Origin: Desulfovibrio gilichinskyi
GTDB taxonomy: Bacteria; Desulfobacterota; Desulfovibrionia; Desulfovibrionales; Desulfovibrionaceae
Assembly: GCF_900177375.1 (NCBI RefSeq)
Contig: NZ_FWZU01000003.1
Coordinates: 1 to 64,000, forward strand
Length of the DNA: 64,000 nucleotides
Direction of reading: 5' to 3'
In this document: piece by piece, positions 1 to 64,000 of the stretch
Numbering within the stretch: position 1 is the stretch's first letter
Layout of the letters: the number at the start of each line of letters is the position of its first letter
Translations under genes and position numbers: made by a program
Notes under the pieces: generated by a model
Told to the model about the DNA's origin: nothing
Database searches by the model: none
Seen by the model: only the letters and a program-made list of their open reading frames with translations

Positions 1-64
1 GTTAAGACCTCCATCGCCGATGATACTGCTAGGTAGCTAGTGGGAAAGTAGGTCGTCGCAAGGA
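1..64 (+). rRNA. rrf: 5S ribosomal RNA, 3' part (partial)
   Basis: The first bases read like the 3' half of a bacterial 5S rRNA, including the segment GGGAAAGTAGGTCGTCGC that forms the helix near the 3' end. The 5' part lies outside the window. A strong hairpin terminator follows within about 12 bases, as expected at the end of an rrn operon. The exact 3' end is uncertain by a few bases. Confidence 0.8.
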
Positions 65-75
65 CTTTATTTTTA

Positions 76-112
76 AAGAAACCCCGTACATAATACATGT
101 ACGGGGTTTCTT
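76..112 (+). terminator. rRNA operon terminator hairpin
   Basis: A perfect 16-bp inverted repeat (AAGAAACCCCGTACAT paired with ATGTACGGGGTTTCTT) with a 5-nt loop sits directly after the 5S rRNA. The 3' arm ends in TTTCTT, which supplies the U-rich end. This marks the end of the rrn transcript. Confidence 0.85.
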
Positions 113-190
113 GCGTTGGCGGGGGATTTGTGAATTATCAAGTGGTGTGATTCTTGCTTAAATATGTTCATTTCGAGTAAGGGGGAAGAA

Positions 191-769
191 ATGTCCATAT
201 CTGCAATTGGTTCAAGCTCGTTCATAAATGATAAACCACTTGATATAGCGAACATTAAGAACTCTGAGGTAAATAGCCTGTATAACGCTAACTCTGCGGT
301 ATCAGAACGTTCTACAGATTCGCTTATGGAAAATTTACCAGCCGGACCCGAACCTTCTGAAAGCGAATTAGAGCAGAAAGCATATCTTACCTATTTAGAA
401 AAATACATACGGTCATACGGAGCTCCCGAAGAACTAGATCGGAGTTCTAGAAAAAATATTGAGCCGACCTTAGAAGATGAAAAAGAAAAACTTAAAAAGA
501 AAGCTAAGAAAATTTTTAACCCTGATGCTCTAGAAACAGTATCTAAAACAATTCAAGATCCTGAAAAAGAGGAAAAAATTAAGGTTGTTGTTTCAAAAGC
601 AGATGAAGATGGAAATTTGAAAATTACAAGAATAATGACTTTTGGACCGAAAGACGGAAATAAAAAAAGCGAAGATAATAAAGAAAATACCATCAGCAAT
701 AATGTGGACTCAGAAGAAAACCAAAATGACGATCGCACTTCTTCAGTAACTAAGGACGACAAAGTTTAA
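191..769 (+). CDS. hypothetical charged protein, 192 aa
   Basis: I do not recognise this protein. The ATG at 191 is chosen because a strong Shine-Dalgarno (GGGGGAAG) lies just upstream; an in-frame ATG at 164 lacks one. The protein has no membrane segment or signal peptide. It has a Ser/Asn-rich N-terminus, a central Lys/Glu-rich stretch (about residues 95-150) that could be helical, a short segment ending in KITRIMTFGP, and an Asp/Asn/Ser/Lys-rich, probably disordered tail. Its coding bias looks genuine. It stands alone between the rrn operon and a convergent HD-GYP gene. A secreted or surface-regulatory protein is possible but not shown. Confidence 0.6.
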   Translation: MSISAIGSSSFINDKPLDIANIKNSEVNSLYNANSAVSERSTDSLMENLPAGPEPSESELEQKAYLTYLEKYIRSYGAPEELDRSSRKNIEPTLEDEKEKLKKKAKKIFNPDALETVSKTIQDPEKEEKIKVVVSKADEDGNLKITRIMTFGPKDGNKKSEDNKENTISNNVDSEENQNDDRTSSVTKDDKV

Positions 770-793
770 GTTAATTCATGAGTTCTGTTAATT

Positions 794-1858
794 TTACTCA
801 CATTGTTTCAATGCTAAGGATCTTAATTGCTGCATTTTCTCTTTATCTTGGATTAAAGCCTGCATCTCAGGATTATTGGAAATTATAAATGAAACTAAGG
901 CCGATGTAAGGTTTTTATCATAACGCTTGCTGCTTTCAGTTAGAACTATAGCCGCAAGGATAGGGTTTAACCCTTTACGGTGCCATCTGTTAGATATTAT
1001 GGCGCAAAAGGCATCAGCTACACTGCAAACTTTAGTTTCCGTAGAAAGCGAGTCTGCTTTTTTGCCACGTGGATAACCGCTCCCGTCTATTCGCTCATGA
1101 TGATCTAAGATGCAGGATCTTACCATAGCATCTTTAATTTCTAGCCTGTTGATCATTTTTTCTGCAATATCTATATGCTCTTGCATTCTTTGCTTTTCTT
1201 TATACAGAAAAGGTCCGGCTTTACTTAAGAGTGCCGTTGGAATCTGTGTCATGCCTAAATCATGCAAAATCAAACCTAATCCCAGTGAATTAAGTTCAAG
1301 TTTTTCATCTCCCTTATGCACCGTTTTAAGGTAAACTGCCGTACCTACGAATAAAGTATTAACAGAATGACATGAAAGGTCGTTTGTTCTTTGCAAAGTG
1401 TTAAAAAAATGTGACCAGCGATTTCTGTCTACCCATACATATTCACTGAAAATAGCTAAAACTGATTTTAGCTGCTCAAGAGTCTCTGCTATCGGATTGC
1501 CAAAAAATGAGCGAACTTTTTTCAATATTCCAGAGTAAAAAATTTCTGCTGCCGCCGCTTCATCTAGATAATGTTCAGTAAGCAATGCTCCGAGGTTTTG
1601 ACTAATATGTCCGGCCAGCCCCGCGTATTCCTCTTTTGTGATGAATAGATTGCCATTTTGGCATTCCTTTTCCATTTGATCTTTCTTTTTAGGAGTGAGT
1701 CTTGTTTCTTTAGCAAAAAGAGGAGCAACTCGCTGAAATTCATCATCATATATACATAATGATACAGGAAGCTTATTTCCGAATGTACTGACAATGTTTG
1801 AACTAATTTGCAGGAATTCTTCTGGAATTAAGTTTTCGTGTTTAGTTTGATTGCTCAT
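794..1858 (-). CDS. HD-GYP domain phosphodiesterase, 354 aa
   Basis: The C-terminal half (about residues 150-330) carries the hallmarks of HD-GYP c-di-GMP phosphodiesterases: the HD pair in LILHDLGMTQIP and the later HHERIDGSGYPRG motif. The N-terminal 140 residues are not a receiver, GAF or PAS domain that I recognise, and probably act as a sensory or dimerisation part. No membrane segments are seen, so the enzyme is cytoplasmic. It is monocistronic and convergent with the hypothetical gene on its left. Family knowledge predicts hydrolysis of c-di-GMP through a di- or tri-metal centre. The metal-ligand motifs look intact, so it should be active. Confidence 0.85.
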   Translation of the reverse strand: MSNQTKHENLIPEEFLQISSNIVSTFGNKLPVSLCIYDDEFQRVAPLFAKETRLTPKKKDQMEKECQNGNLFITKEEYAGLAGHISQNLGALLTEHYLDEAAAAEIFYSGILKKVRSFFGNPIAETLEQLKSVLAIFSEYVWVDRNRWSHFFNTLQRTNDLSCHSVNTLFVGTAVYLKTVHKGDEKLELNSLGLGLILHDLGMTQIPTALLSKAGPFLYKEKQRMQEHIDIAEKMINRLEIKDAMVRSCILDHHERIDGSGYPRGKKADSLSTETKVCSVADAFCAIISNRWHRKGLNPILAAIVLTESSKRYDKNLTSALVSFIISNNPEMQALIQDKEKMQQLRSLALKQCE

Positions 1859-2217
1859 TTCTTTATATCCTATGCGTTGTTCATAAATAAATCAGGTTAC
1901 ATTTTTTTCTAATATTAAGTAATTTATTACAATGATAAATAAAAGTAAATAAAGGATAAGTTTTGTACTACTGACTGTGAAATTTATTTGTTCCCAATTG
2001 CCTGTTTATTAACAAGCAGTACAGCCTTTTTGACGCTAAGTGAATGCTGTGCGCTTCTATAGTAAAGATTGTATAGTCATAATTTATAAATTTTGCACTA
2101 TTCTATGCACTTGCTGTGATTATATATATCCGCTAGTGTTTAAGTATGAGGGTAAAACTTATGATGTCCTGCCGTAGGGTAATATCCTAAAGCGAAATGG
2201 TTTAAGCTGAGGTTAAC
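1859..2217. other. intergenic region, divergent promoters
   Basis: About 360 bp of AT-rich sequence between the HD-GYP gene (leftward) and the binding-protein genes (rightward). I see no tRNA, repeat array or convincing coding frame. Promoters for both directions are expected here, but none stands out clearly enough to place. Confidence 0.4.
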
Positions 2218-2403
2218 GTGAAAGAAAAAATACCAACTAAATTCATGAACAGTTCAAAACATATAATTTCAGATAATCCTGATGTTTTCTACAAACTCCA
2301 AATAATCATGGGAAAAGTTGCTGATAACATTGTTAAAAATAAGTATGTTAAAAATAGCATTACCGAAGAAAAGATCAAAGGTGAAAATGAGCCAGTTGAT
2401 TAA
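2218..2403 (+). CDS. possible small leader protein, 61 aa, GTG start
   Basis: A GTG-initiated frame with a plausible Shine-Dalgarno (TGAGG) 5 nt upstream encodes 61 mostly polar residues. It runs 17 nt past the ATG of the binding-protein gene in another frame. Such an overlap is compatible with translational coupling. There is no recognisable domain, so it could equally be non-coding 5' leader. Confidence 0.3.
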   Translation: MKEKIPTKFMNSSKHIISDNPDVFYKLQIIMGKVADNIVKNKYVKNSITEEKIKGENEPVD

Positions 2404-3163
2404 GATCACGATAAAAAGTTTATGTTTGTTTTGTATGATATTTTTTCTATACGCTAATTCAGGACATTGTTTTGAAAATGTCGTTAAAGTCGGTTTCACT
2501 TATTTTCCTCCTTGGATGATTCTTGAAGACGGAGAATACAAGGGGTTTGATTGTGATTTACTTAGATCCATTTTTGGGCATATGGGATTAAGGGTTGAAT
2601 TTATTCCAGGAACAATCGTGAATAATTTAGAGAAAATGGAAACAGGCGAACTTGATATTATTTCAAGTTTACTGTTTAGGAATGAAAGAAACGAATATAT
2701 TAGATATATTTCTCCACCATATAAAACGAAATCTGCTAAAAGCTTTTACGTAAGAAGGGGAAGTGGTATAAAAATTAATAGTTATAGAGATTTAGTAGGT
2801 TTAAGGGTCGGAGTTTCTCAGGGAGCAAAATATTTTCCTAAATTTGATCTTGATGACAGTATCGTGAAGGTTTTTTACGCAACAGCAGTTGAAAGTTTTC
2901 AAGCGTTGGCTGACGGTGAAGTTCAGGCTGTTATAAATACAGAATTCGTAGGAACATTTTTTATTAATAAATTAGGCTTTAAGGCTCAACTTGAAGAATG
3001 CACGTTTAAATATTCGCCCAAATTGATGCCTGTTTATATAGGTATTTCCCGTAAATCACCTCTGGCTCAAAAAGCAGATGAGATTGGCGCAGTAATACGT
3101 TATTTAAAAAAAACTGGTGAAGTTGAACAGATTGCAAAAAAGAATTCCCTGGAATTAAATTAG
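2387..3163 (+). CDS. extracellular solute-binding protein, family 3 (SBP_bac_3), 258 aa
   Basis: This is a periplasmic binding protein of the amino-acid type, with an N-terminal signal peptide (hydrophobic core about residues 10-25). The mature part begins with the family pattern VKVGFTYFPPWMI, followed by YKGFDCDLLRSI and the hinge segment LVGLRVGVSQGAKY. The ATG at 2387 is chosen because it puts the signal peptide at the very N-terminus; a frame open from 2318 would add 23 poor residues. No permease or ATPase gene lies nearby. It may therefore be an orphan sensor-type protein, as is common in this group of bacteria, where such proteins feed signalling or lack dedicated transporters. It ends convergently, overlapping the ClC gene by 4 nt. 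Its ligand is unknown. Confidence 0.8.
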   Translation: MSQLIKITIKSLCLFCMIFFLYANSGHCFENVVKVGFTYFPPWMILEDGEYKGFDCDLLRSIFGHMGLRVEFIPGTIVNNLEKMETGELDIISSLLFRNERNEYIRYISPPYKTKSAKSFYVRRGSGIKINSYRDLVGLRVGVSQGAKYFPKFDLDDSIVKVFYATAVESFQALADGEVQAVINTEFVGTFFINKLGFKAQLEECTFKYSPKLMPVYIGISRKSPLAQKADEIGAVIRYLKKTGEVEQIAKKNSLELN

Positions 3164-4899
3164 AATAAGTTGTCGCTGCGTCCATAATTTCTCATTTCGC
3201 CACGGTACGCTGATAGAATATCTTCTTTGGTAATGAACCCTATAAAAATTCCGTTTTTCATTACAGGCAACGTCCTCTTGCCGCTTCTAGTCATTATTTC
3301 TAATATTTCAGCCGCTCCCATACCATTTTCAATTTTAGGAGAGCTGCGATCTATTGCTATTTCTCCGATGTTACTGTCTTTCCGTTCAGGATCTAATATT
3401 GACGAGCGTGCAGAAACTACATCAACCATTCCAATAAAAGCTTTTGTGTCACTGTCTACAATCGGTACGTGGGTTTGGCTTGTTGTTTTGAGAACCTTTA
3501 GAAAGTCTGTCACTGTCATTTGCGGGTTAACTTCCGTTAAGTCTGTGTTGATTAAATTTTCAGGGTTGATGTCGGACAATATTTTTTCATCAGTTTTAGG
3601 TCTCAGAAGTTGTCCTTTTTCCACAAGGTCTTTGAAATAAAATGAAGATGGTTCAAATGTATGGGTCAGCATTGATGAGACAAATGTGACAGTCATGATA
3701 TGGATTACAGCCTGATAACCGTTAGTTATTTCCAGCACAAGAAATACGCTTGTTAACGGTGCCTGCATAACTCCGCTGACAATTCCGGCCATTCCGAGCA
3801 TAACATATGCGGACTCTCCTGCAATCCATCCAGCAGGTATTATTGATGATAAAGTGCGGTGAAAAAAAACACCGAAAAGAGAACCTATGACGAGGCATGG
3901 AGCAAATATTCCTCCCAGCCCTCCGCTGCCGAGTGTGAGCGATGTCGTCAGTATTCTAGCAATTACTAAAGCTGCTATGAAAGTTATTCCCGTGGGCATG
4001 GTTCCGTGAATAGCCATTCTAATCGATTTGTATCCTTCACCTAATGCTAATGGAAAAATTAAACCGACCAGACCTACTGCAAGTCCTCCCAGAGCTGCCC
4101 GCAGCCATGGAGAGCTGGTGATGGAAGTTGAAATAGAGCCTGCCTGCCGTATTGAACGCACAAGTGCTACTGATAGTAAAGAAGTGAGTATTGCTAAAAA
4201 TACAGATATTCCTAAATCCGTAAAAGCCATCGGAGGGAATTGTTCGCTAAAAGGAATAATATTTCCTTCAAGAATTCTTGATGTCTGCGTGGCTACAACT
4301 GATGAGATAGCTATAGGAATGAGATTGTATGGTGTCCATTCACCGAGTATAATTTCTACAGCGAAAATCATTCCTGTGACCGGGGCATTGAATATAGCGG
4401 AAATTGAACCTGCTGCGCCGCAACCTATCAGAGTCATACGTGATTGTCCGCTCATCCGTAAAAGTCTGGATAAGTTGGACCCCATAGATGATCCGCTGAC
4501 AACTACAGGGGATTCCGGCCCGGCTGAGCCTCCGCTTGCAATTGTGAGCAGGCTGGTAATAAGAGCACTGAAGATAGATATTGGACGAAGTATTCCCTGT
4601 TTGAGGCCGACTTTCGCAATAACTTCTCCGACTCCGTGCGCTCCTGTTTCTTTAAAAATATTCTTGCTTAATATTATTGCGGCTGCTGCGCCCAAAGCAG
4701 GGAGCATGAATATCCACCAGTGATTGGAATTTGCCATTCTGAGTTCATTTAGAAATTCCAACGCAGAGTTTAATGCCACAGCTGCAAGTGCAGAACAAGC
4801 TCCGACGATAACTGCAGCAAAAATCAAGATTGCATTTTTCGCAGGTAATCTTTTATGCAGGAAACTTTTTAATCGCGGAGTTTGTTCAATAGTGTCCAT
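3160..4899 (-). CDS. ClC-family chloride channel/antiporter with CBS domains, 579 aa
   Basis: A membrane protein of the ClC family with about ten or more helices. The anion-selectivity motifs are visible: GSAGPESPVV (the GxGPEGP-type motif, here GSAGPESP) near residue 125 and GGLGGIFAPCL near residue 335. The C-terminal 140 residues form two CBS domains (for example TDFLKVLKTTSQTHVPIVDSD and AAEILEIMTRSGKRTLPVM), which bind nucleotides in relatives. I chose the start at 4899 (MDTIEQTP) because a longer frame reads back into the nucleoside transporter and gives unlikely sequence. The start lies 2 bp after the stop of that upstream gene, so the two form an operon. Transport of Cl- or another anion, possibly proton-coupled, is inferred from the family. 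Confidence 0.88.
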   Translation of the reverse strand: MDTIEQTPRLKSFLHKRLPAKNAILIFAAVIVGACSALAAVALNSALEFLNELRMANSNHWWIFMLPALGAAAAIILSKNIFKETGAHGVGEVIAKVGLKQGILRPISIFSALITSLLTIASGGSAGPESPVVVSGSSMGSNLSRLLRMSGQSRMTLIGCGAAGSISAIFNAPVTGMIFAVEIILGEWTPYNLIPIAISSVVATQTSRILEGNIIPFSEQFPPMAFTDLGISVFLAILTSLLSVALVRSIRQAGSISTSITSSPWLRAALGGLAVGLVGLIFPLALGEGYKSIRMAIHGTMPTGITFIAALVIARILTTSLTLGSGGLGGIFAPCLVIGSLFGVFFHRTLSSIIPAGWIAGESAYVMLGMAGIVSGVMQAPLTSVFLVLEITNGYQAVIHIMTVTFVSSMLTHTFEPSSFYFKDLVEKGQLLRPKTDEKILSDINPENLINTDLTEVNPQMTVTDFLKVLKTTSQTHVPIVDSDTKAFIGMVDVVSARSSILDPERKDSNIGEIAIDRSSPKIENGMGAAEILEIMTRSGKRTLPVMKNGIFIGFITKEDILSAYRGEMRNYGRSDNLF

Positions 4900-4901
4900 T
4901 A

Positions 4902-6143
4902 TCAGTATAGAATCCCAACGACTGCGCCAGTCATGCAGGTTGCTAAAGTTCCGCCGATAATTGATTTTATTCCCATTTCTACTATTTCTTCTTTGCGTGA
5001 AGGCGCGATTGTTGTCAGGCCTCCAATTAAAATACCCAGACTTCCTAAGTTTGCAAATCCACACATAGCATAAGTCATGATGATTGTGGATCTTGGAGAA
5101 AGTAATCCCGGGGATAGATGCGCCAGTTGAAGATAAGCGAGAAATTCATTTAAAATTGTTTTGGTGCCCATAAGTCCTGCGGCTGTTGATGCTTCAGATG
5201 CGGGGATACCCATGAGCCAGACAATCGGCCACATGACGATACTCAATATGCGTTGAAGTGTGATAGGTTCACCGTAGACATCCGGTAAAAAATGTAAAAT
5301 TTGATTTGCAAGAGAAACAAGGGCGACCAGAACAAGAAGCAACGCAACAACTGAAATAACCAGTTTAATTCCGTCAGAAGTTCCCTGAGTGACAGCATCC
5401 ATTGAGCTTGAAGCCGTACTTGAAATTTTAGCATTGTTTTCTGCAAGAGCGGTGGCTGTTTCAGGAACCATCAGCTGTGCTATCAAAATGGCTGCGGGCG
5501 CACTTATGATAGACGCAGTTAGAATGTGTCCTATAGCTCCGGGGAGTACAGGATTAAGAATTGATGCGTAAAGCACCAGAACTGTGCCTGAAATAGTTGC
5601 CATGCCGCTAACCATAAGCGTCATAAGTTCACTGCGGCTCATTGCGCTTACATAAGGAGCTATAATTATGGGAGCTTCTACCATACCTACAAAAATATTT
5701 GCTGCAACTCCTAAGCCTAATGCTCCGCCGATGTTCATTGTTTTTTGCAAAATGAATGAAAATCCTTTGACGATAACCGGTATAATACGCCAGTAAAAAA
5801 GAAGAGCCGATAACGCGCTGACCACTAAAATAAGAGGCAACGCTCTGAATGCCAGAGTCCAGCTTGCGCCTGGAGAAATTTCCGCAAACGGAAGCGGACC
5901 GCCTCCAAGATATCCGAAAATAAAGCTTGTTCCTGCTTCTGTCGCGAGTTGCAATGCATCAACTGCATGGTTCAAAAACATCATAGCATTACTGAATGCT
6001 GAAACTTTAAGCATCAGGGTTGCTATTAAAATTTGAAGAAAGAGGCCCATAAAAACTATTTTAACATGTACACCGCGTCTGTTTTCACTGATCGCCCACG
6101 CGATGAGTATTAATCCTAATAAACCGAAACAGCTTTGAATCAT
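4902..6143 (-). CDS. nupC: NupC/CNT-type nucleoside transporter, 413 aa
   Basis: A concentrative nucleoside transporter. It has about ten hydrophobic segments and the family blocks GVAANIFVGMVEAPIIIAPY and GMATISGTVLVLYA, then TKTILNEFLAY and YAMCGFANLGSLGILIGGL near the C-terminus. These build the Na+- or H+-coupled uptake path in CNT proteins. I chose the ATG at 6143, preceded by GGAAGGAAAT, over one four codons upstream. It is first in a two-gene operon with the ClC channel. The pairing is odd metabolically and may only reflect shared transcription. Confidence 0.88.
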   Translation of the reverse strand: MIQSCFGLLGLILIAWAISENRRGVHVKIVFMGLFLQILIATLMLKVSAFSNAMMFLNHAVDALQLATEAGTSFIFGYLGGGPLPFAEISPGASWTLAFRALPLILVVSALSALLFYWRIIPVIVKGFSFILQKTMNIGGALGLGVAANIFVGMVEAPIIIAPYVSAMSRSELMTLMVSGMATISGTVLVLYASILNPVLPGAIGHILTASIISAPAAILIAQLMVPETATALAENNAKISSTASSSMDAVTQGTSDGIKLVISVVALLLVLVALVSLANQILHFLPDVYGEPITLQRILSIVMWPIVWLMGIPASEASTAAGLMGTKTILNEFLAYLQLAHLSPGLLSPRSTIIMTYAMCGFANLGSLGILIGGLTTIAPSRKEEIVEMGIKSIIGGTLATCMTGAVVGILY

Positions 6144-6441
6144 ATTTCCTTCCATATAATAGTTTTTAATTATTGATGTATTTAATCAAACTACATAGTC
6201 CTTATATCTCATGCAACATTAGCCGGAATCAACTTGTTTTTAGATTTAAAAAGTGGCTATACTTTACCCTGTGGGGGGGCAATTTTGTAAATGAAATTTT
6301 TATTATTCTTTGCAAGGTTCTTGAACCTTTTCGTCTTTATAGGTAGTATTCTGAAAAATTATGTCTTTACAGTGTGAAAAACTTGCAACTTTAGGTAGGC
6401 ACTCCCGCTTAGGGAATGACGTCTGATAAAGGGAAAGCTTT
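6144..6441. other. intergenic region, divergent promoters
   Basis: Nearly 300 bp between the leftward nupC operon and the rightward cheX gene. It contains a short run of seven G at about 6271-6279. There is no convincing gene; regulatory sites for both operons are expected here but cannot be placed. Confidence 0.4.
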
Positions 6442-6900
6442 ATGAAAGTTGAATTAGCAAAACCGTTTATCAAAGCTGCGATAGATGTTTTATCTATGAT
6501 GGCGATGATTACTCCGAAGCCGGGTAAGCCTTACGTTAAAAAAGGTAAAACTGCAGTCGGCGATGTTACCGGTCTGGTTGGTATAACTGGTGATATGAAT
6601 GGGACTATTTCTATCACGTTTACTAAAAGTTGCGCTGTGACAATTGTTAAAAACATGCTTGGCGATGATATTCAAGATGTTGTGCAAGATGTCCAAGATG
6701 CTGTTGGTGAAATCACTAACATGATATCAGGTCAGGCCAGAGCTGGGCTTGTGGAACAGGGATTGACTTTTTCCGGATCTACTCCTTCAGTTATTATGGG
6801 GGATAATCATTCCATTTCACATATGGCCTCTACTCCGATTATGGCCATCCCTTTCAGTAGTGAAGCTGGGGAGTTTACTATCGAATTCAGTTTCGAGTAG
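6442..6900 (+). CDS. cheX: CheX-like chemotaxis phosphatase, 152 aa
   Basis: The protein matches the CheX/CheC phosphatase family in length and pattern. The segment VGEITNMISGQARAGL near residue 93 fits the ExxNxxxG signature, whose Glu and Asn attack the phospho-aspartate of CheY in this family. It has a good Shine-Dalgarno (AAAGGGAAAG). The next gene, 36 nt downstream, ends in a CheY-like receiver domain, which suggests CheX dephosphorylates that receiver. No kinase or MCP gene is adjacent. Confidence 0.85.
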   Translation: MKVELAKPFIKAAIDVLSMMAMITPKPGKPYVKKGKTAVGDVTGLVGITGDMNGTISITFTKSCAVTIVKNMLGDDIQDVVQDVQDAVGEITNMISGQARAGLVEQGLTFSGSTPSVIMGDNHSISHMASTPIMAIPFSSEAGEFTIEFSFE

Positions 6901-6936
6901 TTCTTCTGCCTTACCCAAAAAAGAGAGTCACCAAGT

Positions 6937-8526
6937 ATGTCTAGTTTGATAGGATTTAGAGAACAGTCCTTTTTGGACAAAATAAATATTCTAAATGAAG
7001 TTTCAGTGGGGAAAGATATTGCGGACCTTGAACCGCTTCTTGAGCTGTTCCAAAACCCCCTCGGAGATACTTCGGTAGATTATATGGTTGTCAGTGCAGT
7101 TAACGGAGTGCTTTCTTCTGATGAAGCCAGCACGGTTAAACTCCTGGAAAGTGAAAATGAAAAACTCAAAATTCTTTGCATAAGGTTGTGCGGAGAATAT
7201 AAGTTTAAAACCGCGATTCCGGTTTTGTCTGCCTTAGCTGAGCAGACAGAAGATTCAGATCTTCTTTTTGAATTATTAACCTCACTGTCAAAGATCGGAG
7301 CTGAAGAAGTTATCGATCTTTTCCGCGCTAACGTCACCAACGAAGATGATTTGGTTTCTTCGATGTGTATTGAAGTGGTCGGTGAGTTAAAAGATGAGAG
7401 CTCTGTCGGGACGCTTATACCTATTGTAGAGCGGAACAATGAAGATGCTAATTATGAAGTTTGCGATTTAACTACATGGAAAGCTGTTGAAGCTCTAACT
7501 TCAATAGGCAGTGAATCTTCCATGACTTTTATCGTTGAAAATCTGCATCATAGAAATCCTACTGTGCGTAGAATTGTTACTGACTGTCTGACCTCGCTAG
7601 GAGCTGCTGCAGTTCCTTATTTGCAAATGGTAATTGTACCCGGAGCAGATAAGGATGATATGATTTTAGCGGCAAATGTCCTCGGCTTTATCGGCGACAA
7701 GAGCGGACTTGAAGTCCTTATGAATGCTATTGAGAAAGAGTATTCTTCTGATTCCAGCGTAAAATACGCTATATATGAAGCCATTGGCAACATCGGAACA
7801 ATGAAGGGCGTTGTCAGCCTGATAGACGGTCTTGATAATGAAGATGAACTGATAACTCTTGCAGTTCTTACCGGGCTGGATCATCAGGTTAATCCCGGAG
7901 TTGTAAAAAAAATGGTTGAAATGGTAGGTAGCGGCGGCAGTAAGGCCGGAAAAATTATCAGAGCTGTGGTTACAGCAAAAGCTTTGAATATTTTTGCAGG
8001 GCTTTACAATGAAGGCAAAATCGGTCGGTTTATGATGAACGCCGTAGTCGCTTCTAAGGACCCAGAAGTTCATGAAGCTTTCCGCTCAAAACTTGCTGAA
8101 ATAGGCGGAGATGTTGCCGAAGCTGACATAGCCCGACTTCCTGAAGTTGTGGAAACTGGAAGCAAAAGAGCCCTCGCTGTTGATGATTCTAAATCAATGC
8201 TTGCGCTTTATCGCAGCATCCTTACAAATATCGGATTTGAGCCTACAATTGCAGTTAACGGGCAGGAAGCATACTCCTTTGCCGAAATGGGTGAAGAGTT
8301 TGATATCGTCATCACTGATATGAATATGCCGGTGATGGATGGTATGGAGCTTGTTTCAAAACTCAGAATGACTGATGGATTTGAAACAATTCCGATCATC
8401 ATGGTTACAACAGAGTCAGAAGTCTCCCAGCTTGAACTTGCTAAGAAAACCGGTGTTACCGATTTTATTACCAAGCCTTTTACTCCGGAACAGCTTAAAT
8501 CAAAAATTGAGCAATTCGTTTCCTAA
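6937..8526 (+). CDS. HEAT-repeat protein with C-terminal receiver domain, 529 aa
   Basis: Residues 1 to about 400 are alpha-helical HEAT-like repeats, seen as recurring units such as TAIPVLSALAEQ, SVGTLIPIVER and GLEVLMNAIEK. Residues about 408-529 form a CheY-like receiver: RALAVDDSKSMLALY (acidic pocket), IVITDMNMPVMDGMEL (phospho-acceptor Asp in TDMNMP), TTESE (the Thr/Ser switch) and ITKPFTPEQL (conserved Lys). The layout HEAT scaffold plus receiver suggests a phosphorylation-controlled protein-binding scaffold. It shares an operon with cheX, and a terminator follows directly. The output partner cannot be read from the sequence. Confidence 0.85.
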   Translation: MSSLIGFREQSFLDKINILNEVSVGKDIADLEPLLELFQNPLGDTSVDYMVVSAVNGVLSSDEASTVKLLESENEKLKILCIRLCGEYKFKTAIPVLSALAEQTEDSDLLFELLTSLSKIGAEEVIDLFRANVTNEDDLVSSMCIEVVGELKDESSVGTLIPIVERNNEDANYEVCDLTTWKAVEALTSIGSESSMTFIVENLHHRNPTVRRIVTDCLTSLGAAAVPYLQMVIVPGADKDDMILAANVLGFIGDKSGLEVLMNAIEKEYSSDSSVKYAIYEAIGNIGTMKGVVSLIDGLDNEDELITLAVLTGLDHQVNPGVVKKMVEMVGSGGSKAGKIIRAVVTAKALNIFAGLYNEGKIGRFMMNAVVASKDPEVHEAFRSKLAEIGGDVAEADIARLPEVVETGSKRALAVDDSKSMLALYRSILTNIGFEPTIAVNGQEAYSFAEMGEEFDIVITDMNMPVMDGMELVSKLRMTDGFETIPIIMVTTESEVSQLELAKKTGVTDFITKPFTPEQLKSKIEQFVS

Positions 8527-8560
8527 GAAACACAACATGCTTAATTATCCGCTAAAAATA

Positions 8561-8592
8561 AGGGAGAGGACATTCATCCTCTCCCTTTTTTA
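8561..8592 (+). terminator. bidirectional rho-independent terminator
   Basis: The inverted repeat AGGGAGAGGA / TCCTCTCCCT with a short loop is followed by TTTTTTATT on the plus strand and, read on the minus strand, by TTATTTTTAG. It ends the cheX operon and the convergent hydrolase gene, whose last codon touches it. Confidence 0.85.
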
Positions 8593-9402
8593 TTGCTTTA
8601 TGAGTTCAATGATTATGCTGACTGTTTGTGAACTGTAGAGCATTGCAACATGGCCCATTGACGAGCATGGTAGAGTTTGCCATCCATTTTCAAGCGGCTT
8701 AAGATTCTTCCAAGGTATGACCATTTCATCTACAGGCGAGTATATCGCTGTTTTTGGGATTTCATTCATCACTGAATTGCCGGGGTTAGTTTCAAAAAGC
8801 GAGCTTTCTGGGTGCAGGCTGCGTCCTAATCTGCCAAGAGCTATTTTCGCTAACAGGCTACCGCGAAACGGGGTTCCCAAAGTGATTATTCGGGAGATTT
8901 TCTCCGCGACAACAGGATCTGATACGGCTCCTTTAATGAGCAGCCCTCCGAGACTGTGGCCTATAAGTACAATTTTCTGATTATTGTTTTCAACGTAAAG
9001 TCTAAGAATACGTCTGCGCAGTTCAAGTACAAGTTCCGGGTACGAAGTGGTGAAGCTGTTGTATGACCATGTATGAAGATTGCCGTACCCCGCTCTTTTC
9101 AGTCTCGGCTTCATCATAAGCCACGCAGTTCTGTTGTGGTAAAGCCCGTGGGTCATAAGAATCGGCACTGTTCCGGTTGCTTTTTTAGGAATTCTATCCG
9201 CACATAGAAAAGCTAATGGACGTGTCAGTCCGGCGATGAGAACACTTACTTCAATAGTTGCGAAAGACATAAGCAGGTCGCGTATAACTTGTTTATATCC
9301 ACGGCCCATAAGTTCTTTGCAATTTGCTGCGCCCATTACTAAGATCAGGGGGAGTGGAATAAGCAGGATGGTGAATAAAATGGTTATTAATATTTCGGTC
9401 AT
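8590..9402 (-). CDS. membrane-anchored lipase-like alpha/beta hydrolase, 270 aa
   Basis: The N-terminus (residues 2-25) is a strongly hydrophobic segment, a membrane anchor or uncleaved signal. The alpha/beta-hydrolase core follows: THGLYHNRTAW (oxyanion region), the nucleophile elbow GHSLGG near residue 150, YSPVDEMVIP with the probable catalytic Asp, and SMGHVAML with the probable catalytic His. The layout resembles PGAP1-like or triacylglycerol lipase/esterase proteins. All three triad residues are present, so it should be active; the substrate is unknown. It is a single gene, convergent with the HEAT-receiver gene and sharing its terminator. Confidence 0.75.
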   Translation of the reverse strand: MTEILITILFTILLIPLPLILVMGAANCKELMGRGYKQVIRDLLMSFATIEVSVLIAGLTRPLAFLCADRIPKKATGTVPILMTHGLYHNRTAWLMMKPRLKRAGYGNLHTWSYNSFTTSYPELVLELRRRILRLYVENNNQKIVLIGHSLGGLLIKGAVSDPVVAEKISRIITLGTPFRGSLLAKIALGRLGRSLHPESSLFETNPGNSVMNEIPKTAIYSPVDEMVIPWKNLKPLENGWQTLPCSSMGHVAMLYSSQTVSIIIELIKQ

Positions 9403-9522
9403 ATTTGAGTTGCAGTAAATTACTTGTTCTCGTCAAGTATTCAATTTTATCCTGTCTGTTTTTATTCTGAATCGTGTTGTCTTTTAATCGTAACTTAAAG
9501 TTGTATTTAGCGGAGTTTTAAA

Positions 9523-10560
9523 ATGAGTCGTAAAATATTAAGTCTTGATATCGGCAGCGGTACTCAGGATGTTTTATATTATATTGAAGGTGTCGAGATC
9601 GAAAATTGCTTTAAATTTGTATTGCCTTCGCCGGCTCGCGTTGTAGCCGCTTTGATAAAAGAACTGACAGTTAAGGGATCTGATATTTATCTTACCGGTA
9701 AAAATATGGGCGGAGGTTTTGGCTGGGCCGTTAATGAACATATCAAAGCCGGGTATAAAGTATTTGCGCATCCACGTGCCGCTCTTGCGTTGGGAGACGA
9801 TTTGGACAGGCTTAAACAAAACGGGATTATGCTAAGCGAAAGTCTGCCATCCGGATGTGTCCCTGTTCATTTAGAAGATTATAATTCTGGGTGGTGGAAT
9901 TGTTTTTTGTCCGCAGCAGGCCTTGAACAGCCTGATCTTGTTGTCGCCTCAGTGCAGGATCATGGTTTTCACCCCGGTAAGAGTAATAGAATGGGGCGGT
10001 TCAATTTATGGAAACGTTTTTTATTGGAAAACAAAGGTAAACCGGAAGAGCTGCTTTTTGAAACTGTGCCGGAAGAATTTACACGGCTTGCTGAGCTTCA
10101 GATCAGCATAGGCGGCGGAGCTGTATGTGACACCGGAGCCGCGGCTGTTTTAGGTGCTTTTTTTGTCGATGAAATAGTCCAGCGCAGCTTTAAGGAAGGA
10201 CTATGCCTGATTAACGTAGGGAATAGCCATACAGTTGCTTTCCTGCTGTTTGAAGGTCGTGTGCACGGCATTTACGAACATCATACCGGCAACATGACTT
10301 CTGAAAAGTTATGGCTCGATTCTCAGCTGTTCAGAAAAGGTGATCTAAGCTTTGAGAAAGTTTTTGACGATTACGGGCATGGCTGTGCAACGCTTGATCT
10401 CCCTGCAGAGGCCGGCGGTTTTATCCCGACTTATGTGATGGGGCCGCGCAGGGCTATGTTAAAAAAATATCCTGTTGAATTTCCGGCACCCGGCGGTGAT
10501 ATGATGCTTGCAGGTTGTTTTGGACTTATAAAAGGGCTTGCACTGAAAGGTGCTATATAA
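9523..10560 (+). CDS. DUF1786-family protein (actin/ASKHA-like fold), 345 aa
   Basis: Starts with the phosphate-binding pattern LSLDIGSGTQDVL, typical of the DUF1786 family that databases often label a putative pyruvate formate-lyase activating protein. That label is not backed by the radical-SAM CxxxCxxC motif, which is absent here. Other conserved-looking blocks are LTGKNMGGGFGWA, VASVQDHGFHPG and CLINVGNSHTVAFLL. The two DxG-like motifs suggest an ASKHA ATPase fold. It has a good Shine-Dalgarno (AGCGGAG) and is monocistronic. Its function is not established. Confidence 0.75.
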   Translation: MSRKILSLDIGSGTQDVLYYIEGVEIENCFKFVLPSPARVVAALIKELTVKGSDIYLTGKNMGGGFGWAVNEHIKAGYKVFAHPRAALALGDDLDRLKQNGIMLSESLPSGCVPVHLEDYNSGWWNCFLSAAGLEQPDLVVASVQDHGFHPGKSNRMGRFNLWKRFLLENKGKPEELLFETVPEEFTRLAELQISIGGGAVCDTGAAAVLGAFFVDEIVQRSFKEGLCLINVGNSHTVAFLLFEGRVHGIYEHHTGNMTSEKLWLDSQLFRKGDLSFEKVFDDYGHGCATLDLPAEAGGFIPTYVMGPRRAMLKKYPVEFPAPGGDMMLAGCFGLIKGLALKGAI

Positions 10561-10713
10561 ATAATTACATCTTGCAGTATTGCACGAATTTGTTATTACC
10601 CATAGTTAGTAAGTTTTACGTGAAAGCATTTTATGATTTTAAGAACTCAAATGATCTGCATATTGCATGGTGTTTTTAATTTATGCAATTTTACTCAACT
10701 ATAGATTAAAATT

Positions 10714-12876
10714 ATGTTGCGTTCCTTATCCTTTGCATTGTCCATGGTGCTTCTCAGCTATACTCCTTCTTTTGCGGAAGGATGGATTTCTACTGCCCTT
10801 GCTGAAGTAGGCACTGCTAATCTGGACAGATTATTAAATCTTATGGCTGGAATTGTTATTTCAGTCCTTTTGATTTTTATAGTGTTCTTATTTCAGAACA
10901 TTGTAAAAAGGCGAATGGTAGAGCGTGAATTGCAGCGTGAACGTGATCTCATGGGCAGCATAATGGAAACCAGTCCTATGGGTATCATTGTGATGGATCA
11001 GAATGGCGTGATTGTTTTTGCCAATGATCAGGCAGCTAGAGTCCACGGACTTTCCAAAGATAATATGATCGGGTTGAAATATAATGATCCCAGTCTGAGA
11101 ATTACGGCACCTGACGGTTCGGCTTTCCCAGAAGAACGGCTTGCTTTCAGCAGGGTAATGAAGATCAGAAATGCTGTTTTAGATATTCGGCATGCCATCC
11201 ACTGGGATGACGGGCGGCAGGTTTTACTTTCAATCAATGCTTCACCTCTTTTCGGTGCCAATGGTGATATCCAAAAAGTTGTTGCTACTGTTGAAGATAT
11301 TACGACTAGAAAGAAAGTTGAAGAAGCTCTGAAGGATAGTGCTTATCGATTCAGGTCATTAGTTAAGACCGCAGAAAGTGTGATCATTCTTCTTTCCCCC
11401 GACAGAAAAATTTTAGAGTTTAACCGACTGGCTGAAGATCTCTTCGGGTGGAGCAGGCATGAGGTTTTAGGGCGTGACTTTTTTGAACTTTTTCTTCCGG
11501 AAAAATCCTGGGGTGAAGCTTCACAGCAATTATCAACTGTTCTTAGCGGTACTCCGCTGCGATTGTTTGAGAATGAAGTTCGAATTCGCGGAGGTAAGGG
11601 GCTGACTATGCAATGGTCGCTGTCAAGATTGCTTGGTACCACCGGGGATTCTCTTGGAGTGCTTGCAGTCGGACAGGACATTACGGATCGCAAGATTTTT
11701 GAAGCAGAGCTGTGTGAAGCCCGTGATGCAGCGGAAGAAGCAAACCGCGCAAAGAGCGAGTTTCTCGCTAATATGAGCCATGAGATCAGAACTCCGATCA
11801 GCGCGATAATCGGGATGAGCGAACTGACACTTTGTACCGATCTTGATGAAGAGCAGAAAGGTTATTTGGTTACTGTACGAAAAGCTGCTGAGTCTCTGCT
11901 TAGCATTATTAATGATATTTTAGATCTTTCTAAGATTGAAGCCCGTAAGATGGAATTGCGGCTCGAAGATTTTGATTTGTTTGATATGCTTGAAAAGCAG
12001 AGGTCCGTTTTGCGTGTTCAGGCGGAAGAAAAAGGAATTGAGCTTCGAACGACTATAAGCAATACCGTAAGCCGGTGTTATATAGGTGACAGCTTGCGAC
12101 TGGGCCAGATTATAATGAACCTTGCGGGTAACTCTATCAAATTTACTGACAAAGGGTATGTGGAAGTCTCGGTTGATAATATCGGTAGCTGGGAAGATGG
12201 AGAAATTTTACAGTTTACCGTCAAGGATACCGGGATAGGCATATCGGAAGATAAAGCGGAGAAGCTTTTTGAAAGTTTTGTACAACTCAATGCCGGGTAT
12301 TCCAAAAAACATCCCGGTAGCGGCCTTGGCCTTGCTATTTCGCGGCAACTTGTTGAGATGATGGGTGGTAAAATTTCTTTTTCCAGCAAAGTAGGCTGGG
12401 GATGTGAATTTATATTCACAGTTAAGCTTCAGTTCAGCGAGGGATCATGTGTTGAAGACGTTGCCGAGTTGGTAGAAGAAGAGGAAGACTTAACCAGGTC
12501 AACTGCTGCTGCCAGAGTTCTTCTGGCTGAAGATAATGCAACGAATCAGATATTCATTTCGCATTTTCTTACTGAGCGCGGGTTTAAAATAGAAACCGCT
12601 GAGAACGGAATAGAAGTTTTGGAGATGCTGGAAAGCCGTGACCAGTTCGATGTGATATTAATGGATGTCCAAATGCCTGAGATGGACGGGGTGCAGGCCA
12701 CTAAAATGATAAGGGATGCCGGTAACGACATCCCTATAATTGCTTTGACTGCGTATGCGATGGAAGGAGATAAAGAAAAGTTTTTGGATAGCGGTATGGA
12801 TGCTTACGCTTCCAAACCCGTTAACATTGATGAACTTGTTTTTCTGATAAACAAATATTTAGCTGTCAAAAAATGA
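10714..12876 (+). CDS. hybrid sensor histidine kinase, PAS-PAS-HisKA-HATPase-REC, 720 aa
   Basis: Order of parts: a signal-like N-terminus (1-22); one membrane helix (about 45-68); PAS domain 1 (about 85-200, ending in ATVEDITTRKKVEE); PAS domain 2 (about 210-325, ending in AVGQDITDRKIFE); HisKA with the phospho-His in FLANMSHEIRTP (about 350); an HATPase domain with an N-box, DTGIGISEDK and GSGLGL; and a C-terminal receiver (about 605-720) with VLLAEDNATN, ILMDVQMPEMDG and SKPVN. All catalytic motifs are intact. The single helix and cytoplasmic PAS pair suggest an intracellular or membrane-proximal signal such as redox state. No partner output gene is adjacent. Confidence 0.9.
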   Translation: MLRSLSFALSMVLLSYTPSFAEGWISTALAEVGTANLDRLLNLMAGIVISVLLIFIVFLFQNIVKRRMVERELQRERDLMGSIMETSPMGIIVMDQNGVIVFANDQAARVHGLSKDNMIGLKYNDPSLRITAPDGSAFPEERLAFSRVMKIRNAVLDIRHAIHWDDGRQVLLSINASPLFGANGDIQKVVATVEDITTRKKVEEALKDSAYRFRSLVKTAESVIILLSPDRKILEFNRLAEDLFGWSRHEVLGRDFFELFLPEKSWGEASQQLSTVLSGTPLRLFENEVRIRGGKGLTMQWSLSRLLGTTGDSLGVLAVGQDITDRKIFEAELCEARDAAEEANRAKSEFLANMSHEIRTPISAIIGMSELTLCTDLDEEQKGYLVTVRKAAESLLSIINDILDLSKIEARKMELRLEDFDLFDMLEKQRSVLRVQAEEKGIELRTTISNTVSRCYIGDSLRLGQIIMNLAGNSIKFTDKGYVEVSVDNIGSWEDGEILQFTVKDTGIGISEDKAEKLFESFVQLNAGYSKKHPGSGLGLAISRQLVEMMGGKISFSSKVGWGCEFIFTVKLQFSEGSCVEDVAELVEEEEDLTRSTAAARVLLAEDNATNQIFISHFLTERGFKIETAENGIEVLEMLESRDQFDVILMDVQMPEMDGVQATKMIRDAGNDIPIIALTAYAMEGDKEKFLDSGMDAYASKPVNIDELVFLINKYLAVKK

Positions 12877-12891
12877 TCTCATCATAAACTG

Positions 12892-13314
12892 CTATTGTTC
12901 AGTTCCTTGCTCTTTATCAATATTTCCAACCAGATCCTTGTGCAGAATTTTCGCTATCTGTTCTTTAAATTCCATCAATTCTTTTTCGTTGATTCCTGAG
13001 ATAATTTGTTCTTCTGAAGTAATTTCGTCAAAACCGACAGGAAGTGAACAGACAAGGTGAATTCCTATTTTTTTACCGTCGACATCAACAGTTCCTAATA
13101 TGTTAGATTTTTTAATTTTTTTTCTGACAGACTGAGGAAGATTAGGAACGTTAAGAAGGCTTTCTCTAGGGTAGAAAATATAACCGAATAAGAAATGATC
13201 ACTTTTAAAAGCATCATTTTGGAAGCCGCTGTTCATATCGAGGCCGCTGGCTTTAGTTGTTTCGAGCATCTTCATTATGTCTGAAGCAATACTTTCTGCG
13301 TAACCTTGGTCCAT
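12892..13314 (-). CDS. hypothetical protein, 140 aa
   Basis: A soluble protein that I do not recognise. It has no signal peptide or membrane segment. A central part reads like a beta-rich domain (FLFGYIFYPRESL and VDGKKIGIHLVCSLPVGFDE), followed by an acidic helical tail. It is convergent with the hybrid kinase, ending 16 nt after it, and codes in the same direction as the membrane-protein gene to its right. Confidence 0.55.
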   Translation of the reverse strand: MDQGYAESIASDIMKMLETTKASGLDMNSGFQNDAFKSDHFLFGYIFYPRESLLNVPNLPQSVRKKIKKSNILGTVDVDGKKIGIHLVCSLPVGFDEITSEEQIISGINEKELMEFKEQIAKILHKDLVGNIDKEQGTEQ

Positions 13315-13420
13315 TTTTTCACCCTCCGAAAAAAATTATTTCTATAATCTTGTTGGTTTTATTTAGGCACACCATAGCGGTGCTCCGGAAAAGAAATCAA
13401 TCACTTGCAAGGTGTGCATG

Positions 13421-13942
13421 TCAAGACTTTAAGAATGTTTGAGTAAATTTGTTCTCTATGCTGCTTTTGCCAAACGGTTTAAAAATTGAAATCAATACCA
13501 GCAGTAAAAGACATCCGAAAACCATGAACGCTGTTATTTCGTTTAAAAGCTGGTTTCTCAAGTATTCAGGTGTTTGCAAAGCCATCAGCTTAATACTTCC
13601 GGAAATTTCACTCATCCGTTCGAGCCAAGGCATGTAAAAGAGAAATCCGAAGATTATGAATCCGACATTAACAGTCCACTTAATTATAACCCACCTGAAC
13701 TTAAAAAAGCCCCATGAGGTTTTCCACGCAAAGATAAATCCGGTAATAAGGCATCCGAAAGCTCCGGATGTTACGACATACTCATCAATTATTTTAAGAC
13801 ATATGTCCCGGGCATAAAGTTCCCCGCCGGAGTTCGGTGTAAACACGCTGTGTAGCAGAACCATAGATAGCGCGCCGCCTCCCCACAGGCATGCACTCAG
13901 CATATGAAATGCTCTGACCCATTTTGTCGATTGCGGTGTCAT
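13421..13942 (-). CDS. small membrane protein, DUF2269/CopD-like, 173 aa
   Basis: Four hydrophobic helices are visible, with an N-terminal pattern WVRAFHMLSACLWGGGALSM in which a His sits in the first helix. This resembles the DUF2269/CopD group of integral membrane proteins that may bind haem or copper. The gene ends 478 codons' worth of sequence away from any transporter partner, so its context says little; it lies 8 nt downstream of the large propeller kinase gene and is probably co-transcribed with it. The family assignment is tentative. Confidence 0.55.
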   Translation of the reverse strand: MTPQSTKWVRAFHMLSACLWGGGALSMVLLHSVFTPNSGGELYARDICLKIIDEYVVTSGAFGCLITGFIFAWKTSWGFFKFRWVIIKWTVNVGFIIFGFLFYMPWLERMSEISGSIKLMALQTPEYLRNQLLNEITAFMVFGCLLLLVLISIFKPFGKSSIENKFTQTFLKS

Positions 13943-13950
13943 ATTTTTTA

Positions 13951-16900
13951 TTACTCTTTTCTCATTTTATTATATAATTCCTGAATCTTTTGAGTAAGAA
14001 CTGCCTGCTTGATAGGTTTGGACAGGAATTCGTCAGCACCGGCCTCTATGCATCTGCTTCTGTGTTCGGCAGAAGCATGAGCCGTTAGAGCTATTACTCC
14101 GGTACGTTTACCATGAGTGTTTTTCTCAACCATTCTGAACTGTTTTAAGAATTCATAGCCATCCATCACTGGCATTTCCATATCCATCAAAATAATATCA
14201 AATTTATCGTTCAGGGCAAGTTTGAGTCCTTCCTCACCATTGGAGGCCATCACCAAAGTTGCATGGGAGTTCTTTAGAAAGTGCCGGATTAATTCCCTGT
14301 TAGGAATATTATCTTCTGTCAGAAGGATTTTCATCTGGGGAAGAATGATTTTACTTCCTCTGGACGCATTTTGAGGATCATCAGGGGTTATGTTCAGTAT
14401 ATCCATGATCGTGCGGAGGAATGGTCTCTGCATTATAGGTTTCGTTGTTCCTGCCAGAATAAGTTTTCGATCAATAAGTTTTCTGTCAAAACTCGGACCT
14501 CGCCCGAGAAGCATCACCGGAGGAACTGATTCGTTTGCGGCTTGAAGCGACTGAAGTGTGTTGGTTCCGTTTTCAATATTAAGGTCAAGAATTATCATGT
14601 CAGATTTATCAGCTTGCGGAGATAACAGAAGTGCTTTTAATGAATTTGCATTAGTGCACGGGGTTGTAGTTGCTTTGAAGTAGTTGAGTTTTTCACAGAT
14701 AGAATCAAGCGTTTTATAATTATTAGATGCAACAATGATATTGATGCTGGCCAGGTCCGGCTTAAGGAAAGACTCGGATTCACGGTCTCTAGGCAGTGGA
14801 AGAGTTATTTCAAAAGTACTTCCTTTGCCTTGAACGCTCTTGGCCGAAATTGTTCCACCCATGAGGTCTGCCAGTTTTTTACTGATAGAAAGGCCAAGTC
14901 CGGATCCTCCGAACTTTCTAGTGGTAGATGAATCAGCCTGTGAAAACGGCGCAAAGATATAATCTAATTTGTCAGGAGATATTCCGACGCCTGTATCTTC
15001 AATAGAAAAGATCAGATTATCAGGATGGTTTGTATTGGGAGCACGGGAAACAGTAAGACTGACCTCTCCGCCTGATGTGAATTTAACAGCGTTGGAAAGG
15101 ATATTCAGGATTATCTGGCGTAACCTCGTCGGATCGCCGATAACAAATTCAGGAACGTCCGGCTTATATCTGCATATGAGCTCTATATTGCGTGCCGTTG
15201 CTGCTGCTGATTGCAGGTATAGAATTGATTCAACTTCCTGCAGCAAGTCAATGGGAATGGCTTCAAGTACAACGTGCTCTGCTTCCAGCTTTGAAAAATC
15301 GAGAATATCGTTGATGATCGATAACAGTATTTCACCTGAAGATTCGAAAATATGGACGTATTCTTCCTGCTCATCATTAAGCTCAGTATCTTTGAGCAGG
15401 TCGGCAATCCCTATAATAGAGTTTAGTGGCGTGCGTATTTCATGGCTCATACTTGCCAGAAATGCACTTTTAGCCTTATTGGCATCTTCGGCTTTTATAA
15501 TGGCTTTCTCTAATTCGCCTTCAGTCTTCATGTGTTCTGCAATTTCAGTGTTCAGATCAGCAGTCTTTTCCGCCACCTGTGCAGCCAGATTTTTCTTTTG
15601 CTTTTCGATTACTTTTATACGGAAGTGTGTAAAAGCAAAAATGCTTATAAGAATTAGAAGGATAACTCCGGTTATAAACCACCATGTTCTCCAGAACGGC
15701 GGAGTTATATTTATTATGATGGATGTTCCGGCTTCATTCCAGATTCCGTCACTGTTAGAAGCTTTAACTTTAAAAATGTAGCTGCCGTGGTTGAAGTTCG
15801 TAAAAGTTGCGGTCCCGTCAGCGGCGTTAAGCCAGCGGTCGTTAAACCCTTCCAGCTTGTATTTATATTTATTTAACTTCGGGTTTTGGTAATCCAGAGC
15901 CGCAAAACTGAAAGTAAACATTGCATCTTTCCATGAAAGCGTAATCTCTTTAGTTTCCGTAATGTTTGTCGGCAGTTCTGCCGGGCTGTTAAGGATATCC
16001 AAAGCTGTGATAACGACTGGCGGCGGGTTGGGATTTATTTTAATATTGCTTGGATAAAACATATTCATCCCGTTAAGTCCGCCGAAGTACATTCTGCCGC
16101 TTTGACCTTTGTTGTAAGAATTTATCCAGAATTCTATGCCTTGCAATCCGTCAGAAATTCCAAAGTTTAATATGTTGCCGGTTTTGGGATCCAGATGGGA
16201 AATTCCTTTGAAGGTGGAAACCCATATATCTCCTGAGCTGTCCAGACAAAGTCCCTGAATGCCGTCGTTCGCAAAACCGTCTTTTTGCGTGTATCTGGTG
16301 AAGAACCCTGTTGCAGGATCAAACCTGTTGAGTCCTTCATCTGTTCCTATCCAAAGAGAGCCGTCGGCTGCTTCCGCAATGGGGGTAACCCTGTTGTTGG
16401 ATATCGAACTGGGGTCATCTGAGATGCTCTTGTGGTGGATAAATGTTCCGCTGTCTCTATCCATCAAATCCAGTCCTGCATTTGTACAGATCCAGAAGTT
16501 GTTTTTGCTGTCTTCAAAGATATTGCGCACCCTGTCATGTGCTAAGCTTTTCGGATCAGATACCGAGTGGGTGTAGTGTTTGAACTTTCCGGTTTCAGGA
16601 TCGAGTCTGTTCAGCCCTTTTTTGCTGGTTCCTATCCAGATATATCCTTGGCTGCCTTCATTAATCCACCAGATGTTATTCTGACTGATAGAATTTTTGT
16701 CTCCTTTGTCGCGCTGATACGTGGCTTTGATTCCATTTTTTTTATCAAGAACGAACACACCGTTTTTACGTGTTCCAACCCATATGAACCCTTTAGAATC
16801 CTGAAAAATACAGTTGATTCTGTCCCCGGGAAGGTTCCATGGTTTTGGAGATTTGGCGTTAAAATTTTTAAGCTCTCCAGTTTGTGGATTGTAGGAGCTT

Positions 16901-18096
16901 AAGCCGTCTTTATAAGTACCTATCCAGACAAGACCTTCCTGATCTTCAAGAATTGCACTTACTTCTTTTCCCGGCAGTGAGTCTTTTTTATTCGGCTGGT
17001 ACCGAAGAATTTCGAAAGCCTGCATTTTAGGTGTCAGTTTACTCAGTCCGTCCGCGTAGGTTCCAATCCATAAAACCCCAGAAAGATCTTCTATTATTTG
17101 AGTAACTTTATTGTCGCTGAGGCTTTGCGGATCAAGCTGATTATGCTTAAAAAAAGAAAATTTCATTTTTTCAGGTTCAGCCCCGGCTGTCTCTGGATTC
17201 CTTTTGGCAAGTCCTTCGAGAGTTCCAATCCATAGGTTTCCGGATCTGTCTTTGAATATATCGTTTATTTCTAGTGTGTTGAATATTGTTTTAAAGGTCT
17301 GGCTTGCAGTATCTAGAATGGCTAACCCTTTCTTGGTTCCTATCCAGAGTTGATTTTCTTTGTTCTGATAAAAGCAAAGAACGGTGTCTCCGCAAAGCGT
17401 TGCGGAGTCTGAGGGATTGTTGAAATAGTGTTTAAACTGATGATCTTTTTCAATAAAAAGGTTCAGACCTTTAGCTGTTCCAACCCATAATCTTCCTTGC
17501 ATGTCTTCGTAAATAGAACGTATTTCATTGCTGCTGATGCTGGTCTGTTCATCTGTATGCTGGAAATTTTTGAAGGCACGTGTGGTTCTATCAAAGAGAT
17601 TAAGCCCGCTTTCAGTGCCTATCCATAACTGCCCTTTAGAATCTTCATAGATACAGGTGACGGTTTTTCCTGAAATAGAATGAGGATTATCTTTATCAGG
17701 TGTGAAATATGAAAATGTATCAGTCTTGCGGTTATACGTGTTCAGTCCGCCGCTTTTTGTGCCGACCCAGAGGATTCCTGAACTGTCTTCATATAAGGCC
17801 CTGATATTTCCATCTGAAATAGAACCGGGCGACTTTGATTTTGTATAAATTTTCATATGACGGCCGTCGTATCTGTTCAGGCCGTCATATGTTCCGAACC
17901 ATAAGAATCCCTTGGAATCCTGCAACATGCATAAAATAGAAGATTGCGACAATCCTTGATCCAAAGAAAGTCGTTCAAATCTAAGTTCTTCTTGAAAAGC
18001 TGATGCAGGAACAGTTCCCCAAAAACAGAAAAAAAGGGTGAGAACTATGATCGCACTTTTGAAGCTGTTTTTGGAGGGGAAGTTTGTATTCATCAT
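13951..18096 (-). CDS. two-component-propeller hybrid histidine kinase, 1381 aa
   Basis: A one-protein signalling system. A signal segment (about 12-34) is followed by a very long periplasmic sensor built of many regulator-propeller units, each with a LWIGTxxGL-like core (for example LWFGTYDGLNRYD and IWIGTSKKGLNRLD). Next come a Y_Y_Y domain (about 725-800, YKYKLEGFNDRWL), a membrane helix (about 805-825), HisKA with FLASMSHEIRTP (about 880), an HATPase domain with DTGVGISPDK and GSGLGLSIS, a degenerate receiver-like segment, and a final receiver with ILLTEDNIPN, ILMDMEMPVMDG and SKPIK. Relatives in Bacteroidetes sense oligosaccharides; the ligand here is unknown. No HTH follows the receiver, so the output partner lies elsewhere. 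It probably shares a transcript with the small membrane protein. Confidence 0.9.
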   Translation of the reverse strand: MMNTNFPSKNSFKSAIIVLTLFFCFWGTVPASAFQEELRFERLSLDQGLSQSSILCMLQDSKGFLWFGTYDGLNRYDGRHMKIYTKSKSPGSISDGNIRALYEDSSGILWVGTKSGGLNTYNRKTDTFSYFTPDKDNPHSISGKTVTCIYEDSKGQLWIGTESGLNLFDRTTRAFKNFQHTDEQTSISSNEIRSIYEDMQGRLWVGTAKGLNLFIEKDHQFKHYFNNPSDSATLCGDTVLCFYQNKENQLWIGTKKGLAILDTASQTFKTIFNTLEINDIFKDRSGNLWIGTLEGLAKRNPETAGAEPEKMKFSFFKHNQLDPQSLSDNKVTQIIEDLSGVLWIGTYADGLSKLTPKMQAFEILRYQPNKKDSLPGKEVSAILEDQEGLVWIGTYKDGLSSYNPQTGELKNFNAKSPKPWNLPGDRINCIFQDSKGFIWVGTRKNGVFVLDKKNGIKATYQRDKGDKNSISQNNIWWINEGSQGYIWIGTSKKGLNRLDPETGKFKHYTHSVSDPKSLAHDRVRNIFEDSKNNFWICTNAGLDLMDRDSGTFIHHKSISDDPSSISNNRVTPIAEAADGSLWIGTDEGLNRFDPATGFFTRYTQKDGFANDGIQGLCLDSSGDIWVSTFKGISHLDPKTGNILNFGISDGLQGIEFWINSYNKGQSGRMYFGGLNGMNMFYPSNIKINPNPPPVVITALDILNSPAELPTNITETKEITLSWKDAMFTFSFAALDYQNPKLNKYKYKLEGFNDRWLNAADGTATFTNFNHGSYIFKVKASNSDGIWNEAGTSIIINITPPFWRTWWFITGVILLILISIFAFTHFRIKVIEKQKKNLAAQVAEKTADLNTEIAEHMKTEGELEKAIIKAEDANKAKSAFLASMSHEIRTPLNSIIGIADLLKDTELNDEQEEYVHIFESSGEILLSIINDILDFSKLEAEHVVLEAIPIDLLQEVESILYLQSAAATARNIELICRYKPDVPEFVIGDPTRLRQIILNILSNAVKFTSGGEVSLTVSRAPNTNHPDNLIFSIEDTGVGISPDKLDYIFAPFSQADSSTTRKFGGSGLGLSISKKLADLMGGTISAKSVQGKGSTFEITLPLPRDRESESFLKPDLASINIIVASNNYKTLDSICEKLNYFKATTTPCTNANSLKALLLSPQADKSDMIILDLNIENGTNTLQSLQAANESVPPVMLLGRGPSFDRKLIDRKLILAGTTKPIMQRPFLRTIMDILNITPDDPQNASRGSKIILPQMKILLTEDNIPNRELIRHFLKNSHATLVMASNGEEGLKLALNDKFDIILMDMEMPVMDGYEFLKQFRMVEKNTHGKRTGVIALTAHASAEHRSRCIEAGADEFLSKPIKQAVLTQKIQELYNKMRKE

Positions 18097-18220
18097 ATGG
18101 GTTTGTTAAGGTGAATTTTAAAAACATAAAAAATATACTATTTCAATGCCGTAAGCGCAACATCCACATGTGAATGTATATTATATATTTCATGTTTTGC
18201 TTAATCACATTCTTAGTTTA

Positions 18221-19420
18221 TCATTGGGATAGAATGGGTTTGATCATTTTTAAAGCCCAGCCCACCTGTTCAGCTGTTATCACTAGCGGCGGAGCAAATC
18301 TTATAATATTATTATGTGTCTCTTTGCACAACAGTCCTTGTTCTTTCAGCTTTTCGCAATAAAGTCTGGCTCCTCCTGCTTCCGGCTTAAATTCAACAGC
18401 CAGCAGCAATCCTCTCCCTCTGACTTCTTTTATTTTATCGTTTTTTATTTCCTGCAACCCTGCTAAAAACAGTGCTCCAGAATTTCGTGCGTTATCAATC
18501 ATGTTTTCTTCCGTAAGCACTTTAAGAGCAGCACGGGCAACAGCACACGCAAGAGGATTTCCTCCAAAGGTTGATCCATGTTCGCCAGGCTTGAGAACGC
18601 TCAGAACTTCAGAATTGGAAAGTACCGCTGAAACCGGATAGAATCCACCGGAAAGAGCTTTGCCTATGAGTGTTAAATCAGCTTCAATACCTTCATGTTC
18701 TTCAGCAAATAACTTTCCTGTGCGTCCAAGTCCCGTCTGGATTTCATCCAGAATTAAACTTATATTATTTGCAGTACAGATTTCTCTGACATTTTTAAAA
18801 TATCCGGCCGGTGGAATTATTACTCCTGCTTCGCCCTGTATGGGTTCAACCAGAAAGCCGACGGTATTCGGGGTGATTGCTTTTTCAAGTGCTGCAAAGT
18901 CGCCGAACGGAATAATTTTAAACCCGGGGGTGAAAGGTCCGAATCCCTTTCTGGATACCGGGTCAGTTGAAAATCCTACAATCGTAATAGTTCTTCCATG
19001 AAAATTATCGGCGCATACTATTATTTCAGCTCGATCTTCAGGTACTCCTTTGACAAGATAACCCCATTTTCTAACCGCTTTGATGGCTGTTTCAACAGCT
19101 TCAGCCCCGCTGTTCATGGGCAGGACCTTGTGCGATCCGGTTAGGGCGCATAGTTCTTTATAAAAAGGGCCCAACTGATCATTTCTGAAGGCTCGCGAAG
19201 TCAGCGTAAGCTTTTCAGCCTGTTCAATCATGGCTTTTTTAATTTTCGGGTGGCAGTGACCTTGATTAACTGCTGAATATGCCGAGAGGCAGTCCATGTA
19301 TTTTTTACCCTCAACATCCCAAACCCAAACACCTTCCCCGCGTTCTAGAACTACTTCAAGAGGTTTATAGTTTTTCGCTCCGAATTCTTCTTCCAGTGCC
19401 ATGTAGTCGGATTGTCGCAT
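18221..19420 (-). CDS. rocD: ornithine aminotransferase (class III PLP), 399 aa
   Basis: Matches ornithine-oxo-acid transaminase over its whole usual length. The PLP-binding region [18 protein letters not shown] and the Schiff-base Lys in [13 protein letters not shown] are present, as are [15 protein letters not shown] and [16 protein letters not shown]. The family converts ornithine and 2-oxoglutarate into glutamate semialdehyde and glutamate. Start at 19420 with Shine-Dalgarno AGGAG. It appears monocistronic. Acetylornithine aminotransferase is the main alternative, but the N-terminal [18 protein letters not shown] pattern favours RocD. Confidence 0.88.
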
Positions 19421-19621
19421 TAGATCTCCTGATATTTAAATATATTTCAAAATACTACAAATAGTACGTGTTGACTAGGTATAGAAAATATTTTGAGTGT
19501 TTAAATGCGGATTGCTCTAATATTTGTGTTTTTCTTTAAAATAATCGGCAAAAGAGTATTTTGTGTGAACTAAAGGGAGGGCATCATGAAATGTGTGAGG
19601 GAAGAGGGTATTCAAATTAAA

Positions 19622-19654
19622 AAGGCTCTTTTCGCATTTTTACGAAAAGAGCCT
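19622..19654 (-). terminator. rho-independent terminator of the LOG gene
   Basis: The perfect repeat AGGCTCTTTTCG / CGAAAAGAGCCT is followed, reading leftwards, by TTTTTAATTTG. It lies just after the stop codon of the LOG-family gene. Confidence 0.85.
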
Positions 19655-19670
19655 GGAAAAGATTTATATT

Positions 19671-20270
19671 TTATTGATGCTTTCTAGTTTCAACTTTTGC
19701 ATTTTCTACCCATTTGGAAACAACGGGAGCTTCATAGCCCGCAAAGGAATCAATAATTTTTGCGGGAGAATCCGCAGTTAAAAGCATGTCTTTGTGTACG
19801 CTTTTTAAGAACCCTTCTTTTACAACGCTATTTAGAAAGCTTAACAGTGTATCGTAATAACCATCAATATTAAGCAATCCGCATGGCTTGCTATGAAATC
19901 CCAGTTGCGCCCATGTAAATATTTCGAAAATTTCATCCATCGTTCCGATTCCGCCGGGCATGGCTATAAAGCCGTCAGAAAGTTCTGCCATCAAAGCCTT
20001 GCGCTCATGCATTGATTCCGTAACGTGCAGTTCCGTCAGCAGCGGGTGAGCCACATTCTTTTTTACAAGATTTTCAGGAATAACCCCGATAACTTTTCCT
20101 CCTGCCTCCAGCGCACTTTCAGCTAGAATTCCCATGAGCCCCATGTCCGAACCACCATAAACAGTGGTTATTTTACGCTTAGCTAATTCGCGACCCATAT
20201 CGCGGGCCGCCTTTGCGTATTTTTCATCATTTCCCGGATTTGCTCCAAGGAAAATACACAAACTTTTCAT
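19671..20270 (-). CDS. LOG-family (TIGR00730) Rossmann-fold protein, 199 aa
   Basis: Carries the family signature PGGIGTMDEIFEIFTWAQLG (PGGxGTxxE) and the N-terminal CIFLGANPGNDEKY nucleotide-binding segment. Members are cytokinin riboside 5'-monophosphate phosphoribohydrolases, or in bacteria general nucleoside-monophosphate hydrolases. The start has Shine-Dalgarno GGAGA. It lies 38 nt downstream of the membrane-protein gene and may be last in that operon. Confidence 0.88.
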   Translation of the reverse strand: MKSLCIFLGANPGNDEKYAKAARDMGRELAKRKITTVYGGSDMGLMGILAESALEAGGKVIGVIPENLVKKNVAHPLLTELHVTESMHERKALMAELSDGFIAMPGGIGTMDEIFEIFTWAQLGFHSKPCGLLNIDGYYDTLLSFLNSVVKEGFLKSVHKDMLLTADSPAKIIDSFAGYEAPVVSKWVENAKVETRKHQ

Positions 20271-20308
20271 GATGATATTTCTCCGAAATGTAGTGTTATG
20301 TTTTTAAT

Positions 20309-21157
20309 TTATTGTTTATTTTGATAAAATGTAGTGTATGCAAGAGTTAGCAGAACGGCAAATCCAGCAGAAATTACGCCAAGAATTGCATTGTAGAAAG
20401 GCGGCGCAGCAAGAGCAAGTCTTATAAGCAGAGTCACTAAGGCAAAACCTGAGTTTCTGAACACCGCGTGGAATGATGGCAGAAATCTTTGAGATATAAG
20501 AACTAATAAAATATCACTGAAAATAAGTATTGTATAAAAGGTGCTGAAGAAGTCGAAATGATGTTTTCCTAGTAACGGGCACACCAGATTATAAATTCCA
20601 AGTCCTGCAAAAGTTGCAAGCAGTAAAAGGGCAACCAGCTTTTTTGACGCCACATATCTGAATTTGAAATCCGGACTGAGGTTCGGCGTTGGCCGCTGAA
20701 TTTTATAGTAGATACCAAGTAGAACAAAAACAGCAAAAGCTCCTGCCCCGTCTGACAGTATTTGATACAGCGGGATCATGTTGCCGGTGAGGGTAATCGG
20801 TTCCGGAAAGTTTACCAGTTCTTTAAATGAACTTCTTATCAGGATGAGGCATAGAATCTCGAACTGTTTTCCCACAGATTTTGCAAAAGAGCATGGCAGA
20901 ACAAAGATCAATCCGATAACCTCAAGGAAAAGAACAAGTGTAAAAGCTATTCCTATGGCGTGGTAATGGTTGTCAGGAGTTTTTATTGCTATAAAATCAG
21001 GCAATAACCCTCTATTTCCCAGCTCTATTCCGATTAATGCAGCAATAAAGCATGCTACCAGAATTCCGGCTACGGTTCGTTGTGTTTTCTCGCTTTCCCA
21101 GAAAGTATGAAGAGGGTCGAAGGCATAAGTTGCCAATTCATAAATAGAGTATCTCAT
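20309..21157 (-). CDS. polytopic membrane protein, 282 aa, coupled to a SpoIIE phosphatase gene
   Basis: Seven or so hydrophobic helices span almost the whole protein, with no conserved catalytic motif that I recognise. The ATG at 21157 overlaps the TGA stop of the upstream phosphatase gene (ATGA), so the two are translationally coupled. A longer frame would start nine codons earlier inside that gene and is unlikely. The tight coupling suggests that the membrane protein works with the phosphatase, perhaps as its sensor or effector; this is inference only. Confidence 0.65.
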   Translation of the reverse strand: MRYSIYELATYAFDPLHTFWESEKTQRTVAGILVACFIAALIGIELGNRGLLPDFIAIKTPDNHYHAIGIAFTLVLFLEVIGLIFVLPCSFAKSVGKQFEILCLILIRSSFKELVNFPEPITLTGNMIPLYQILSDGAGAFAVFVLLGIYYKIQRPTPNLSPDFKFRYVASKKLVALLLLATFAGLGIYNLVCPLLGKHHFDFFSTFYTILIFSDILLVLISQRFLPSFHAVFRNSGFALVTLLIRLALAAPPFYNAILGVISAGFAVLLTLAYTTFYQNKQ

Positions 21158-23349
21158 AAGAATTTTATAATGATGACGGTGCAATCATCTTCAAGAGGAA
21201 GACCTCTCCTGTAGTCTGAAACTTGTTTATGAATAATTTCTGCAATTTGCTGAGCCGGTTTGTCATAATAATCTCTAATAATTTCTCTGAGTTGAGATTT
21301 GCCGAATTGTTCACCCTTCGGACTGTGTGCTTCCCATATGCCGTCAGTATAAAGAACAACAATTTGCCCTGATTTTAACTGGGTAAAATTCTCTTTGTAA
21401 AGATAATATTCATCAACTCCAATAGCTAGTCCTGTTCCTATCAGCTCCTCAAATTCATCAGTTTCCGGAGTATAGATCAATGCCGGATCATGGCCGGCTC
21501 TAATCCAGTTCAGAGTTTTCTTGTTGGTGTCGCAGATAGCAGTGAACAATGTCATAAAATGACCTGTCTGTGCACAGTCTGTTGTTACAAGACTGTTAAC
21601 TTTGCTTACTATTTCAACAAGGGGTCTGCCCTGTCCGGTCAGGGCGCGGATGTAAGCCCTTGCGCTGGTCATAAGCAGTGCCGCGCTGATTCCATGTCCG
21701 GACACGTCCCCAATTGCTGTTGCAAAAATATCTTCTCCGCATGTTGCGCAGCCTATGAAGTCAAAGTAGTCTCCACCGGTTTTTTCTGAGAAAACACACT
21801 TGGCTCCGATTTCCGCTCCGGAAACCTGCGGTGTCGATTTAGGAAGCAGATTCTGCTGGGCTTCATCAGCCAGTGACAACGCCTGAAGTATGGAGGATCG
21901 TTCTCGGAGCTGCGGCACCATCAGGTTGAAACTGTCAGCCAGATCTCCTAATTCGTCATGAGAATTTACGTCTGCTCTGGCATCCCAGTCGCCTTGCCCA
22001 ACTTTGGTTACAGCTTCTGATATCTTGCGGATTGGGGATGCAAAATTTTGTGATGCAAAATAAGCAACAATTCCAAGGGCAGAAATTATGGCTAAAGCAA
22101 TAAGGGTTGTATCCTTGATTTGCCTCGCGATGCTTTTACTTACATATTGCTCAGCCTTATCTGCTTCGGCTGTGAAGTCTATTACAGGAGTTACAATTAA
22201 CAGAGCCATGTCTTTATTGATGGGGCTGTAGGTCCAAAGTGAAGGTATTCCCTCACAATCCATCTGAAGAACTCCGGATCGCTGATTGTCTACATCATCA
22301 ACAAGAGTGGCAAATTCAGGGGTATCCTCATAAATCCATTCCGGCTTAGGCGGAGCCTGCCAGAGATGGCCTTTTGAATTTGCTGAGATGTTTTCCTCGG
22401 CGGAACCTTTATTCCGACCGATGACAAGGAGTTTCTCTTTGTTTGAGGTCGTTGAATGGTCTGAGACGACCATCATTATTTTAACATTTTTCTCAGTGCT
22501 CATGAGTAGCGCACTGTTAATTGCAATGCCCACCGGAACGACCAGGGAAACAACGCCGATAAATTTATCTTTCTCATTGAATAACGGACTGGAAAGCCGG
22601 TAGCAGAGTGATTTTGTCGCCGGTTCAGGAACTGGATGCATCCAGAATGTTTTAAGCGTGTCTTTGACTTCTTTATACCAGCTGCTGATGCGAGGATCGT
22701 ATCTCGGAGGGAAGGCGTTGTGTGCCGGGTAGCTTACCTGCAGACCGTTTTCAAGAGTAATCTCCTGCCAGAGAGCTAATTTGTTCAGTGTTTGACTGCA
22801 TGATTGAAATGTCGGCAACATGGGTGCCAGTTTACGTATTGAAGGCATTGCTGCACGTTTCGACAGCCCCTGCGGCAGCCAGAAAGATATGTGATTTAAT
22901 GAAATAGGGATATCTACAAGAGCTCCTTTTTTCACGTGACTAGTCTTGTTTTCCCGGGAGGAACGCATGCCGCGCCCTCTCAGAGTTGATTTTTTATAAT
23001 CCGGGTGAGTATAAAGTGTAGGCATGTTTTCCACGCCTTCCGGACTAGTTATGAATGGAGGATGAGCCAGTGTCAGGATTTCTTTTTTAGACAGCAGATT
23101 TTCTGCTTCTCCCTGCATGGTCTTGATACTTGTTCTGTACAGGAGATCTTCAAGGTTAATTCTTGCTGCTGTTCCTTCGGCAATGTCCGCAAGGGAGCTT
23201 CTTGCCCGTTCAAGCAGAGTTACTCTGGTTTGTATTTGAAGGTCTGAACCGAGATCTCTGAGAGTATCTAATCCATATGCCTTGATAAGGATTAGTGGCA
23301 ACATCGCAAATGTAAGAAGGATAAGAAGTATTTTCCACCGGATTTTCAT
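21154..23349 (-). CDS. membrane sensor SpoIIE/PP2C-type phosphatase with HAMP, 731 aa
   Basis: Order of parts: N-terminal membrane helix (about 7-25); a large periplasmic Cache-like sensor (about 30-400, with PRYDPRISSWYKEV and GVVSLVVPVGIAI); a second helix (about 412-430); a HAMP linker (about 432-485, SPIRKISEAVTKVGQGDWDAR); and a SpoIIE phosphatase domain (about 500-731) with SEKTGGDYFDFI, AIGDVSGHGISAALLM and VLYTDGIWEAH, whose Asp residues bind the metals. Family members dephosphorylate anti-sigma antagonist proteins in partner-switching systems. No antagonist or anti-sigma kinase gene lies next to it. A small-molecule or pH signal at the Cache domain is inferred. Confidence 0.88.
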   Translation of the reverse strand: MKIRWKILLILLTFAMLPLILIKAYGLDTLRDLGSDLQIQTRVTLLERARSSLADIAEGTAARINLEDLLYRTSIKTMQGEAENLLSKKEILTLAHPPFITSPEGVENMPTLYTHPDYKKSTLRGRGMRSSRENKTSHVKKGALVDIPISLNHISFWLPQGLSKRAAMPSIRKLAPMLPTFQSCSQTLNKLALWQEITLENGLQVSYPAHNAFPPRYDPRISSWYKEVKDTLKTFWMHPVPEPATKSLCYRLSSPLFNEKDKFIGVVSLVVPVGIAINSALLMSTEKNVKIMMVVSDHSTTSNKEKLLVIGRNKGSAEENISANSKGHLWQAPPKPEWIYEDTPEFATLVDDVDNQRSGVLQMDCEGIPSLWTYSPINKDMALLIVTPVIDFTAEADKAEQYVSKSIARQIKDTTLIALAIISALGIVAYFASQNFASPIRKISEAVTKVGQGDWDARADVNSHDELGDLADSFNLMVPQLRERSSILQALSLADEAQQNLLPKSTPQVSGAEIGAKCVFSEKTGGDYFDFIGCATCGEDIFATAIGDVSGHGISAALLMTSARAYIRALTGQGRPLVEIVSKVNSLVTTDCAQTGHFMTLFTAICDTNKKTLNWIRAGHDPALIYTPETDEFEELIGTGLAIGVDEYYLYKENFTQLKSGQIVVLYTDGIWEAHSPKGEQFGKSQLREIIRDYYDKPAQQIAEIIHKQVSDYRRGLPLEDDCTVIIIKFL

Positions 23350-23418
23350 AATATATTAAAACCTAACCGCTCAAATTATTCAATCAAGAAAAGCAAAAAA
23401 AAATAATAAGAGATAGAA

Positions 23419-24102
23419 TTATTTAAAATAAGCAGTGAGTAAAATGACTATTCCAAGAGAAGGGAGCAGGTTCGACAAGTTGATTTTTTTAACATCAAGC
23501 AGAATCATGCTGATGCCGATTATTAGAACTCCGCCTGTAGCCGTAAGCTGCGCAATCATCATTGGCGAAAACCATTCTTGAAACGAGTTTGCAAAAATTG
23601 TCAGCGCCCCTTGATAAAGAAGAACCGGAATAAAAGCGAAAAGAACTCCTATTCCATAAGTCGAGGCCAGAGCAATGGACGCAAAGCCGTCGAGAATTGA
23701 TTTTGTGAAAACTATGGTGGTATTGCCTTTTATTCCTTCTTCAAAGGAGCCTATGATAGCCATCGCCCCGATGCAGAAAATAAGAGACGCAGTGATAAGA
23801 CCGTCAATGAATCCTGCGTCGGTTGATCCGGTCATTTTTTTAAGTTTACTGGCAAGCCGTTCAAAAAGAGTATCAAGCTTAAGTAATTCTCCAATTATTC
23901 CGCCGATTAAGATGCTGAATATGAGAATAAGAATGTCCTGAACTTTGAGGGCCATCTGCATACCTATAACCATGGTGCTGAGGCCCAGCCCTTGGAAAAC
24001 AATCTGCCTGATACGTTCAGGAAATCTGCTGTGGAGCATGACTCCGATAAGTGATCCGCCGATAATGGCGGCAGCGTTGACGAGCGAGCCGATTGGAATC
24101 AT
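23419..24102 (-). CDS. DUF554-family membrane protein (YdfK-like), 227 aa
   Basis: Matches the DUF554 family from its start, MIPIGSLVNAAAIIGGSLIG, through VIGMQMAL, GGIIGELLKLD and the end GVLIIGISMILL. Seven or so helices are present. The ATG at 24102 is chosen because family members begin with this motif; the frame is open further upstream but with unlike sequence. The function of the family is unclear; transport is suspected. Monocistronic. Confidence 0.8.
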   Translation of the reverse strand: MIPIGSLVNAAAIIGGSLIGVMLHSRFPERIRQIVFQGLGLSTMVIGMQMALKVQDILILIFSILIGGIIGELLKLDTLFERLASKLKKMTGSTDAGFIDGLITASLIFCIGAMAIIGSFEEGIKGNTTIVFTKSILDGFASIALASTYGIGVLFAFIPVLLYQGALTIFANSFQEWFSPMMIAQLTATGGVLIIGISMILLDVKKINLSNLLPSLGIVILLTAYFK

Positions 24103-24274
24103 GAAGAATCTCACAATGGTAATATTATATATGTAGATCGATACGATTATCACTAAGCATTTAGGTTTACAATATGAGAATGATCAAAAAAAAGGGCGGT
24201 CGGTTTAGTCTACGGCGTGAAGAGTAAAAGGATATTAAACGGTTAAAAAGATGTGGCCCGTGTATTAAATATTC

Positions 24275-24303
24275 TTGACAGTTTCTTGTTCATCTAATAT
24301 TAA
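24275..24303 (+). promoter_or_regulatory. sigma-70 promoter of the tRNA-Leu gene
   Basis: TTGACA (24275-24280) and TATTAA (24298-24303) are separated by exactly 17 bp, which places the transcript start close to 24310, just before the tRNA. Confidence 0.75.
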
Positions 24304-24317
24304 CTGTCTCTCGACAT

Positions 24318-24404
24318 GCCGGGATGGCGGAATTGGTAGACGCAGCGGACTCAAAATCCGCCGGTGGCAACGCCATGAGAGTTCAAGTCTCTCTCCCGGT
24401 ACCA
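24318..24404 (+). tRNA. tRNA-Leu (anticodon CAA), 87 nt with encoded CCA
   Basis: Class II tRNA layout: acceptor GCCGGGA paired with TCCCGGT (the first pair is G-U), D-arm GGCGGAATTGGTAGACGC, anticodon stem-loop GCGGA-CTCAAAA-TCCGC giving CAA (reads UUG), a long variable arm, T-loop GTTCAAGTC, then A-CCA. Tandem promoter and terminator signals flank it. The low-GC CRISPR island begins soon after it, and tRNA-Leu genes are common island landmarks. Confidence 0.95.
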
Positions 24405-24411
24405 GATAAAT

Positions 24412-24447
24412 CAAGGGTTTACAGCAATCAGCTGTAAACCCTTTTTT
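24412..24447 (+). terminator. tRNA-Leu terminator
   Basis: AAGGGTTTACAGC / GCTGTAAACCCTT hairpin with a 4-6 nt loop followed by TTTTTT. It lies 8 nt after the tRNA. Confidence 0.9.
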
Positions 24448-24450
24448 GTT

Positions 24451-24642
24451 ATGAGTGAAATCTCTCCCGCTTTTCTCCCGCTTTTATTTGAATTTTTAAT
24501 TATATTGGCTGTAGTTCTATTTTGCACATCTTGTATTAAACCTTTGCTATCATTCTTATTCAATGAACATCTTAGTTACGTTTTGTTGGAAATCATAATT
24601 GGTCTATCAATTTTTTTGAATTCAATGCGTCGTCTATATTAG
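24451..24642 (+). CDS. possible small membrane peptide, 63 aa
   Basis: An ATG frame encoding two hydrophobic segments (about 8-28 and 45-60). There is no Shine-Dalgarno: the ATG follows the T-tract of the tRNA terminator by three bases. The first codons contain a short direct repeat (CTCCCGCTTTT twice). It ends at the edge of the first CRISPR leader. Probably not a real gene; recorded because nothing else occupies this stretch. Confidence 0.2.
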   Translation: MSEISPAFLPLLFEFLIILAVVLFCTSCIKPLLSFLFNEHLSYVLLEIIIGLSIFLNSMRRLY

Positions 24643-24873
24643 CTGTAAAAAAAACTGAGTGCATCCTCAACTTTATTTTGCAATATATCCTGTGGAAAAA
24701 TTTTCAGGCGATTTTTGTAATTTTGCAACACGTCGAAATAACGTGTTAAAAAGTTTAAAACCCAAAACGTTTTGCTACGTCCTGAAAAAGGGTGTGGAAA
24801 AGTGTTCACTTTTCGGACGTAGCTGAAAACGGCTTTGCAAGTAGCTGGAAATAGGGTAGATAAAAATCATCCT
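24642..24873 (+). promoter_or_regulatory. CRISPR leader 1 (paralogous with leaders 2 and 3)
   Basis: About 230 bp that closely resemble the sequences before arrays 2 and 3, starting at GTAAAAAAAACTGAGTG and ending TAAAAATCATC next to repeat 1. All three share a large stem: CGTTTTGCTACGTCC (24768-24782) pairs with GGACGTAGC-TG-AAAACG (24815-24831) apart from a 2-nt bulge. In leader 1 the loop holds a second perfect hairpin, GAAAAGTG-TT-CACTTTTC (24797-24814). Leaders carry the array promoter and guide new-spacer insertion. This leader probably also drives cas2 and cas6-RT-cas1 through the array. Confidence 0.85.
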
Positions 24874-25251
24874 CTCAAAAGAGGTATCCATATCGGTATG
24901 GGTTATGACCCCCAATCCCAACGGGAAGTGGCGGAGTGTTAAACTCAAAAGAGGTATCCATATCGGTATGGGTTATGACTGAGGATATTCTTATCAAATA
25001 CAATTGCACCACTCTCAAAAGAGGTATCCATATCGGTATGGGTTATGACTGCCCTACTTGGATAGTCGCATCCCGCCCGATTTCCTCAAAAGAGGTATCC
25101 ATATCGGTATGGGTTATGACCACTTTCAGAGGAGCCTTCCTGTAACCCCAACAACTCAAAAGAGGTATCCATATCGGTATGGGTTATGACCGCAATTCAT
25201 GTCGGTTGCGTAGGGTTTAACAACTCAAAAGAGAGATCCATATCGGTATGG
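24874..25251 (+). CRISPR. CRISPR array 1: 6 repeats, 5 spacers
   Basis: Repeats are 36 bp, beginning CTCAAAAGAGGTATCCATAT and ending CGGTATGGGTTATGAC. They start at 24874, 24944, 25014, 25085, 25155 and 25224. Spacers are 34, 34, 35, 34 and 33 bp and unlike each other. The first five repeats are identical. The sixth is cut after 28 bp and has AG instead of GT at positions 11-12, the form found in arrays 2 and 3. Inside the repeat, CCATA-TCGG-TATGG forms a 5-bp hairpin followed by exactly 8 nt (GTTATGAC). That suits cutting by Cas6 at the hairpin base to leave an 8-nt crRNA 5' handle. Confidence 0.97.
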
Positions 25252-25260
25252 CAGAAAATT

Positions 25261-25300
25261 AAATTTGCTCTTGACGCAACGAAGTGTTGAGGGCAAATTT
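25261..25300 (+). promoter_or_regulatory. 40-nt hairpin between array 1 and cas2
   Basis: AAATTTGCTCTTGACGC pairs over all 17 positions (four G-U pairs) with GTGTTGAGGGCAAATTT around the loop AACGAA. The hairpin ends 5 nt before the cas2 ATG. The only Shine-Dalgarno-like bases, GAGGG, lie in its 3' arm. There is no T-run, so it is a poor terminator. It could mask the cas2 ribosome site, end array processing, or shield the mRNA. Confidence 0.6.
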
Positions 25301-25305
25301 GTCTT

Positions 25306-25584
25306 ATGAGTAAAATCACACGCCACCTCATTGCTTACGATATTTCTTGTGATAAGGAACGCTATAAGGTTTCTAAGGTGCTTGAGGGATTTGGTTTCCG
25401 GGTTCAGGAGAGCGTTTTTGAATGTGATTTAAATACTCGTCTGAAAAGGAAACTCATATCAAAACTTGAGAATCTTGAAGTAGAAACCGGATTTATTTCT
25501 ATCTATCTTGTGGGTAGCCATAAGCCCAAGGATATCGGCAATGCCCCGCCTCGTTTTAATGAAAATTACGCCTTCGTTATCTAA
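25306..25584 (+). CDS. cas2: CRISPR-associated Cas2, 92 aa
   Basis: Full-length Cas2. The ferredoxin-like start RHLIAYDISCDKERYKVSKVL contains the conserved Asp at the end of strand 1. GFRVQESVFECDL follows, and the strand FISIYLVG is near the C-terminus. Cas2 is the structural core of the Cas1-Cas2 integrase. It lies 54 nt after array 1 with no own promoter seen, and 5 nt before the RT-Cas1 gene, so all three may be on one transcript. Here cas2 precedes the RT-cas1 gene, whereas it follows it in many RT-CRISPR loci. Confidence 0.92.
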   Translation: MSKITRHLIAYDISCDKERYKVSKVLEGFGFRVQESVFECDLNTRLKRKLISKLENLEVETGFISIYLVGSHKPKDIGNAPPRFNENYAFVI

Positions 25585-25589
25585 TAAAT

Positions 25590-28214
25590 ATGACAACAGA
25601 TCTAAGTTCCCTCTCTTCTCTCAGTTGGTACTGCGTTCAAATATCCCTGACTAATACCCGCAATACTTTTGCAAAGCAGCATCCGCTCTTTGTTCTGGAT
25701 GCTATTTTCAAGTTCGCCCTCGGGCGGGCTGGTCTGCGCGGGCTGCAATATTGTTTTCATCCGGTCGATAAACCTTTCGGCTGCCGGATCAGTAAAGGTT
25801 TACGGTATGAGTTGGAATTTATTTTCCCGTTCGCCACGCCAGATCAGATAAATTGCTTTCTTCAAGGTCTTTCAGATCATCTTTCCGAGCCTGCTAATAA
25901 TTTTGAATTGAGTTGTGCCGGTGATATCAGACACGAAACGTTGGCCGATCTTGCTGAGCCGGACTGTTCCGGTTCTCCGGCGGAAGTGTGCCTTGATTTT
26001 GTGACTCCATTTCCGTTTAAACCGACTGACAGCAAGCGTCGCTGGATGGTTGGAAAATGGAAATTTTTTGATGCATTCTGTAGGCGGGCCAATACTTTTT
26101 TTGATCTGGATCTAAAGCTTAGTGATGAATTTCTGGAAGGCATTACTGTCCATCCATACTTTTGGAGTTACGAGCAATACGGGCATAAGTCTCAGAGCAG
26201 CAGGGGGACGCAGTATCTTAACGGTATGACCGGACCTTTATATTTAAAAGGTAATTTGACAAAGATTATGCCCCTGCTTCTGATTTGTTCACGTATCCAC
26301 GCAGGGCGGAGGGTAGCTACGGGACAGGGATATTATGAGTTGAAAACTGCCGAGCCATATTTTGATGTGCTTTTGAAAAATGATTACGCACTTGGTGTTG
26401 CTGCTTCCAGAATTAACAGGGACAGTGATTTTTCAGCTGAGCTTGAGCGGGATTACGGATCGATAGAAAAAGCTGTATTTGAAATGCGTGATCGTCTTTT
26501 AAGTGGAAAATTTTCATGTTCACCGGCAGTACCTTTTGAGATGCGTAAACCTTATGGTGGAAGCAGGGTCATTGGGACATGTTCACCGGAGGATACGCTG
26601 ACCCAGAAATTGTTGCACCAGCTTCTTTCGCCTGTAATGGATCGCATGTTCGAACACTCTTCTATAGGTTTCAGGAAAGGGCGTTCCCGTGATGATGCAA
26701 AGAGAATGATTCAGCAAGCTATTCGCGAGGGATGCCGCTATGTGTTTGAATCGGATATTGATTCCTTTTTTGATGAAATAGACCGACCGACCATGATCCT
26801 CAAGCTCAGGAATGTCCTGCCGCAAGCTGATAGAATGATCGTTAAAGCTCTGGAGTCGTGCATTAATTCTGGTCTGATTGATGAAGAGGGACAAAACACA
26901 AAAGGTCTGGTGCAGGGCAGTTCTCTTTCTCCGTTGCTTTCGAATCTTTATCTGGACAGTGTTGATGAGCGTATGGATGAACTCGGGTATCGTTTTATCC
27001 GATACGCAGATGACTTTATCGTTTTAGCCCGCAGTGAAGAAGAGTGTAGCAAGGCGTTTGAGGATATGTGTACAGTACTTGAACCGCTCGGTTTGCGGCT
27101 TAAGGCGGAAAAGACCCGCATCAGCAATATTGACCCGGGATTTAAATTTTTCGGGATTGATCTGGACAGTGATCTTGCATGGGAAAGCATCGAACAGGCA
27201 CAGCTTAAAAGAACAGTTTACGTGTGCAATCATTTTGCTTCACTGGGTGTGGATATTGACTGTCTGGCAATCAGGAAAGACGGAATTGTCATTGCGCGTA
27301 TTCCGTTTGCCCGTACCAATGAAATTGTCGTTTATGGAAACAGCGCGGTCTCGACCAAGCTGATTCAGAAGTGCAGCTATGAAAAGATTCCTATTACTTT
27401 TTGTACTCCATCAGGTCATTATATAAATACTCTCTACCCAGATTCCCGGCAGTACCATATTACATCCGGCACTCACATGTCCCGTTATGAATCCGTTGGT
27501 GAGGCGAAAAGGGAGGACGCCGCCAAAGCTCTGGTAAGCGCGAAGATCAATAATTACATTCAGTGGCTTTCCACCCGTGATCTGCCGGATAATTTATTAC
27601 ACAAACTTGAACATGCGGAACAGGCTGTTCATACTGCTTTAAGTAAAGGTAGTCTGATGGGAGTTGAGGGTAATGCCGCGAAATTGTGTTTTTCAATTTT
27701 CAATTCTTTTATTCTGGATAGTTCCATGTGCAGTCAGGAGAGAGTTCCCCGTTCAAAGCCTGACCAACTCAACGCACTGCTGGATTTTTGCTACACCCTG
27801 TTGTTCAACCGCATAAACTCTCTGCTGCGGGTGAGAGGATTGAATCCGTATCTTGGCATTTTGCATAGCAACAAAAATGACTATGAATCTCTGGTTGCCG
27901 ATTTGCAGGAACCTTTCCGGGCCAGAATGGACCGTTTTACATTACGGTTGCTTAATAAAAACATCATAACTTCTAAGGATTTTGAAGCCGTTACTGCTAC
28001 AAAATTTAAACTGATCGGTAGCAGTATGGGTAAGATTCTTGAGCATTTTGAAAGGGAAATGTGCATCCGCATAGCAACAGAATCCGGAACATTTGCACAG
28101 TTGCTGGATGCGCAGGTTCAGAACCTGCAAAGCTGGGTTATGGGACGGGATAAATTGAAATTTTTCCGTAGCGGAGAAAGGAATTTGGTTATGGGAGAAG
28201 TTGAAATTATTTGA
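25590..28214 (+). CDS. cas6-RT-cas1: Cas6-like / reverse transcriptase / Cas1 fusion protein, 874 aa
   Basis: Three domains in one frame. Residues 1 to about 290 look like a Cas6/RAMP domain, ending with a glycine-rich loop AGRRVATGQGYYEL (238-251). Residues about 295-530 are a reverse transcriptase related to group II intron enzymes: GFRKGRS, FESDIDSFFDEI with the first catalytic Asp at 389, QGSSLSPLLSNLYLD, and RYADDF with the catalytic YADD at 472-475. Residues about 535-874 are Cas1, with the metal ligands present: Glu693 in MGVEGNAAKL, His759 in YLGILHSN and Asp771 in VADLQEPF. All active sites look intact. In relatives such as the Marinomonas mediterranea protein, this fusion with Cas2 captures RNA and makes it into spacers. 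The Cas6 part would mature the crRNAs of the nearby arrays. No Cas10 or other effector gene is in the window. Confidence 0.93.
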   Translation: MTTDLSSLSSLSWYCVQISLTNTRNTFAKQHPLFVLDAIFKFALGRAGLRGLQYCFHPVDKPFGCRISKGLRYELEFIFPFATPDQINCFLQGLSDHLSEPANNFELSCAGDIRHETLADLAEPDCSGSPAEVCLDFVTPFPFKPTDSKRRWMVGKWKFFDAFCRRANTFFDLDLKLSDEFLEGITVHPYFWSYEQYGHKSQSSRGTQYLNGMTGPLYLKGNLTKIMPLLLICSRIHAGRRVATGQGYYELKTAEPYFDVLLKNDYALGVAASRINRDSDFSAELERDYGSIEKAVFEMRDRLLSGKFSCSPAVPFEMRKPYGGSRVIGTCSPEDTLTQKLLHQLLSPVMDRMFEHSSIGFRKGRSRDDAKRMIQQAIREGCRYVFESDIDSFFDEIDRPTMILKLRNVLPQADRMIVKALESCINSGLIDEEGQNTKGLVQGSSLSPLLSNLYLDSVDERMDELGYRFIRYADDFIVLARSEEECSKAFEDMCTVLEPLGLRLKAEKTRISNIDPGFKFFGIDLDSDLAWESIEQAQLKRTVYVCNHFASLGVDIDCLAIRKDGIVIARIPFARTNEIVVYGNSAVSTKLIQKCSYEKIPITFCTPSGHYINTLYPDSRQYHITSGTHMSRYESVGEAKREDAAKALVSAKINNYIQWLSTRDLPDNLLHKLEHAEQAVHTALSKGSLMGVEGNAAKLCFSIFNSFILDSSMCSQERVPRSKPDQLNALLDFCYTLLFNRINSLLRVRGLNPYLGILHSNKNDYESLVADLQEPFRARMDRFTLRLLNKNIITSKDFEAVTATKFKLIGSSMGKILEHFEREMCIRIATESGTFAQLLDAQVQNLQSWVMGRDKLKFFRSGERNLVMGEVEII

Positions 28215-28223
28215 TTTTATACA

Positions 28224-28454
28224 GGTGTAAAAAACTGAGTGGTACCTCAACTTTTTTTAACCGCTTTTGCTGTGGAGAACTTTTTCAGGCAATTTTTGTG
28301 ATATTGTAACTGGCCGAAATAGCATGTCAAAATTTTCAAAACCCAAAACGTTTTGCTACGTCCCGAAAAAGGATGTGGAAAAGTGCTCACTTTGCAGACG
28401 TAGCTGAAAACGGCTTTGCAAGTAGCTGGAAATGGGGTAGAATAAAACCATCCT
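28224..28454 (+). promoter_or_regulatory. CRISPR leader 2
   Basis: Begins 9 nt after the cas6-RT-cas1 stop codon and ends TAAAACCATC before array 2. It is alignable with leaders 1 and 3 over its full length. The stem halves GCTACGTC and GACGTAGC are kept; the inner hairpin is shortened (AAAGTG-CT-CACTTT). Variation between the leaders is mostly in the left 120 bp, while the right 110 bp are nearly identical. Confidence 0.85.
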
Positions 28455-28836
28455 CTCAAAAGAGAGATCCATATCGGTATGGGTTATGACCAATAATTTG
28501 TCCTCAATACTAATTCGCTATCAGACTCAAAAGAGAGATCCATATCGGTATGGGTTATGACTTATATCAATACTTTCTCTGGGAAATTGGTCACATCTCA
28601 AAAGAGAGATCCATATCGGTATGGGTTATGACTGTTGGATTTAAGGTAATAACACTAGTTATTAAACTCAAAAGAGAGATCCATATCGGTATGGGTTATG
28701 ACCAAATATTGACAATATCACTGAATTCTTGATCAGCTCAAAAGAGAGATCCATATCGGTATGGGTTATGACCCAAATGAGTAGGGAGTAGGGGAAGTTC
28801 TTTCTGTCACTCAAAAGAGAGATCCATATCGGTATG
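28455..28836 (+). CRISPR. CRISPR array 2: 6 repeats, 5 spacers
   Basis: Repeats start at 28455, 28526, 28597, 28667, 28737 and 28810, in the form CTCAAAAGAGAGATCCATAT plus CGGTATGGGTTATGAC. Spacers are 35, 35, 34, 34 and 37 bp and AT-rich. The last repeat is truncated after 27 bp, retaining the hairpin but losing the 8-nt handle. A terminator follows at once. Confidence 0.97.
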
Positions 28837-28850
28837 AATCCTTGCAAAAA

Positions 28851-28887
28851 GAAAAACCGCAACTCCAATCGGAGCTGCGGTTTTTTT
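28851..28887 (+). terminator. bidirectional terminator after array 2
   Basis: AAAACCGCAACTCC pairs with GGAGCTGCGGTTTT with one internal mismatch, and is followed by TTT on the plus strand. On the minus strand it is followed by TTTTTCTTTTT. It ends the array 2 transcript and the convergent ATPase gene. Confidence 0.85.
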
Positions 28888-28915
28888 GTGTGGTGCAATA
28901 AAGCTTTGTATTAAA

Positions 28916-30046
28916 TTAAAAGGCGTTAAGCAGCCATATTCGGAAAATTGGGTCTACTATGTTCCACTGGCCGTCTTTGCTCTTTTCAATGAGATCTTGC
29001 TCACTAAGATATTTGCGGGCTGACTGAACTCCGCCGAGAGTTAGGTTGTGGGCTTGCATAAAATCGTTTGAGGTTAGTGACGCTTTCTCCTCTTCTGCAA
29101 TTCCGCGCAGTAGTTTTAATTGTCCGGTACTGATCCCTTGGATGATAGCCTGATATCCGTAGCGTTCATTAGCTATGAGAGCTTCAGATGCTTTTGCAAC
29201 GTCTTCTATCGAACATTCTTTTTCGCATAATTCAAATACTCGGTAAGCCAGAGCTTGAAGATAGTACGGATAACATTCAACCCTCTGAGATACAGCAAGG
29301 GCAACGTCTTCCGGGCATTGTTTGCCGGACTGCTCGAACTGGCTCATGATAAAATCAATGCATTCCTTTTCTGGAAGCGGTTCAAGCTCCATCATTGTTG
29401 CGCTTTGATAAAAAGGCCTGCCCCTGTTGTTGAAAATATCCAGCAGTATACGGCGACGGCTTCCTAAGAATATGTAGGATGCTTTGTGCCGCTGAATGTG
29501 CTCACGAAGCAGGGCTTCAACTCGGGGCTCTTTGATGTCCACGATATCTTGAAATTCATCCAGAGCTATACAAACTTGAAAAGTTTCTTTTTCAAGGAAT
29601 TTTCCGACCTCTTCTAATATGTTCTCTAGGGCCACCATTGGATCTACCTGACGTTTGGTCATCTGGATTTCAACCGATGGCAATCCGGTTGCGGGGTCTA
29701 TGGTAAAACTGGTTTGGATAGATGGGAATAATCCAAGCCATCTCTTTCCTTTTTCCAGCAGCGATTCATGTTCGTGAAGTCCGCTGATGATGGCTTTGGC
29801 CAGCCGATGCACTAAGTCTTCCACGGATACAAGTCGCATAAACTGAGCGTAGATAACACAAATCCCGTCGGTGCGAAGCTGGTGCTGCACGCGCCGGACA
29901 AGGGATGTTTTACCATAACGTCTGGGAGCAAAGATAACAACGTTCATGCCGTTTCCGGCATGGCTTGCCAATTCGCTCAATTCAGCCACGCGATTGCAGA
30001 AAGGCTGGTCCGGCTCCAGTGTGTCTGTATGGAATGGGTTTTTCAT
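28916..30046 (-). CDS. AAA ATPase (archaeal ATPase_2-like), 376 aa
   Basis: P-loop ATPase with Walker A in FAPRRYGKTSLVRRV (about residues 40-54), Walker B in CIALDEFQDIV (about 160-172), a sensor-like LGSRRRIL, and a C-terminal winged-helix part ending IVDPIFRIWLLNAF. The RRYGKTSL form and wHTH tail are typical of the PF01637-type ATPases found in archaea and many bacteria, often in mobile or defence-rich regions. It is convergent with array 2 and divergent from array 3. A defence or CRISPR-accessory role is possible but unproven. The start at 30046 has no clear Shine-Dalgarno. Confidence 0.8.
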   Translation of the reverse strand: MKNPFHTDTLEPDQPFCNRVAELSELASHAGNGMNVVIFAPRRYGKTSLVRRVQHQLRTDGICVIYAQFMRLVSVEDLVHRLAKAIISGLHEHESLLEKGKRWLGLFPSIQTSFTIDPATGLPSVEIQMTKRQVDPMVALENILEEVGKFLEKETFQVCIALDEFQDIVDIKEPRVEALLREHIQRHKASYIFLGSRRRILLDIFNNRGRPFYQSATMMELEPLPEKECIDFIMSQFEQSGKQCPEDVALAVSQRVECYPYYLQALAYRVFELCEKECSIEDVAKASEALIANERYGYQAIIQGISTGQLKLLRGIAEEEKASLTSNDFMQAHNLTLGGVQSARKYLSEQDLIEKSKDGQWNIVDPIFRIWLLNAF

Positions 30047-30118
30047 AACTATTGTTATTAAATTATTGTAAAGGAATAGTCAAAACTATTGTAAAGAAAT
30101 TATCGTAATACAATAGTT
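30047..30118. repeat. ATPase promoter region with ACTATTGT iterons
   Basis: Three copies of AACTATTGT: direct at 30047-30055 and 30084-30092, inverted at 30110-30118. Two longer related units (ATTATTGTAAAGGA and CTATTGTAAAGAA) overlap them. They lie directly upstream of the ATPase start on its minus strand and could be an operator, perhaps autoregulatory. Confidence 0.5.
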
Positions 30119-30134
30119 AAAGGTAGTAGGCCGC

Positions 30135-30195
30135 TTAAAATTTTCCGTAGCGGATATTTGGGGTTTGAGATGCTGAAATCATTTGGTTTTTTGCA
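30135..30195 (+). pseudogene. duplicated scrap of the cas1 3' end
   Basis: TTTTCCGTAGCGGA, then TGAAATCATTTGGTTTT and TGCAGCTGTAAAAAACTGAG, line up with the last 60 bases of cas6-RT-cas1 and its junction with leader 2 (TTTTTCCGTAGCGGA, TGAAATTATTTGATTTT and ACAGGTGTAAAAAACTGAG). A few small gaps and many substitutions separate them. This is not an expressed gene. It shows that leader 3 and array 3 came from copying the cas1-end/leader 2/array 2 segment. Confidence 0.75.
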
Positions 30196-30426
30196 GCTGT
30201 AAAAAACTGAGTGCGTTCTCAACTTTTTTGAGCTGTTTTTGCTGTGGAAAAGTATTTTTAACGATTTTTGCCATCATGCAACTCATTGAAATGGCGTGCT
30301 AAAAAAATCAAAACCTAAAACGTTTTGCTACGTCCTGAAAAAGGGTGTGGAAAAGTGCTCACTTTGCAGACGTAGCTGAAAACGGCTTTGCAACTATCTG
30401 GAAATGGGGTAGAATAAAACCATCCT
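30196..30426 (+). promoter_or_regulatory. CRISPR leader 3
   Basis: Third copy of the roughly 230-bp leader, ending TAAAACCATC next to array 3. The right-hand 110 bp nearly match leader 2, including GCTACGTC / GACGTAGC and the inner AAAGTG-CT-CACTTT hairpin. The left part is more diverged. Confidence 0.85.
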
Positions 30427-30816
30427 CTCAAAAGAGAGATCCATATCGGTATGGGTTATGACTTCGTAAAAAACTACCGCCGCCATTGCCAAGCAAACTC
30501 AAAAGAGAGATCCATATCGGTATGGGTTATGACATATCTAAATACTAATTCAAAAGTAACTCCAACTTCTCAAAAGAGAGATCCATATCGGTATGGGTTA
30601 TGACCTCAGTGAGAGAATCCACATAAATCCATTTGAATTCTCAAAAGAGAGATCCATATCGGTATGGGTTATGACTTCTTTTCATTAAACTTTAATTTAC
30701 ATTCATATTTCTCAAAAGAGAGATCCATATCGGTATGGGTTCTGACTTTCACCAGCTCTATTAATAGCGGCAGTTTCAGCCTCAAAAGAGAGATCCATAT
30801 CGGTATGGGTTATGAC
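30427..30816 (+). CRISPR. CRISPR array 3: 6 repeats, 5 spacers
   Basis: Repeats start at 30427, 30498, 30569, 30640, 30711 and 30781, same form as array 2. Repeat 5 has one change (TTCTGAC for TTATGAC). Spacers are 35, 35, 35, 35 and 34 bp. Unlike arrays 1 and 2, the last repeat is full length with its 8-nt handle. About 46 bp later the IS3 remnant begins, so the original end of the array appears to have been lost. Confidence 0.97.
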
Positions 30817-30862
30817 TTTTTGCGTATAGCTACGCAGTTCGTGGTCAATCCGGCAATGGTCT

Positions 30863-31511
30863 AAAAAATATGGCAAATTAAAGGATGTTCCACCTCAATT
30901 TCAAAAAATTTCTGCTTCCGATGAAATGAAAAAAGTACGCGAGGAAAATGCCCGTCTTCGCATTGAAAATGAAATCCTAAAAAAGGCAGCGGCGTACTTC
31001 GCAAAAGAGTCCCTCTAAAGTACGCTTGGATAGCCTTTCATGAAGGACTCTACCCTTTGGTTTCTTTGTGCAAAGTATTGTCAGTCAGTAGAAGCGGCTA
31101 TTACGACTGGAAAAAGAGATCTACGAGTAAGCAAGAGAAACGACAGGAAATAATTATTGAGGCTGCACGTCAGTCTTATTTGGACAGTGGGAAGATGTAT
31201 GGGTATCGAAAAGTGCACCATGATGTGCTTGAAAATACAGGTCTTTATTGCTGTGCTGAAACCGTAAGCCCCCTACTTGCTGCCGAAGGATTGAAATCTA
31301 AAACGATCCGCAGACATCGCTACCCGAAAACAGCTAAAGTTAAAAGTGTCATTCCAAATGTTCTTTCTCGTAACTTTACGGCTCTCGAGCCAAACCAGAA
31401 ATGGGTTTCGGATATAACGTACATCTATCGCTTATGTTTCACCGGAACAGTTTGAACAAGAATATTACCGTAAACAAAAAATAGCTGCCTAACCTAAAAC
31501 GGGCTGTCCGT
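30863..31511 (+). pseudogene. IS3-family transposase remnant (orfA and orfB, internally deleted)
   Basis: 30863-31018 encodes the C-terminal 52 residues of an OrfA (ENARLRIENEILKKAAAYF, a leucine-zipper-like tail); its HTH-bearing start and the left inverted repeat are missing. From 31018, in the next frame, OrfB begins as usual (KYAWIAFHEGLYPLVSL), with the HTH_21 region RKVHHDVLENTGLYCC and the first bases of the integrase core, NQKWVSDITYI. It then jumps, out of frame, to the OrfB C-terminus YVSPEQFEQEYYRKQKIAA at 31433-31492. The DDE core is deleted, so it is inactive. CTAAAACGGGCTGTCCGTC after the stop may be the right inverted repeat. The scar sits where the CRISPR island meets the nuo block. 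Confidence 0.85.
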
Positions 31512-31544
31512 CATCTATAGAGCAGTTCATTAAATTGCTTCTCC

Positions 31545-32534
31545 CTAGGCGGCCATGACGGCTCCGGTGATGATTATATTGACCAGTGCCAGAGGCATGA
31601 GCACCTTCCAGCAAAAGTGCATAAGTTGGTCGTAGCGCAGCCTTGGCAAGGTGCCTCTGGTCCATACCAGCAGGAAGGGGATGATGGCTGTTTTGAGCAG
31701 CAGCCAGACCGGACCGGGAAGCCAAGGACCATGCCAGCCTCCCAGAAAGAAGACGGCCATGAGCGCGCCCAGCAGCAGCATGTTTATATACTCTCCCAGA
31801 AAGAACAGGGCGAACCGCATGCCGCTGTATTCAGTATGAAATCCGGCCTGAAGTTCGTTTTCACCTTCCGGGATGTCGAATGGAATTCGCTTGGATTCGG
31901 CTAGACCGCATATAAAAAATATCAGGGCGGCCACGGGCTGGACAAGGATGAACGGGTAGCCCTTCTGCGCGTCCACGATGTCTACAAGGCTCAGTGAACC
32001 TGCCAGCATGAATATGGGAACCAGAGACAAGGACAGGGGCAGTTCGTAGCTGATCATCTGCGCAACTCCGCGCACAGCTCCGATGAGGGAAAATTTATTG
32101 TTTGAGGCCCAGCCGCCTAGGGCCACGCTGTATACTCCGATAGAAGAAAGAGCTAAAAAGATGAGCACACCGATATCCGTGTCACCTATGACCAGCGGAA
32201 CAGTATGCCCGAAGAGATGGATTTCTCCGCCAAAGGGAATCAGCGCAAAGACCGTCAGAGTCGTGAAGGTCAGAATTCCGGGAGCGATCAGAAATAGTAA
32301 TTTATCTGCTCCGTCAGGCACAAGGTCTTCCTTGAGAAGTAATTTTACCCCATCCGCCGCGAGCTGGAACAATCCGTACGGCCCGACGCGATTGGGCCCG
32401 TAGCGCAGTTGCATGCGTCCCAGCAACTTGCGCTCGAAAAGCACAAGATAGGCGGCAAGAGTCAATACCACCAGAAGTACTACCGCGCTTTTGATGATCA
32501 GCACAATCAGACCAAGCAGGAAGTCCGTACCCAT
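31545..32534 (-). CDS. nuoH: NADH-quinone oxidoreductase subunit H, 329 aa
   Basis: Membrane subunit of complex I that shapes the quinone chamber. It contains LLKEDLVPDGADKLLF, FDIPEGENELQAGFHTEYSGMRFALFFLGEYINM and TRGTLPRLRYDQLM, which are NuoH signatures. About eight helices. The ATG at 32534 is used because the Shine-Dalgarno GGGAGAG precedes it and relatives start here; it lies 1 bp after the nuoG stop. It is last in the leftward nuo operon. Confidence 0.95.
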   Translation of the reverse strand: MGTDFLLGLIVLIIKSAVVLLVVLTLAAYLVLFERKLLGRMQLRYGPNRVGPYGLFQLAADGVKLLLKEDLVPDGADKLLFLIAPGILTFTTLTVFALIPFGGEIHLFGHTVPLVIGDTDIGVLIFLALSSIGVYSVALGGWASNNKFSLIGAVRGVAQMISYELPLSLSLVPIFMLAGSLSLVDIVDAQKGYPFILVQPVAALIFFICGLAESKRIPFDIPEGENELQAGFHTEYSGMRFALFFLGEYINMLLLGALMAVFFLGGWHGPWLPGPVWLLLKTAIIPFLLVWTRGTLPRLRYDQLMHFCWKVLMPLALVNIIITGAVMAA

Positions 32535-32535
32535 T

Positions 32536-35091
32536 TTATACTCTCCCGTTCGGACAGCTGTTGTCCGGATCGATATCGGCGGCAGCCTTTGTTTCCTCGT
32601 CGGCTTGTTCACGCCATAGGTGTTCGATGTTAAATGGAGCCGCCAGTCCTCCTACATTTTGCCAGCCGGATTCAGGAGTTTTGGACAGGACGGCTGTGCG
32701 GTGGGCCATGTCCATGCTCTCTTGTAGTTTCACGCTGGCTAGGCCCTGACTTAACGGGACAAGTACAGTCTGTCCTTCCTCAATTCCCAGCCTTGCTGTT
32801 TCGTCCGGATGGAGCCACAGGACAGGCGCATTCAGTAATTTTTCTCCGAGCGGTCCTTCGTTAGCTAGCCTGTCAGAACCGAATGTACTGGCCGTGACCA
32901 ATATTTCTCCAGATTTATTCCCGTCATTTTTTTCAATGAAACTGGCCAGTGATTCAAGAGAAGGAAAAGGTGAAACAGGTACATCAGGAAGCATGTTGAA
33001 GCTCTCTGCGGACGTTGCTTGGTCCATGGCAGAGCGTAGGGCTGCATGGGAGTGGTGCTCGGATTTATCTGTTTTTTGCATCAACAGCTTTAACCAATGA
33101 CCGGCATTTTGCGGCCCGTTGCCCGTAAGTGGTGCGTCGGTATTCCTCGGTGGGTGAGAACCTTTTCCTGTCTGCGTTACCGGGGTGCCGCCCGCAAAGA
33201 CCGGCATCGCACGTTGCAGCCGCCCCTCGTTATTAATCAGGCAGCCGCCTGTTTCGAAAAGAGTACTCTGCGGGATAGCTATATCAGCCTTTTTCCAAGT
33301 GGCCGAGTCTATGCAATCCATGCAGACCAGCAGATCCAGTTTACCGAAACATTCGGCGATCCATTGCTCAGCGGGAAATTCCGTCAATGGATCATCCCCG
33401 ATACAGATCAGTCCCTTGATGGGTTGCGCGTTGTCCATAGGAGTTAAAAAATTTTGAAGACTGGTGGAATTTTTTGCGCCAAGAATCCCAGCTCCCATAG
33501 AATTTGCTTTGGGAAGTATGCAGAACATTCCGGCATCCATTCTATTTTCACTTCCAGTTTCTCGAAGTAGACGGGTTACTCCGGCTACAAGTGAAAGCCA
33601 GCCGGTGGGCATGGTGTCTGCGGAACAGATCAGCACCGGACGACGAGCTGAGGCCAGCGCCGCAGCAATGTTTGCCAGAGGTTCGGCTAAAGAAGTAAGT
33701 TTGTCGGTCTCAGAACTGGCCAATTCCCGCAGTTCCTGCCGGAAAACGGATGGTTCGCCCTGAAATTCGGTTTCCGGGAAAGCCTTGTCCAATAACGCAT
33801 CAATGGCCGCCGGGAGTTGATGCCGTGTTAACGGCAGGTGTATGGTTTCGCAGAGAAGATTCACTGGTCGTGGATCGAGCACTCCTATAATTGCTCCGGT
33901 ACGGGCCGCCTGACGCACGGCCAAGGCCGCCATGGGCCCCTCATGTAGCGGATCTGATCCCAATATCAGCACCATATCGGCCTCGCGCACCTGTCGCAGG
34001 GACCGACTGATATCTGTACCGAGCAGGGAAGCCGCTTCAAGGCAGGCTATCCGTTCTTCCTCGGTCATAAAAAAACTGGGTCCGGACAGTTTGAGGTTTG
34101 CGGCCAGTTCTTCGGCAGTCAGCATGTCCTCCAAAGTGCAGCGGGAGGAAACGTGAATGCCAACGGACTGAGGTCCGTGCTGCTCAAGTATCTCTCGTAT
34201 CCGCTTGATTGTTTCTTCGGCTCCGTGTTCCGGCGTGGTCGGTGTTCCCTTTACTCTCGTCTGTCTGGGACGTTCGGTAAGGGAAGCATATTCGAATCCG
34301 TAGCGGCCCCGGTCGCACAGGAAATCGCCGTTGATATTTTCGTTGTAGCGGTTTTCCACGCGTAAAACTTCACGGTAATGTACGGCTGGAAGGGTGTTGC
34401 AGCCCAGTGAACAGTGGGCGCAGATAGAAGGTTTGCGCTCCAGATCCCAGCGTCTGGCACGGTATCTGGCCGGTTTGTCTGTGAGGGTTCCGGTGGGACA
34501 TATTTCGCCGAGATTACCACTGAACGGGCTTTCCAAGCTGCCGGGTTCGAATCGTTGGTAGGTTACCCGCCCGGCGATGCCGAAGGTGCCGAAGTCCGTC
34601 CCGCCTGCATATTCACGATAGAATCTGACACAGCGGTAGCAGTGGATGCAGCGGTTCATTTCATGTTCTATGAGGTGGCCGAGATACTGATTTTTATAGG
34701 TTCGTTTGAGCCCGCGGAAGTTGCGCCGTCCATGTCCGCCTGACACGGTCATATCCTGAAGCAGGCAATGCCCTCCCTCATCACAAACGGGGCAGTCATG
34801 TGGATGACTGAGCATGAGCCATTCTATGACTTGAGCTCTGAAAGCTACAGCGTCGGGGTGGTCGGTGGAGATTATCATGCCGTCCCGCGCTTCGACCATG
34901 CAACTCATATCTAAATCTTTTTTGTTGCCTTTCAGAAATTTTACCGCGCACATGCGGCAGGCCCCCACCGCCCCGAGTGATTTGAGATAGCAGAAGCGTG
35001 GAATCATGATGCCGAGCCGTTCGGCCGCGTCAATAACCTTTGTCCCGGGTTCGACCTCCACTTCCTGTCCATCGATGATCAGTTTGGGCAT
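32536..35091 (-). CDS. nuoG: NADH-quinone oxidoreductase subunit G, 851 aa
   Basis: The iron-sulfur subunit. An N-terminal [2Fe-2S] domain (CYLKSLGAVGACRMC and a later Cys) is followed by the His/Cys cluster HPHDCPVCDEGGHCLLQ, CIHCYRCVRFYREYAGG, and a molybdopterin-type domain starting with CAHCSLGCNT. The long C-terminal half resembles an inactive molybdopterin oxidoreductase, as in E. coli NuoG, whose length this approaches. It passes electrons from NuoF towards NuoI. It lies 2 bp downstream of nuoF. Confidence 0.93.
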   Translation of the reverse strand: MPKLIIDGQEVEVEPGTKVIDAAERLGIMIPRFCYLKSLGAVGACRMCAVKFLKGNKKDLDMSCMVEARDGMIISTDHPDAVAFRAQVIEWLMLSHPHDCPVCDEGGHCLLQDMTVSGGHGRRNFRGLKRTYKNQYLGHLIEHEMNRCIHCYRCVRFYREYAGGTDFGTFGIAGRVTYQRFEPGSLESPFSGNLGEICPTGTLTDKPARYRARRWDLERKPSICAHCSLGCNTLPAVHYREVLRVENRYNENINGDFLCDRGRYGFEYASLTERPRQTRVKGTPTTPEHGAEETIKRIREILEQHGPQSVGIHVSSRCTLEDMLTAEELAANLKLSGPSFFMTEEERIACLEAASLLGTDISRSLRQVREADMVLILGSDPLHEGPMAALAVRQAARTGAIIGVLDPRPVNLLCETIHLPLTRHQLPAAIDALLDKAFPETEFQGEPSVFRQELRELASSETDKLTSLAEPLANIAAALASARRPVLICSADTMPTGWLSLVAGVTRLLRETGSENRMDAGMFCILPKANSMGAGILGAKNSTSLQNFLTPMDNAQPIKGLICIGDDPLTEFPAEQWIAECFGKLDLLVCMDCIDSATWKKADIAIPQSTLFETGGCLINNEGRLQRAMPVFAGGTPVTQTGKGSHPPRNTDAPLTGNGPQNAGHWLKLLMQKTDKSEHHSHAALRSAMDQATSAESFNMLPDVPVSPFPSLESLASFIEKNDGNKSGEILVTASTFGSDRLANEGPLGEKLLNAPVLWLHPDETARLGIEEGQTVLVPLSQGLASVKLQESMDMAHRTAVLSKTPESGWQNVGGLAAPFNIEHLWREQADEETKAAADIDPDNSCPNGRV

Positions 35092-35093
35092 TA

Positions 35094-36455
35094 TTATTTC
35101 CCCTCGCCGAGCATGTCGTTTTGTCCGGCTGTTCTTGGTGTAGCTTCGCTGCGGTCAAGTTTTCGCCAGTCGCCGGGCTTGTTTGTATTGGCTTTGAAGG
35201 GGCAGCCTCTTCCGTCCAGATGTTCGCGCACCTCGTCGCGGAAATGCGTGAGCAGTCCTTTGACCGGTGTGGCAGCACCCGGGGCAAATCCGCAATAAGC
35301 GTTGGCTAATCCGCCTGCTATCTGTTCCAGAAGTTCGAGGTCGCTTTCTCCTGCGTCGCCTTGCTCAATGCGTTGCAGGATGTGGCGCATGTAGGGAATA
35401 CCCTCTCTGCACGGAGTGCACCAGCCGCAGGATTCACGAGAAAAGTAGGTCATAATATTGATGGTGGCCTGCACCAGACAGGTGTTGTGATCGAAGACTA
35501 TAACACTGCCCGTGCCTAGGGAGAGTCCCTCTTTTTTCATGGAATCAAAGTCCATGGCTGTGTTCAGGAGTCGTTTAGGTACGAAGCTGGTGGAAGTGCC
35601 GCCCGGCAGACATGTTTTAAACTCGGCTCCGGGAAGCATGCCTCCGGCAGATTCGAAGATAATATCGCCTAGGCGGGTTCCGCACGGCAACTCGAAACAG
35701 CCGGGGGCTACCACCTCACCGCTGACGCAGTAAAGTTTGGTGCCGTCACCTGTCGGCGAGGCCGCAAGGGATTTGAACCAGTCCACACCGTTTTTGACGA
35801 TAAAAGGTGTGGAGGCCAGAGTTTCCACGTTGTTGACTACAGTCGGGTGATTCCACAAACCAGAATCGGTCATGTGCGTTGTTTTGTCAGGGTTGGGGCG
35901 TTTACCCATGATGGCATTTGCCTGAGCAGAACTTTCGCCGCAAATGTACCTTCCGGCGCTACGGTGAACCTGAATGTCAAAAGAAAAATCGGTGCCGAGG
36001 ATGTTTTTGCCAAGCAGGTTCGCTTCGCGGGCAACCTTCAGCTCTTGCTCAAGGAGTTTTGCGTCCGAATCGTAGGATGGACGGATGAAAAAAACGCCGT
36101 GGTCTGCCTGTATAGCGTAACCGGCCATAAGAATGCCTTCGATGACCAAATGAGGATCGGTATTGACCAAGATGCGATCCTTGAAAGTGCCTGGTTCCAT
36201 TTCATCTGTGTTGCATTGGATATAGCGTGGATGAGGCGCGTCCTTGTGTACAAAGCTCCATTTGCGCCCTGTGGGGAAACCTGCACCGCCGCGCCCGCGT
36301 AGCCCGGAATCCGAGACAATCTTGATGACTTCGTCAGGGCTCATGGTCAGGACAGCTTTTTCAAGTGCTTTGTATCCGCCGTTCGCCCGGTATTCGTCAA
36401 ATCCGGCGGGGCGGCAGTCAGCGCGTCGATTTTTTAAGAGAACCTGTTCACTCAT
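35094..36455 (-). CDS. nuoF: NADH-quinone oxidoreductase subunit F, 453 aa
   Basis: The NADH- and FMN-binding subunit. The nucleotide-binding GLRGRGGAGFPTGRKW is near residue 50, CNTDEMEPGTFKDR and ICGESSAQ follow, and the N3 [4Fe-4S] site SCGWCTPCREG is near residue 345 with a further Cys in AYCGFAPG. The usual GEET motif reads GESS here, a small deviation. The gene is 4 bp downstream of nuoE and part of the leftward operon. Confidence 0.94.
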   Translation of the reverse strand: MSEQVLLKNRRADCRPAGFDEYRANGGYKALEKAVLTMSPDEVIKIVSDSGLRGRGGAGFPTGRKWSFVHKDAPHPRYIQCNTDEMEPGTFKDRILVNTDPHLVIEGILMAGYAIQADHGVFFIRPSYDSDAKLLEQELKVAREANLLGKNILGTDFSFDIQVHRSAGRYICGESSAQANAIMGKRPNPDKTTHMTDSGLWNHPTVVNNVETLASTPFIVKNGVDWFKSLAASPTGDGTKLYCVSGEVVAPGCFELPCGTRLGDIIFESAGGMLPGAEFKTCLPGGTSTSFVPKRLLNTAMDFDSMKKEGLSLGTGSVIVFDHNTCLVQATINIMTYFSRESCGWCTPCREGIPYMRHILQRIEQGDAGESDLELLEQIAGGLANAYCGFAPGAATPVKGLLTHFRDEVREHLDGRGCPFKANTNKPGDWRKLDRSEATPRTAGQNDMLGEGK

Positions 36456-36459
36456 AGGA

Positions 36460-36960
36460 TTACCTGCATACGCTGAGTTCTATTGTGTCGTGATTTTCCC
36501 GTAGTTCGTCCAGAATGCAGTCTACTTTCTCAGGCGTCAATCTGCCGTAGTGTTTTCCGTTGATGAGCATGGCCGGAGCGTTGTGGCAGTTGCCTAGACA
36601 GGCTGTAGGTAAAATAGTGAATAATCCGTCTTCAGTGGTCTCCCCAAGCTTGACACTAAGTTTGCGGCAGAGATAGTCGAACAGTCCGTTTTCGTGATGC
36701 ATCCAGCAGGTAACACCGTCACAGACATGAATCACGAACCGCCCCAGAGGTTCTCGGTAGATGAAGTCGTAGAAGGTGGCCAGTTCTTCAAGTTCTACCA
36801 GTGTCTTTCCCGTCAGCCTCGCTGCGTGAGCCATGGCTTCGTCGGAAAAATAGCTGTAGTGACGCTGGAGAAGGAAGATGATGTCGATGAGTTTCTCCTC
36901 GACATGTTCAGCGTTTTTGACAAGGTCCTGTATGGTGGTTTCCAATTCTTGTGGCAGCAT
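36460..36960 (-). CDS. nuoE: NADH-quinone oxidoreductase subunit E, 166 aa
   Basis: The [2Fe-2S] N1a subunit. Ligands are visible in HVCDGVTCWMH and, about 36 residues later, in TACLGNCHNAPAMLINGKHYG. Length and order match NuoE. It works with NuoF and NuoG as the NADH-oxidising module. The start lies 8 bp after the nuoBCD stop. Confidence 0.93.
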   Translation of the reverse strand: MLPQELETTIQDLVKNAEHVEEKLIDIIFLLQRHYSYFSDEAMAHAARLTGKTLVELEELATFYDFIYREPLGRFVIHVCDGVTCWMHHENGLFDYLCRKLSVKLGETTEDGLFTILPTACLGNCHNAPAMLINGKHYGRLTPEKVDCILDELRENHDTIELSVCR

Positions 36961-36968
36961 TTCTTCCC

Positions 36969-39416
36969 CTAACGGTCCAGATCGGGCGCGATGTAATCCA
37001 CTGATCCCATGATAGCGACAAAGTCAGCCAGCGTGTGCCCTACAGCCATAAGCGGCAGAGCCTGCACCGAAGTGTAACCCGGTGAGCGCATGTGTAATCG
37101 GTAGGGCATGTTGCCTCCGTCACTGACAATGTAAAATCCCTGTTCCCCTCTGGGGGCTTCGGTTGCGGCGTAAGCCTCTCCGGCGGGAACCTTGGGGCCG
37201 CGGGTGGTGTTGATAAAATGATGGATCAGGCTTTCAATGTCATGCAAAGTCTCCCGCTTGTCAGGGATGCAGTATCGGTAGTCCTTGGATTTGAATCTGC
37301 CAGAAGGCATCCATTGCAGACATTGGGCAATGATTCTATTGCTTTGGAGCATCTCGTCAAAACGGACCTCGTAGCGGGCCAGACAATCGCCATTGTCTCT
37401 TGTTGGTACATCAAATTCGTATTGTTCGTATCCGGAATAGGGCATTACTTTGCGCAGGTCGCGCGTGGAGCCGCATGCCCGCAGGTTCGCCCCTGAAATA
37501 CCGTAGTCTATGGCGTCTTCCAGAGATAGATTCCCGATGCCTTTGATTCTGGCCCGGACGATGGGGTTACCGGAGATCATTCGTTTGTAACCTTCTATCC
37601 GTTCCGGAAACACGCGTACAAAATCGTTCACCAGTTTGTCCCAGCCCTCGGGAAGGTCCATGGCCAATCCACCGATGCGCAACCATGCCGGATGGAGTCG
37701 CGCTCCGGTGATGGTTTCCATGATGTCCATAACCTGTTCGCGTTCACGGAAGGTGTGGAAGACCGGGGTGATCATGCCCAGATCCTGAACCATTGTGCCG
37801 AGCCAGAGTAAATGGTTGGAGATGCGATAGAATTCGGCGAGCATCACACGTACACACTGCGCGCGGTCGGGCACCTTTACATCGCAGAGTTTTTCCACGG
37901 CCAGAAGGTATGTCAGATTGTTGGCCGCACCGCTCAGGTAGTCCAATCTATCTGTGTAGGGAATGAACTGATGCCAAGACTGGTGCTCGGCAATTTTTTC
38001 TACTCCGCGATGGTGGAAACCTATGTCTGCGGTCATATCCACGATTTCTTCGCCATACATTTCGAGGATAAAGCGGACTAACCCGTGGGTGCTGTAGTGA
38101 TGAGGGCCGATATTGAGTACGAATTCGCGTTTGGTGGGCGTGGCGGCATGGCTTTTTTTCAACAAACTGGCAGCATCTTCCGGTTCGTGCCGTCTGGCAT
38201 CTTCGGCCAGATACGGTTCCATATCCGTTGCGCGCTGGGGTTCGCTTTTCCGAAGAGGATGGCCTGACCATTCCTCGGGCATGATCAACCTACGCAGGCC
38301 CGGATGGTTGCTGAAGCGGATGCCGAACATATCCCATATTTCGCATTCGTACCAGTTGGCACTGGGCCAAACCCTGGTGACACTCGGGAGTTCAGGTTCC
38401 TGTCCGCTAACTGGCACATGCAGCCGTATATATTCCAGAGAACTCAAGGATGTCAGGGTATAGATCACCGTGTAATCGTGTTCCGGCCGTACCTTGCGTG
38501 CGCTCTCATCCACTGCGGTTAAGTCTTCGAGCCTTTCGAAGCGGACCGGGCTTTCGTGCTTCAGGAAGTCCAGAATTTCCACTATATGGCTGGCCGTGAC
38601 TGTGAGCGTGGGCATGTCCACGGGGGTTTTATGCCAGACAATCAGGTCACCGAAGCGGTCTGCCAGAGCTTGGCGAATGGATTCGTGAACCTTGGAAAAA
38701 TTGAAAACAGGCGGCGGCGGTGCCCACATATCGTTGGATCTTGAATCCGCGAACTCCGGCGGGGTTACTGAGGTTCCGCGAGCCGGAATTCCGGCCATGC
38801 CCGGGCCGCGGGTGTCGCGGTCTTTGCTGTCTCCGGGAACGAGTATGTCGTCTCGGCCTCCGGCATGTCCGCCTTTTAGGTTGAACGCTGGTCGCAAGGG
38901 ACGGTTTTTCTGGCTGATCATGTCCTGCAGGGTAATCAGCCCGTGCATCAGGGCTTCCGGTCTAGGCGGACAGCCTGTGACGTACACGTCCACCGGAATA
39001 ATCTGATCCACGCCCTGAACCACACTGTATACGTCATACATGCCGCCGGTGTTGGCGCAGGAACCCATGGAAATGACCCACTTAGGCCGGGGCATCTGTT
39101 CATAGATTCGCTGGACCATGGGCGCGGCTTTCTTGAATACCGTACCCGAGACCACAAGGAGATCGGCCTGACGGGGGGAACCGCGCAGCACTTCAGCACC
39201 AAAGCGGGCAATGTCATAGAGCCCGGTAAATACGGTAGCCTGCTCCACAAAGCAGCATGAAAGTCCGAAGAACAGAGGCCAGAGACTGTTTTTCTGACAC
39301 CAGTTGAGAACAATATCGCCAAGGGTTGCCTTTTGCGGCAGCATGAACGGAGCTTCAGACTCGCCGTTGACGGCGGCCTGTATAGCCCGGTCTAGTGCTT
39401 CTTTTTCATGCCCCAT
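36969..39416 (-). CDS. nuoBCD: trifunctional NADH-quinone oxidoreductase subunit B/C/D fusion, 815 aa
   Basis: Three subunits in one chain. Residues 1 to about 165 are NuoB, with the N2 ligands CC in GLSCCFVE, then SMGSCAN and [12 protein letters not shown] Gly/Pro/Asp-rich linker (about 165-225) follows. Residues about 230-395 are NuoC ([29 protein letters not shown]). Residues about 425-815 are NuoD ([24 protein letters not shown], the end PDLDR). NuoCD fusions are usual in enteric bacteria; BCD fusions are rarer but known. The start overlaps the nuoA end by 25 bp. Confidence 0.93.
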
Positions 39417-39805
39417 TCAAGGCCTCCTTTGCGCCAGACCCAGAAGAGTCCGAGCAGCAGTACACCTATGAAAAAGGTCATCTGTGCCCAGCTGGCCCAT
39501 GTCAGATTTTTGAACGATACAGCCCAGGAAACCACATAAACAGCTTCAACATCGAAGAGTAGAAAAAAAACGGCTACAAGCCAGAAGGGTGCAGGGTAGC
39601 TGAGCTGAGCAGATCCAGATGGGATCACTCCGCATTCGTAGGGTCGCCCTTTTTCTCCTTCATCTTTCCTGCGCATTATGATCGTGGACAGGGCAAGCAG
39701 TGCTGCTACAAGCCCGGCTGCTAGCACGGCAAAGACTATGAAGGAAAAAACACTTGGATCCCAAGCATTGAAAGAAGCGGATATGTGTTCCGGCGTATTC
39801 TGCAT
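39392..39805 (-). CDS. nuoA: NADH-quinone oxidoreductase subunit A, 137 aa
   Basis: Small three-helix membrane subunit. It contains [16 protein letters not shown] (Cys in the conserved loop) and [15 protein letters not shown]. It is first in the leftward operon. The start at 39805 faces the cydA promoter region across about 300 bp. Confidence 0.93.
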
Positions 39806-40137
39806 CAGACGTTCATCCCTGCCCGAGTTCTTTTGGTATCGGGACGTTGCATGTGTTTTCCCTGCGTTCCGGCAGGTAGTCTACACCCTTTTTTGTAATG
39901 CGATACAGTTTATTAAACAAGGGTGTTGCGTAAAATTTTATAAATCAGGTTGTATTTAGTGTTTATGGTATGGTAATTGGTCGAAATAACAAGTTGCTTT
40001 TGTAGCTGATTTGTTGAAGCCTAAAGAATAGTCACAAAGGCGACTGACTGAGCCGCCGGATTGTATGAGGTCAGTCCGCTATGATAAAAGTGTTTTGTCT
40101 GTAAAAAATGTTGAACTTCAATAATGGCATGGGGATA
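39806..40137. promoter_or_regulatory. divergent control region between nuoA and cydA
   Basis: About 330 bp without a gene. It must hold promoters for both halves of the complex I / cytochrome bd block. The clearest element is an inverted repeat, ACACCCTT (39883-39890) and AAGGGTGT (39919-39926), 28 nt apart. It lies about 80 bp upstream of nuoA and could be an operator or an mRNA leader hairpin. No clean -35/-10 can be assigned. Confidence 0.5.
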
Positions 40138-41523
40138 ATGGAACCACTATTTACGGATCACATATTCCTCTCAAGACTTCAGTTTGCTCTGGTCACTATG
40201 TTTCATATCATCTGGCCGGTTTTGACTATCGGTCTGGCCATGTATATCTTTCTGACCGAGCTGGTCTGGGTACGCACCGGCCGGAAGGAATGGTATCAGC
40301 AGGCTCGGTTTTGGAGTCGGTTCTTTCCGCTCATCTTCGCTATGGGCGTGATCTCCGGCATTCCGTTGGAATTTCAGTTCGGAACTAACTGGTCACTGTT
40401 TTCCGAGGCCACAGGCGGTTTCCTGGGCCAAATACTGTCAGTGGAAGCTATGTCCGGTTTTCTGCTGGAATCTATTTTTCTGTATCTCATGGTTGCTGGC
40501 TGGCAACGGTTTTCACCCCAGCTGCATCTTTTCGCCACAGGTATGGTTGTCCTCGGTTCGATCCTCTCCGCCTTTTGGATTATGGTTGCCAATTCCTTTA
40601 TGCAGACCCCGAGGGGCGGGCAGGTGGAGAATGGTGTTTTCGTGGTATCCGACTGGTTCTCCGCTATCTTCAATCCTGATCTGTTCTCTTCCTTTCCTCA
40701 TATGCTGCTCGCCTGTCTGACCGGTACAGCCTTTGTCTTGGCCGGGGTTGCTGCATGGCATCTACTGCGTTCCTTGCACACGGAATTTTACCTGCGGGTC
40801 TTTAAAACAATGGTCGCGGTCGGTCTTTTTCTGGCGTTGATTCAGGCTGGAACAGGCGACCTGTCAGGACAGAATCTGTCCAGATACCAGCCGGCTAAAC
40901 TGGCAGCCACAGAGGCTTTCTGGGATACCAACCAAGCAGGGCAGGGCGCAGCATGGTCAATTTTCGCATGGCCGGATGTGCAGAATGAGCGCAATTCGGT
41001 TGAACTTCGAATCCCTTACGTGCTGAGTATGTTGGCCACCCATAATCCTTTTGGTCAAGTGATCGGCCTTAAGGATATTCCTAGGAATGAGCGTCCGCCT
41101 ATCGTGCTGATTTTCTATTCATTCAGAGTTATGGTTATCATCGGTATGTTGATGATTCTGGCCGGAACTCTGGCGGCTCTGGCTTGGCGTAGAGGGCTTT
41201 TTCATCCTGAGCGCATAGCTTCCAACCGTAAATTGCTCAAGTTCTTCATCTGGCTGGCTCCGTTGTCCATAGTTTCCATCTGGGCTGGGTGGATTATGCG
41301 TGAGGTGGGGCGGCAGCCTTGGGTGCTCTACGGAATGCTGCGTACAAAAAACATGGCCTCGCCCCTTACTTCGGAGGCTGTTGGCTTATCACTTTTCATT
41401 TTTATTGTTGCGGGCCTGCTTTTGTTTGGAGTGTTTTTGTTCTTTGCCCGTCAGATTTTGCGTAAAGGTCCTGACAACGGGACATTGCCGCCTGAATCAT
41501 GTGTTATCAGGAGGCCGTCATGA
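40138..41523 (+). CDS. cydA: cytochrome bd quinol oxidase subunit I, 461 aa
   Basis: The haem-bearing subunit of cytochrome bd. The N-terminus LSRLQFALVTMFHIIWP holds His23, the expected haem b595 ligand. VEAMSGFLLESIF carries both conserved Glu (103 and 111), which serve proton and haem functions in relatives. GRQPWVLYGML is the C-terminal signature. It is shorter than the E. coli protein, so the quinol loop is probably of the short type. The start at 40138 (MEPLFT) is likely from family alignment; an in-frame ATG at 40108 is the alternative. It leads the rightward operon and its stop overlaps the next start as ATGA. Confidence 0.92.
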   Translation: MEPLFTDHIFLSRLQFALVTMFHIIWPVLTIGLAMYIFLTELVWVRTGRKEWYQQARFWSRFFPLIFAMGVISGIPLEFQFGTNWSLFSEATGGFLGQILSVEAMSGFLLESIFLYLMVAGWQRFSPQLHLFATGMVVLGSILSAFWIMVANSFMQTPRGGQVENGVFVVSDWFSAIFNPDLFSSFPHMLLACLTGTAFVLAGVAAWHLLRSLHTEFYLRVFKTMVAVGLFLALIQAGTGDLSGQNLSRYQPAKLAATEAFWDTNQAGQGAAWSIFAWPDVQNERNSVELRIPYVLSMLATHNPFGQVIGLKDIPRNERPPIVLIFYSFRVMVIIGMLMILAGTLAALAWRRGLFHPERIASNRKLLKFFIWLAPLSIVSIWAGWIMREVGRQPWVLYGMLRTKNMASPLTSEAVGLSLFIFIVAGLLLFGVFLFFARQILRKGPDNGTLPPESCVIRRPS

Positions 41524-43064
41524 CTCTCGTTGACCTATGGTTCGTTCTTCTTGGCTTTGTCCTTTTTATGCATCTTGGTCTGGGGAGCATTGATTTGGGG
41601 CTCTGCCTCTTTTCTCTGTTTGTGGACGCGGAAAAGGCCGAGTCAATGCTCGCCTCCGTGGACTCCGTCTGGCATACAAATCAGACTTGGCTGGTGGTGC
41701 TCGGCGCAGTGCTTTTCGGCGCCTTTCCCAAAATTTACGGTGCAGTTTTATCCACCCGTTACGGGCTGGTGGTGCTGCTGTTGCTGGCCCTCGGGTTACG
41801 CGGTTTGGGAATGGAATACAGGCACCGTGCAAAGCGTTCGGTTTTCTGGCTGCGTCTTGCCGGCTGGGGTGGGACTGCTGTTTTGGTTGCCGAGGGAATT
41901 CTACTCTGGAACATTGTGCTAGGCGGGAATGTTTCCTCTGCATGGTTCGGTTTGCAATCTTTGGTTCAGCCACGATATTTTTCGGCAGTACTCCTACTTT
42001 TATCTAGCGGATTACTTATGGGCGGTTCTTGGTGGCTGACTTCTTCCGACCGCAGCGGAGCTGATAGAAATGTCAGAATAATTGTCCAGATCAGCGGGGT
42101 TTTTGTTGTCCTCAGCGGCCTTTTCTGCTGCTTCCAGTTGATGCAGACCGGCGAAATTGAATTGCCACTTGTCTGGAGACCTTTTCTCGTTTTGACCGTG
42201 CTCGTCATGGCTGACCTGACTATCCTGTTCGCAAGCCTTCGGCCTTCGTGGCAAGGATCTCCGTTGCCGTGGGGACTTGCTTTGACAGGCTTGGTCCTGA
42301 CCGCTTGCGGGGTTCTTATTTACGTAAAGACGGGTCCAACTCTGTCTGAACTCGCCAGCGGAGATTTGACATTTCTTACCATCGCGATGTGTGTACTGCT
42401 GCCGCCGCTACTTGCTTTCCAGATTTTTCAATACCGTCTGGAACGACGCGGACAGGAACCTGTCTGGAAAGTTCCTGCTCCTGCCAGCAATGCGAAAGTA
42501 GGGATATCTTTTGCTCAGCTGACAGAAGTGCTGAACACGATGATACAAGGAGCACTAGGGCTGTTTCAGGGGTACGCAGAGACCTTTAAGGCTATGTTTA
42601 CCCGGCCCATCACCGTGCAGTATCCCGAGGAAAGACGCACGCCCCCGCCGCGGTCCCGTGCGCACATCGTGCTGACACGCTCTCCGGACGGCGATGAACG
42701 GTGCGTGGCCTGTTATCTTTGTTCCGCAGCCTGTCCGGTCAGCTGTATCTCTATGCAAGCCGATACCCGCGCGGACGGTCGGCGGTACGCCGCATGGTTC
42801 CGCATTAATTTTGCCCGTTGTATTTATTGCGGGCTGTGTGAGGAAGCGTGTCCGACACTGGCCATCCAGCTTACACCGGAGTATGAGTTTGCCTCGGACT
42901 CCATCCTTAATCTGGTGGCTGAAAAGGAAGACCTGCTGGTGGATCATGGCGGCAAAGACATGGATTATGATTTCTACAGCCATGCCGGGGTGGAAGAGAA
43001 GTATCCTCAAAATGAACACGATGGCGAAGAGCCACCTGTAAACTTCAAGAGCAACCTGCCATGA
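41520..43064 (+). CDS. cydB-nuoI: CydB-NuoI fusion: cytochrome bd subunit II joined to complex I subunit I, 514 aa
   Basis: One continuous frame with two unrelated parts. Residues 1 to about 320 are CydB-like, with eight or nine helices, GSIDLGLC (the conserved Asp is Asp25) and VWHTNQTWLVVLGAVLFGAFP, LGLRGLGMEYRHRA. The usual Asp of the VWDxNQ motif is His52 here. Residues about 335-380 are the amphipathic NuoI leader ending MFTRPITVQYPEE. Two [4Fe-4S] motifs follow: CVACYLCSAACP (Cys395, 398, 401, 405) and CIYCGLCEEACP (Cys434, 437, 440, 444). The start at 41520 has AGGAGG in front and overlaps the cydA stop. No separate nuoI is present, so the fusion should supply both subunits and hold the oxidase against complex I. 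Confidence 0.92.
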   Translation: MTLVDLWFVLLGFVLFMHLGLGSIDLGLCLFSLFVDAEKAESMLASVDSVWHTNQTWLVVLGAVLFGAFPKIYGAVLSTRYGLVVLLLLALGLRGLGMEYRHRAKRSVFWLRLAGWGGTAVLVAEGILLWNIVLGGNVSSAWFGLQSLVQPRYFSAVLLLLSSGLLMGGSWWLTSSDRSGADRNVRIIVQISGVFVVLSGLFCCFQLMQTGEIELPLVWRPFLVLTVLVMADLTILFASLRPSWQGSPLPWGLALTGLVLTACGVLIYVKTGPTLSELASGDLTFLTIAMCVLLPPLLAFQIFQYRLERRGQEPVWKVPAPASNAKVGISFAQLTEVLNTMIQGALGLFQGYAETFKAMFTRPITVQYPEERRTPPPRSRAHIVLTRSPDGDERCVACYLCSAACPVSCISMQADTRADGRRYAAWFRINFARCIYCGLCEEACPTLAIQLTPEYEFASDSILNLVAEKEDLLVDHGGKDMDYDFYSHAGVEEKYPQNEHDGEEPPVNFKSNLP

Positions 43065-43672
43065 CCATGTATGCTGTACTTTTTTATATTTTGGCCGCAG
43101 CGACCTTGCTTTGCTCTCTGATGGCAGTGACGCGGCGAGTTTTGATTCATGCCGTAGTATGGATGGTGGGCGCTCTCATTTGTACGGCCCTGATTTTTAT
43201 GTTGCTCGGTGCTCCTTTGCTGGCCGGATTTGAGGTCATTATTTACGCCGGAGCCATCATGGTTCTTTTTCTGTTTGTCATTATGCTGATGGCTCAGAAA
43301 CCGAGCGAACAGCTTCAAGTGGAAGGTTTAATCCTCCGCCGACTGCGTTCCCGTATGTTCTGGCCTGCCATCTGGGGGCTGATCGGGGTTTTTGCCTGTA
43401 TGGCCCTTATTTCTTTTGACCCTTCCAACTCCACACCGCTGACTCCGGGGCGGGTTTCGCCGCACGATCTCGGTGCCTGGGTCTTTAATAATGCATGGCC
43501 CGCTGTGGAAGCAATATCTCTGCTTCTTCTAGCCGCTCTGGCCGGGGCTCGTTATCTGGGGTTACCTTTAGTGCGTTCAGATCGGCCGGACAATGTAGGA
43601 CTGAGTCTGAACTCTGACTTGCCTTCCTGTCCTGTGAACGCGGATGGTGATGATGCGGAGGAACAGCTATGA
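43061..43672 (+). CDS. nuoJ: NADH-quinone oxidoreductase subunit J, 203 aa
   Basis: Five-helix membrane subunit with the NuoJ block FEVIIYAGAIMVLFLFVIMLM. It overlaps the fusion gene by ATGA and the next gene likewise, so translation is coupled. The polar C-terminal 40 residues vary in the family. Confidence 0.92.
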   Translation: MTMYAVLFYILAAATLLCSLMAVTRRVLIHAVVWMVGALICTALIFMLLGAPLLAGFEVIIYAGAIMVLFLFVIMLMAQKPSEQLQVEGLILRRLRSRMFWPAIWGLIGVFACMALISFDPSNSTPLTPGRVSPHDLGAWVFNNAWPAVEAISLLLLAALAGARYLGLPLVRSDRPDNVGLSLNSDLPSCPVNADGDDAEEQL

Positions 43673-43974
43673 TCGTGCCCTTAGAGCATATCCTGCTCTT
43701 TGCAGCGATGTTATTTTTCATCGGTCTGGTCACGGTGGTAGCTCGGCGTAACCTGATTATGATCTTGCTCGGCGTGGAAGTCATGCTCAATGCTGCGGGC
43801 GTGGTTTTTGTAGCCGCATCCCTGCGCTGGTGGGATATTTCAGGACAGGGAATGGTGTTGTTCATCATGGGAGTTGCTGCCGCAGAGATCGCAGTGGGAT
43901 TGACTCTGGTTTTCAGGGTATGGCGGAAAAATAAGAGTTTGAACCCGGACTCGTTGAAAACGTTCAAGGAATGA
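43669..43974 (+). CDS. nuoK: NADH-quinone oxidoreductase subunit K, 101 aa
   Basis: Three-helix subunit of the proton-pumping arm. NLIMILLGVEVMLNAAGVVFV carries the buried Glu of helix 2 and AAAEIAVGLTLVFRVWR the Glu of helix 3. Length is that of the family. Confidence 0.94.
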   Translation: MIVPLEHILLFAAMLFFIGLVTVVARRNLIMILLGVEVMLNAAGVVFVAASLRWWDISGQGMVLFIMGVAAAEIAVGLTLVFRVWRKNKSLNPDSLKTFKE

Positions 43975-43978
43975 GTGC

Positions 43979-45883
43979 ATGACCAGTATTCTTTGTCTGA
44001 CTCTTTTCGCTCCGCTCGCTGGAGCCGTGGTACTGGCCCTGATGGGGCGAATCATGTCGCGCAGGCTGTCAGGGCTGCTTGCCTGTATGGCTGTGGCCTG
44101 TTCTTTGACCGGTGCGCTTTTGGGATGGGGCCAGTTGCAGGGTACTCAGGATTTAAGCATTCATCTTTTCGACTGGTTCGCAGCCGGTGGTCTTCATGTT
44201 TCGGCGACCGTGCTCTACAATCCTCTGTGCGCGGTCATGGCCACTATGGTGGCCTTCGTCTCCCTGATTATCCATATACATTCCCTGTATTTTATGCGGG
44301 ATGATGACGGATGGATCCGCTATTTCTGTTACCTGAATCTGTTTGTCTTTTTCATGCAGTCCATTGTCATGGCAGACGATCTTGTTTTTCTATTCATGGG
44401 ATGGGAGGGCGTTGGTTTCTGTTCCTTCGCTTTGATAGGGTTCTGGTATACTGATCCTCAAAACGTCATGGCGGGCAAGAAAGCCTTTCTGATCACTCGT
44501 ATCGGTGACGTGGCCTTTCTGGGAGCACTGGCGGTGCTCTTTAATGTTACAGGCAACCTGAGTATCCAGCATCTTTCTGCATCAGCTCCGGGCATGGAGC
44601 CGGCCACACTGACTCTGGTCGGGTTGCTCCTGCTGGTGGCCGCCACCGGCAAGTCCGCCCAGTTGCCGCTGTTGGTCTGGCTTCCTGATGCTATGGCAGG
44701 CCCTTCTCCTGTTTCGGCCCTGATCCATGCCGCGACCATGGTGACTGCCGGAGTTTACCTGCTTATCCGTACGTTTCCGGCACTGCTGTACGCACAACCT
44801 TTCGTCTTGGAAACAGTGGCGGTGGTAGGAGCCCTGACGGCCTTTGTGGCAGCCTGTTCGGCTCTGGTCCAACATGACATCAAGCGTGTTCTGGCATGGT
44901 CCACCATCAGTCAGGTAGGCTACATGGTTTTGGGCGTTGGTGCAGGTGACCCTTCGGGGAGTTTCTTCCACCTGCTTGTGCATGCTTTTTTCAAGTCATT
45001 GTTGTTTATGGTGGCGGGTATTGTTATTCAGGCTCTGCATGAAGAACACAATATTTTCCGAATGGGCGCAAGGGTGCGTAAAGTCGTACCCGGAGCGGCT
45101 CCGGCATTTTTCTGCGGCGCTGCCGCTCTGGCCGGATTACCGCCTTTTGCCGGATTCTTCAGCAAAGGGCGCATTCTGGAAAATGCTATGGCTATGGCTC
45201 GAACCGGCGAGGGCGTTTGGGTATTTGTCTGGGCTGCAGGCACGATTACGGCGCTGATTACAGCTGTATATAGTTTTCGTGTTTTTTTACTGGCCTTTAC
45301 CGGTAGTCCGGCGCTTGTTCCTGAAACGGGAACGAAAAAAACGCCCGCCCTCATGCTTCATGTGCTCTGGCCGTTGGCTTTGCTGGCTGTAACTGCCGGA
45401 ATCCTGAATCTGCCGGAGCATATTGCCAATCTACTCGGGATGCAGACTGATTGGTTGGATCATTTTCTAGGTATGTCCCCGGCCACGCAGCAAGTCATGA
45501 CTGGTGATTTGTCCGAATGGGTTGATGCTGTGTTGGCTGTATCAGGGCTGGGCATTGCCCTGTTCTTGTACGGCCCTTGGCGTAAACTCCGTAATCCCTT
45601 TTCTGATCGAGGGCTGTCTCGTTTTCTGCTTGATGGTTGGAGGCTCGACAGGCTCTACATGACGGCGGTGGCCTACCCCTATCGTTCGGCGGCAACGCTA
45701 CTCTGGAAAAATGTGGAGGATAAATCGGTGGATGGTGCGGCCTTAAGTCTGGGGTCAGCGGCCCTGCGAGCTGGTGGCCGAATATGCCAATGGGGTGCTA
45801 ATCGGCTTTCCTCATATCTGTTTTGGCTTCTGCTGGGTGTTGTTGCCATGCTTATCGTTATGGCCGCTATAGGAATCAGGTGA
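43979..45883 (+). CDS. nuoL: NADH-quinone oxidoreductase subunit L, 634 aa
   Basis: The large antiporter-like subunit with the lateral helix. Key stretches are FMGWEGVGFCSFALIGFW (pump Glu), TGKSAQLPLLVWLPDAMAGPSPVSALIHAATMVTAGVYLL (with the broken helix and Lys) and DIKRVLAWSTISQVGYM. The usual C-terminal long helix is present. Four bases after nuoK. Confidence 0.94.
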   Translation: MTSILCLTLFAPLAGAVVLALMGRIMSRRLSGLLACMAVACSLTGALLGWGQLQGTQDLSIHLFDWFAAGGLHVSATVLYNPLCAVMATMVAFVSLIIHIHSLYFMRDDDGWIRYFCYLNLFVFFMQSIVMADDLVFLFMGWEGVGFCSFALIGFWYTDPQNVMAGKKAFLITRIGDVAFLGALAVLFNVTGNLSIQHLSASAPGMEPATLTLVGLLLLVAATGKSAQLPLLVWLPDAMAGPSPVSALIHAATMVTAGVYLLIRTFPALLYAQPFVLETVAVVGALTAFVAACSALVQHDIKRVLAWSTISQVGYMVLGVGAGDPSGSFFHLLVHAFFKSLLFMVAGIVIQALHEEHNIFRMGARVRKVVPGAAPAFFCGAAALAGLPPFAGFFSKGRILENAMAMARTGEGVWVFVWAAGTITALITAVYSFRVFLLAFTGSPALVPETGTKKTPALMLHVLWPLALLAVTAGILNLPEHIANLLGMQTDWLDHFLGMSPATQQVMTGDLSEWVDAVLAVSGLGIALFLYGPWRKLRNPFSDRGLSRFLLDGWRLDRLYMTAVAYPYRSAATLLWKNVEDKSVDGAALSLGSAALRAGGRICQWGANRLSSYLFWLLLGVVAMLIVMAAIGIR

Positions 45884-45890
45884 GGTTAGC

Positions 45891-47348
45891 ATGAACGATT
45901 TTCCTTTACTCACCTCATTGATTCTACTTCCGATCTTTGGCGGCCTTGTCGGTTTATTTTTTCATCACCGTCCAGATCAGGCACGGTTCATTTGTCTGAT
46001 AACTGCTTTGGCTGAATTGGCGTTAGTGCTCCTGCTCCTGCCGTTGGTCATGAATTCGAATGAACTGGCGGATCGGTTTGACTGGATTCCGCTGTTGCAT
46101 GTGCAGTATTCGCTGGTCATGGACGGACTGAGTTATGTTCTGGTTCTGCTCACTGCCCTATTGGGTGTACTCGGCATCCTTACGTCTTGGCGGGAGATCC
46201 GCGAAGGCGTAGCTGTGTTCCACTTTTTGTTACTGGCTGCACTTAGCTCAGCCATAGGCGTGTTTCTGGCCCGTGATTTGCTGCTTTTTTATTTGTTCTG
46301 GGAAGCCCAGCTCATTCCCATGTTTTTTATTATCGGTCGATTCGGACATGAGCGGCGGCGATATGCAGCCCTTAAATTTTTTGTTTTCAGTATGGTCGGA
46401 GGACTCCCTCTGCTGCTGGCCATCATCTGGCTTATGTTGACCGGGGTTGATCCCTCTCTTGCCGCGCTCACAGCTTCTCCTGTGCAAGGAACCGTGCAAA
46501 TCTGGTGTGCAGCTGCTTTCGTTCTGGCCTTCGGGGTTAAGACTCCCATGCTGCCGGTGCATACATGGTTGCCGGATGCTCATACTCAGGCTCCGACCGC
46601 AGGCAGTCTGTTATTGGCCGGGGTTTTGCTTAAAACCGGGGCTTATGCCATGCTGCGCTGGGCTATCCCGCTGTTTCCTCAAGCTATGACTGCGGCGGCC
46701 CCATGGCTCGCAGGGCTGGGTCTTGCTGGATTGTTCTACGCCTCATGGGTTGCGCTGGCTCAGCAGGACGCCAAACGGCTGGTGGCTTATTCCAGTGTGG
46801 CGCACATGGGGCTTATCATGTTTGCTATGTTCGCTCATAACCGGATCGGCTTGTCCGGAGCCGTGGTACAGATGGTCAGCCACGCTCTGACTACCGGAGC
46901 CCTGTTCGTCATGGTGGGCATGCTGGCTGAAAGGTTTAACTCAAGGCAACTCTCTGACTTCGGTGGACTTTGGACCAAGATGCCAGTGTATGGCGGATTC
47001 ATGCTTTTCTTTGCCATGGCCTCAGCCGGATTGCCAGGTCTGTCCAATTTCGTTGGTGAACTGATGATTCTACTCGGTTCTTTCCGGGTCTACCCTGTTG
47101 GAGCCTCTCTGGCCTTTTTCGGCATTGTGGTGGGGCTGGCTTATGTGCTCCGTTTGCTTCAAGGTACGATTCTCGGAAAACCCGGTCCGCTGACCGAATC
47201 CGCTCAGGTCCTCGATCTAGATGGTCGAGAAATTTTGATTCTGTCTGTATTTGCCCTTGCTGTTCTGCTGATTGGAATTCATCCGGCACCGTTATTGAAA
47301 TTGATCAATGAACCGCTAAGTGCCTTGGCAACTAATTGGCCTCGATAG
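45891..47348 (+). CDS. nuoM: NADH-quinone oxidoreductase subunit M, 485 aa
   Basis: Second antiporter-like subunit. LFYLFWEAQLIPMFFIIG has the pump Glu, and KTPMLPVHTWLPDAHTQAP and DAKRLVAYSSVAHMGLIMF are NuoM signatures. About 14 helices. It starts 7 bp after nuoL. Confidence 0.94.
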   Translation: MNDFPLLTSLILLPIFGGLVGLFFHHRPDQARFICLITALAELALVLLLLPLVMNSNELADRFDWIPLLHVQYSLVMDGLSYVLVLLTALLGVLGILTSWREIREGVAVFHFLLLAALSSAIGVFLARDLLLFYLFWEAQLIPMFFIIGRFGHERRRYAALKFFVFSMVGGLPLLLAIIWLMLTGVDPSLAALTASPVQGTVQIWCAAAFVLAFGVKTPMLPVHTWLPDAHTQAPTAGSLLLAGVLLKTGAYAMLRWAIPLFPQAMTAAAPWLAGLGLAGLFYASWVALAQQDAKRLVAYSSVAHMGLIMFAMFAHNRIGLSGAVVQMVSHALTTGALFVMVGMLAERFNSRQLSDFGGLWTKMPVYGGFMLFFAMASAGLPGLSNFVGELMILLGSFRVYPVGASLAFFGIVVGLAYVLRLLQGTILGKPGPLTESAQVLDLDGREILILSVFALAVLLIGIHPAPLLKLINEPLSALATNWPR

Positions 47349-47363
47349 GCAAAGAGAGTGAAC

Positions 47364-48776
47364 ATGTACGATATACAGTTATTTTCACCGCATCTGTTGC
47401 TTACCCTGGGCATTCTGGTCTGTTTTGTTTCGGGAACGATCTTTAAACGTCCGGCAGGGCTTTATGCTGTCTCTCTGATATCTTTGTTGTCGGCAGGAAT
47501 CATGGGGCTGATCTTTTACCCTGCGCACGGACCGGAAATGGCGGCATTGAAACCGTTTCTGGCAACAGGAGCACTGACCTCCTATTTTCTTCCTTTGGTC
47601 TGTGGCTTGGGGGTGGGAGCGTTACTTTTCTTCGGTCCCGAACTTAAGCAGGAAGATCGAAATCATGATGACGAACTTTACGCTCTGTTTCTCACTGCTG
47701 TGCTCGGTGGTTTGCTATTGGCCGGAGGACAGAGCTGGCTGGCTTTCTTTCTGGGACTGGAATTGTTGTCTTTGCCTCTGTATATTCTCATCGGACTGCG
47801 CAAGGATAGCGGCGGCAACGAGGCTTCAGTTAAATATTTTGTCATGGGTGCCACGGCCAGCGGAGTGCTGCTTTTCGGTATAGGGCTGATCTATGCCGGG
47901 TCAGGCACGCTGGACATCGTGTCCAGCCTTCGCGCTCCACAGGGGAGCGGCACTGTTCTTCTCGGTCTGGGCATGGTTCTGACCGGAGTGGCTTTCAAAC
48001 TTTCTCTTGTTCCGTTTCATCTTTGGGCACCGGACGTATACCGCGGGGCTCCGGAATCGGTGTCGGCTTTGTTGACCTCTATGGTCAAAGCCGCAGTCGT
48101 AGGGGGGCTTTTGCGTATTGCTCTGGCACTGGGGCCGGAATTCTGGCCTGCCACGGCTCCTGTTCTTTGGGGACTGGCTGCTTTGACCATGGTGGCCGCG
48201 AATCTGGCCGCTTTGGCTCAGACCAGTATTAAGAGGATGCTCGGTTTTTCCTCGGCTGCTCACATGGGGTATCTGATTATGGGTGTGCTTTGTATCAATG
48301 AGGCTGGGCCCGGACCGGTTATTTTCTATGCAACGGCGTTGGCAGTAATGGATCTGGCCGCTTTTGGCGGCTTGTCCCTGCTGAACGCCGGAGCTGAACC
48401 GGTGGACAGCCTTGAATCACTGCGCGGGCTCGGCAAGGCTCGTCCTTGGGGAGGGATTCTCTTGGCCGTCGGTTTAACCGGATTGGCCGGATTGCCTCCA
48501 ACCGCCGGTTTCACCGGCAAGTTGCTTCTTTTCAGGTCCACCATCATGGGCGGGTACCCTTGGCTGGGTGTCATTGGTATTTTGGGTGCGGCCTTGTCTG
48601 TGTTTTACTATCTGCGCCCTCTGGCTGCACTCTATTTTGAAGAGCGTGAAATCACGGCAGCCCGCGAACGATTGACAGTTTCTGGTGGTGTGGCCATTTT
48701 CCTTCTCCTACTGTTGATCATCGGGCTTGGACTTATGCCTTCGCCCATCTTGCAATTCATGCCGATACATCCGTAA
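47364..48776 (+). CDS. nuoN: NADH-quinone oxidoreductase subunit N, 470 aa
   Basis: Third antiporter-like subunit. FFLGLELLSLPLYILIGLRK and KLSLVPFHLWAPDVYRGAPESVSALL are characteristic, as is KRMLGFSSAAHMGYLIMG. The ATG at 47364 is preceded by GAGAG; a GTG two codons earlier is possible. It is last in the operon; a hairpin terminator follows. Confidence 0.94.
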   Translation: MYDIQLFSPHLLLTLGILVCFVSGTIFKRPAGLYAVSLISLLSAGIMGLIFYPAHGPEMAALKPFLATGALTSYFLPLVCGLGVGALLFFGPELKQEDRNHDDELYALFLTAVLGGLLLAGGQSWLAFFLGLELLSLPLYILIGLRKDSGGNEASVKYFVMGATASGVLLFGIGLIYAGSGTLDIVSSLRAPQGSGTVLLGLGMVLTGVAFKLSLVPFHLWAPDVYRGAPESVSALLTSMVKAAVVGGLLRIALALGPEFWPATAPVLWGLAALTMVAANLAALAQTSIKRMLGFSSAAHMGYLIMGVLCINEAGPGPVIFYATALAVMDLAAFGGLSLLNAGAEPVDSLESLRGLGKARPWGGILLAVGLTGLAGLPPTAGFTGKLLLFRSTIMGGYPWLGVIGILGAALSVFYYLRPLAALYFEEREITAARERLTVSGGVAIFLLLLLIIGLGLMPSPILQFMPIHP

Positions 48777-48777
48777 T

Positions 48778-48802
48778 AGGCGACCCCCATGAGGGCCGCC
48801 TT
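48778..48802. terminator. shared terminator of nuoN and the aldehyde dehydrogenase gene
   Basis: AGGCG-CCC / GGG-CGCCT hairpin followed by TGATATTTT on the plus strand. The gap between the two convergent genes is only 48 bp, so it probably serves both. Confidence 0.6.
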
Positions 48803-48824
48803 GATATTTTCGTGTGGATACCGG

Positions 48825-50216
48825 CTAGAAGTCACCGTCGATGTCAGTCACGCCTACCACCTTGTGGTTGACAAATTCCTTGATGCCGAGATCCAATAGC
48901 TCGCGGCCGTAACCGGAGTTGCGGATTCCTCCGAATGGAATGTCCGCTTTGACCACGGTTGGGTGGTTGACGAAAACCATGCCGGTGGAAACCTTGCGGG
49001 CCACCTCTTCACCGTGTTTCAGATCGGAGGTAAAGACTGATCCGCCCAGACCGAATGGGGTGTCATTGGCGATGGCGATGGCGTCTTCTTCGTCCTTGGC
49101 CCTAAATAGCATAGACACTGGACCGAAGAATTCCCAATAGCGGGCAGGATTGTCCAGAGTCACATTTTCCAGAATAACAGGCTGCACGAAAGCACCCTGT
49201 TTCGGAATCTTGGGACCGACTTCCGTGGCGGTTGCACCTAATTCTATGGCTTTGGCAATCTGTTTTTTAAGCAGGTCAGCGGCCTTCTGAGAAGAAAGAG
49301 GGGCCAGAGTAGTTTCTGGATCGAACGGATCGCCTGCCTTGAGGTTCTTCACTCCTTCAATGTATTTTTCGCGATATTGATCGTAAAGTTCGTCTACGAT
49401 TATCATGCGCTTGGAAGCGCAGCAGACTTGGCCGCCGTTAAAGTGGCGTCCGAACACGCCCCATTTGACGGTCTTGTCCAGCTCAGCGTCGGCCAGAACA
49501 ATAAACGCATCGTTACCGCCCAGCTCCAATGTAGATTTCTTAAGGGCCTTGGCGGCCTGAACTGCAACCACGGCCCCGGCTCTTTCTGAACCTGTCAGGG
49601 CAACGCCCCGGACTCTGGGGTCACTGATAATGGTGTCTAGCTGATCGCGGGTGGCATAGAGGTTTTTGAATACACCGGCAGGCAGACCTGCTCTGGTTAA
49701 TAATTTTTCCATGGCGGCTGCGGACTGCGGCACGATGGAGGCATGTTTAAGCAGAACTGTGTTACCTGCGGAAAGCTGTGGAGCTATTATCCTTGCAACT
49801 TGGTAGTAAGGGAAGTTCCAAGGCTCAATGGCCAACAGAACTCCGAGAGGCTCGGCCAGCAGATGGTATTCGCCCTTGGTGGCAGGATTCACATCAAGTT
49901 TGCGTGGGGCCAAATGAGACTCGGCGTGCTCGGCGTAGTAGTCGAAAATGTCTGCCGAAAGGTCTACTTCTCCCTCGGCTTCGGCCGTGATTTTGCCCAT
50001 TTCTAAGGTCAGCAGTTTGGCATATTCACTTTTTTCGTTGCGCAATATCTCTGCAGCCTTGTGCATGACGGCAGCCCGCTTTGCAAAGCTGGAGTTTTTC
50101 CAAGATTCAAAGGCCTTCTGGGCATTGTCCAATGCCAGATTTACCTCAGCATCTGTAGAGTCATTAAAGGTAGTGACCGTTTTACCGGTAAAAGGATTAA
50201 CAGTAGCGTAACTCAT
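48825..50216 (-). CDS. Sad/YneI-type succinate-semialdehyde dehydrogenase-like protein, 463 aa
   Basis: NAD(P)-dependent aldehyde dehydrogenase. The cofactor site VALTGSERAG, the catalytic Glu in TLELGGNDAFIVL and the catalytic Cys in GGQVCCASKRMI are present. Length and the start SYATVNPFTGKTV fit the E. coli Sad group. I chose the ATG at 50216, with AAGGAG at good spacing, over a frame that begins 21 codons upstream and would run through the operator palindrome. The substrate is uncertain; succinate semialdehyde or another short aldehyde is likely. It converges on nuoN. Confidence 0.85.
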   Translation of the reverse strand: MSYATVNPFTGKTVTTFNDSTDAEVNLALDNAQKAFESWKNSSFAKRAAVMHKAAEILRNEKSEYAKLLTLEMGKITAEAEGEVDLSADIFDYYAEHAESHLAPRKLDVNPATKGEYHLLAEPLGVLLAIEPWNFPYYQVARIIAPQLSAGNTVLLKHASIVPQSAAAMEKLLTRAGLPAGVFKNLYATRDQLDTIISDPRVRGVALTGSERAGAVVAVQAAKALKKSTLELGGNDAFIVLADAELDKTVKWGVFGRHFNGGQVCCASKRMIIVDELYDQYREKYIEGVKNLKAGDPFDPETTLAPLSSQKAADLLKKQIAKAIELGATATEVGPKIPKQGAFVQPVILENVTLDNPARYWEFFGPVSMLFRAKDEEDAIAIANDTPFGLGGSVFTSDLKHGEEVARKVSTGMVFVNHPTVVKADIPFGGIRNSGYGRELLDLGIKEFVNHKVVGVTDIDGDF

Positions 50217-50228
50217 GAAGAATCTCCT

Positions 50229-50246
50229 TGGGTTAAATTTAACCCA
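50229..50246 (-). promoter_or_regulatory. 18-bp perfect palindrome in the dehydrogenase leader
   Basis: TGGGTTAAATTTAACCCA is a perfect palindrome directly before the ribosome-binding site of the aldehyde dehydrogenase gene. A second pair, TTGACA at 50250 and TGTCAA ending at 50279, flanks the likely promoter. A repressor operator is the simplest reading. Confidence 0.55.
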
Positions 50247-50279
50247 GTCTTGACAATGTGCTGACAGGGAGTGTGTCAA

Positions 50280-50895
50280 CTTTGTACAATCAAATACAGT
50301 TTACATATCGTTCGCGGTATTATTGTAGTCCCTAAATCAACACATCGAATTTATTAATGACCAACCAAAATGATTAACCACGATTGGTGCAGTAGTTTGC
50401 AGAAATTTTTGTATTAAATGTTGAAGAAACCTTAATACACTAAAAGCTAAATAGTTGTTATTGTCAAATGGATACAAGAAATTGAATACTAAAGTATGTA
50501 AACAGAGTAACGAAAAGACTCAGGCGATTAGACACAATTGAGCCGCTCTCAGGTTCACTGCCGGACAGGTTAAAGTATTCTATAGGCAGCTCAAAACCCT
50601 TCCATTTATTTCTTTCTTCAAAATTAAACTCAATCATAATCAAACTGGGTATACTTAATACCTATTGTATACCCGATAAGTCGCCTTGTTGGAATATGAA
50701 AGTTCTGGTTTAATTAGTCCTATCGATGATCTTGTTAACTACAATCTCACATATCTGGGTACACATGGACTCTTAAGAGCTTGCAAGAATTAATCTTAAG
50801 GACGCATTGTTTCATACTGCGTTCTCTTATCTGCGTCGTGTTGAAATTTAAAAGCGTATATATCAAAAAATAGACTTACAACTTTAGGAGAGAAT
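50280..50895. other. AT-rich gene-free stretch before the ABC operon
   Basis: About 615 bp without a convincing reading frame. It holds an inverted repeat, GGGTATAC (50647-50654) and GTATACCC (50667-50674), 12 nt apart, which may be an operator for the amino acid transporter operon or left over from an older gene. The composition drops sharply compared with the nuo block on its left, so this may be the edge of a transferred segment. Confidence 0.5.
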
Positions 50896-51681
50896 ATGAG
50901 ACATTTTAAGATGTTATATCTTGCGGTATTTGCATTGTTTATTGCTGTGGCCATCGCAGGATGTTCCGAGCAGGAAAAAACAGGACTTGAGAAAGTTAAA
51001 GAAACCGGTGAAGTCAGCTTTGCTATGAGCGGAGGATATCCTCCATTTAATTTTTACAATAAAACTAATGAGCTGGTTGGCTTTGATGTTGATGTGGCTA
51101 AAGAAGTCGCCAAAAGATTGGGTGTGAAGCTGAAACCAGTTACCACCGAGTGGAGCGGTATTATCGAAGGACTGCGTTCAGGTATCTACAGTGGTATTCT
51201 GGGTAGTATGGCCGCTACTGAGCAGCGTAAAGAGGTCGTAGATTTTTCCATCCCTTATTACTACTCCGGCGCGCAGATGTTCGTTCGTGCAGATGGCCCG
51301 TTTGAATCTGTTCAGGGACTCAAAGATCACGCTGTCGGATTGGTGACCGGAACCACATTTGAGCAGGATGCCAAGAATCTTGGAGTCACTGATATCCGTC
51401 TTTATAAAGACGACACCAGTACACTGACCGAACTTTCAAACGGTGTTATTGCAGGTGTCATTACCGACCGTGTTGTGGGCGTAAATGCTATGAATAGCGG
51501 CAAATTTAATATCAAGCCTCTCGGTTCTCCGTTACGCAGGGAAGACATTGCCGTTGCTTTCCGCAAAGAAGACAAGACCCTTACCGACGAAGTGAATAAG
51601 ATTTTAACACAGATGCATGAAGACGGAACTCTGACTGCACTGAGTATGAAGTGGCTTAATGTTGATATTACTAAGAAATAA
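50896..51681 (+). CDS. amino acid ABC transporter, substrate-binding lipoprotein, 261 aa
   Basis: A family 3 binding protein with a lipoprotein signal peptide; lipobox AIAGC puts the lipidated Cys at about residue 23. It shows SFAMSGGYPPFNFYN, LVGFDVDVAKEVAKRLG and LKDHAVGLVTGTTFEQDA, typical of polar amino acid binders. The Shine-Dalgarno is AGGAGAG. Permease and ATPase genes follow in the right order. Confidence 0.9.
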   Translation: MRHFKMLYLAVFALFIAVAIAGCSEQEKTGLEKVKETGEVSFAMSGGYPPFNFYNKTNELVGFDVDVAKEVAKRLGVKLKPVTTEWSGIIEGLRSGIYSGILGSMAATEQRKEVVDFSIPYYYSGAQMFVRADGPFESVQGLKDHAVGLVTGTTFEQDAKNLGVTDIRLYKDDTSTLTELSNGVIAGVITDRVVGVNAMNSGKFNIKPLGSPLRREDIAVAFRKEDKTLTDEVNKILTQMHEDGTLTALSMKWLNVDITKK

Positions 51682-51689
51682 ATAAGGAT

Positions 51690-51710
51690 AAGGGGGCTAA
51701 AGCCTCCTTA
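51690..51710 (+). terminator. intra-operon hairpin after the binding-protein gene
   Basis: AAGGGGGCT-AA-AGCCTCCTT forms a short G+C-rich stem with one unpaired G between the binding-protein and permease genes. Such hairpins usually stabilise the upstream mRNA or reduce read-through, giving more binding protein than permease. Confidence 0.6.
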
Positions 51711-51732
51711 CTCTTTTATAAAAGGAAACAAG

Positions 51733-52389
51733 ATGTATTTTCATTTTTCAAGCCTGCTGGAGTATTTTCCGTATTTTCTTCCAGCAGCATGGATGACCCT
51801 TGAGATTACCATGCTTGGTATTCTTCTGGGGCTTGTCCTCGGCCTCATTACCGTGTTTATGCGCATTTCAGATAGGAAAATATTCAATCTCCCGGCTCAT
51901 GCATATATTTATATAATTCGCGGAACTCCGCTTTTGCTGCAATTGCTGTTCATCTATTTCGGTATGCGCAGTCTGATCGGTTTGTCAGCATTACCAGCAG
52001 CTGTGCTGGCTCTCGGTTTTCATAACGGAGCCTACCTTGCAGAGATTTTCAGGGGCGCGATCAGCTCCATTTCTGAGGGGCAGATGGAAGCGGCTCGCAG
52101 TATCGGGCTGAGTTATCCCCGCGCAATGATCAGGATCATTCTGCCGCAGGCTTTTAAAAGAGCGATTCCGGCCCTTGGTAATCAGTTCATCATTGCTTTG
52201 AAGGATTCATCCCTTGCCAGTGCCATCACAATCAACGAGTTGCTGCTTAAATCTCAGCAACTTGCCTCATCGAACTTTATGATGATGGAAATGCTGACTA
52301 TCGCCGGAATGTTTTATCTTTTCTACACGGGTGTGTTCACCTTTCTTTTTCATCGAATTGCAAGAAGGTTGGACACCAGCGGTGCGTAG
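51733..52389 (+). CDS. amino acid ABC transporter permease, 218 aa
   Basis: His/Glu/Gln/Arg/opine-type permease (TIGR01726). The N-terminal YFPYFLPAAWMTLEIT, the EAA loop EGQMEAARSIGLSYPRAMIRIILPQAFKRAIPALGNQ and about five helices are clear. Shine-Dalgarno AAAGGAAA. Probably a homodimer, since only one permease gene is present. Confidence 0.92.
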   Translation: MYFHFSSLLEYFPYFLPAAWMTLEITMLGILLGLVLGLITVFMRISDRKIFNLPAHAYIYIIRGTPLLLQLLFIYFGMRSLIGLSALPAAVLALGFHNGAYLAEIFRGAISSISEGQMEAARSIGLSYPRAMIRIILPQAFKRAIPALGNQFIIALKDSSLASAITINELLLKSQQLASSNFMMMEMLTIAGMFYLFYTGVFTFLFHRIARRLDTSGA

Positions 52390-52440
52390 AACTCAATTTT
52401 TTAAAGATTAATGCTCATCATTTTTTACACAGGAGAGTTT

Positions 52441-53172
52441 ATGCAGGATACTATCAATATTGAAAATGTTCATAAGTGGTTTGATACCAATCACGTGCTT
52501 AAAGGAGTTAATCTCAATGTCGGTAACTCCGATGTTGTTGTGGTTATCGGGGCTAGTGGTTCCGGAAAATCTACACTGCTCAGGTGCGTGAATCGTCTGG
52601 AGACATACAATAAGGGACAGATCCGTCTCAATGGTAAGAAGGCTCCAAGCACTGAGAAAGAAATCAACGCCATGAGAAGTAAAGTCGGTATGGTTTTTCA
52701 GCATTTCAACCTGTTCCCGCATATGACTGTCTTGGGTAACGTTATAGAAGGGCCTAGACAGATCAAGAAAACACCGAAGAAGGAAGCCGTTGAGCTTGGT
52801 ATGTCCTTTCTGGATAAAGTCGGCATGGCTGAAAAAGCGGATGCTTATCCTGAAACTCTTTCCGGCGGACAGAAGCAGAGGGTGGCCATTGCCCGTGCTC
52901 TGGCAATGGAACCGGAAGTAATGCTCTTTGACGAGCCTACATCCGCCCTTGATCCTGAACTGGTTGGCGAAGTGCTTACCGTTATGCAAGACCTTGCAAA
53001 TGACGGGATGACCATGATGGTCGTGACCCATGAAATGAATTTTGCAAATGAAGTTGCTGATTCCGTAGCCTTTATGGATAAGGGCGTCATTCTTGAGCAG
53101 GATGCTCCTTCACGATTGTTCACAGCTCCTAATGAGGAACGAACTCAGGAATTTCTCGCTCAAATCTTATAA
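52441..53172 (+). CDS. amino acid ABC transporter ATPase, 243 aa
   Basis: Walker [10 protein letters not shown] (about 39-47), Q-loop in [12 protein letters not shown], signature [15 protein letters not shown], Walker [16 protein letters not shown] and H-loop in VVTHEM. Typical GlnQ-like. The ATG at 52441 follows AGGAG with good spacing; the frame is open 10 codons further upstream but without a ribosome site. It ends the three-gene operon. Confidence 0.93.
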
Positions 53173-53179
53173 TTATAAA

Positions 53180-53246
53180 CTTGCAGAAAGTTGCAACTGT
53201 TTGAACGAAATGTCGGGCTTGACAGTGTTAATGACTTTTCTGCAAG
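53180..53246. repeat. inverted repeat in the convergent gap
   Basis: CTTGCAGAAA (53180-53189) and TTTCTGCAAG (53237-53246) are perfectly complementary, with 47 nt between them, lying between two convergent genes. It may act as a weak bidirectional terminator. Confidence 0.45.
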
Positions 53247-53286
53247 GGTTCTCGCTTCGCCATCAGTTTGATCAACAATGATAAGT

Positions 53287-54942
53287 TCAGTCACGTGCAA
53301 TATTGAGTTTTTTTATGCGGGTGGTCAGTGTGGTCGGTTTTAAGCCCAGCAATTTGGCCGCACCGTCTGTTCCGTAAATTTTACCTCTGCATTGATTAAG
53401 GGCTTCTTCAATATTTTTTTTCTGGAGCTGAATCATTTCCTTTTCGGTTAATATCTGCTCGTTTGGAAGAAATGAATGAGTCTGTGAAGTTGGATGTGTT
53501 TCGGTTCCCAAGCAGTTAAAAAAATCAAGGTTGGTTGGCGCAGAACTTGATGCAATGGCAAAACGTTCAACAATATTTTGCAGTTCGCGAACGTTTCCGG
53601 GCCATGAGTATTGGGATAGTCTTTGTATTTGTGCCGGAGTGAAATGAAATACCGGTCTTTTCATGTCTATAAGAAATTGCTTCAGGAAATGATTTGCCAG
53701 AAGGGGTATATCCTCGTTTTTTTTCCTTAACGGTGGAACTGTAATAGGAAAAACATTAAGACGGAAGTACAGGTCTTCCCTAAACCGCCCTTTCTCCACT
53801 TCCTCTTTGAGATTTTTGTTGGTTGCCGCAATGATTCTTACATCGGCTTTGCGTGTTTTTTCCTCTCCGACACGCTCGTACTCTCCTTCCTGTAGAATTC
53901 TCAGAAGGTGCGCCTGCTGCTCAAGGGGCATTTCACCTATTTCATCAAGAAAAAGTGTTCCTTGATGAGCTGCGCCGAATTTCCCGACTCTATTAGCAAC
54001 AGCGCCGGAAAAGGCTCCTTTTACATGACCGAAGAATTCACTTGAAAAAAGATCTTTAGGAATGGAAGCGCAGTTCACTTTGATCAAGGGTCTGTTTCGG
54101 CGTGCGCTTCTTTGGTGTAGTTCACGAGCCACAAGCTCTTTACCCGTTCCGGATTCTCCAAGTATCAGCACGCTTGCGTCTGTTGAAGCAACAAGATCAA
54201 TCTGCTGGAGAATTCTTTGCAGTGATGCGCTTTGGCCGATGAATCCGCCATAGGTCGTGCTGCTTAAAAGTTCTTCGCGCAGGTAGTTGTTTTCTGCTTC
54301 AAGCCGTCTGGTAAGTTCTTCTATTTTTTCAAAAGCTCTTGCATTAACCAGAGCAGCGGCTGCGTGGTTCGAGATAATATTTAAAATATCAAGGGCGGGC
54401 TGCGCAATTTCGCTTTTTGTAAAAACCGCGAGAACTCCCATTGTTTCCCCGTGGAAAGCCATAGGCTGTCCTGCGAATCCGTTTATACATTCTTGTTTGG
54501 CCCAGTCTGGATGAAGTATCCATTTTGAATCTTTGGAAATTGATTTTACAATTACAGGGGAGCCTGTGGCGGCAATATGGCCCACTTTTCTGGCTCCTAT
54601 GGGAAAACGGCGGTGATCGCCATCAAGCCGAGACCAGTCAACAGTATTGTCTGATACGGATTGTCCTGCGCTGGCGACCAGGTGCAAACATTTTTCCTGA
54701 TTGCAGCACTCGCTTCGCAAGGAACAGGATGAACATATGTCACCGTTTTTAACGAGCCATATTCTGGCGAGAGAAATGTTCGGGAATTGTGCCAGACGAT
54801 TTACGATAAGCGAGAACAGCGAATCCGTGGATCTTTGCAGCCCCATTTCCAGCAAAAGAGATTGGATTTTTTCATTTCTGAAGTGGAATGTTTTTTCGTC
54901 AGCCATGAATGTATTACTAAACATAATTATCTCAACTGACAA
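53287..54942 (-). CDS. GAF-domain sigma-54 transcriptional activator (Fis family), 551 aa
   Basis: A NorR/FhlA-like enhancer-binding protein. Residues about 30-190 form a GAF sensor with a Cys cluster, ICSSCSLRSECC plus CLHLVASAG, near residues 69-92 that could bind iron-sulfur or metal. Residues about 230-460 form an AAA+ domain with GESGTGKE (Walker A) and FLDEIGEMP (Walker B). The sigma-54 contact loop reads GAFSGA instead of GAFTGA. The C-terminus KLLGLKPTTLTTRIKKL is a Fis-type HTH. It is downstream of cooS and the HPP gene on the same strand and may control them. The start could be a few codons later (Met7). Confidence 0.88.
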   Translation of the reverse strand: MSVEIIMFSNTFMADEKTFHFRNEKIQSLLLEMGLQRSTDSLFSLIVNRLAQFPNISLARIWLVKNGDICSSCSLRSECCNQEKCLHLVASAGQSVSDNTVDWSRLDGDHRRFPIGARKVGHIAATGSPVIVKSISKDSKWILHPDWAKQECINGFAGQPMAFHGETMGVLAVFTKSEIAQPALDILNIISNHAAAALVNARAFEKIEELTRRLEAENNYLREELLSSTTYGGFIGQSASLQRILQQIDLVASTDASVLILGESGTGKELVARELHQRSARRNRPLIKVNCASIPKDLFSSEFFGHVKGAFSGAVANRVGKFGAAHQGTLFLDEIGEMPLEQQAHLLRILQEGEYERVGEEKTRKADVRIIAATNKNLKEEVEKGRFREDLYFRLNVFPITVPPLRKKNEDIPLLANHFLKQFLIDMKRPVFHFTPAQIQRLSQYSWPGNVRELQNIVERFAIASSSAPTNLDFFNCLGTETHPTSQTHSFLPNEQILTEKEMIQLQKKNIEEALNQCRGKIYGTDGAAKLLGLKPTTLTTRIKKLNIARD

Positions 54943-54953
54943 TAGGAATAGAA

Positions 54954-55064
54954 ATTAGAGATCAGTTGTAAGGGCAGGGCATGGCGCATTCCTTGAGGTT
55001 GGTAGGTATATCTCAGTTTACGAATATCTGAAAATCCATGCTCTGCCCTTAATTATTCTCTAAT
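54954..55064. repeat. nested inverted-repeat element between HPP and the activator gene
   Basis: Outer arms ATTAGAGA (54954-54961) and TCTCTAAT (55057-55064) enclose inner arms AAGGGCAGGGCATGG (54970-54984) and CCATGCTCTGCCCTT (55036-55050), which pair at 14 of 15 positions. About 111 bp in all. It may be an operon hairpin or a small MITE-like element; there is no coding frame. Confidence 0.6.
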
Positions 55065-55078
55065 AATAATTCCTCCTT

Positions 55079-55846
55079 TTAATTTGGATACTTAATAGCA
55101 TTACGAAAATGATGTGTTCCTAAAATAATGATTCCGGCAGCCATGGAGCACACCCCTATAAAACCGAGTGCAGGAGACTGAATTCTGAAGCACATAATGA
55201 TACAACTTCCGATACATATGGATACACCGAGGATTTGAGCCTTTTCCATATACAGTCCGGCGTTTTTGACACAATTATCAGCATCTCTGGAGGGAAATTC
55301 GAACCATATCCTGTTCCATATAAATGCAAAGATGACAGTAATTGTGGCTCCCCATGCCATGTTCAGCGGGAGTGCATACCATGCCATGGGAAGCGGGAGA
55401 ATTGCCGGAATAGCTGCAGTAGCGGCTGCAGGTGGGTGGTCGGCGTCGAAAATCTGCATAAAGACTGCTGCAAGCAAAATAGAAATTCCAAGTTTTAACG
55501 GTATAATGAGTTCCCCGCCCGGATTTATGAAATCTCCAATCCAGACTCCGGACAGACCGCAAATTGAAGCTATCGTATGACCGACAATGACAGATTTGGG
55601 GCGTGCAACACGTAAAAATACGCAAGTAGTGTTTATAAAACATGTTGCCGCAAGAGGGGGATAGAGAACAGCTATTCCTGTTTTATTTGAAAGCATTGCA
55701 ATGAAGGTCAAAAGCAATCCTCCGCCAAGTGATCCCCATACTAAACGTGCCAGAGAAATTACCCCGGGACGGTACCATTCCTTTGAAAAATCATTGCGGC
55801 ATATTCCGGAAAACCTGAATTGAACAGAAGCTGGTTTTAATTTCAT
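55079..55846 (-). CDS. HPP-family integral membrane protein, 255 aa
   Basis: Shows the HPP family motif in IFDADHPPAAATAAIPA and about six helices. Relatives have been linked to nitrite transport in plastids and often carry CBS domains, which this one lacks. It sits between cooS and the sigma-54 activator on the same strand. The link with CO metabolism is by position only. Confidence 0.8.
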   Translation of the reverse strand: MKLKPASVQFRFSGICRNDFSKEWYRPGVISLARLVWGSLGGGLLLTFIAMLSNKTGIAVLYPPLAATCFINTTCVFLRVARPKSVIVGHTIASICGLSGVWIGDFINPGGELIIPLKLGISILLAAVFMQIFDADHPPAAATAAIPAILPLPMAWYALPLNMAWGATITVIFAFIWNRIWFEFPSRDADNCVKNAGLYMEKAQILGVSICIGSCIIMCFRIQSPALGFIGVCSMAAGIIILGTHHFRNAIKYPN

Positions 55847-55902
55847 TTATCCCTCAAGGCTTTGTGGCTGTTCGGTGATGGAACTAAAATTCTATTTTTT
55901 AC

Positions 55903-55945
55903 GCCGCCGATCAAGGCTATATTTTTTCGGGCCAAGATCGGCGGC
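55903..55945. terminator. hairpin downstream of cooS
   Basis: GCCGCCGATC and GATCGGCGGC form a perfect 10-bp stem around a 23-nt loop, 40 nt after the cooS stop codon. There is no T-run on the minus strand, so it may act by protecting the cooS mRNA end more than by terminating. Confidence 0.5.
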
Positions 55946-55984
55946 TGTCATTAAGACTAAAGGTAAACGCTTACGTTCTAAAGG

Positions 55985-57997
55985 TTATGACCGCCAGCAT
56001 ATATTTGATCTGGCTTCATCAAAATCCCTGATGATCATCTCGGCCACTTTTGCCGGATCAGTGTCAACATTCATACATGAACCGATTAATTCTTTTGTTC
56101 CGTGGTAAAGGAAGTCTTTAACTTTCTGGGAGCCGTGAACAGGAGCATGAACACAGTGATAGGAGCTGAAACCGAGCATGCGGAATGCCAGTGCTGCGCC
56201 GACTCCTTTTTCATTGGACCATTCCGGTGTGACTTCGGCAAACGGAAGGTCTTTCATGTGACGCCCGGTATATTTTGCAATTTCCCTGAACACTGCCACG
56301 CTGTGAGCATTGTCAATGCATTCCCCGAAATGCCATACAGGAGGCATTTTAGGACCAAGAAACTTCAGTAATTTTTCTCCGCATTTTTCTTGTCCCTTTA
56401 TTGAGCAATAACCAAGCTTGGCCATTGGGAAGGAAGCGCAGCCGTTGGTGAAAACAAGAATGTTGTTCTTGAGCAGAATATCAACGATATCCACAATGGC
56501 TTTTTCAAATACGATTCTGGTATTTGTGCACCCGGCAAGGTTGATGATTCCTTTGATTCTACCATCGATAAGAGCTGAGGCAATCGTAGAAAGAGAGCCA
56601 TAGCGATGAATAAGGGTTTCAAGGTTGAAGCCTACTTCAGCTTCAATTTCATGCTCAGGAATATGTCTTTTGACATCACGCCTGTTTTTAAAACTTTCAA
56701 TTGCTCTGGTGACGATGCGGTCCGCAAGCTGAGGAAGTTTATCGAGATCTGATAGATCGCGTTTATAACCGATATGCTCGGCACCGGGCAGACGGTTTGA
56801 TTCGTTGGTAGTTACGACTACGGTTTTATAGCAGTTGGCAACTTCCATGATTCCGGGAAAGACTTCCTGAATATCAGCCAGCCATAAATCCAGTGCACCT
56901 GTTGCCAGGACCAGTTCTGATCCGTTGGCGTTGGATAGAGGGATTACGCCGCCAAGCCTATATAAGGTAGAAAGTCCGGAACAACAGATGCCGTAAAACT
57001 GTATCCCTGTAGCACCTGCTTCTTTTGCCATTTCAATAAATTTTTCACTGCGTCCAGCTTTTATCACTTCCATTGCCATCTGTGGAGCATGTCCATGGAT
57101 AGCAATATTAACAGTATCAGTTTTTAATGTGCCTAGATTGGCTTTGACTGTGGTTCGTTGCGGGACGCCGTATAGACAGTCACTGGCGATGGAACCGCCG
57201 ACAACACTGTTCATAGAGAAAGCAATGCCAAGACGCATGAACTGGTCCATTGCTTTGCGCCAATCTCCCTGCGTACCAACTGTTGTCTGATGCAGGGCTT
57301 CGAAAACTTCATGATATGAACCGACCGGGATCAGATCAAGCTCTTCCCAGACTCTTTTGCGTTCCGGGATTGCAACAGCTTCAAGTGTTTTATGGGGTCC
57401 GGGGACGGTTCTGCTTAAATCTTCTAAAAGTATGTCCGCAATTTCTCCGGCCAGTTCTTCAATACTTTTAGTTTTTATATCAAGGTTGAACATATCTGCA
57501 ACTGCTTTGACTTTATTTCTGCCAATTATGGGCAGATCCACATCACCTTCAGCTGCTTTTTTAAGAGTCAGGATGATTTCTCTTGCACGTGCTCCATGGG
57601 CCGCAACTCCACCTGCCGCAGCGCGAACCAGATTACGGGCAACAATAAGATCAGCATTGGCTCCGCAGGTTCCGCGCGGTGAACGTTCGGTTATTTTGCA
57701 TGGTCCAAGTGAACAAATACTACAGCAAACACCTGCCAGACCGAATGTGCAGTGTGGTTTCTGCTTATCAAAACGGTCAAAACAGTTTTCTACCCCCTGT
57801 TCATCCATATACTTAACCATTTCCCGAACTGCCGGATCAGGAGCCTGTTCCATTACATCTTTTTTGCTGGCGAAAGATTCACGATATTCTTTGACAGCAG
57901 TTTTGTAGTCTGTGAAATCGTTATGGTCATGATGGTGATGTCCGTGGCTATGATCGTGGTCATGACTATGTTCATGAGAGTTCAGTTCTTTTTCCAT
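55985..57997 (-). CDS. cooS: anaerobic Ni carbon monoxide dehydrogenase catalytic subunit, 670 aa
   Basis: Homodimeric CODH that oxidises CO to CO2 or the reverse. The N-terminal cluster region has CFDRFDKQKPHC and CCSICSLGPCKI with TCGANADLI following, which supply the B and D clusters. Later Cys in GICCSGL, AGCTN, NGCASF and FGECIDNAHS are C-cluster ligands. The first 26 residues are extremely His-rich (HSHDHDHSHGHHHHDH), a likely nickel store. No cooC, cooF or acetyl-CoA synthase gene is beside it, so electron partners must be encoded elsewhere. A sigma-54 promoter lies about 125 bp upstream. Confidence 0.95.
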   Translation of the reverse strand: MEKELNSHEHSHDHDHSHGHHHHDHNDFTDYKTAVKEYRESFASKKDVMEQAPDPAVREMVKYMDEQGVENCFDRFDKQKPHCTFGLAGVCCSICSLGPCKITERSPRGTCGANADLIVARNLVRAAAGGVAAHGARAREIILTLKKAAEGDVDLPIIGRNKVKAVADMFNLDIKTKSIEELAGEIADILLEDLSRTVPGPHKTLEAVAIPERKRVWEELDLIPVGSYHEVFEALHQTTVGTQGDWRKAMDQFMRLGIAFSMNSVVGGSIASDCLYGVPQRTTVKANLGTLKTDTVNIAIHGHAPQMAMEVIKAGRSEKFIEMAKEAGATGIQFYGICCSGLSTLYRLGGVIPLSNANGSELVLATGALDLWLADIQEVFPGIMEVANCYKTVVVTTNESNRLPGAEHIGYKRDLSDLDKLPQLADRIVTRAIESFKNRRDVKRHIPEHEIEAEVGFNLETLIHRYGSLSTIASALIDGRIKGIINLAGCTNTRIVFEKAIVDIVDILLKNNILVFTNGCASFPMAKLGYCSIKGQEKCGEKLLKFLGPKMPPVWHFGECIDNAHSVAVFREIAKYTGRHMKDLPFAEVTPEWSNEKGVGAALAFRMLGFSSYHCVHAPVHGSQKVKDFLYHGTKELIGSCMNVDTDPAKVAEMIIRDFDEARSNICWRS

Positions 57998-58120
57998 TTT
58001 TGCATTCCCCTATAACTGTTATGTTTCGGGAGTGCATTCCGGAGAGGCAATATTCTCTATTGCTCATTTCCACGGAGTTCCCGAAGGTATTTTGGTTGAG
58101 ACTAACTTAATCTCGTGTAT

Positions 58121-58138
58121 GGCAAGGGATGTGCCAGA
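58121..58138 (-). promoter_or_regulatory. sigma-54 promoter of cooS
   Basis: On the minus strand TGGCACATCCCTTGCC matches the -24/-12 consensus (TGGCAC-N5-TTGC), with GG and GC exactly 12 bp apart. It points towards cooS, leaving a 5' leader of roughly 110 nt. Confidence 0.85.
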
Positions 58139-58200
58139 CTTATGTTTAGTTCAACATGTTGAAAAAATTAATTAAATTATCCATAGAGTTGGATTGCAGT

Positions 58201-58265
58201 AACGGAATACCGTTGTAACAACGGGATTACGTGTTTTGACCGCGAGATTCCGTTGTGGCTCCGTT
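58201..58265. promoter_or_regulatory. candidate enhancer sites with CCGTTG palindromes
   Basis: CCGTTGTAACAACGG (58210-58224) is a perfect palindrome; AACGG-AATA-CCGTT (58201-58214) overlaps it, and further CCGTTG half-sites follow near 58250 and 58261. They lie 65-130 bp upstream of the cooS sigma-54 promoter, where an activator would bind. The divergent kinase gene could also be controlled. Confidence 0.6.
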
Positions 58266-58362
58266 GAATAAAAATTTTATCCTTCTCAACTGGCATACTT
58301 ATTGTATTTAGATATTTAATATTTTATTGAATAATAGGGCTGAAAATTGATTGGAGGTTGTT

Positions 58363-59793
58363 ATGCGCGCAGTAAAAATTAAGGTTCTTGTCTTTTTTAT
58401 CGTGTTTCTTGGTTTTATGTTTTTAAATACAGGCTCTTACTGGTTTAACATTGTATCTTTGCGAGACCGCCTCGTTGTGATGGATCATTTCCATGACCTT
58501 CTTTCGGATATTCTTGAGATCAGGCGTTATGAAAAAAACTTTTTGTTTTATCCTGAACCTGAAAGTTTGAAAGAGGCTGTAATATATCTAGATAAAGCTG
58601 AAGGAGCTGTTGCGGTCCTGAAAGATAATATTATCGAAATCGGCGGTCAGGATTACTACAATAAATTCATGAAAAATATCAGTGACTACAGCCATCAGCT
58701 TAATATCTTGAGCCATGGATCTAAAGGGGATCTGTTGAAAACCAGAAATCTTGGAACGGAGATGGTTCAGAGCGCGCAAAACCTACTTTCTTTAAAGCAG
58801 AAACGAATCCATACTACCTTAATCAAAATTCAGTATATCCCAATAGTTGTAATGTTGTCGCTGGCTCTTTTAATTGTAATACTTTTTTACTGGCAGGCCA
58901 AAAAAGTGCTCGGAAGGCTTGTTTATGTCCAAAAGGCTGCGGAAGGCGTGGCAAAAGGTGATTACAGCTCTATTGATCAGATTACCAGTGATGATGAGAT
59001 TTCAAGCTTGATGCATTCGGCTTTCAGCAGCATGGCGGCGGATATTGAACATCGCCAGAATCAGCTTATAGAATCAAGAAAACTCAGTTCCATAGGGACT
59101 CTTACCTCCGGCATAGCGCATGAACTGAATAATCCGCTCAACAACGTTTCCCTTACGGCTGATACCATGCTCGAAGAGTTTGAAGAACTGGAAGCGGACG
59201 AAGCCAAGGAAATGCTGAATGACATAATTAATGAGATAGGGCGGGCCAGTGAAGTTGTCCGAAATCTGCTTGATTTTTCCAGAGAGAGTGAGCAGAGCAT
59301 CAGCGAACTCGGTGTGGAGACACTGATCAACGAAACTAAGAAGCTGGTTGTCAACCAGCTTAGACTTGATAAGATTACGCTTAATATTAATATTCCGGCT
59401 GACATTCCAAAGGTTCTGGGTGATTTAAACTCCTTGCAGCAGGTTTTTATAAATCTCTTTATGAACGCAGATCATGCTATGGAAGGCGGTGGAACTTTAA
59501 CCGTTACCGCATCCTCCGCTCCGGATAATTATGTCAGGTTCGATGTTACAGATACAGGGTGCGGAATGACTGCGGAAACGCTGGAACGAATTTTCGACCC
59601 GTTTTTCACTACAAAGCCTGTGGGCAAAGGGACCGGGCTCGGGTTGTCAATTATCTATGGACTTATTAAGAAGCACAGTGGATTCATTGAAGTGCAAAGT
59701 AAGCTGGAAGTAGGAACTACCTTTTCAATTTATCTTCCGGCAGTAAGCCAACTGGAGAATTCTCATGGACAAATTTCGAGCGGCAGTAATTGA
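58363..59793 (+). CDS. sensor histidine kinase with HAMP domain, 476 aa
   Basis: Two membrane helices (about 8-28 and 165-185) flank a helical periplasmic domain. A HAMP linker (about 188-240), HisKA with [15 protein letters not shown] (the phospho-His in AHELNNPL, about 263), and an HATPase domain with [16 protein letters not shown] and [11 protein letters not shown] follow. This is the NtrB-like class that pairs with sigma-54 response regulators. The ATG at 58363 has GGAGG in front. It overlaps the regulator gene by 29 bp. The signal is unknown. Confidence 0.9.
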
Positions 59794-61129
59794 TGATGAA
59801 CGGCATACAACAAAGCTTGTTGCAAAGGTCTTAACTAAGCTTGGGTTTGAGACTGAAACATTCGATTTGGGACATCCTTTCCTGAACCGGATGGCCGAAA
59901 AGCCTTTTGATCTGGTCTTTATTGATCTTCACCTGCCGGACATTGACGGCATGACAATCCTTAACTTTGTCAAAAAAGGATTTGAAGATATTGAAGCCGT
60001 TATCATCACCGGACATGGCTCCATTCCTTCTGCCGTGGAAGCTACAAGCAAAGGCGCGGTCAACTATATTGTCAAACCTTTTCGTATTCAGGAAGTCCGG
60101 TCTTTAGCTCAGAACTGTCTTGAAAAACTGCATTTAAAGGAAGAAAACAAACGTCTGAAACAAAGTTTGAACGGTGTTGTTCAGTTTAAAAATTTTATCG
60201 GCAACAGCAAAGTTATGCAGGACCTGTTTGCTATGATCCGCAAGGTTGCCGAGGTTAATTGCAATGTGCTGCTTCAGGCGGACACCGGAACAGGTAAAGA
60301 GCGCGCAGCAAGAGCTATTCACGAACTCAGTCCAAGACGAAATAAAACCTTTGTTTCATTCAACTGCGGCGGTTTTACTGAGGAACTTATCTCCAGTGAA
60401 TTGTTCGGACACGAGAAGGGCGCATTCACCGGAGCAACTGCGACTAAAATAGGTCTGCTTGAATCCGCGGACGGCGGGACTGTTTTTCTGGATGAGATAG
60501 GCGAAATGCCTATGAATATGCAGGTAAAACTGCTGCATGTCATTCAGGAGAGGCGGATTATCCGTGTTGGTGGCACTAAACCTATTTCACTTGATATCAG
60601 AATAATTGCCGCCACAAACCGCGACCTTCATAAAGAGATGGAGCTTGGGCAGTTTCGCGAGGACCTGTTCTACCGTCTCAACGTAGTTAATGTCTATCTG
60701 CCGAAATTATCTGAGCGGCGTGATGATATACCGTTGCTGGCAAACTATTTTTTGAAAACGTTTAACGCGCGTTTTGGAAAATCAGTTGAATCCATATCGC
60801 CGCAAGCTCAGGAAGTGCTTAATAACTATAACTATCCCGGAAATGTCAGAGAGCTTGAAAATATTATCCAGCGGGCTGTAGCTCTCGCTGAAGGGGATAC
60901 TATAGGAATGCGTGAACTGCCGCCTGATTTGCTGAATTTAGCTTTCAGCGCGTTCGGACCGTCCGGGCTTTTTTCTCTTGAAGAAATTGAGCGCAGACAT
61001 ATCAAACATGTCTTAGAAGCAACCGGTTTTAATAAACATTTAAGCAGTCATATTCTAGGGGTGCCGCGGACCACTCTTTGGCGACGCATTAAAAAATATA
61101 ATATTGAAGTTGATTTTGACGAAGAATAA
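59765..61129 (+). CDS. NtrC-type sigma-54 response regulator, 454 aa
   Basis: Receiver (1-120) with [19 protein letters not shown] and YIVKPFRIQE; an AAA+ domain (about 140-375) with Walker A QADTGTGKERAARAI (GxxGxGKE, with Asp-Thr in place of Gly-Glu), an intact GAFTGA loop and FLDEIGEMP; and a Fis HTH at the end (LSSHILGVPRTTLWRRIKKY). The kinase encoded just upstream is its obvious partner. It probably acts on the sigma-54 promoter 420 bp downstream, which has three matching palindromes in between. Confidence 0.92.
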   Translation: MDKFRAAVIDDERHTTKLVAKVLTKLGFETETFDLGHPFLNRMAEKPFDLVFIDLHLPDIDGMTILNFVKKGFEDIEAVIITGHGSIPSAVEATSKGAVNYIVKPFRIQEVRSLAQNCLEKLHLKEENKRLKQSLNGVVQFKNFIGNSKVMQDLFAMIRKVAEVNCNVLLQADTGTGKERAARAIHELSPRRNKTFVSFNCGGFTEELISSELFGHEKGAFTGATATKIGLLESADGGTVFLDEIGEMPMNMQVKLLHVIQERRIIRVGGTKPISLDIRIIAATNRDLHKEMELGQFREDLFYRLNVVNVYLPKLSERRDDIPLLANYFLKTFNARFGKSVESISPQAQEVLNNYNYPGNVRELENIIQRAVALAEGDTIGMRELPPDLLNLAFSAFGPSGLFSLEEIERRHIKHVLEATGFNKHLSSHILGVPRTTLWRRIKKYNIEVDFDEE

Positions 61130-61172
61130 CCTTTAGCGACACGCTGTTACTTAATTCACAAAACATCTGTAA

Positions 61173-61201
61173 AACTGTCATAAAAAATGGCAGTTTTTTT
61201 T
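61173..61201 (+). terminator. terminator of the kinase/regulator operon
   Basis: AACTGTCAT-AAAAA-ATGGCAGTT stem (one G-U pair) followed by TTTTTT, 44 nt after the regulator stop. Confidence 0.88.
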
Positions 61202-61238
61202 ATTTCTGCCTCAATTAATTATCACTGTCTTTCAGCTT

Positions 61239-61458
61239 GTTTCATTTTGGAACGGCCTTGCGCTAATCTTGCAAAAATCATCCTGTCAGCTGAAAAACTG
61301 CATTTCATTTTGAAACACTAGTCAGTCAAATTATCTTAAGTATCATTCTGATAGATTTTCAAATCGACGTATTTGCGGGGTTTATCAGTAGCAGCCGGGG
61401 GAAGCTGTCCCTTTTCTGCGTCCGATTTTGAGAAATGATTTTTGTTTCATATTGAAAC
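61239..61458. promoter_or_regulatory. three GTTTCA-N3-TGAAAC enhancer-type sites
   Basis: GTTTCATTTTGGAAC (61239-61253), ATTTCATTTTGAAAC (61302-61316) and GTTTCATATTGAAAC (61444-61458) are near-copies of one 15-bp palindrome. They lie 90-310 bp upstream of the sigma-54 promoter, a typical enhancer position for the NtrC-type protein encoded next door. Confidence 0.8.
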
Positions 61459-61548
61459 GTAAATTTAGTGAAAAAAAGAACTAATCAAATCTGCAAAAAA
61501 ATATCAAAATATTTTAAATAGTTAATAATAAAAATAGTTCTAATTTGT

Positions 61549-61565
61549 TGGCATATGTCTTGCTT
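61549..61565 (+). promoter_or_regulatory. sigma-54 promoter of the usp-tauE operon
   Basis: TGGCATATGTCTTGCTT has GG (61550-61551) and GC (61562-61563) 12 bp apart, as required. Transcription should begin near 61575, which rules out starts upstream of that and supports the ATG at 61591. Confidence 0.88.
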
Positions 61566-61590
61566 AAAGCCGATTAACGGAAAGCAAAAT

Positions 61591-62025
61591 ATGAATAATG
61601 TACTTATAGCTGTCGACACCTCTGAATCCAGTTTTTGGCTGGCGTATTACGCAATCGCGCTAACCAAAAGAATACCTATGGATGTTTCTATTCTTATGAT
61701 CGAAGACGAAAATCATAAGATTAAAAGCGGAAAAGGTGATGAGTGGATAGGACTTCCGGAAAAACGTTTGGAGTCTTTGCTGGCAGAGGGGCACTCAGAT
61801 AAGTCTCATATAAATTTTTATTCAACAAAGGGTAATTTTGAAGACGAGGTCATTCAATTTATCCTTGAGAATAAGATTACCACTCTGTTCATCGGTCAGC
61901 CTGAGCCGAGACGGGCTAAGCTTGATACTCAGTTTATGGCACTCCTTGAACGGATTGGAAGCAGAACCGACTGCCACATAGAAGTTGTGCAGAAGGTTTC
62001 AGCATACGGCAGTGACAAATTTTAA
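61591..62025 (+). CDS. universal stress protein (UspA-like), 144 aa
   Basis: Begins NNVLIAVDTSESSFWLAYYAI, the UspA nucleotide-binding start, and continues through a helical-sheet pattern with TTLFIGQPEPRRAKLDTQFM where ATP-binding Usp proteins have GxxGRG-like motifs. The G-rich motif is poorly kept, so ATP binding is doubtful. It is first in the sigma-54 operon. Confidence 0.75.
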   Translation: MNNVLIAVDTSESSFWLAYYAIALTKRIPMDVSILMIEDENHKIKSGKGDEWIGLPEKRLESLLAEGHSDKSHINFYSTKGNFEDEVIQFILENKITTLFIGQPEPRRAKLDTQFMALLERIGSRTDCHIEVVQKVSAYGSDKF

Positions 62026-62030
62026 GAAGT

Positions 62031-62048
62031 AACCATCCTCTGATGGTT
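62031..62048 (+). other. small intergenic hairpin
   Basis: AACCATC-CTCT-GATGGTT, a perfect 7-bp stem right after the usp stop. With no T-run it is more likely an mRNA processing or stability element inside the operon. Confidence 0.5.
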
Positions 62049-62147
62049 GCAGGAATATGATGGGAGAGTTCTTTCAGGGGGTTATCTGTTTATATCCTGA
62101 ATGAGTTTACCTGTTGCAACCAAAGTCAAAATGAAAGGAGTTATTTA

Positions 62148-63074
62148 ATGTGGCATATGTATCTTCCCATTGCCGGGAACAGCGTTAACGTAATTCTCAT
62201 CTTCATGTTGGGAGGCTTAGTTGGGCTGCTCTCAGGGATATTTGGTGTAGGAGGCGGTTTCTTGATGACTCCACTGCTCATCATGTTCGGTATCCCGCCG
62301 ACCGTTGCAGCTGCATCTGACTCAAATCAGATTGTCGGAGCTTCAACTTCCGGATGTCTGGCCCACTATCGCCTCGGAAACGTAGATTTCAAGATGGGAT
62401 TTCTGCTTCTTATCGGCGGGATTATCGGCGGATTTTTCGGAGTTCAAGCTATTAAGGTCCTCAGGGCTATGGGTAATGCTGATTTCTTAATTAATGTTAC
62501 CTATGTTCTTATGCTCGGCGGTGTCGGCTCTTACATGTTTTATGAGAGCCTTCAGAGTCTTCGCAAAAATGTTCCTGCAGTTAAAACAGAAGCTCCTAAA
62601 AAGAAATCCCGTTATACTGCAATGCTCGAAAGTCTTCCTTTCCAGACCGACTTTAAGAAGTCCGGCGTACGTCTCTCTCTCCTTATGCCTTTGGTTCTTG
62701 GTGTTCTGGTAGGTGTTCTGGCTGCCATCATGGGAGTCGGCGGAGGCTTTATCATGGTTCCGATCATGGTTTATCTGCTTCGTATGCCTATGCATGTTGT
62801 TGTAGGTACAAGCCTTTTTCAGATTCTTTTTACCTGCATAAATGTAACTATTTTACAGTCATACACTAACCATACCGTGGACTTTGTTCTGGCTTTAATC
62901 CTTTTAGTCGGTTCAACTATCGGGGCTCAGTTCGGAACTAAGATCAGTAAAAAACTCAAAGGCGAACATCTTAAGATTTTGCTGGCTACTCTTGTTTTGG
63001 CTGTTATGGTAAAAATGCTTTTCAGCCTGTTGCTCACTCCTGATGTGTTGCTGGCTTATGCAGGGGGACATTAA
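62148..63074 (+). CDS. TauE/SafE-family sulfite/anion exporter, 308 aa
   Basis: About eight helices in two halves, each with the family motif: GLLSGIFGVGGGFLMTPLLI near residue 25 and GVLAAIMGVGGGFIMVPIMV near residue 190. The cytoplasmic loop (about 140-170) is Lys-rich. Shine-Dalgarno AAGGAG. Relatives move sulfite, sulfoacetate or other organic anions; in a sulfate reducer sulfite or a sulfonate is plausible. Its neighbours are a TIGR02186 protein and a PEP-binding protein. Confidence 0.9.
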   Translation: MWHMYLPIAGNSVNVILIFMLGGLVGLLSGIFGVGGGFLMTPLLIMFGIPPTVAAASDSNQIVGASTSGCLAHYRLGNVDFKMGFLLLIGGIIGGFFGVQAIKVLRAMGNADFLINVTYVLMLGGVGSYMFYESLQSLRKNVPAVKTEAPKKKSRYTAMLESLPFQTDFKKSGVRLSLLMPLVLGVLVGVLAAIMGVGGGFIMVPIMVYLLRMPMHVVVGTSLFQILFTCINVTILQSYTNHTVDFVLALILLVGSTIGAQFGTKISKKLKGEHLKILLATLVLAVMVKMLFSLLLTPDVLLAYAGGH

Positions 63075-63075
63075 A

Positions 63076-63825
63076 ATGAAGATATATTCAATTACGCTTA
63101 GCATCCTTTTTGCCTTGTTTCTTATGTCTTGCGGAACTGTTTTCGCAGACGGAGATATGTCCCTCAGCTTTAAGCCTGATCATGTAACCATAGGTACAAC
63201 TTATAACGGTGCAACAGTCGAACTTAGCGGGACGGTTCCCGAAGGCTGCGCAGCCGTTGTGAGAGTTATGGGTGAACTTAAGGACACCAAATTCAAGCAA
63301 AAGGGTAAAGTTCTCGGCCTGCTCTGGATGAATGTTGCTACAGTTGAACTTGATAATATCCCAAGTTTATTTTTGGTGGCGACCGATTCAGAAACCTATG
63401 CAGGCGGCGGTAAAAAATGGGAAGATTTAAATCTTGGATTTGATTCCGTAAAAGGCAATTCTGATACGAAGATTTTCCATGAATTCCTTAAGCTTGTTGA
63501 GCACGAAGAACACTACATGATTGAAGACGGAGTTGTTAAATACCATGAGACCGCTAATGGACTCCGAGGCTTTACCGCTGAGCTGACACTGCCTTCTTCT
63601 TTACAGAGAGGAGAATATACCGTTGAAGTTGTGGCTGTGCGTGATGGTAAAGTTGTCGGAAAAACGGTAAGTTCCATATCAGCTGCTTTTACCGGATTTC
63701 CTAAACTCCTTTCTTCCATAGCATTTGGACATGAGATCATTTACGGAATCTCTGCCGTAATAATAGCCATTTTGGCCGGTTTATTCATGAGTATGATTTT
63801 CAGCGATAAAGGGGCTGCCCATTAA
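63076..63825 (+). CDS. TIGR02186/PF09608-type membrane-anchored protein, 249 aa
   Basis: Signal peptide (about 1-24), a periplasmic beta-rich domain with FKPDHVTIGTTYNGATVELSG, and one C-terminal helix (about 220-242). This fits the family of periplasmic proteins encoded next to TauE exporters. The ATG at 63076 starts 2 bp after the tauE stop. The family has no proven function; a partner role for the exporter is inferred. Confidence 0.8.
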   Translation: MKIYSITLSILFALFLMSCGTVFADGDMSLSFKPDHVTIGTTYNGATVELSGTVPEGCAAVVRVMGELKDTKFKQKGKVLGLLWMNVATVELDNIPSLFLVATDSETYAGGGKKWEDLNLGFDSVKGNSDTKIFHEFLKLVEHEEHYMIEDGVVKYHETANGLRGFTAELTLPSSLQRGEYTVEVVAVRDGKVVGKTVSSISAAFTGFPKLLSSIAFGHEIIYGISAVIIAILAGLFMSMIFSDKGAAH

Positions 63826-63842
63826 GCTCCGAGGTAAATATT

Positions 63843-64000
63843 ATGAATCGGTTATTTAATTTCGTACATAAAATGTTGGGTGGTAGACGCAAAAAAGTGT
63901 CTCGCTCTTTTGCCGACCTTTTTGATCGTTTTAACAGCATTTTGGAATTAAATAACCGAATTCTTACCAGCATAGCCGTAATGCACAGTAAGCTTGGCGG
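63843..64000 (+). CDS. probable PEP/pyruvate-binding domain protein (partial, 5' end)
   Basis: The first 52 codons are in the window. They include SFADLFDRFNSILELNNRIL, which resembles the start of the pyruvate phosphate dikinase/PEP-binding-like proteins seen after TauE-TIGR02186 pairs in sulfate reducers. GAGGT precedes the ATG by 7 nt. The identification rests mainly on context. Confidence 0.5.
   Translation, partial: MNRLFNFVHKMLGGRRKKVSRSFADLFDRFNSILELNNRILTSIAVMHSKLG

Follow-up and report, generated by a model that had tools for sequence, protein, structure and literature searches.

A candidate covalent link between cytochrome bd and complex I encoded by an in-frame cydB–nuoI gene in Desulfovibrio gilichinskyi

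In the D. gilichinskyi window, by which we mean the whole stretch of 64,000 nucleotides that was analyzed, the genes for the cytochrome bd subunit CydB and the complex I subunit NuoI are joined in a single continuous reading frame. On balance, we favor the reading that this gene encodes a protein covalently tethering cytochrome bd to complex I, a tether that would have been built upon an older linkage of cyd and nuo genes. The joined parts are known, and their fusion, found in a single genome, appears to be new. The features concerned are as follows.

31545 to 39805, reverse strand: nuoA, nuoBCD (one gene of 815 aa), nuoE, nuoF, nuoG and nuoH; the divergent arm
40108 to 41523, forward strand: cydA, 471 aa; ATGA overlap with cydB; PF01654 and alignment to 6rko_A
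41520 to 43064, forward strand: cydB–nuoI fused gene, 514 aa; the only full-length match within its own genome
41532 to 42440, forward strand: CydB part, residues 5–307; PF02322, AlphaFold and Foldseek to solved CydB
42441 to 42533, forward strand: junction, residues 308–338; old CydB tail and start of the NuoI N-terminal helix
42534 to 43061, forward strand: NuoI part, residues 339–514; NF004536 above cut-off and two 4Fe-4S motifs
43061 to 48776, forward strand: nuoJ, nuoK, nuoL, nuoM and nuoN, by family matches
48825 to 50279, reverse strand: aldehyde (succinate-semialdehyde type) dehydrogenase, in the same high-GC block

Translation of the fused gene gives 514 residues with zero stops. The CydB part matches PF02322 with 115.6 bits against a Pfam cut-off of 35.6 but scores only 55.1 against the 117.3 of the stricter TIGR00203, and it is thus a short, divergent CydB. 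A linker of 20–30 residues leads to a complete NuoI part, which matches the equivalog model NF004536 over residues 339–514 (241.8 bits, cut-off 212) and contains both CxxCxxCxxxCP motifs, formed by cysteines 395, 398, 401 and 405 and cysteines 434, 437, 440 and 444. These data bear out the sequence-only reading, which had described a CydB-like part, a linker and a complete NuoI in one frame, with CydA directly upstream and the stop and start overlapping; the end of cydA indeed overlaps the start of cydB by ATGA. A 521-aa version starting at ATG 41499 was set aside in favor of the 514-aa protein because an AGGAGG Shine–Dalgarno sequence, a strong ribosome site of −10.3 kcal/mol, sits before ATG 41520.

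Of the first 30 blocks of ten residues in the AlphaFold model of the CydB part, 27 have pLDDT values of at least 70, and the model fits eight membrane helices and a periplasmic helical hairpin, the latter assigned on the assumption that the E. coli topology applies. The best Foldseek matches are solved CydB chains (7ose_B, E 1.5e-9). Residues 309–330 of the linker have pLDDT values below 50 and are predicted to be disordered, and the NuoI part is modeled poorly both in the full model and alone (mean pLDDT 41.5). With helix limits set by hand, the cytoplasmic loops of the CydB part carry 13 K/R versus 4 D/E and the periplasmic loops 4 versus 8, so the CydB C terminus is most likely cytoplasmic, on the side where NuoI functions. 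NuoI sits near the heel of complex I. The earlier proposal that the CydB C terminus and NuoI share the cytoplasmic side thus agrees with the charge counts. It also agrees with E. coli CydB-eGFP, a C-terminal fusion reported as cytoplasmic and active, with NADH oxidase activity in membranes at 95% of the parental level (PMC4082705).

The partners of both halves are present and intact. CydA matches PF01654 with 489.5 bits and is identical to 6rko_A at all ten positions checked (H33, E113, E121, H198, K264, E269, R340, M342, E399 and R402), which we take to be the heme-ligand and Q-loop positions that matter; it scores far below two E. coli-type NCBIfam models (251 vs 1025 and 245 vs 968). The block encodes all of NuoA to NuoN, including the NADH module EFG, with NuoI present solely as the fusion. 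NuoBCD, NuoH, NuoE, NuoG, NuoK, NuoL, NuoM and NuoN score above their NCBIfam cut-offs, as does NuoI in its fused form. NuoF falls under its cut-off (478 vs 559), and NuoJ is below its NCBIfam cut-off (79.9 vs 192) but passes Pfam PF00499. NuoA passes Pfam PF00507, and an NCBIfam match at 1e-20 is absent for it.

Searching the whole genome with the fusion returned seven matches at E 0.001, two of them being the fusion itself and the CydB of a second cydAB. Another is a 140-aa NuoI-like protein at 131.1 kb of contig C3, which shares 33% identity, lies inside a NuoB/D/H/L-like cluster and scores too low to pass any NuoI model among the matches listed (25 of 33 families); a role for it in complex I is improbable. 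The other four are weak (E 4e-6 to 1e-4) and cover nothing beyond the 4Fe-4S part. These four aside, a second complex-I-type nuoI was not found at this threshold, and the claim that the genome has no other nuoI stands, as far as tested, for the complex I type. The genome also carries a second, ordinary cydAB on contig C4 at 225.8 kb (TIGR00203, 282.8 bits), around which none of the 19.5 kb read holds a nuo gene.

To place the fusion among relatives, the whole fused protein was used as the query against family, order and phylum sets of genomes, which overlap and include its own genome, the phylum set being an evenly drawn sample of a larger group. Matches were found in 27 of 288 family genomes and 28 of 348 order genomes at 1e-40, and in at least 161 of 395 phylum genomes at 1e-25. 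The sole unbroken full-length match listed for each set is the D. gilichinskyi protein itself, and a second fusion was found in none of the 288, 348 or 395 genomes, in the phylum set among the matches listed. In one family genome, G215, the match extends over residues 2–514 with one TAG inside. In g37, the nearest carrier genus, 3 of 36 genomes match at 1e-20.

Neighborhoods were read for 14 of the 26 other matching family genomes. Four of these (G215, G223, G225 and G249) have the layout of the window, with nuoG-F-E-BCD-A divergent from cydA-cydB-nuoI-J-K-L-M-N. In all four, cydB and nuoI are separate genes, overlapping by ATGA in three and divided by an in-frame TAG in the fourth. All four also have nuoBCD as one open frame, and two (L038 and L040) have an aldehyde dehydrogenase beyond nuoN; nuoH is visible only in L038, cut at the edge where the stretch ends. 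Relative to the window, NuoI is 76–83% and CydB 42–55% identical in these relatives. The same layout with separate genes in four relatives suggests that cydAB probably already lay within a split nuo locus before the fusion arose. A close relative of the second CydB (60–62% identity) is likewise encoded in all four, and thus in five of five genomes counting D. gilichinskyi. The other 10 neighborhoods read show an ordinary nuoA to nuoN row in which nuoH adjoins nuoI with no cyd gene between, and the remaining 12 genomes match through NuoI alone.

Scans of genome contigs covered close relatives of the query. With a single protein query the scan returned zero such relatives, and with a CydB alignment it returned 14 loci, none with nuoI behind cydB. 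Twelve of the 14 have no nuo gene in the stretch, some being short or holding a partial cydB; in L062 cydAB is divergent from nuoA, and in L063 nuoN-I converges on cydAB. In G399 and G619, cydB lies ~6 kb from nuoI. In the plasmid collection, none of the 153 matching records covers 80% of the query, and the first match has no annotated nuo gene in the 8 kb around cydB.

Comparison of the junction with the relatives reveals that both signals that would separate the genes are gone from the window. No cydB stop remains, and ATA (42504–42506) occupies the aligned position of the relatives' nuoI ATG. In G223, G225 and G249, the cydB stop and nuoI start overlap, and the nuoI ribosome sites are strong (−11.2, −11.2 and −12.0 kcal/mol); the site ahead of the window ATA is −5.2 kcal/mol, against a background with a median of −3.0 and a 25th percentile of −4.7 kcal/mol (1000 random positions). 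In G215, where cydB and nuoI share a frame with one TAG between, the nuoI site is itself weak (−3.3 kcal/mol). In addition, the sites of nuoH, nuoF, cydA, nuoJ, nuoN and the dehydrogenase are all weaker than −5.2 kcal/mol. Because weak sites are thus common in the block and in G215, the ribosome-site argument counts only in comparison with g37. ATG 42490 (ATGCGAAAGTAG) was rejected as a nuoI start, being out of frame with a stop after three codons. Programmed frameshifting was set aside as unnecessary since the frame is already continuous. A promoter and terminator scan gave 7 and 17 sites versus 2.8 and 6.7 in shuffles, with promoter-like matches even inside genes.

It is conceivable, though in our judgment unlikely, that the fused gene is real and yet yields free NuoI, perhaps with free CydB, either because translation starts internally or because the linker is cut; the fusion would then be bypassed, in whole or in part. 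The disordered linker would suit cleavage, and initiation at a poor site would be in keeping with several genes of the block that lack a strong one at their start. Two in-frame candidates, GTG 42528 and ATG 42540, lie upstream of the NuoI family core, and the product from the former would have 178 aa, close to the 180 aa of the E. coli NuoI chain. However, neither has a ribosome site (+0.2 and −0.5 kcal/mol, against the background median of −3.0). A third in-frame candidate, CTG 42561, does have a good site (−7.7 kcal/mol), but CTG is a rare start codon and a start there would truncate the N-terminal helix. Moreover, NuoI in the relatives starts at or before the ATA position, upstream of all three candidates.

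A second alternative is that one base inserted in the record by a sequencing or assembly error masks two separate genes. The sequence-only reading had itself named a hidden stop between residues 320 and 335 as the outcome that would undo the fusion. A TAG does lie there in the +1 frame (42499–42501), so that one extra recorded base could hide a stop, and between cydB and the nuoI start the window exceeds the three g37 relatives by exactly 1 nt: the CAATACCG motif lies 74 nt from the nuoI start in all three and 75 nt from the ATA in the window. The linker is, however, poorly conserved, so this 1-nt difference is a net value only. In the window, moreover, ATA stands in place of the nuoI ATG, and a single-base slip would explain the lost stop but not the lost start; were the record in error, nuoI would need to start at GTG 42528 or later. 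Of 19 segments scored for codon usage, trained on 11 other genes of the block, the 16 with starts from 42360 to 42585 prefer the fused frame; the last three, within NuoI, give no clear preference, and in two of them another frame scores slightly higher. The margin of the fused over the +1 frame is just ~1–3 bits over 42405–42494, weak separation that by itself is too small for this stretch to exclude a slip. The assembly comprises 14 contigs and is 99.94% complete, which says nothing direct about base errors. Taken together, the stop that was feared is thus present out of frame, and the evidence leans toward a real fusion, with an error in the record quite improbable.

The block that carries the fusion spans ~31.5–50.3 kb and differs from its surroundings in composition: the nine 2-kb steps between 32001 and 50000 have GC contents of 51–54%, the remaining 23 steps of the window 36–45%. 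None of the 16 congeners matches the fusion at 1e-40. The deviating GC content and this absence among congeners indicate that the block was probably acquired. An empty site was sought in G201, G203, G205 and G207, the four congeners in which both flank genes have strong matches, and there the flank genes lie far apart or on different contigs; acquisition is therefore argued from composition, distribution and similarity. At its left edge the block has a transposase remnant (HTH_21) and a CRISPR array. There is only a slim chance that the acquired block is decaying and that the fusion arose by accident, harmlessly or with damage, in a little-used cluster: the patchy spread in the congeners and in the nearest carrier genus, the second cydAB and the transposase remnant would fit such a history, but the remaining genes of the block have open frames and fall within their families, and the CydA ligands are retained.

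The tether that we favor would have arisen in steps. A divergent nuo block with internal cydAB was probably acquired from, or shared with, a relative of the same family, with cydB and nuoI already neighbors in the ancestral block. A net shift of one base in the cydB tail would then have removed the stop and brought nuoI into frame, and the nuoI ATG would have changed to ATA, with a loss of strength in the ribosome site before it. Translation would yield a single chain of ~57 kDa, in which a disordered linker of ~22 residues separates a CydB half, predicted to pair with CydA in the membrane, from a NuoI half that would fold into the cytoplasmic arm of the 14-subunit complex I. Complex I would oxidize NADH and reduce the membrane quinone, presumably menaquinone, and the tethered cytochrome bd would reoxidize the quinol with O2. 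Such a tether would leave the chemistry of either enzyme unchanged, keeping both close and tying NADH oxidation to O2 removal.

A fixed NADH:O2 supercomplex, as the sequence-only reading had imagined, is a plausible consequence of this gene arrangement, and the rapid oxygen removal that it had also suggested would be a possible benefit. The fuller version, a natural tethered NADH:O2 respirasome with an obligatory 1:1 stoichiometry imposed by CydB–NuoI and with the oxidase placed near the quinone portal of complex I at the heel, we put forward tentatively, rating it somewhat short of an even chance. The functional gain from respiratory supercomplexes is debated. If the tether is real, a natural oxidase–complex I fusion would provide a fixed pairing that can be compared with the homologous unlinked proteins of the relatives, and anaerobes would have oxygen removal coupled to NADH oxidation, instead of depending only on the shared quinone pool. 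The relatives also lay out a stepwise route to fusion, from cyd genes beside nuo genes, through translational overlap, to one chain. A role in oxygen defense is reasonable by analogy, since the Desulfovibrio vulgaris bd oxidase is proposed to keep conditions reducing under low O2 (PMC4383621) and bd oxidases are described as widespread in sulfate reducers (PMC11451228).

A CydB–NuoI or other oxidase–complex I fusion is undescribed in the titles and abstract openings of the best-ranked open-licence literature, and several known systems share part of its design. The closest are the cydA-cydB-nuoI-J-K-L-M-N clusters of G223, G225, G249 and G215, which have the gene order and divergent nuoG-A arm of the window but keep cydB and nuoI separate by ATGA overlap or in-frame TAG. 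NuoBCD and NuoCD fusions likewise join neighboring respiratory subunits in one chain, and the window itself has NuoBCD; Desulfovibrionia are reported to have a complete complex I in which BCD are fused (PMC12361115). Those fusions, however, unite subunits of one complex, whereas CydB–NuoI unites two different enzymes. The nuo operon of D. gigas differs from the block in lacking nuoEFG (PMC4287179); the window block has EFG. In E. coli, formate dehydrogenase or succinate dehydrogenase joins cytochrome bd in supercomplexes (Sousa and others, cited in PMC4082705), which place the oxidase beside a dehydrogenase that feeds it, as proposed here. The E. coli assemblies are non-covalent, whereas the partner here would be complex I and the link, judged from the gene, covalent. 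Finally, E. coli CydB-eGFP (Lenn and others, cited in the same paper) shows that the CydB C terminus can carry a cytoplasmic domain while the oxidase stays active; that construct was engineered and has an unrelated partner.

The block of nuo and cyd genes and one aldehyde dehydrogenase gene has 51-54% GC compared with 36-45% around it, and its aldehyde dehydrogenase shows 82-85% identity to counterparts located beyond nuoN in L038 and L040, two cyd-nuo loci of relatives. Directly to the left of this probably acquired block lie a reverse transcriptase-Cas1 gene and a CRISPR array, and a broken transposase sits between the array and nuoH.

25590-28214, +, reverse transcriptase-Cas1 fusion, 874 aa
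30427-30816, CRISPR array, six 36-nt repeats spaced 70-71 nt
30900-31440, broken transposase, with a hit to HTH_21 within 31075-31428
31545-50279, high-GC block

The Cas6-like stretch ahead of the reverse transcriptase-Cas1 fusion is borderline, at 25.0 bits against a cut-off of 25.

In G215, a relative from the same family, cydB and nuoI (L037, 9048-10640) share one frame with a single TAG between them, so one substitution would be enough to create a fusion of this kind in that lineage. The window's own genome also contains a second complex-I-like cluster (L049, 9549-14675), encoding NuoI, D, B, H and L/Mrp-like proteins, which is probably an energy-converting hydrogenase-related complex.

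Because cydAB also adjoins nuo operons in arrangements other than that of the window, being divergent from nuoA in L062 and converging with nuoN in L063, these varied neighborhoods suggest a recurring functional link between cyd and nuo.
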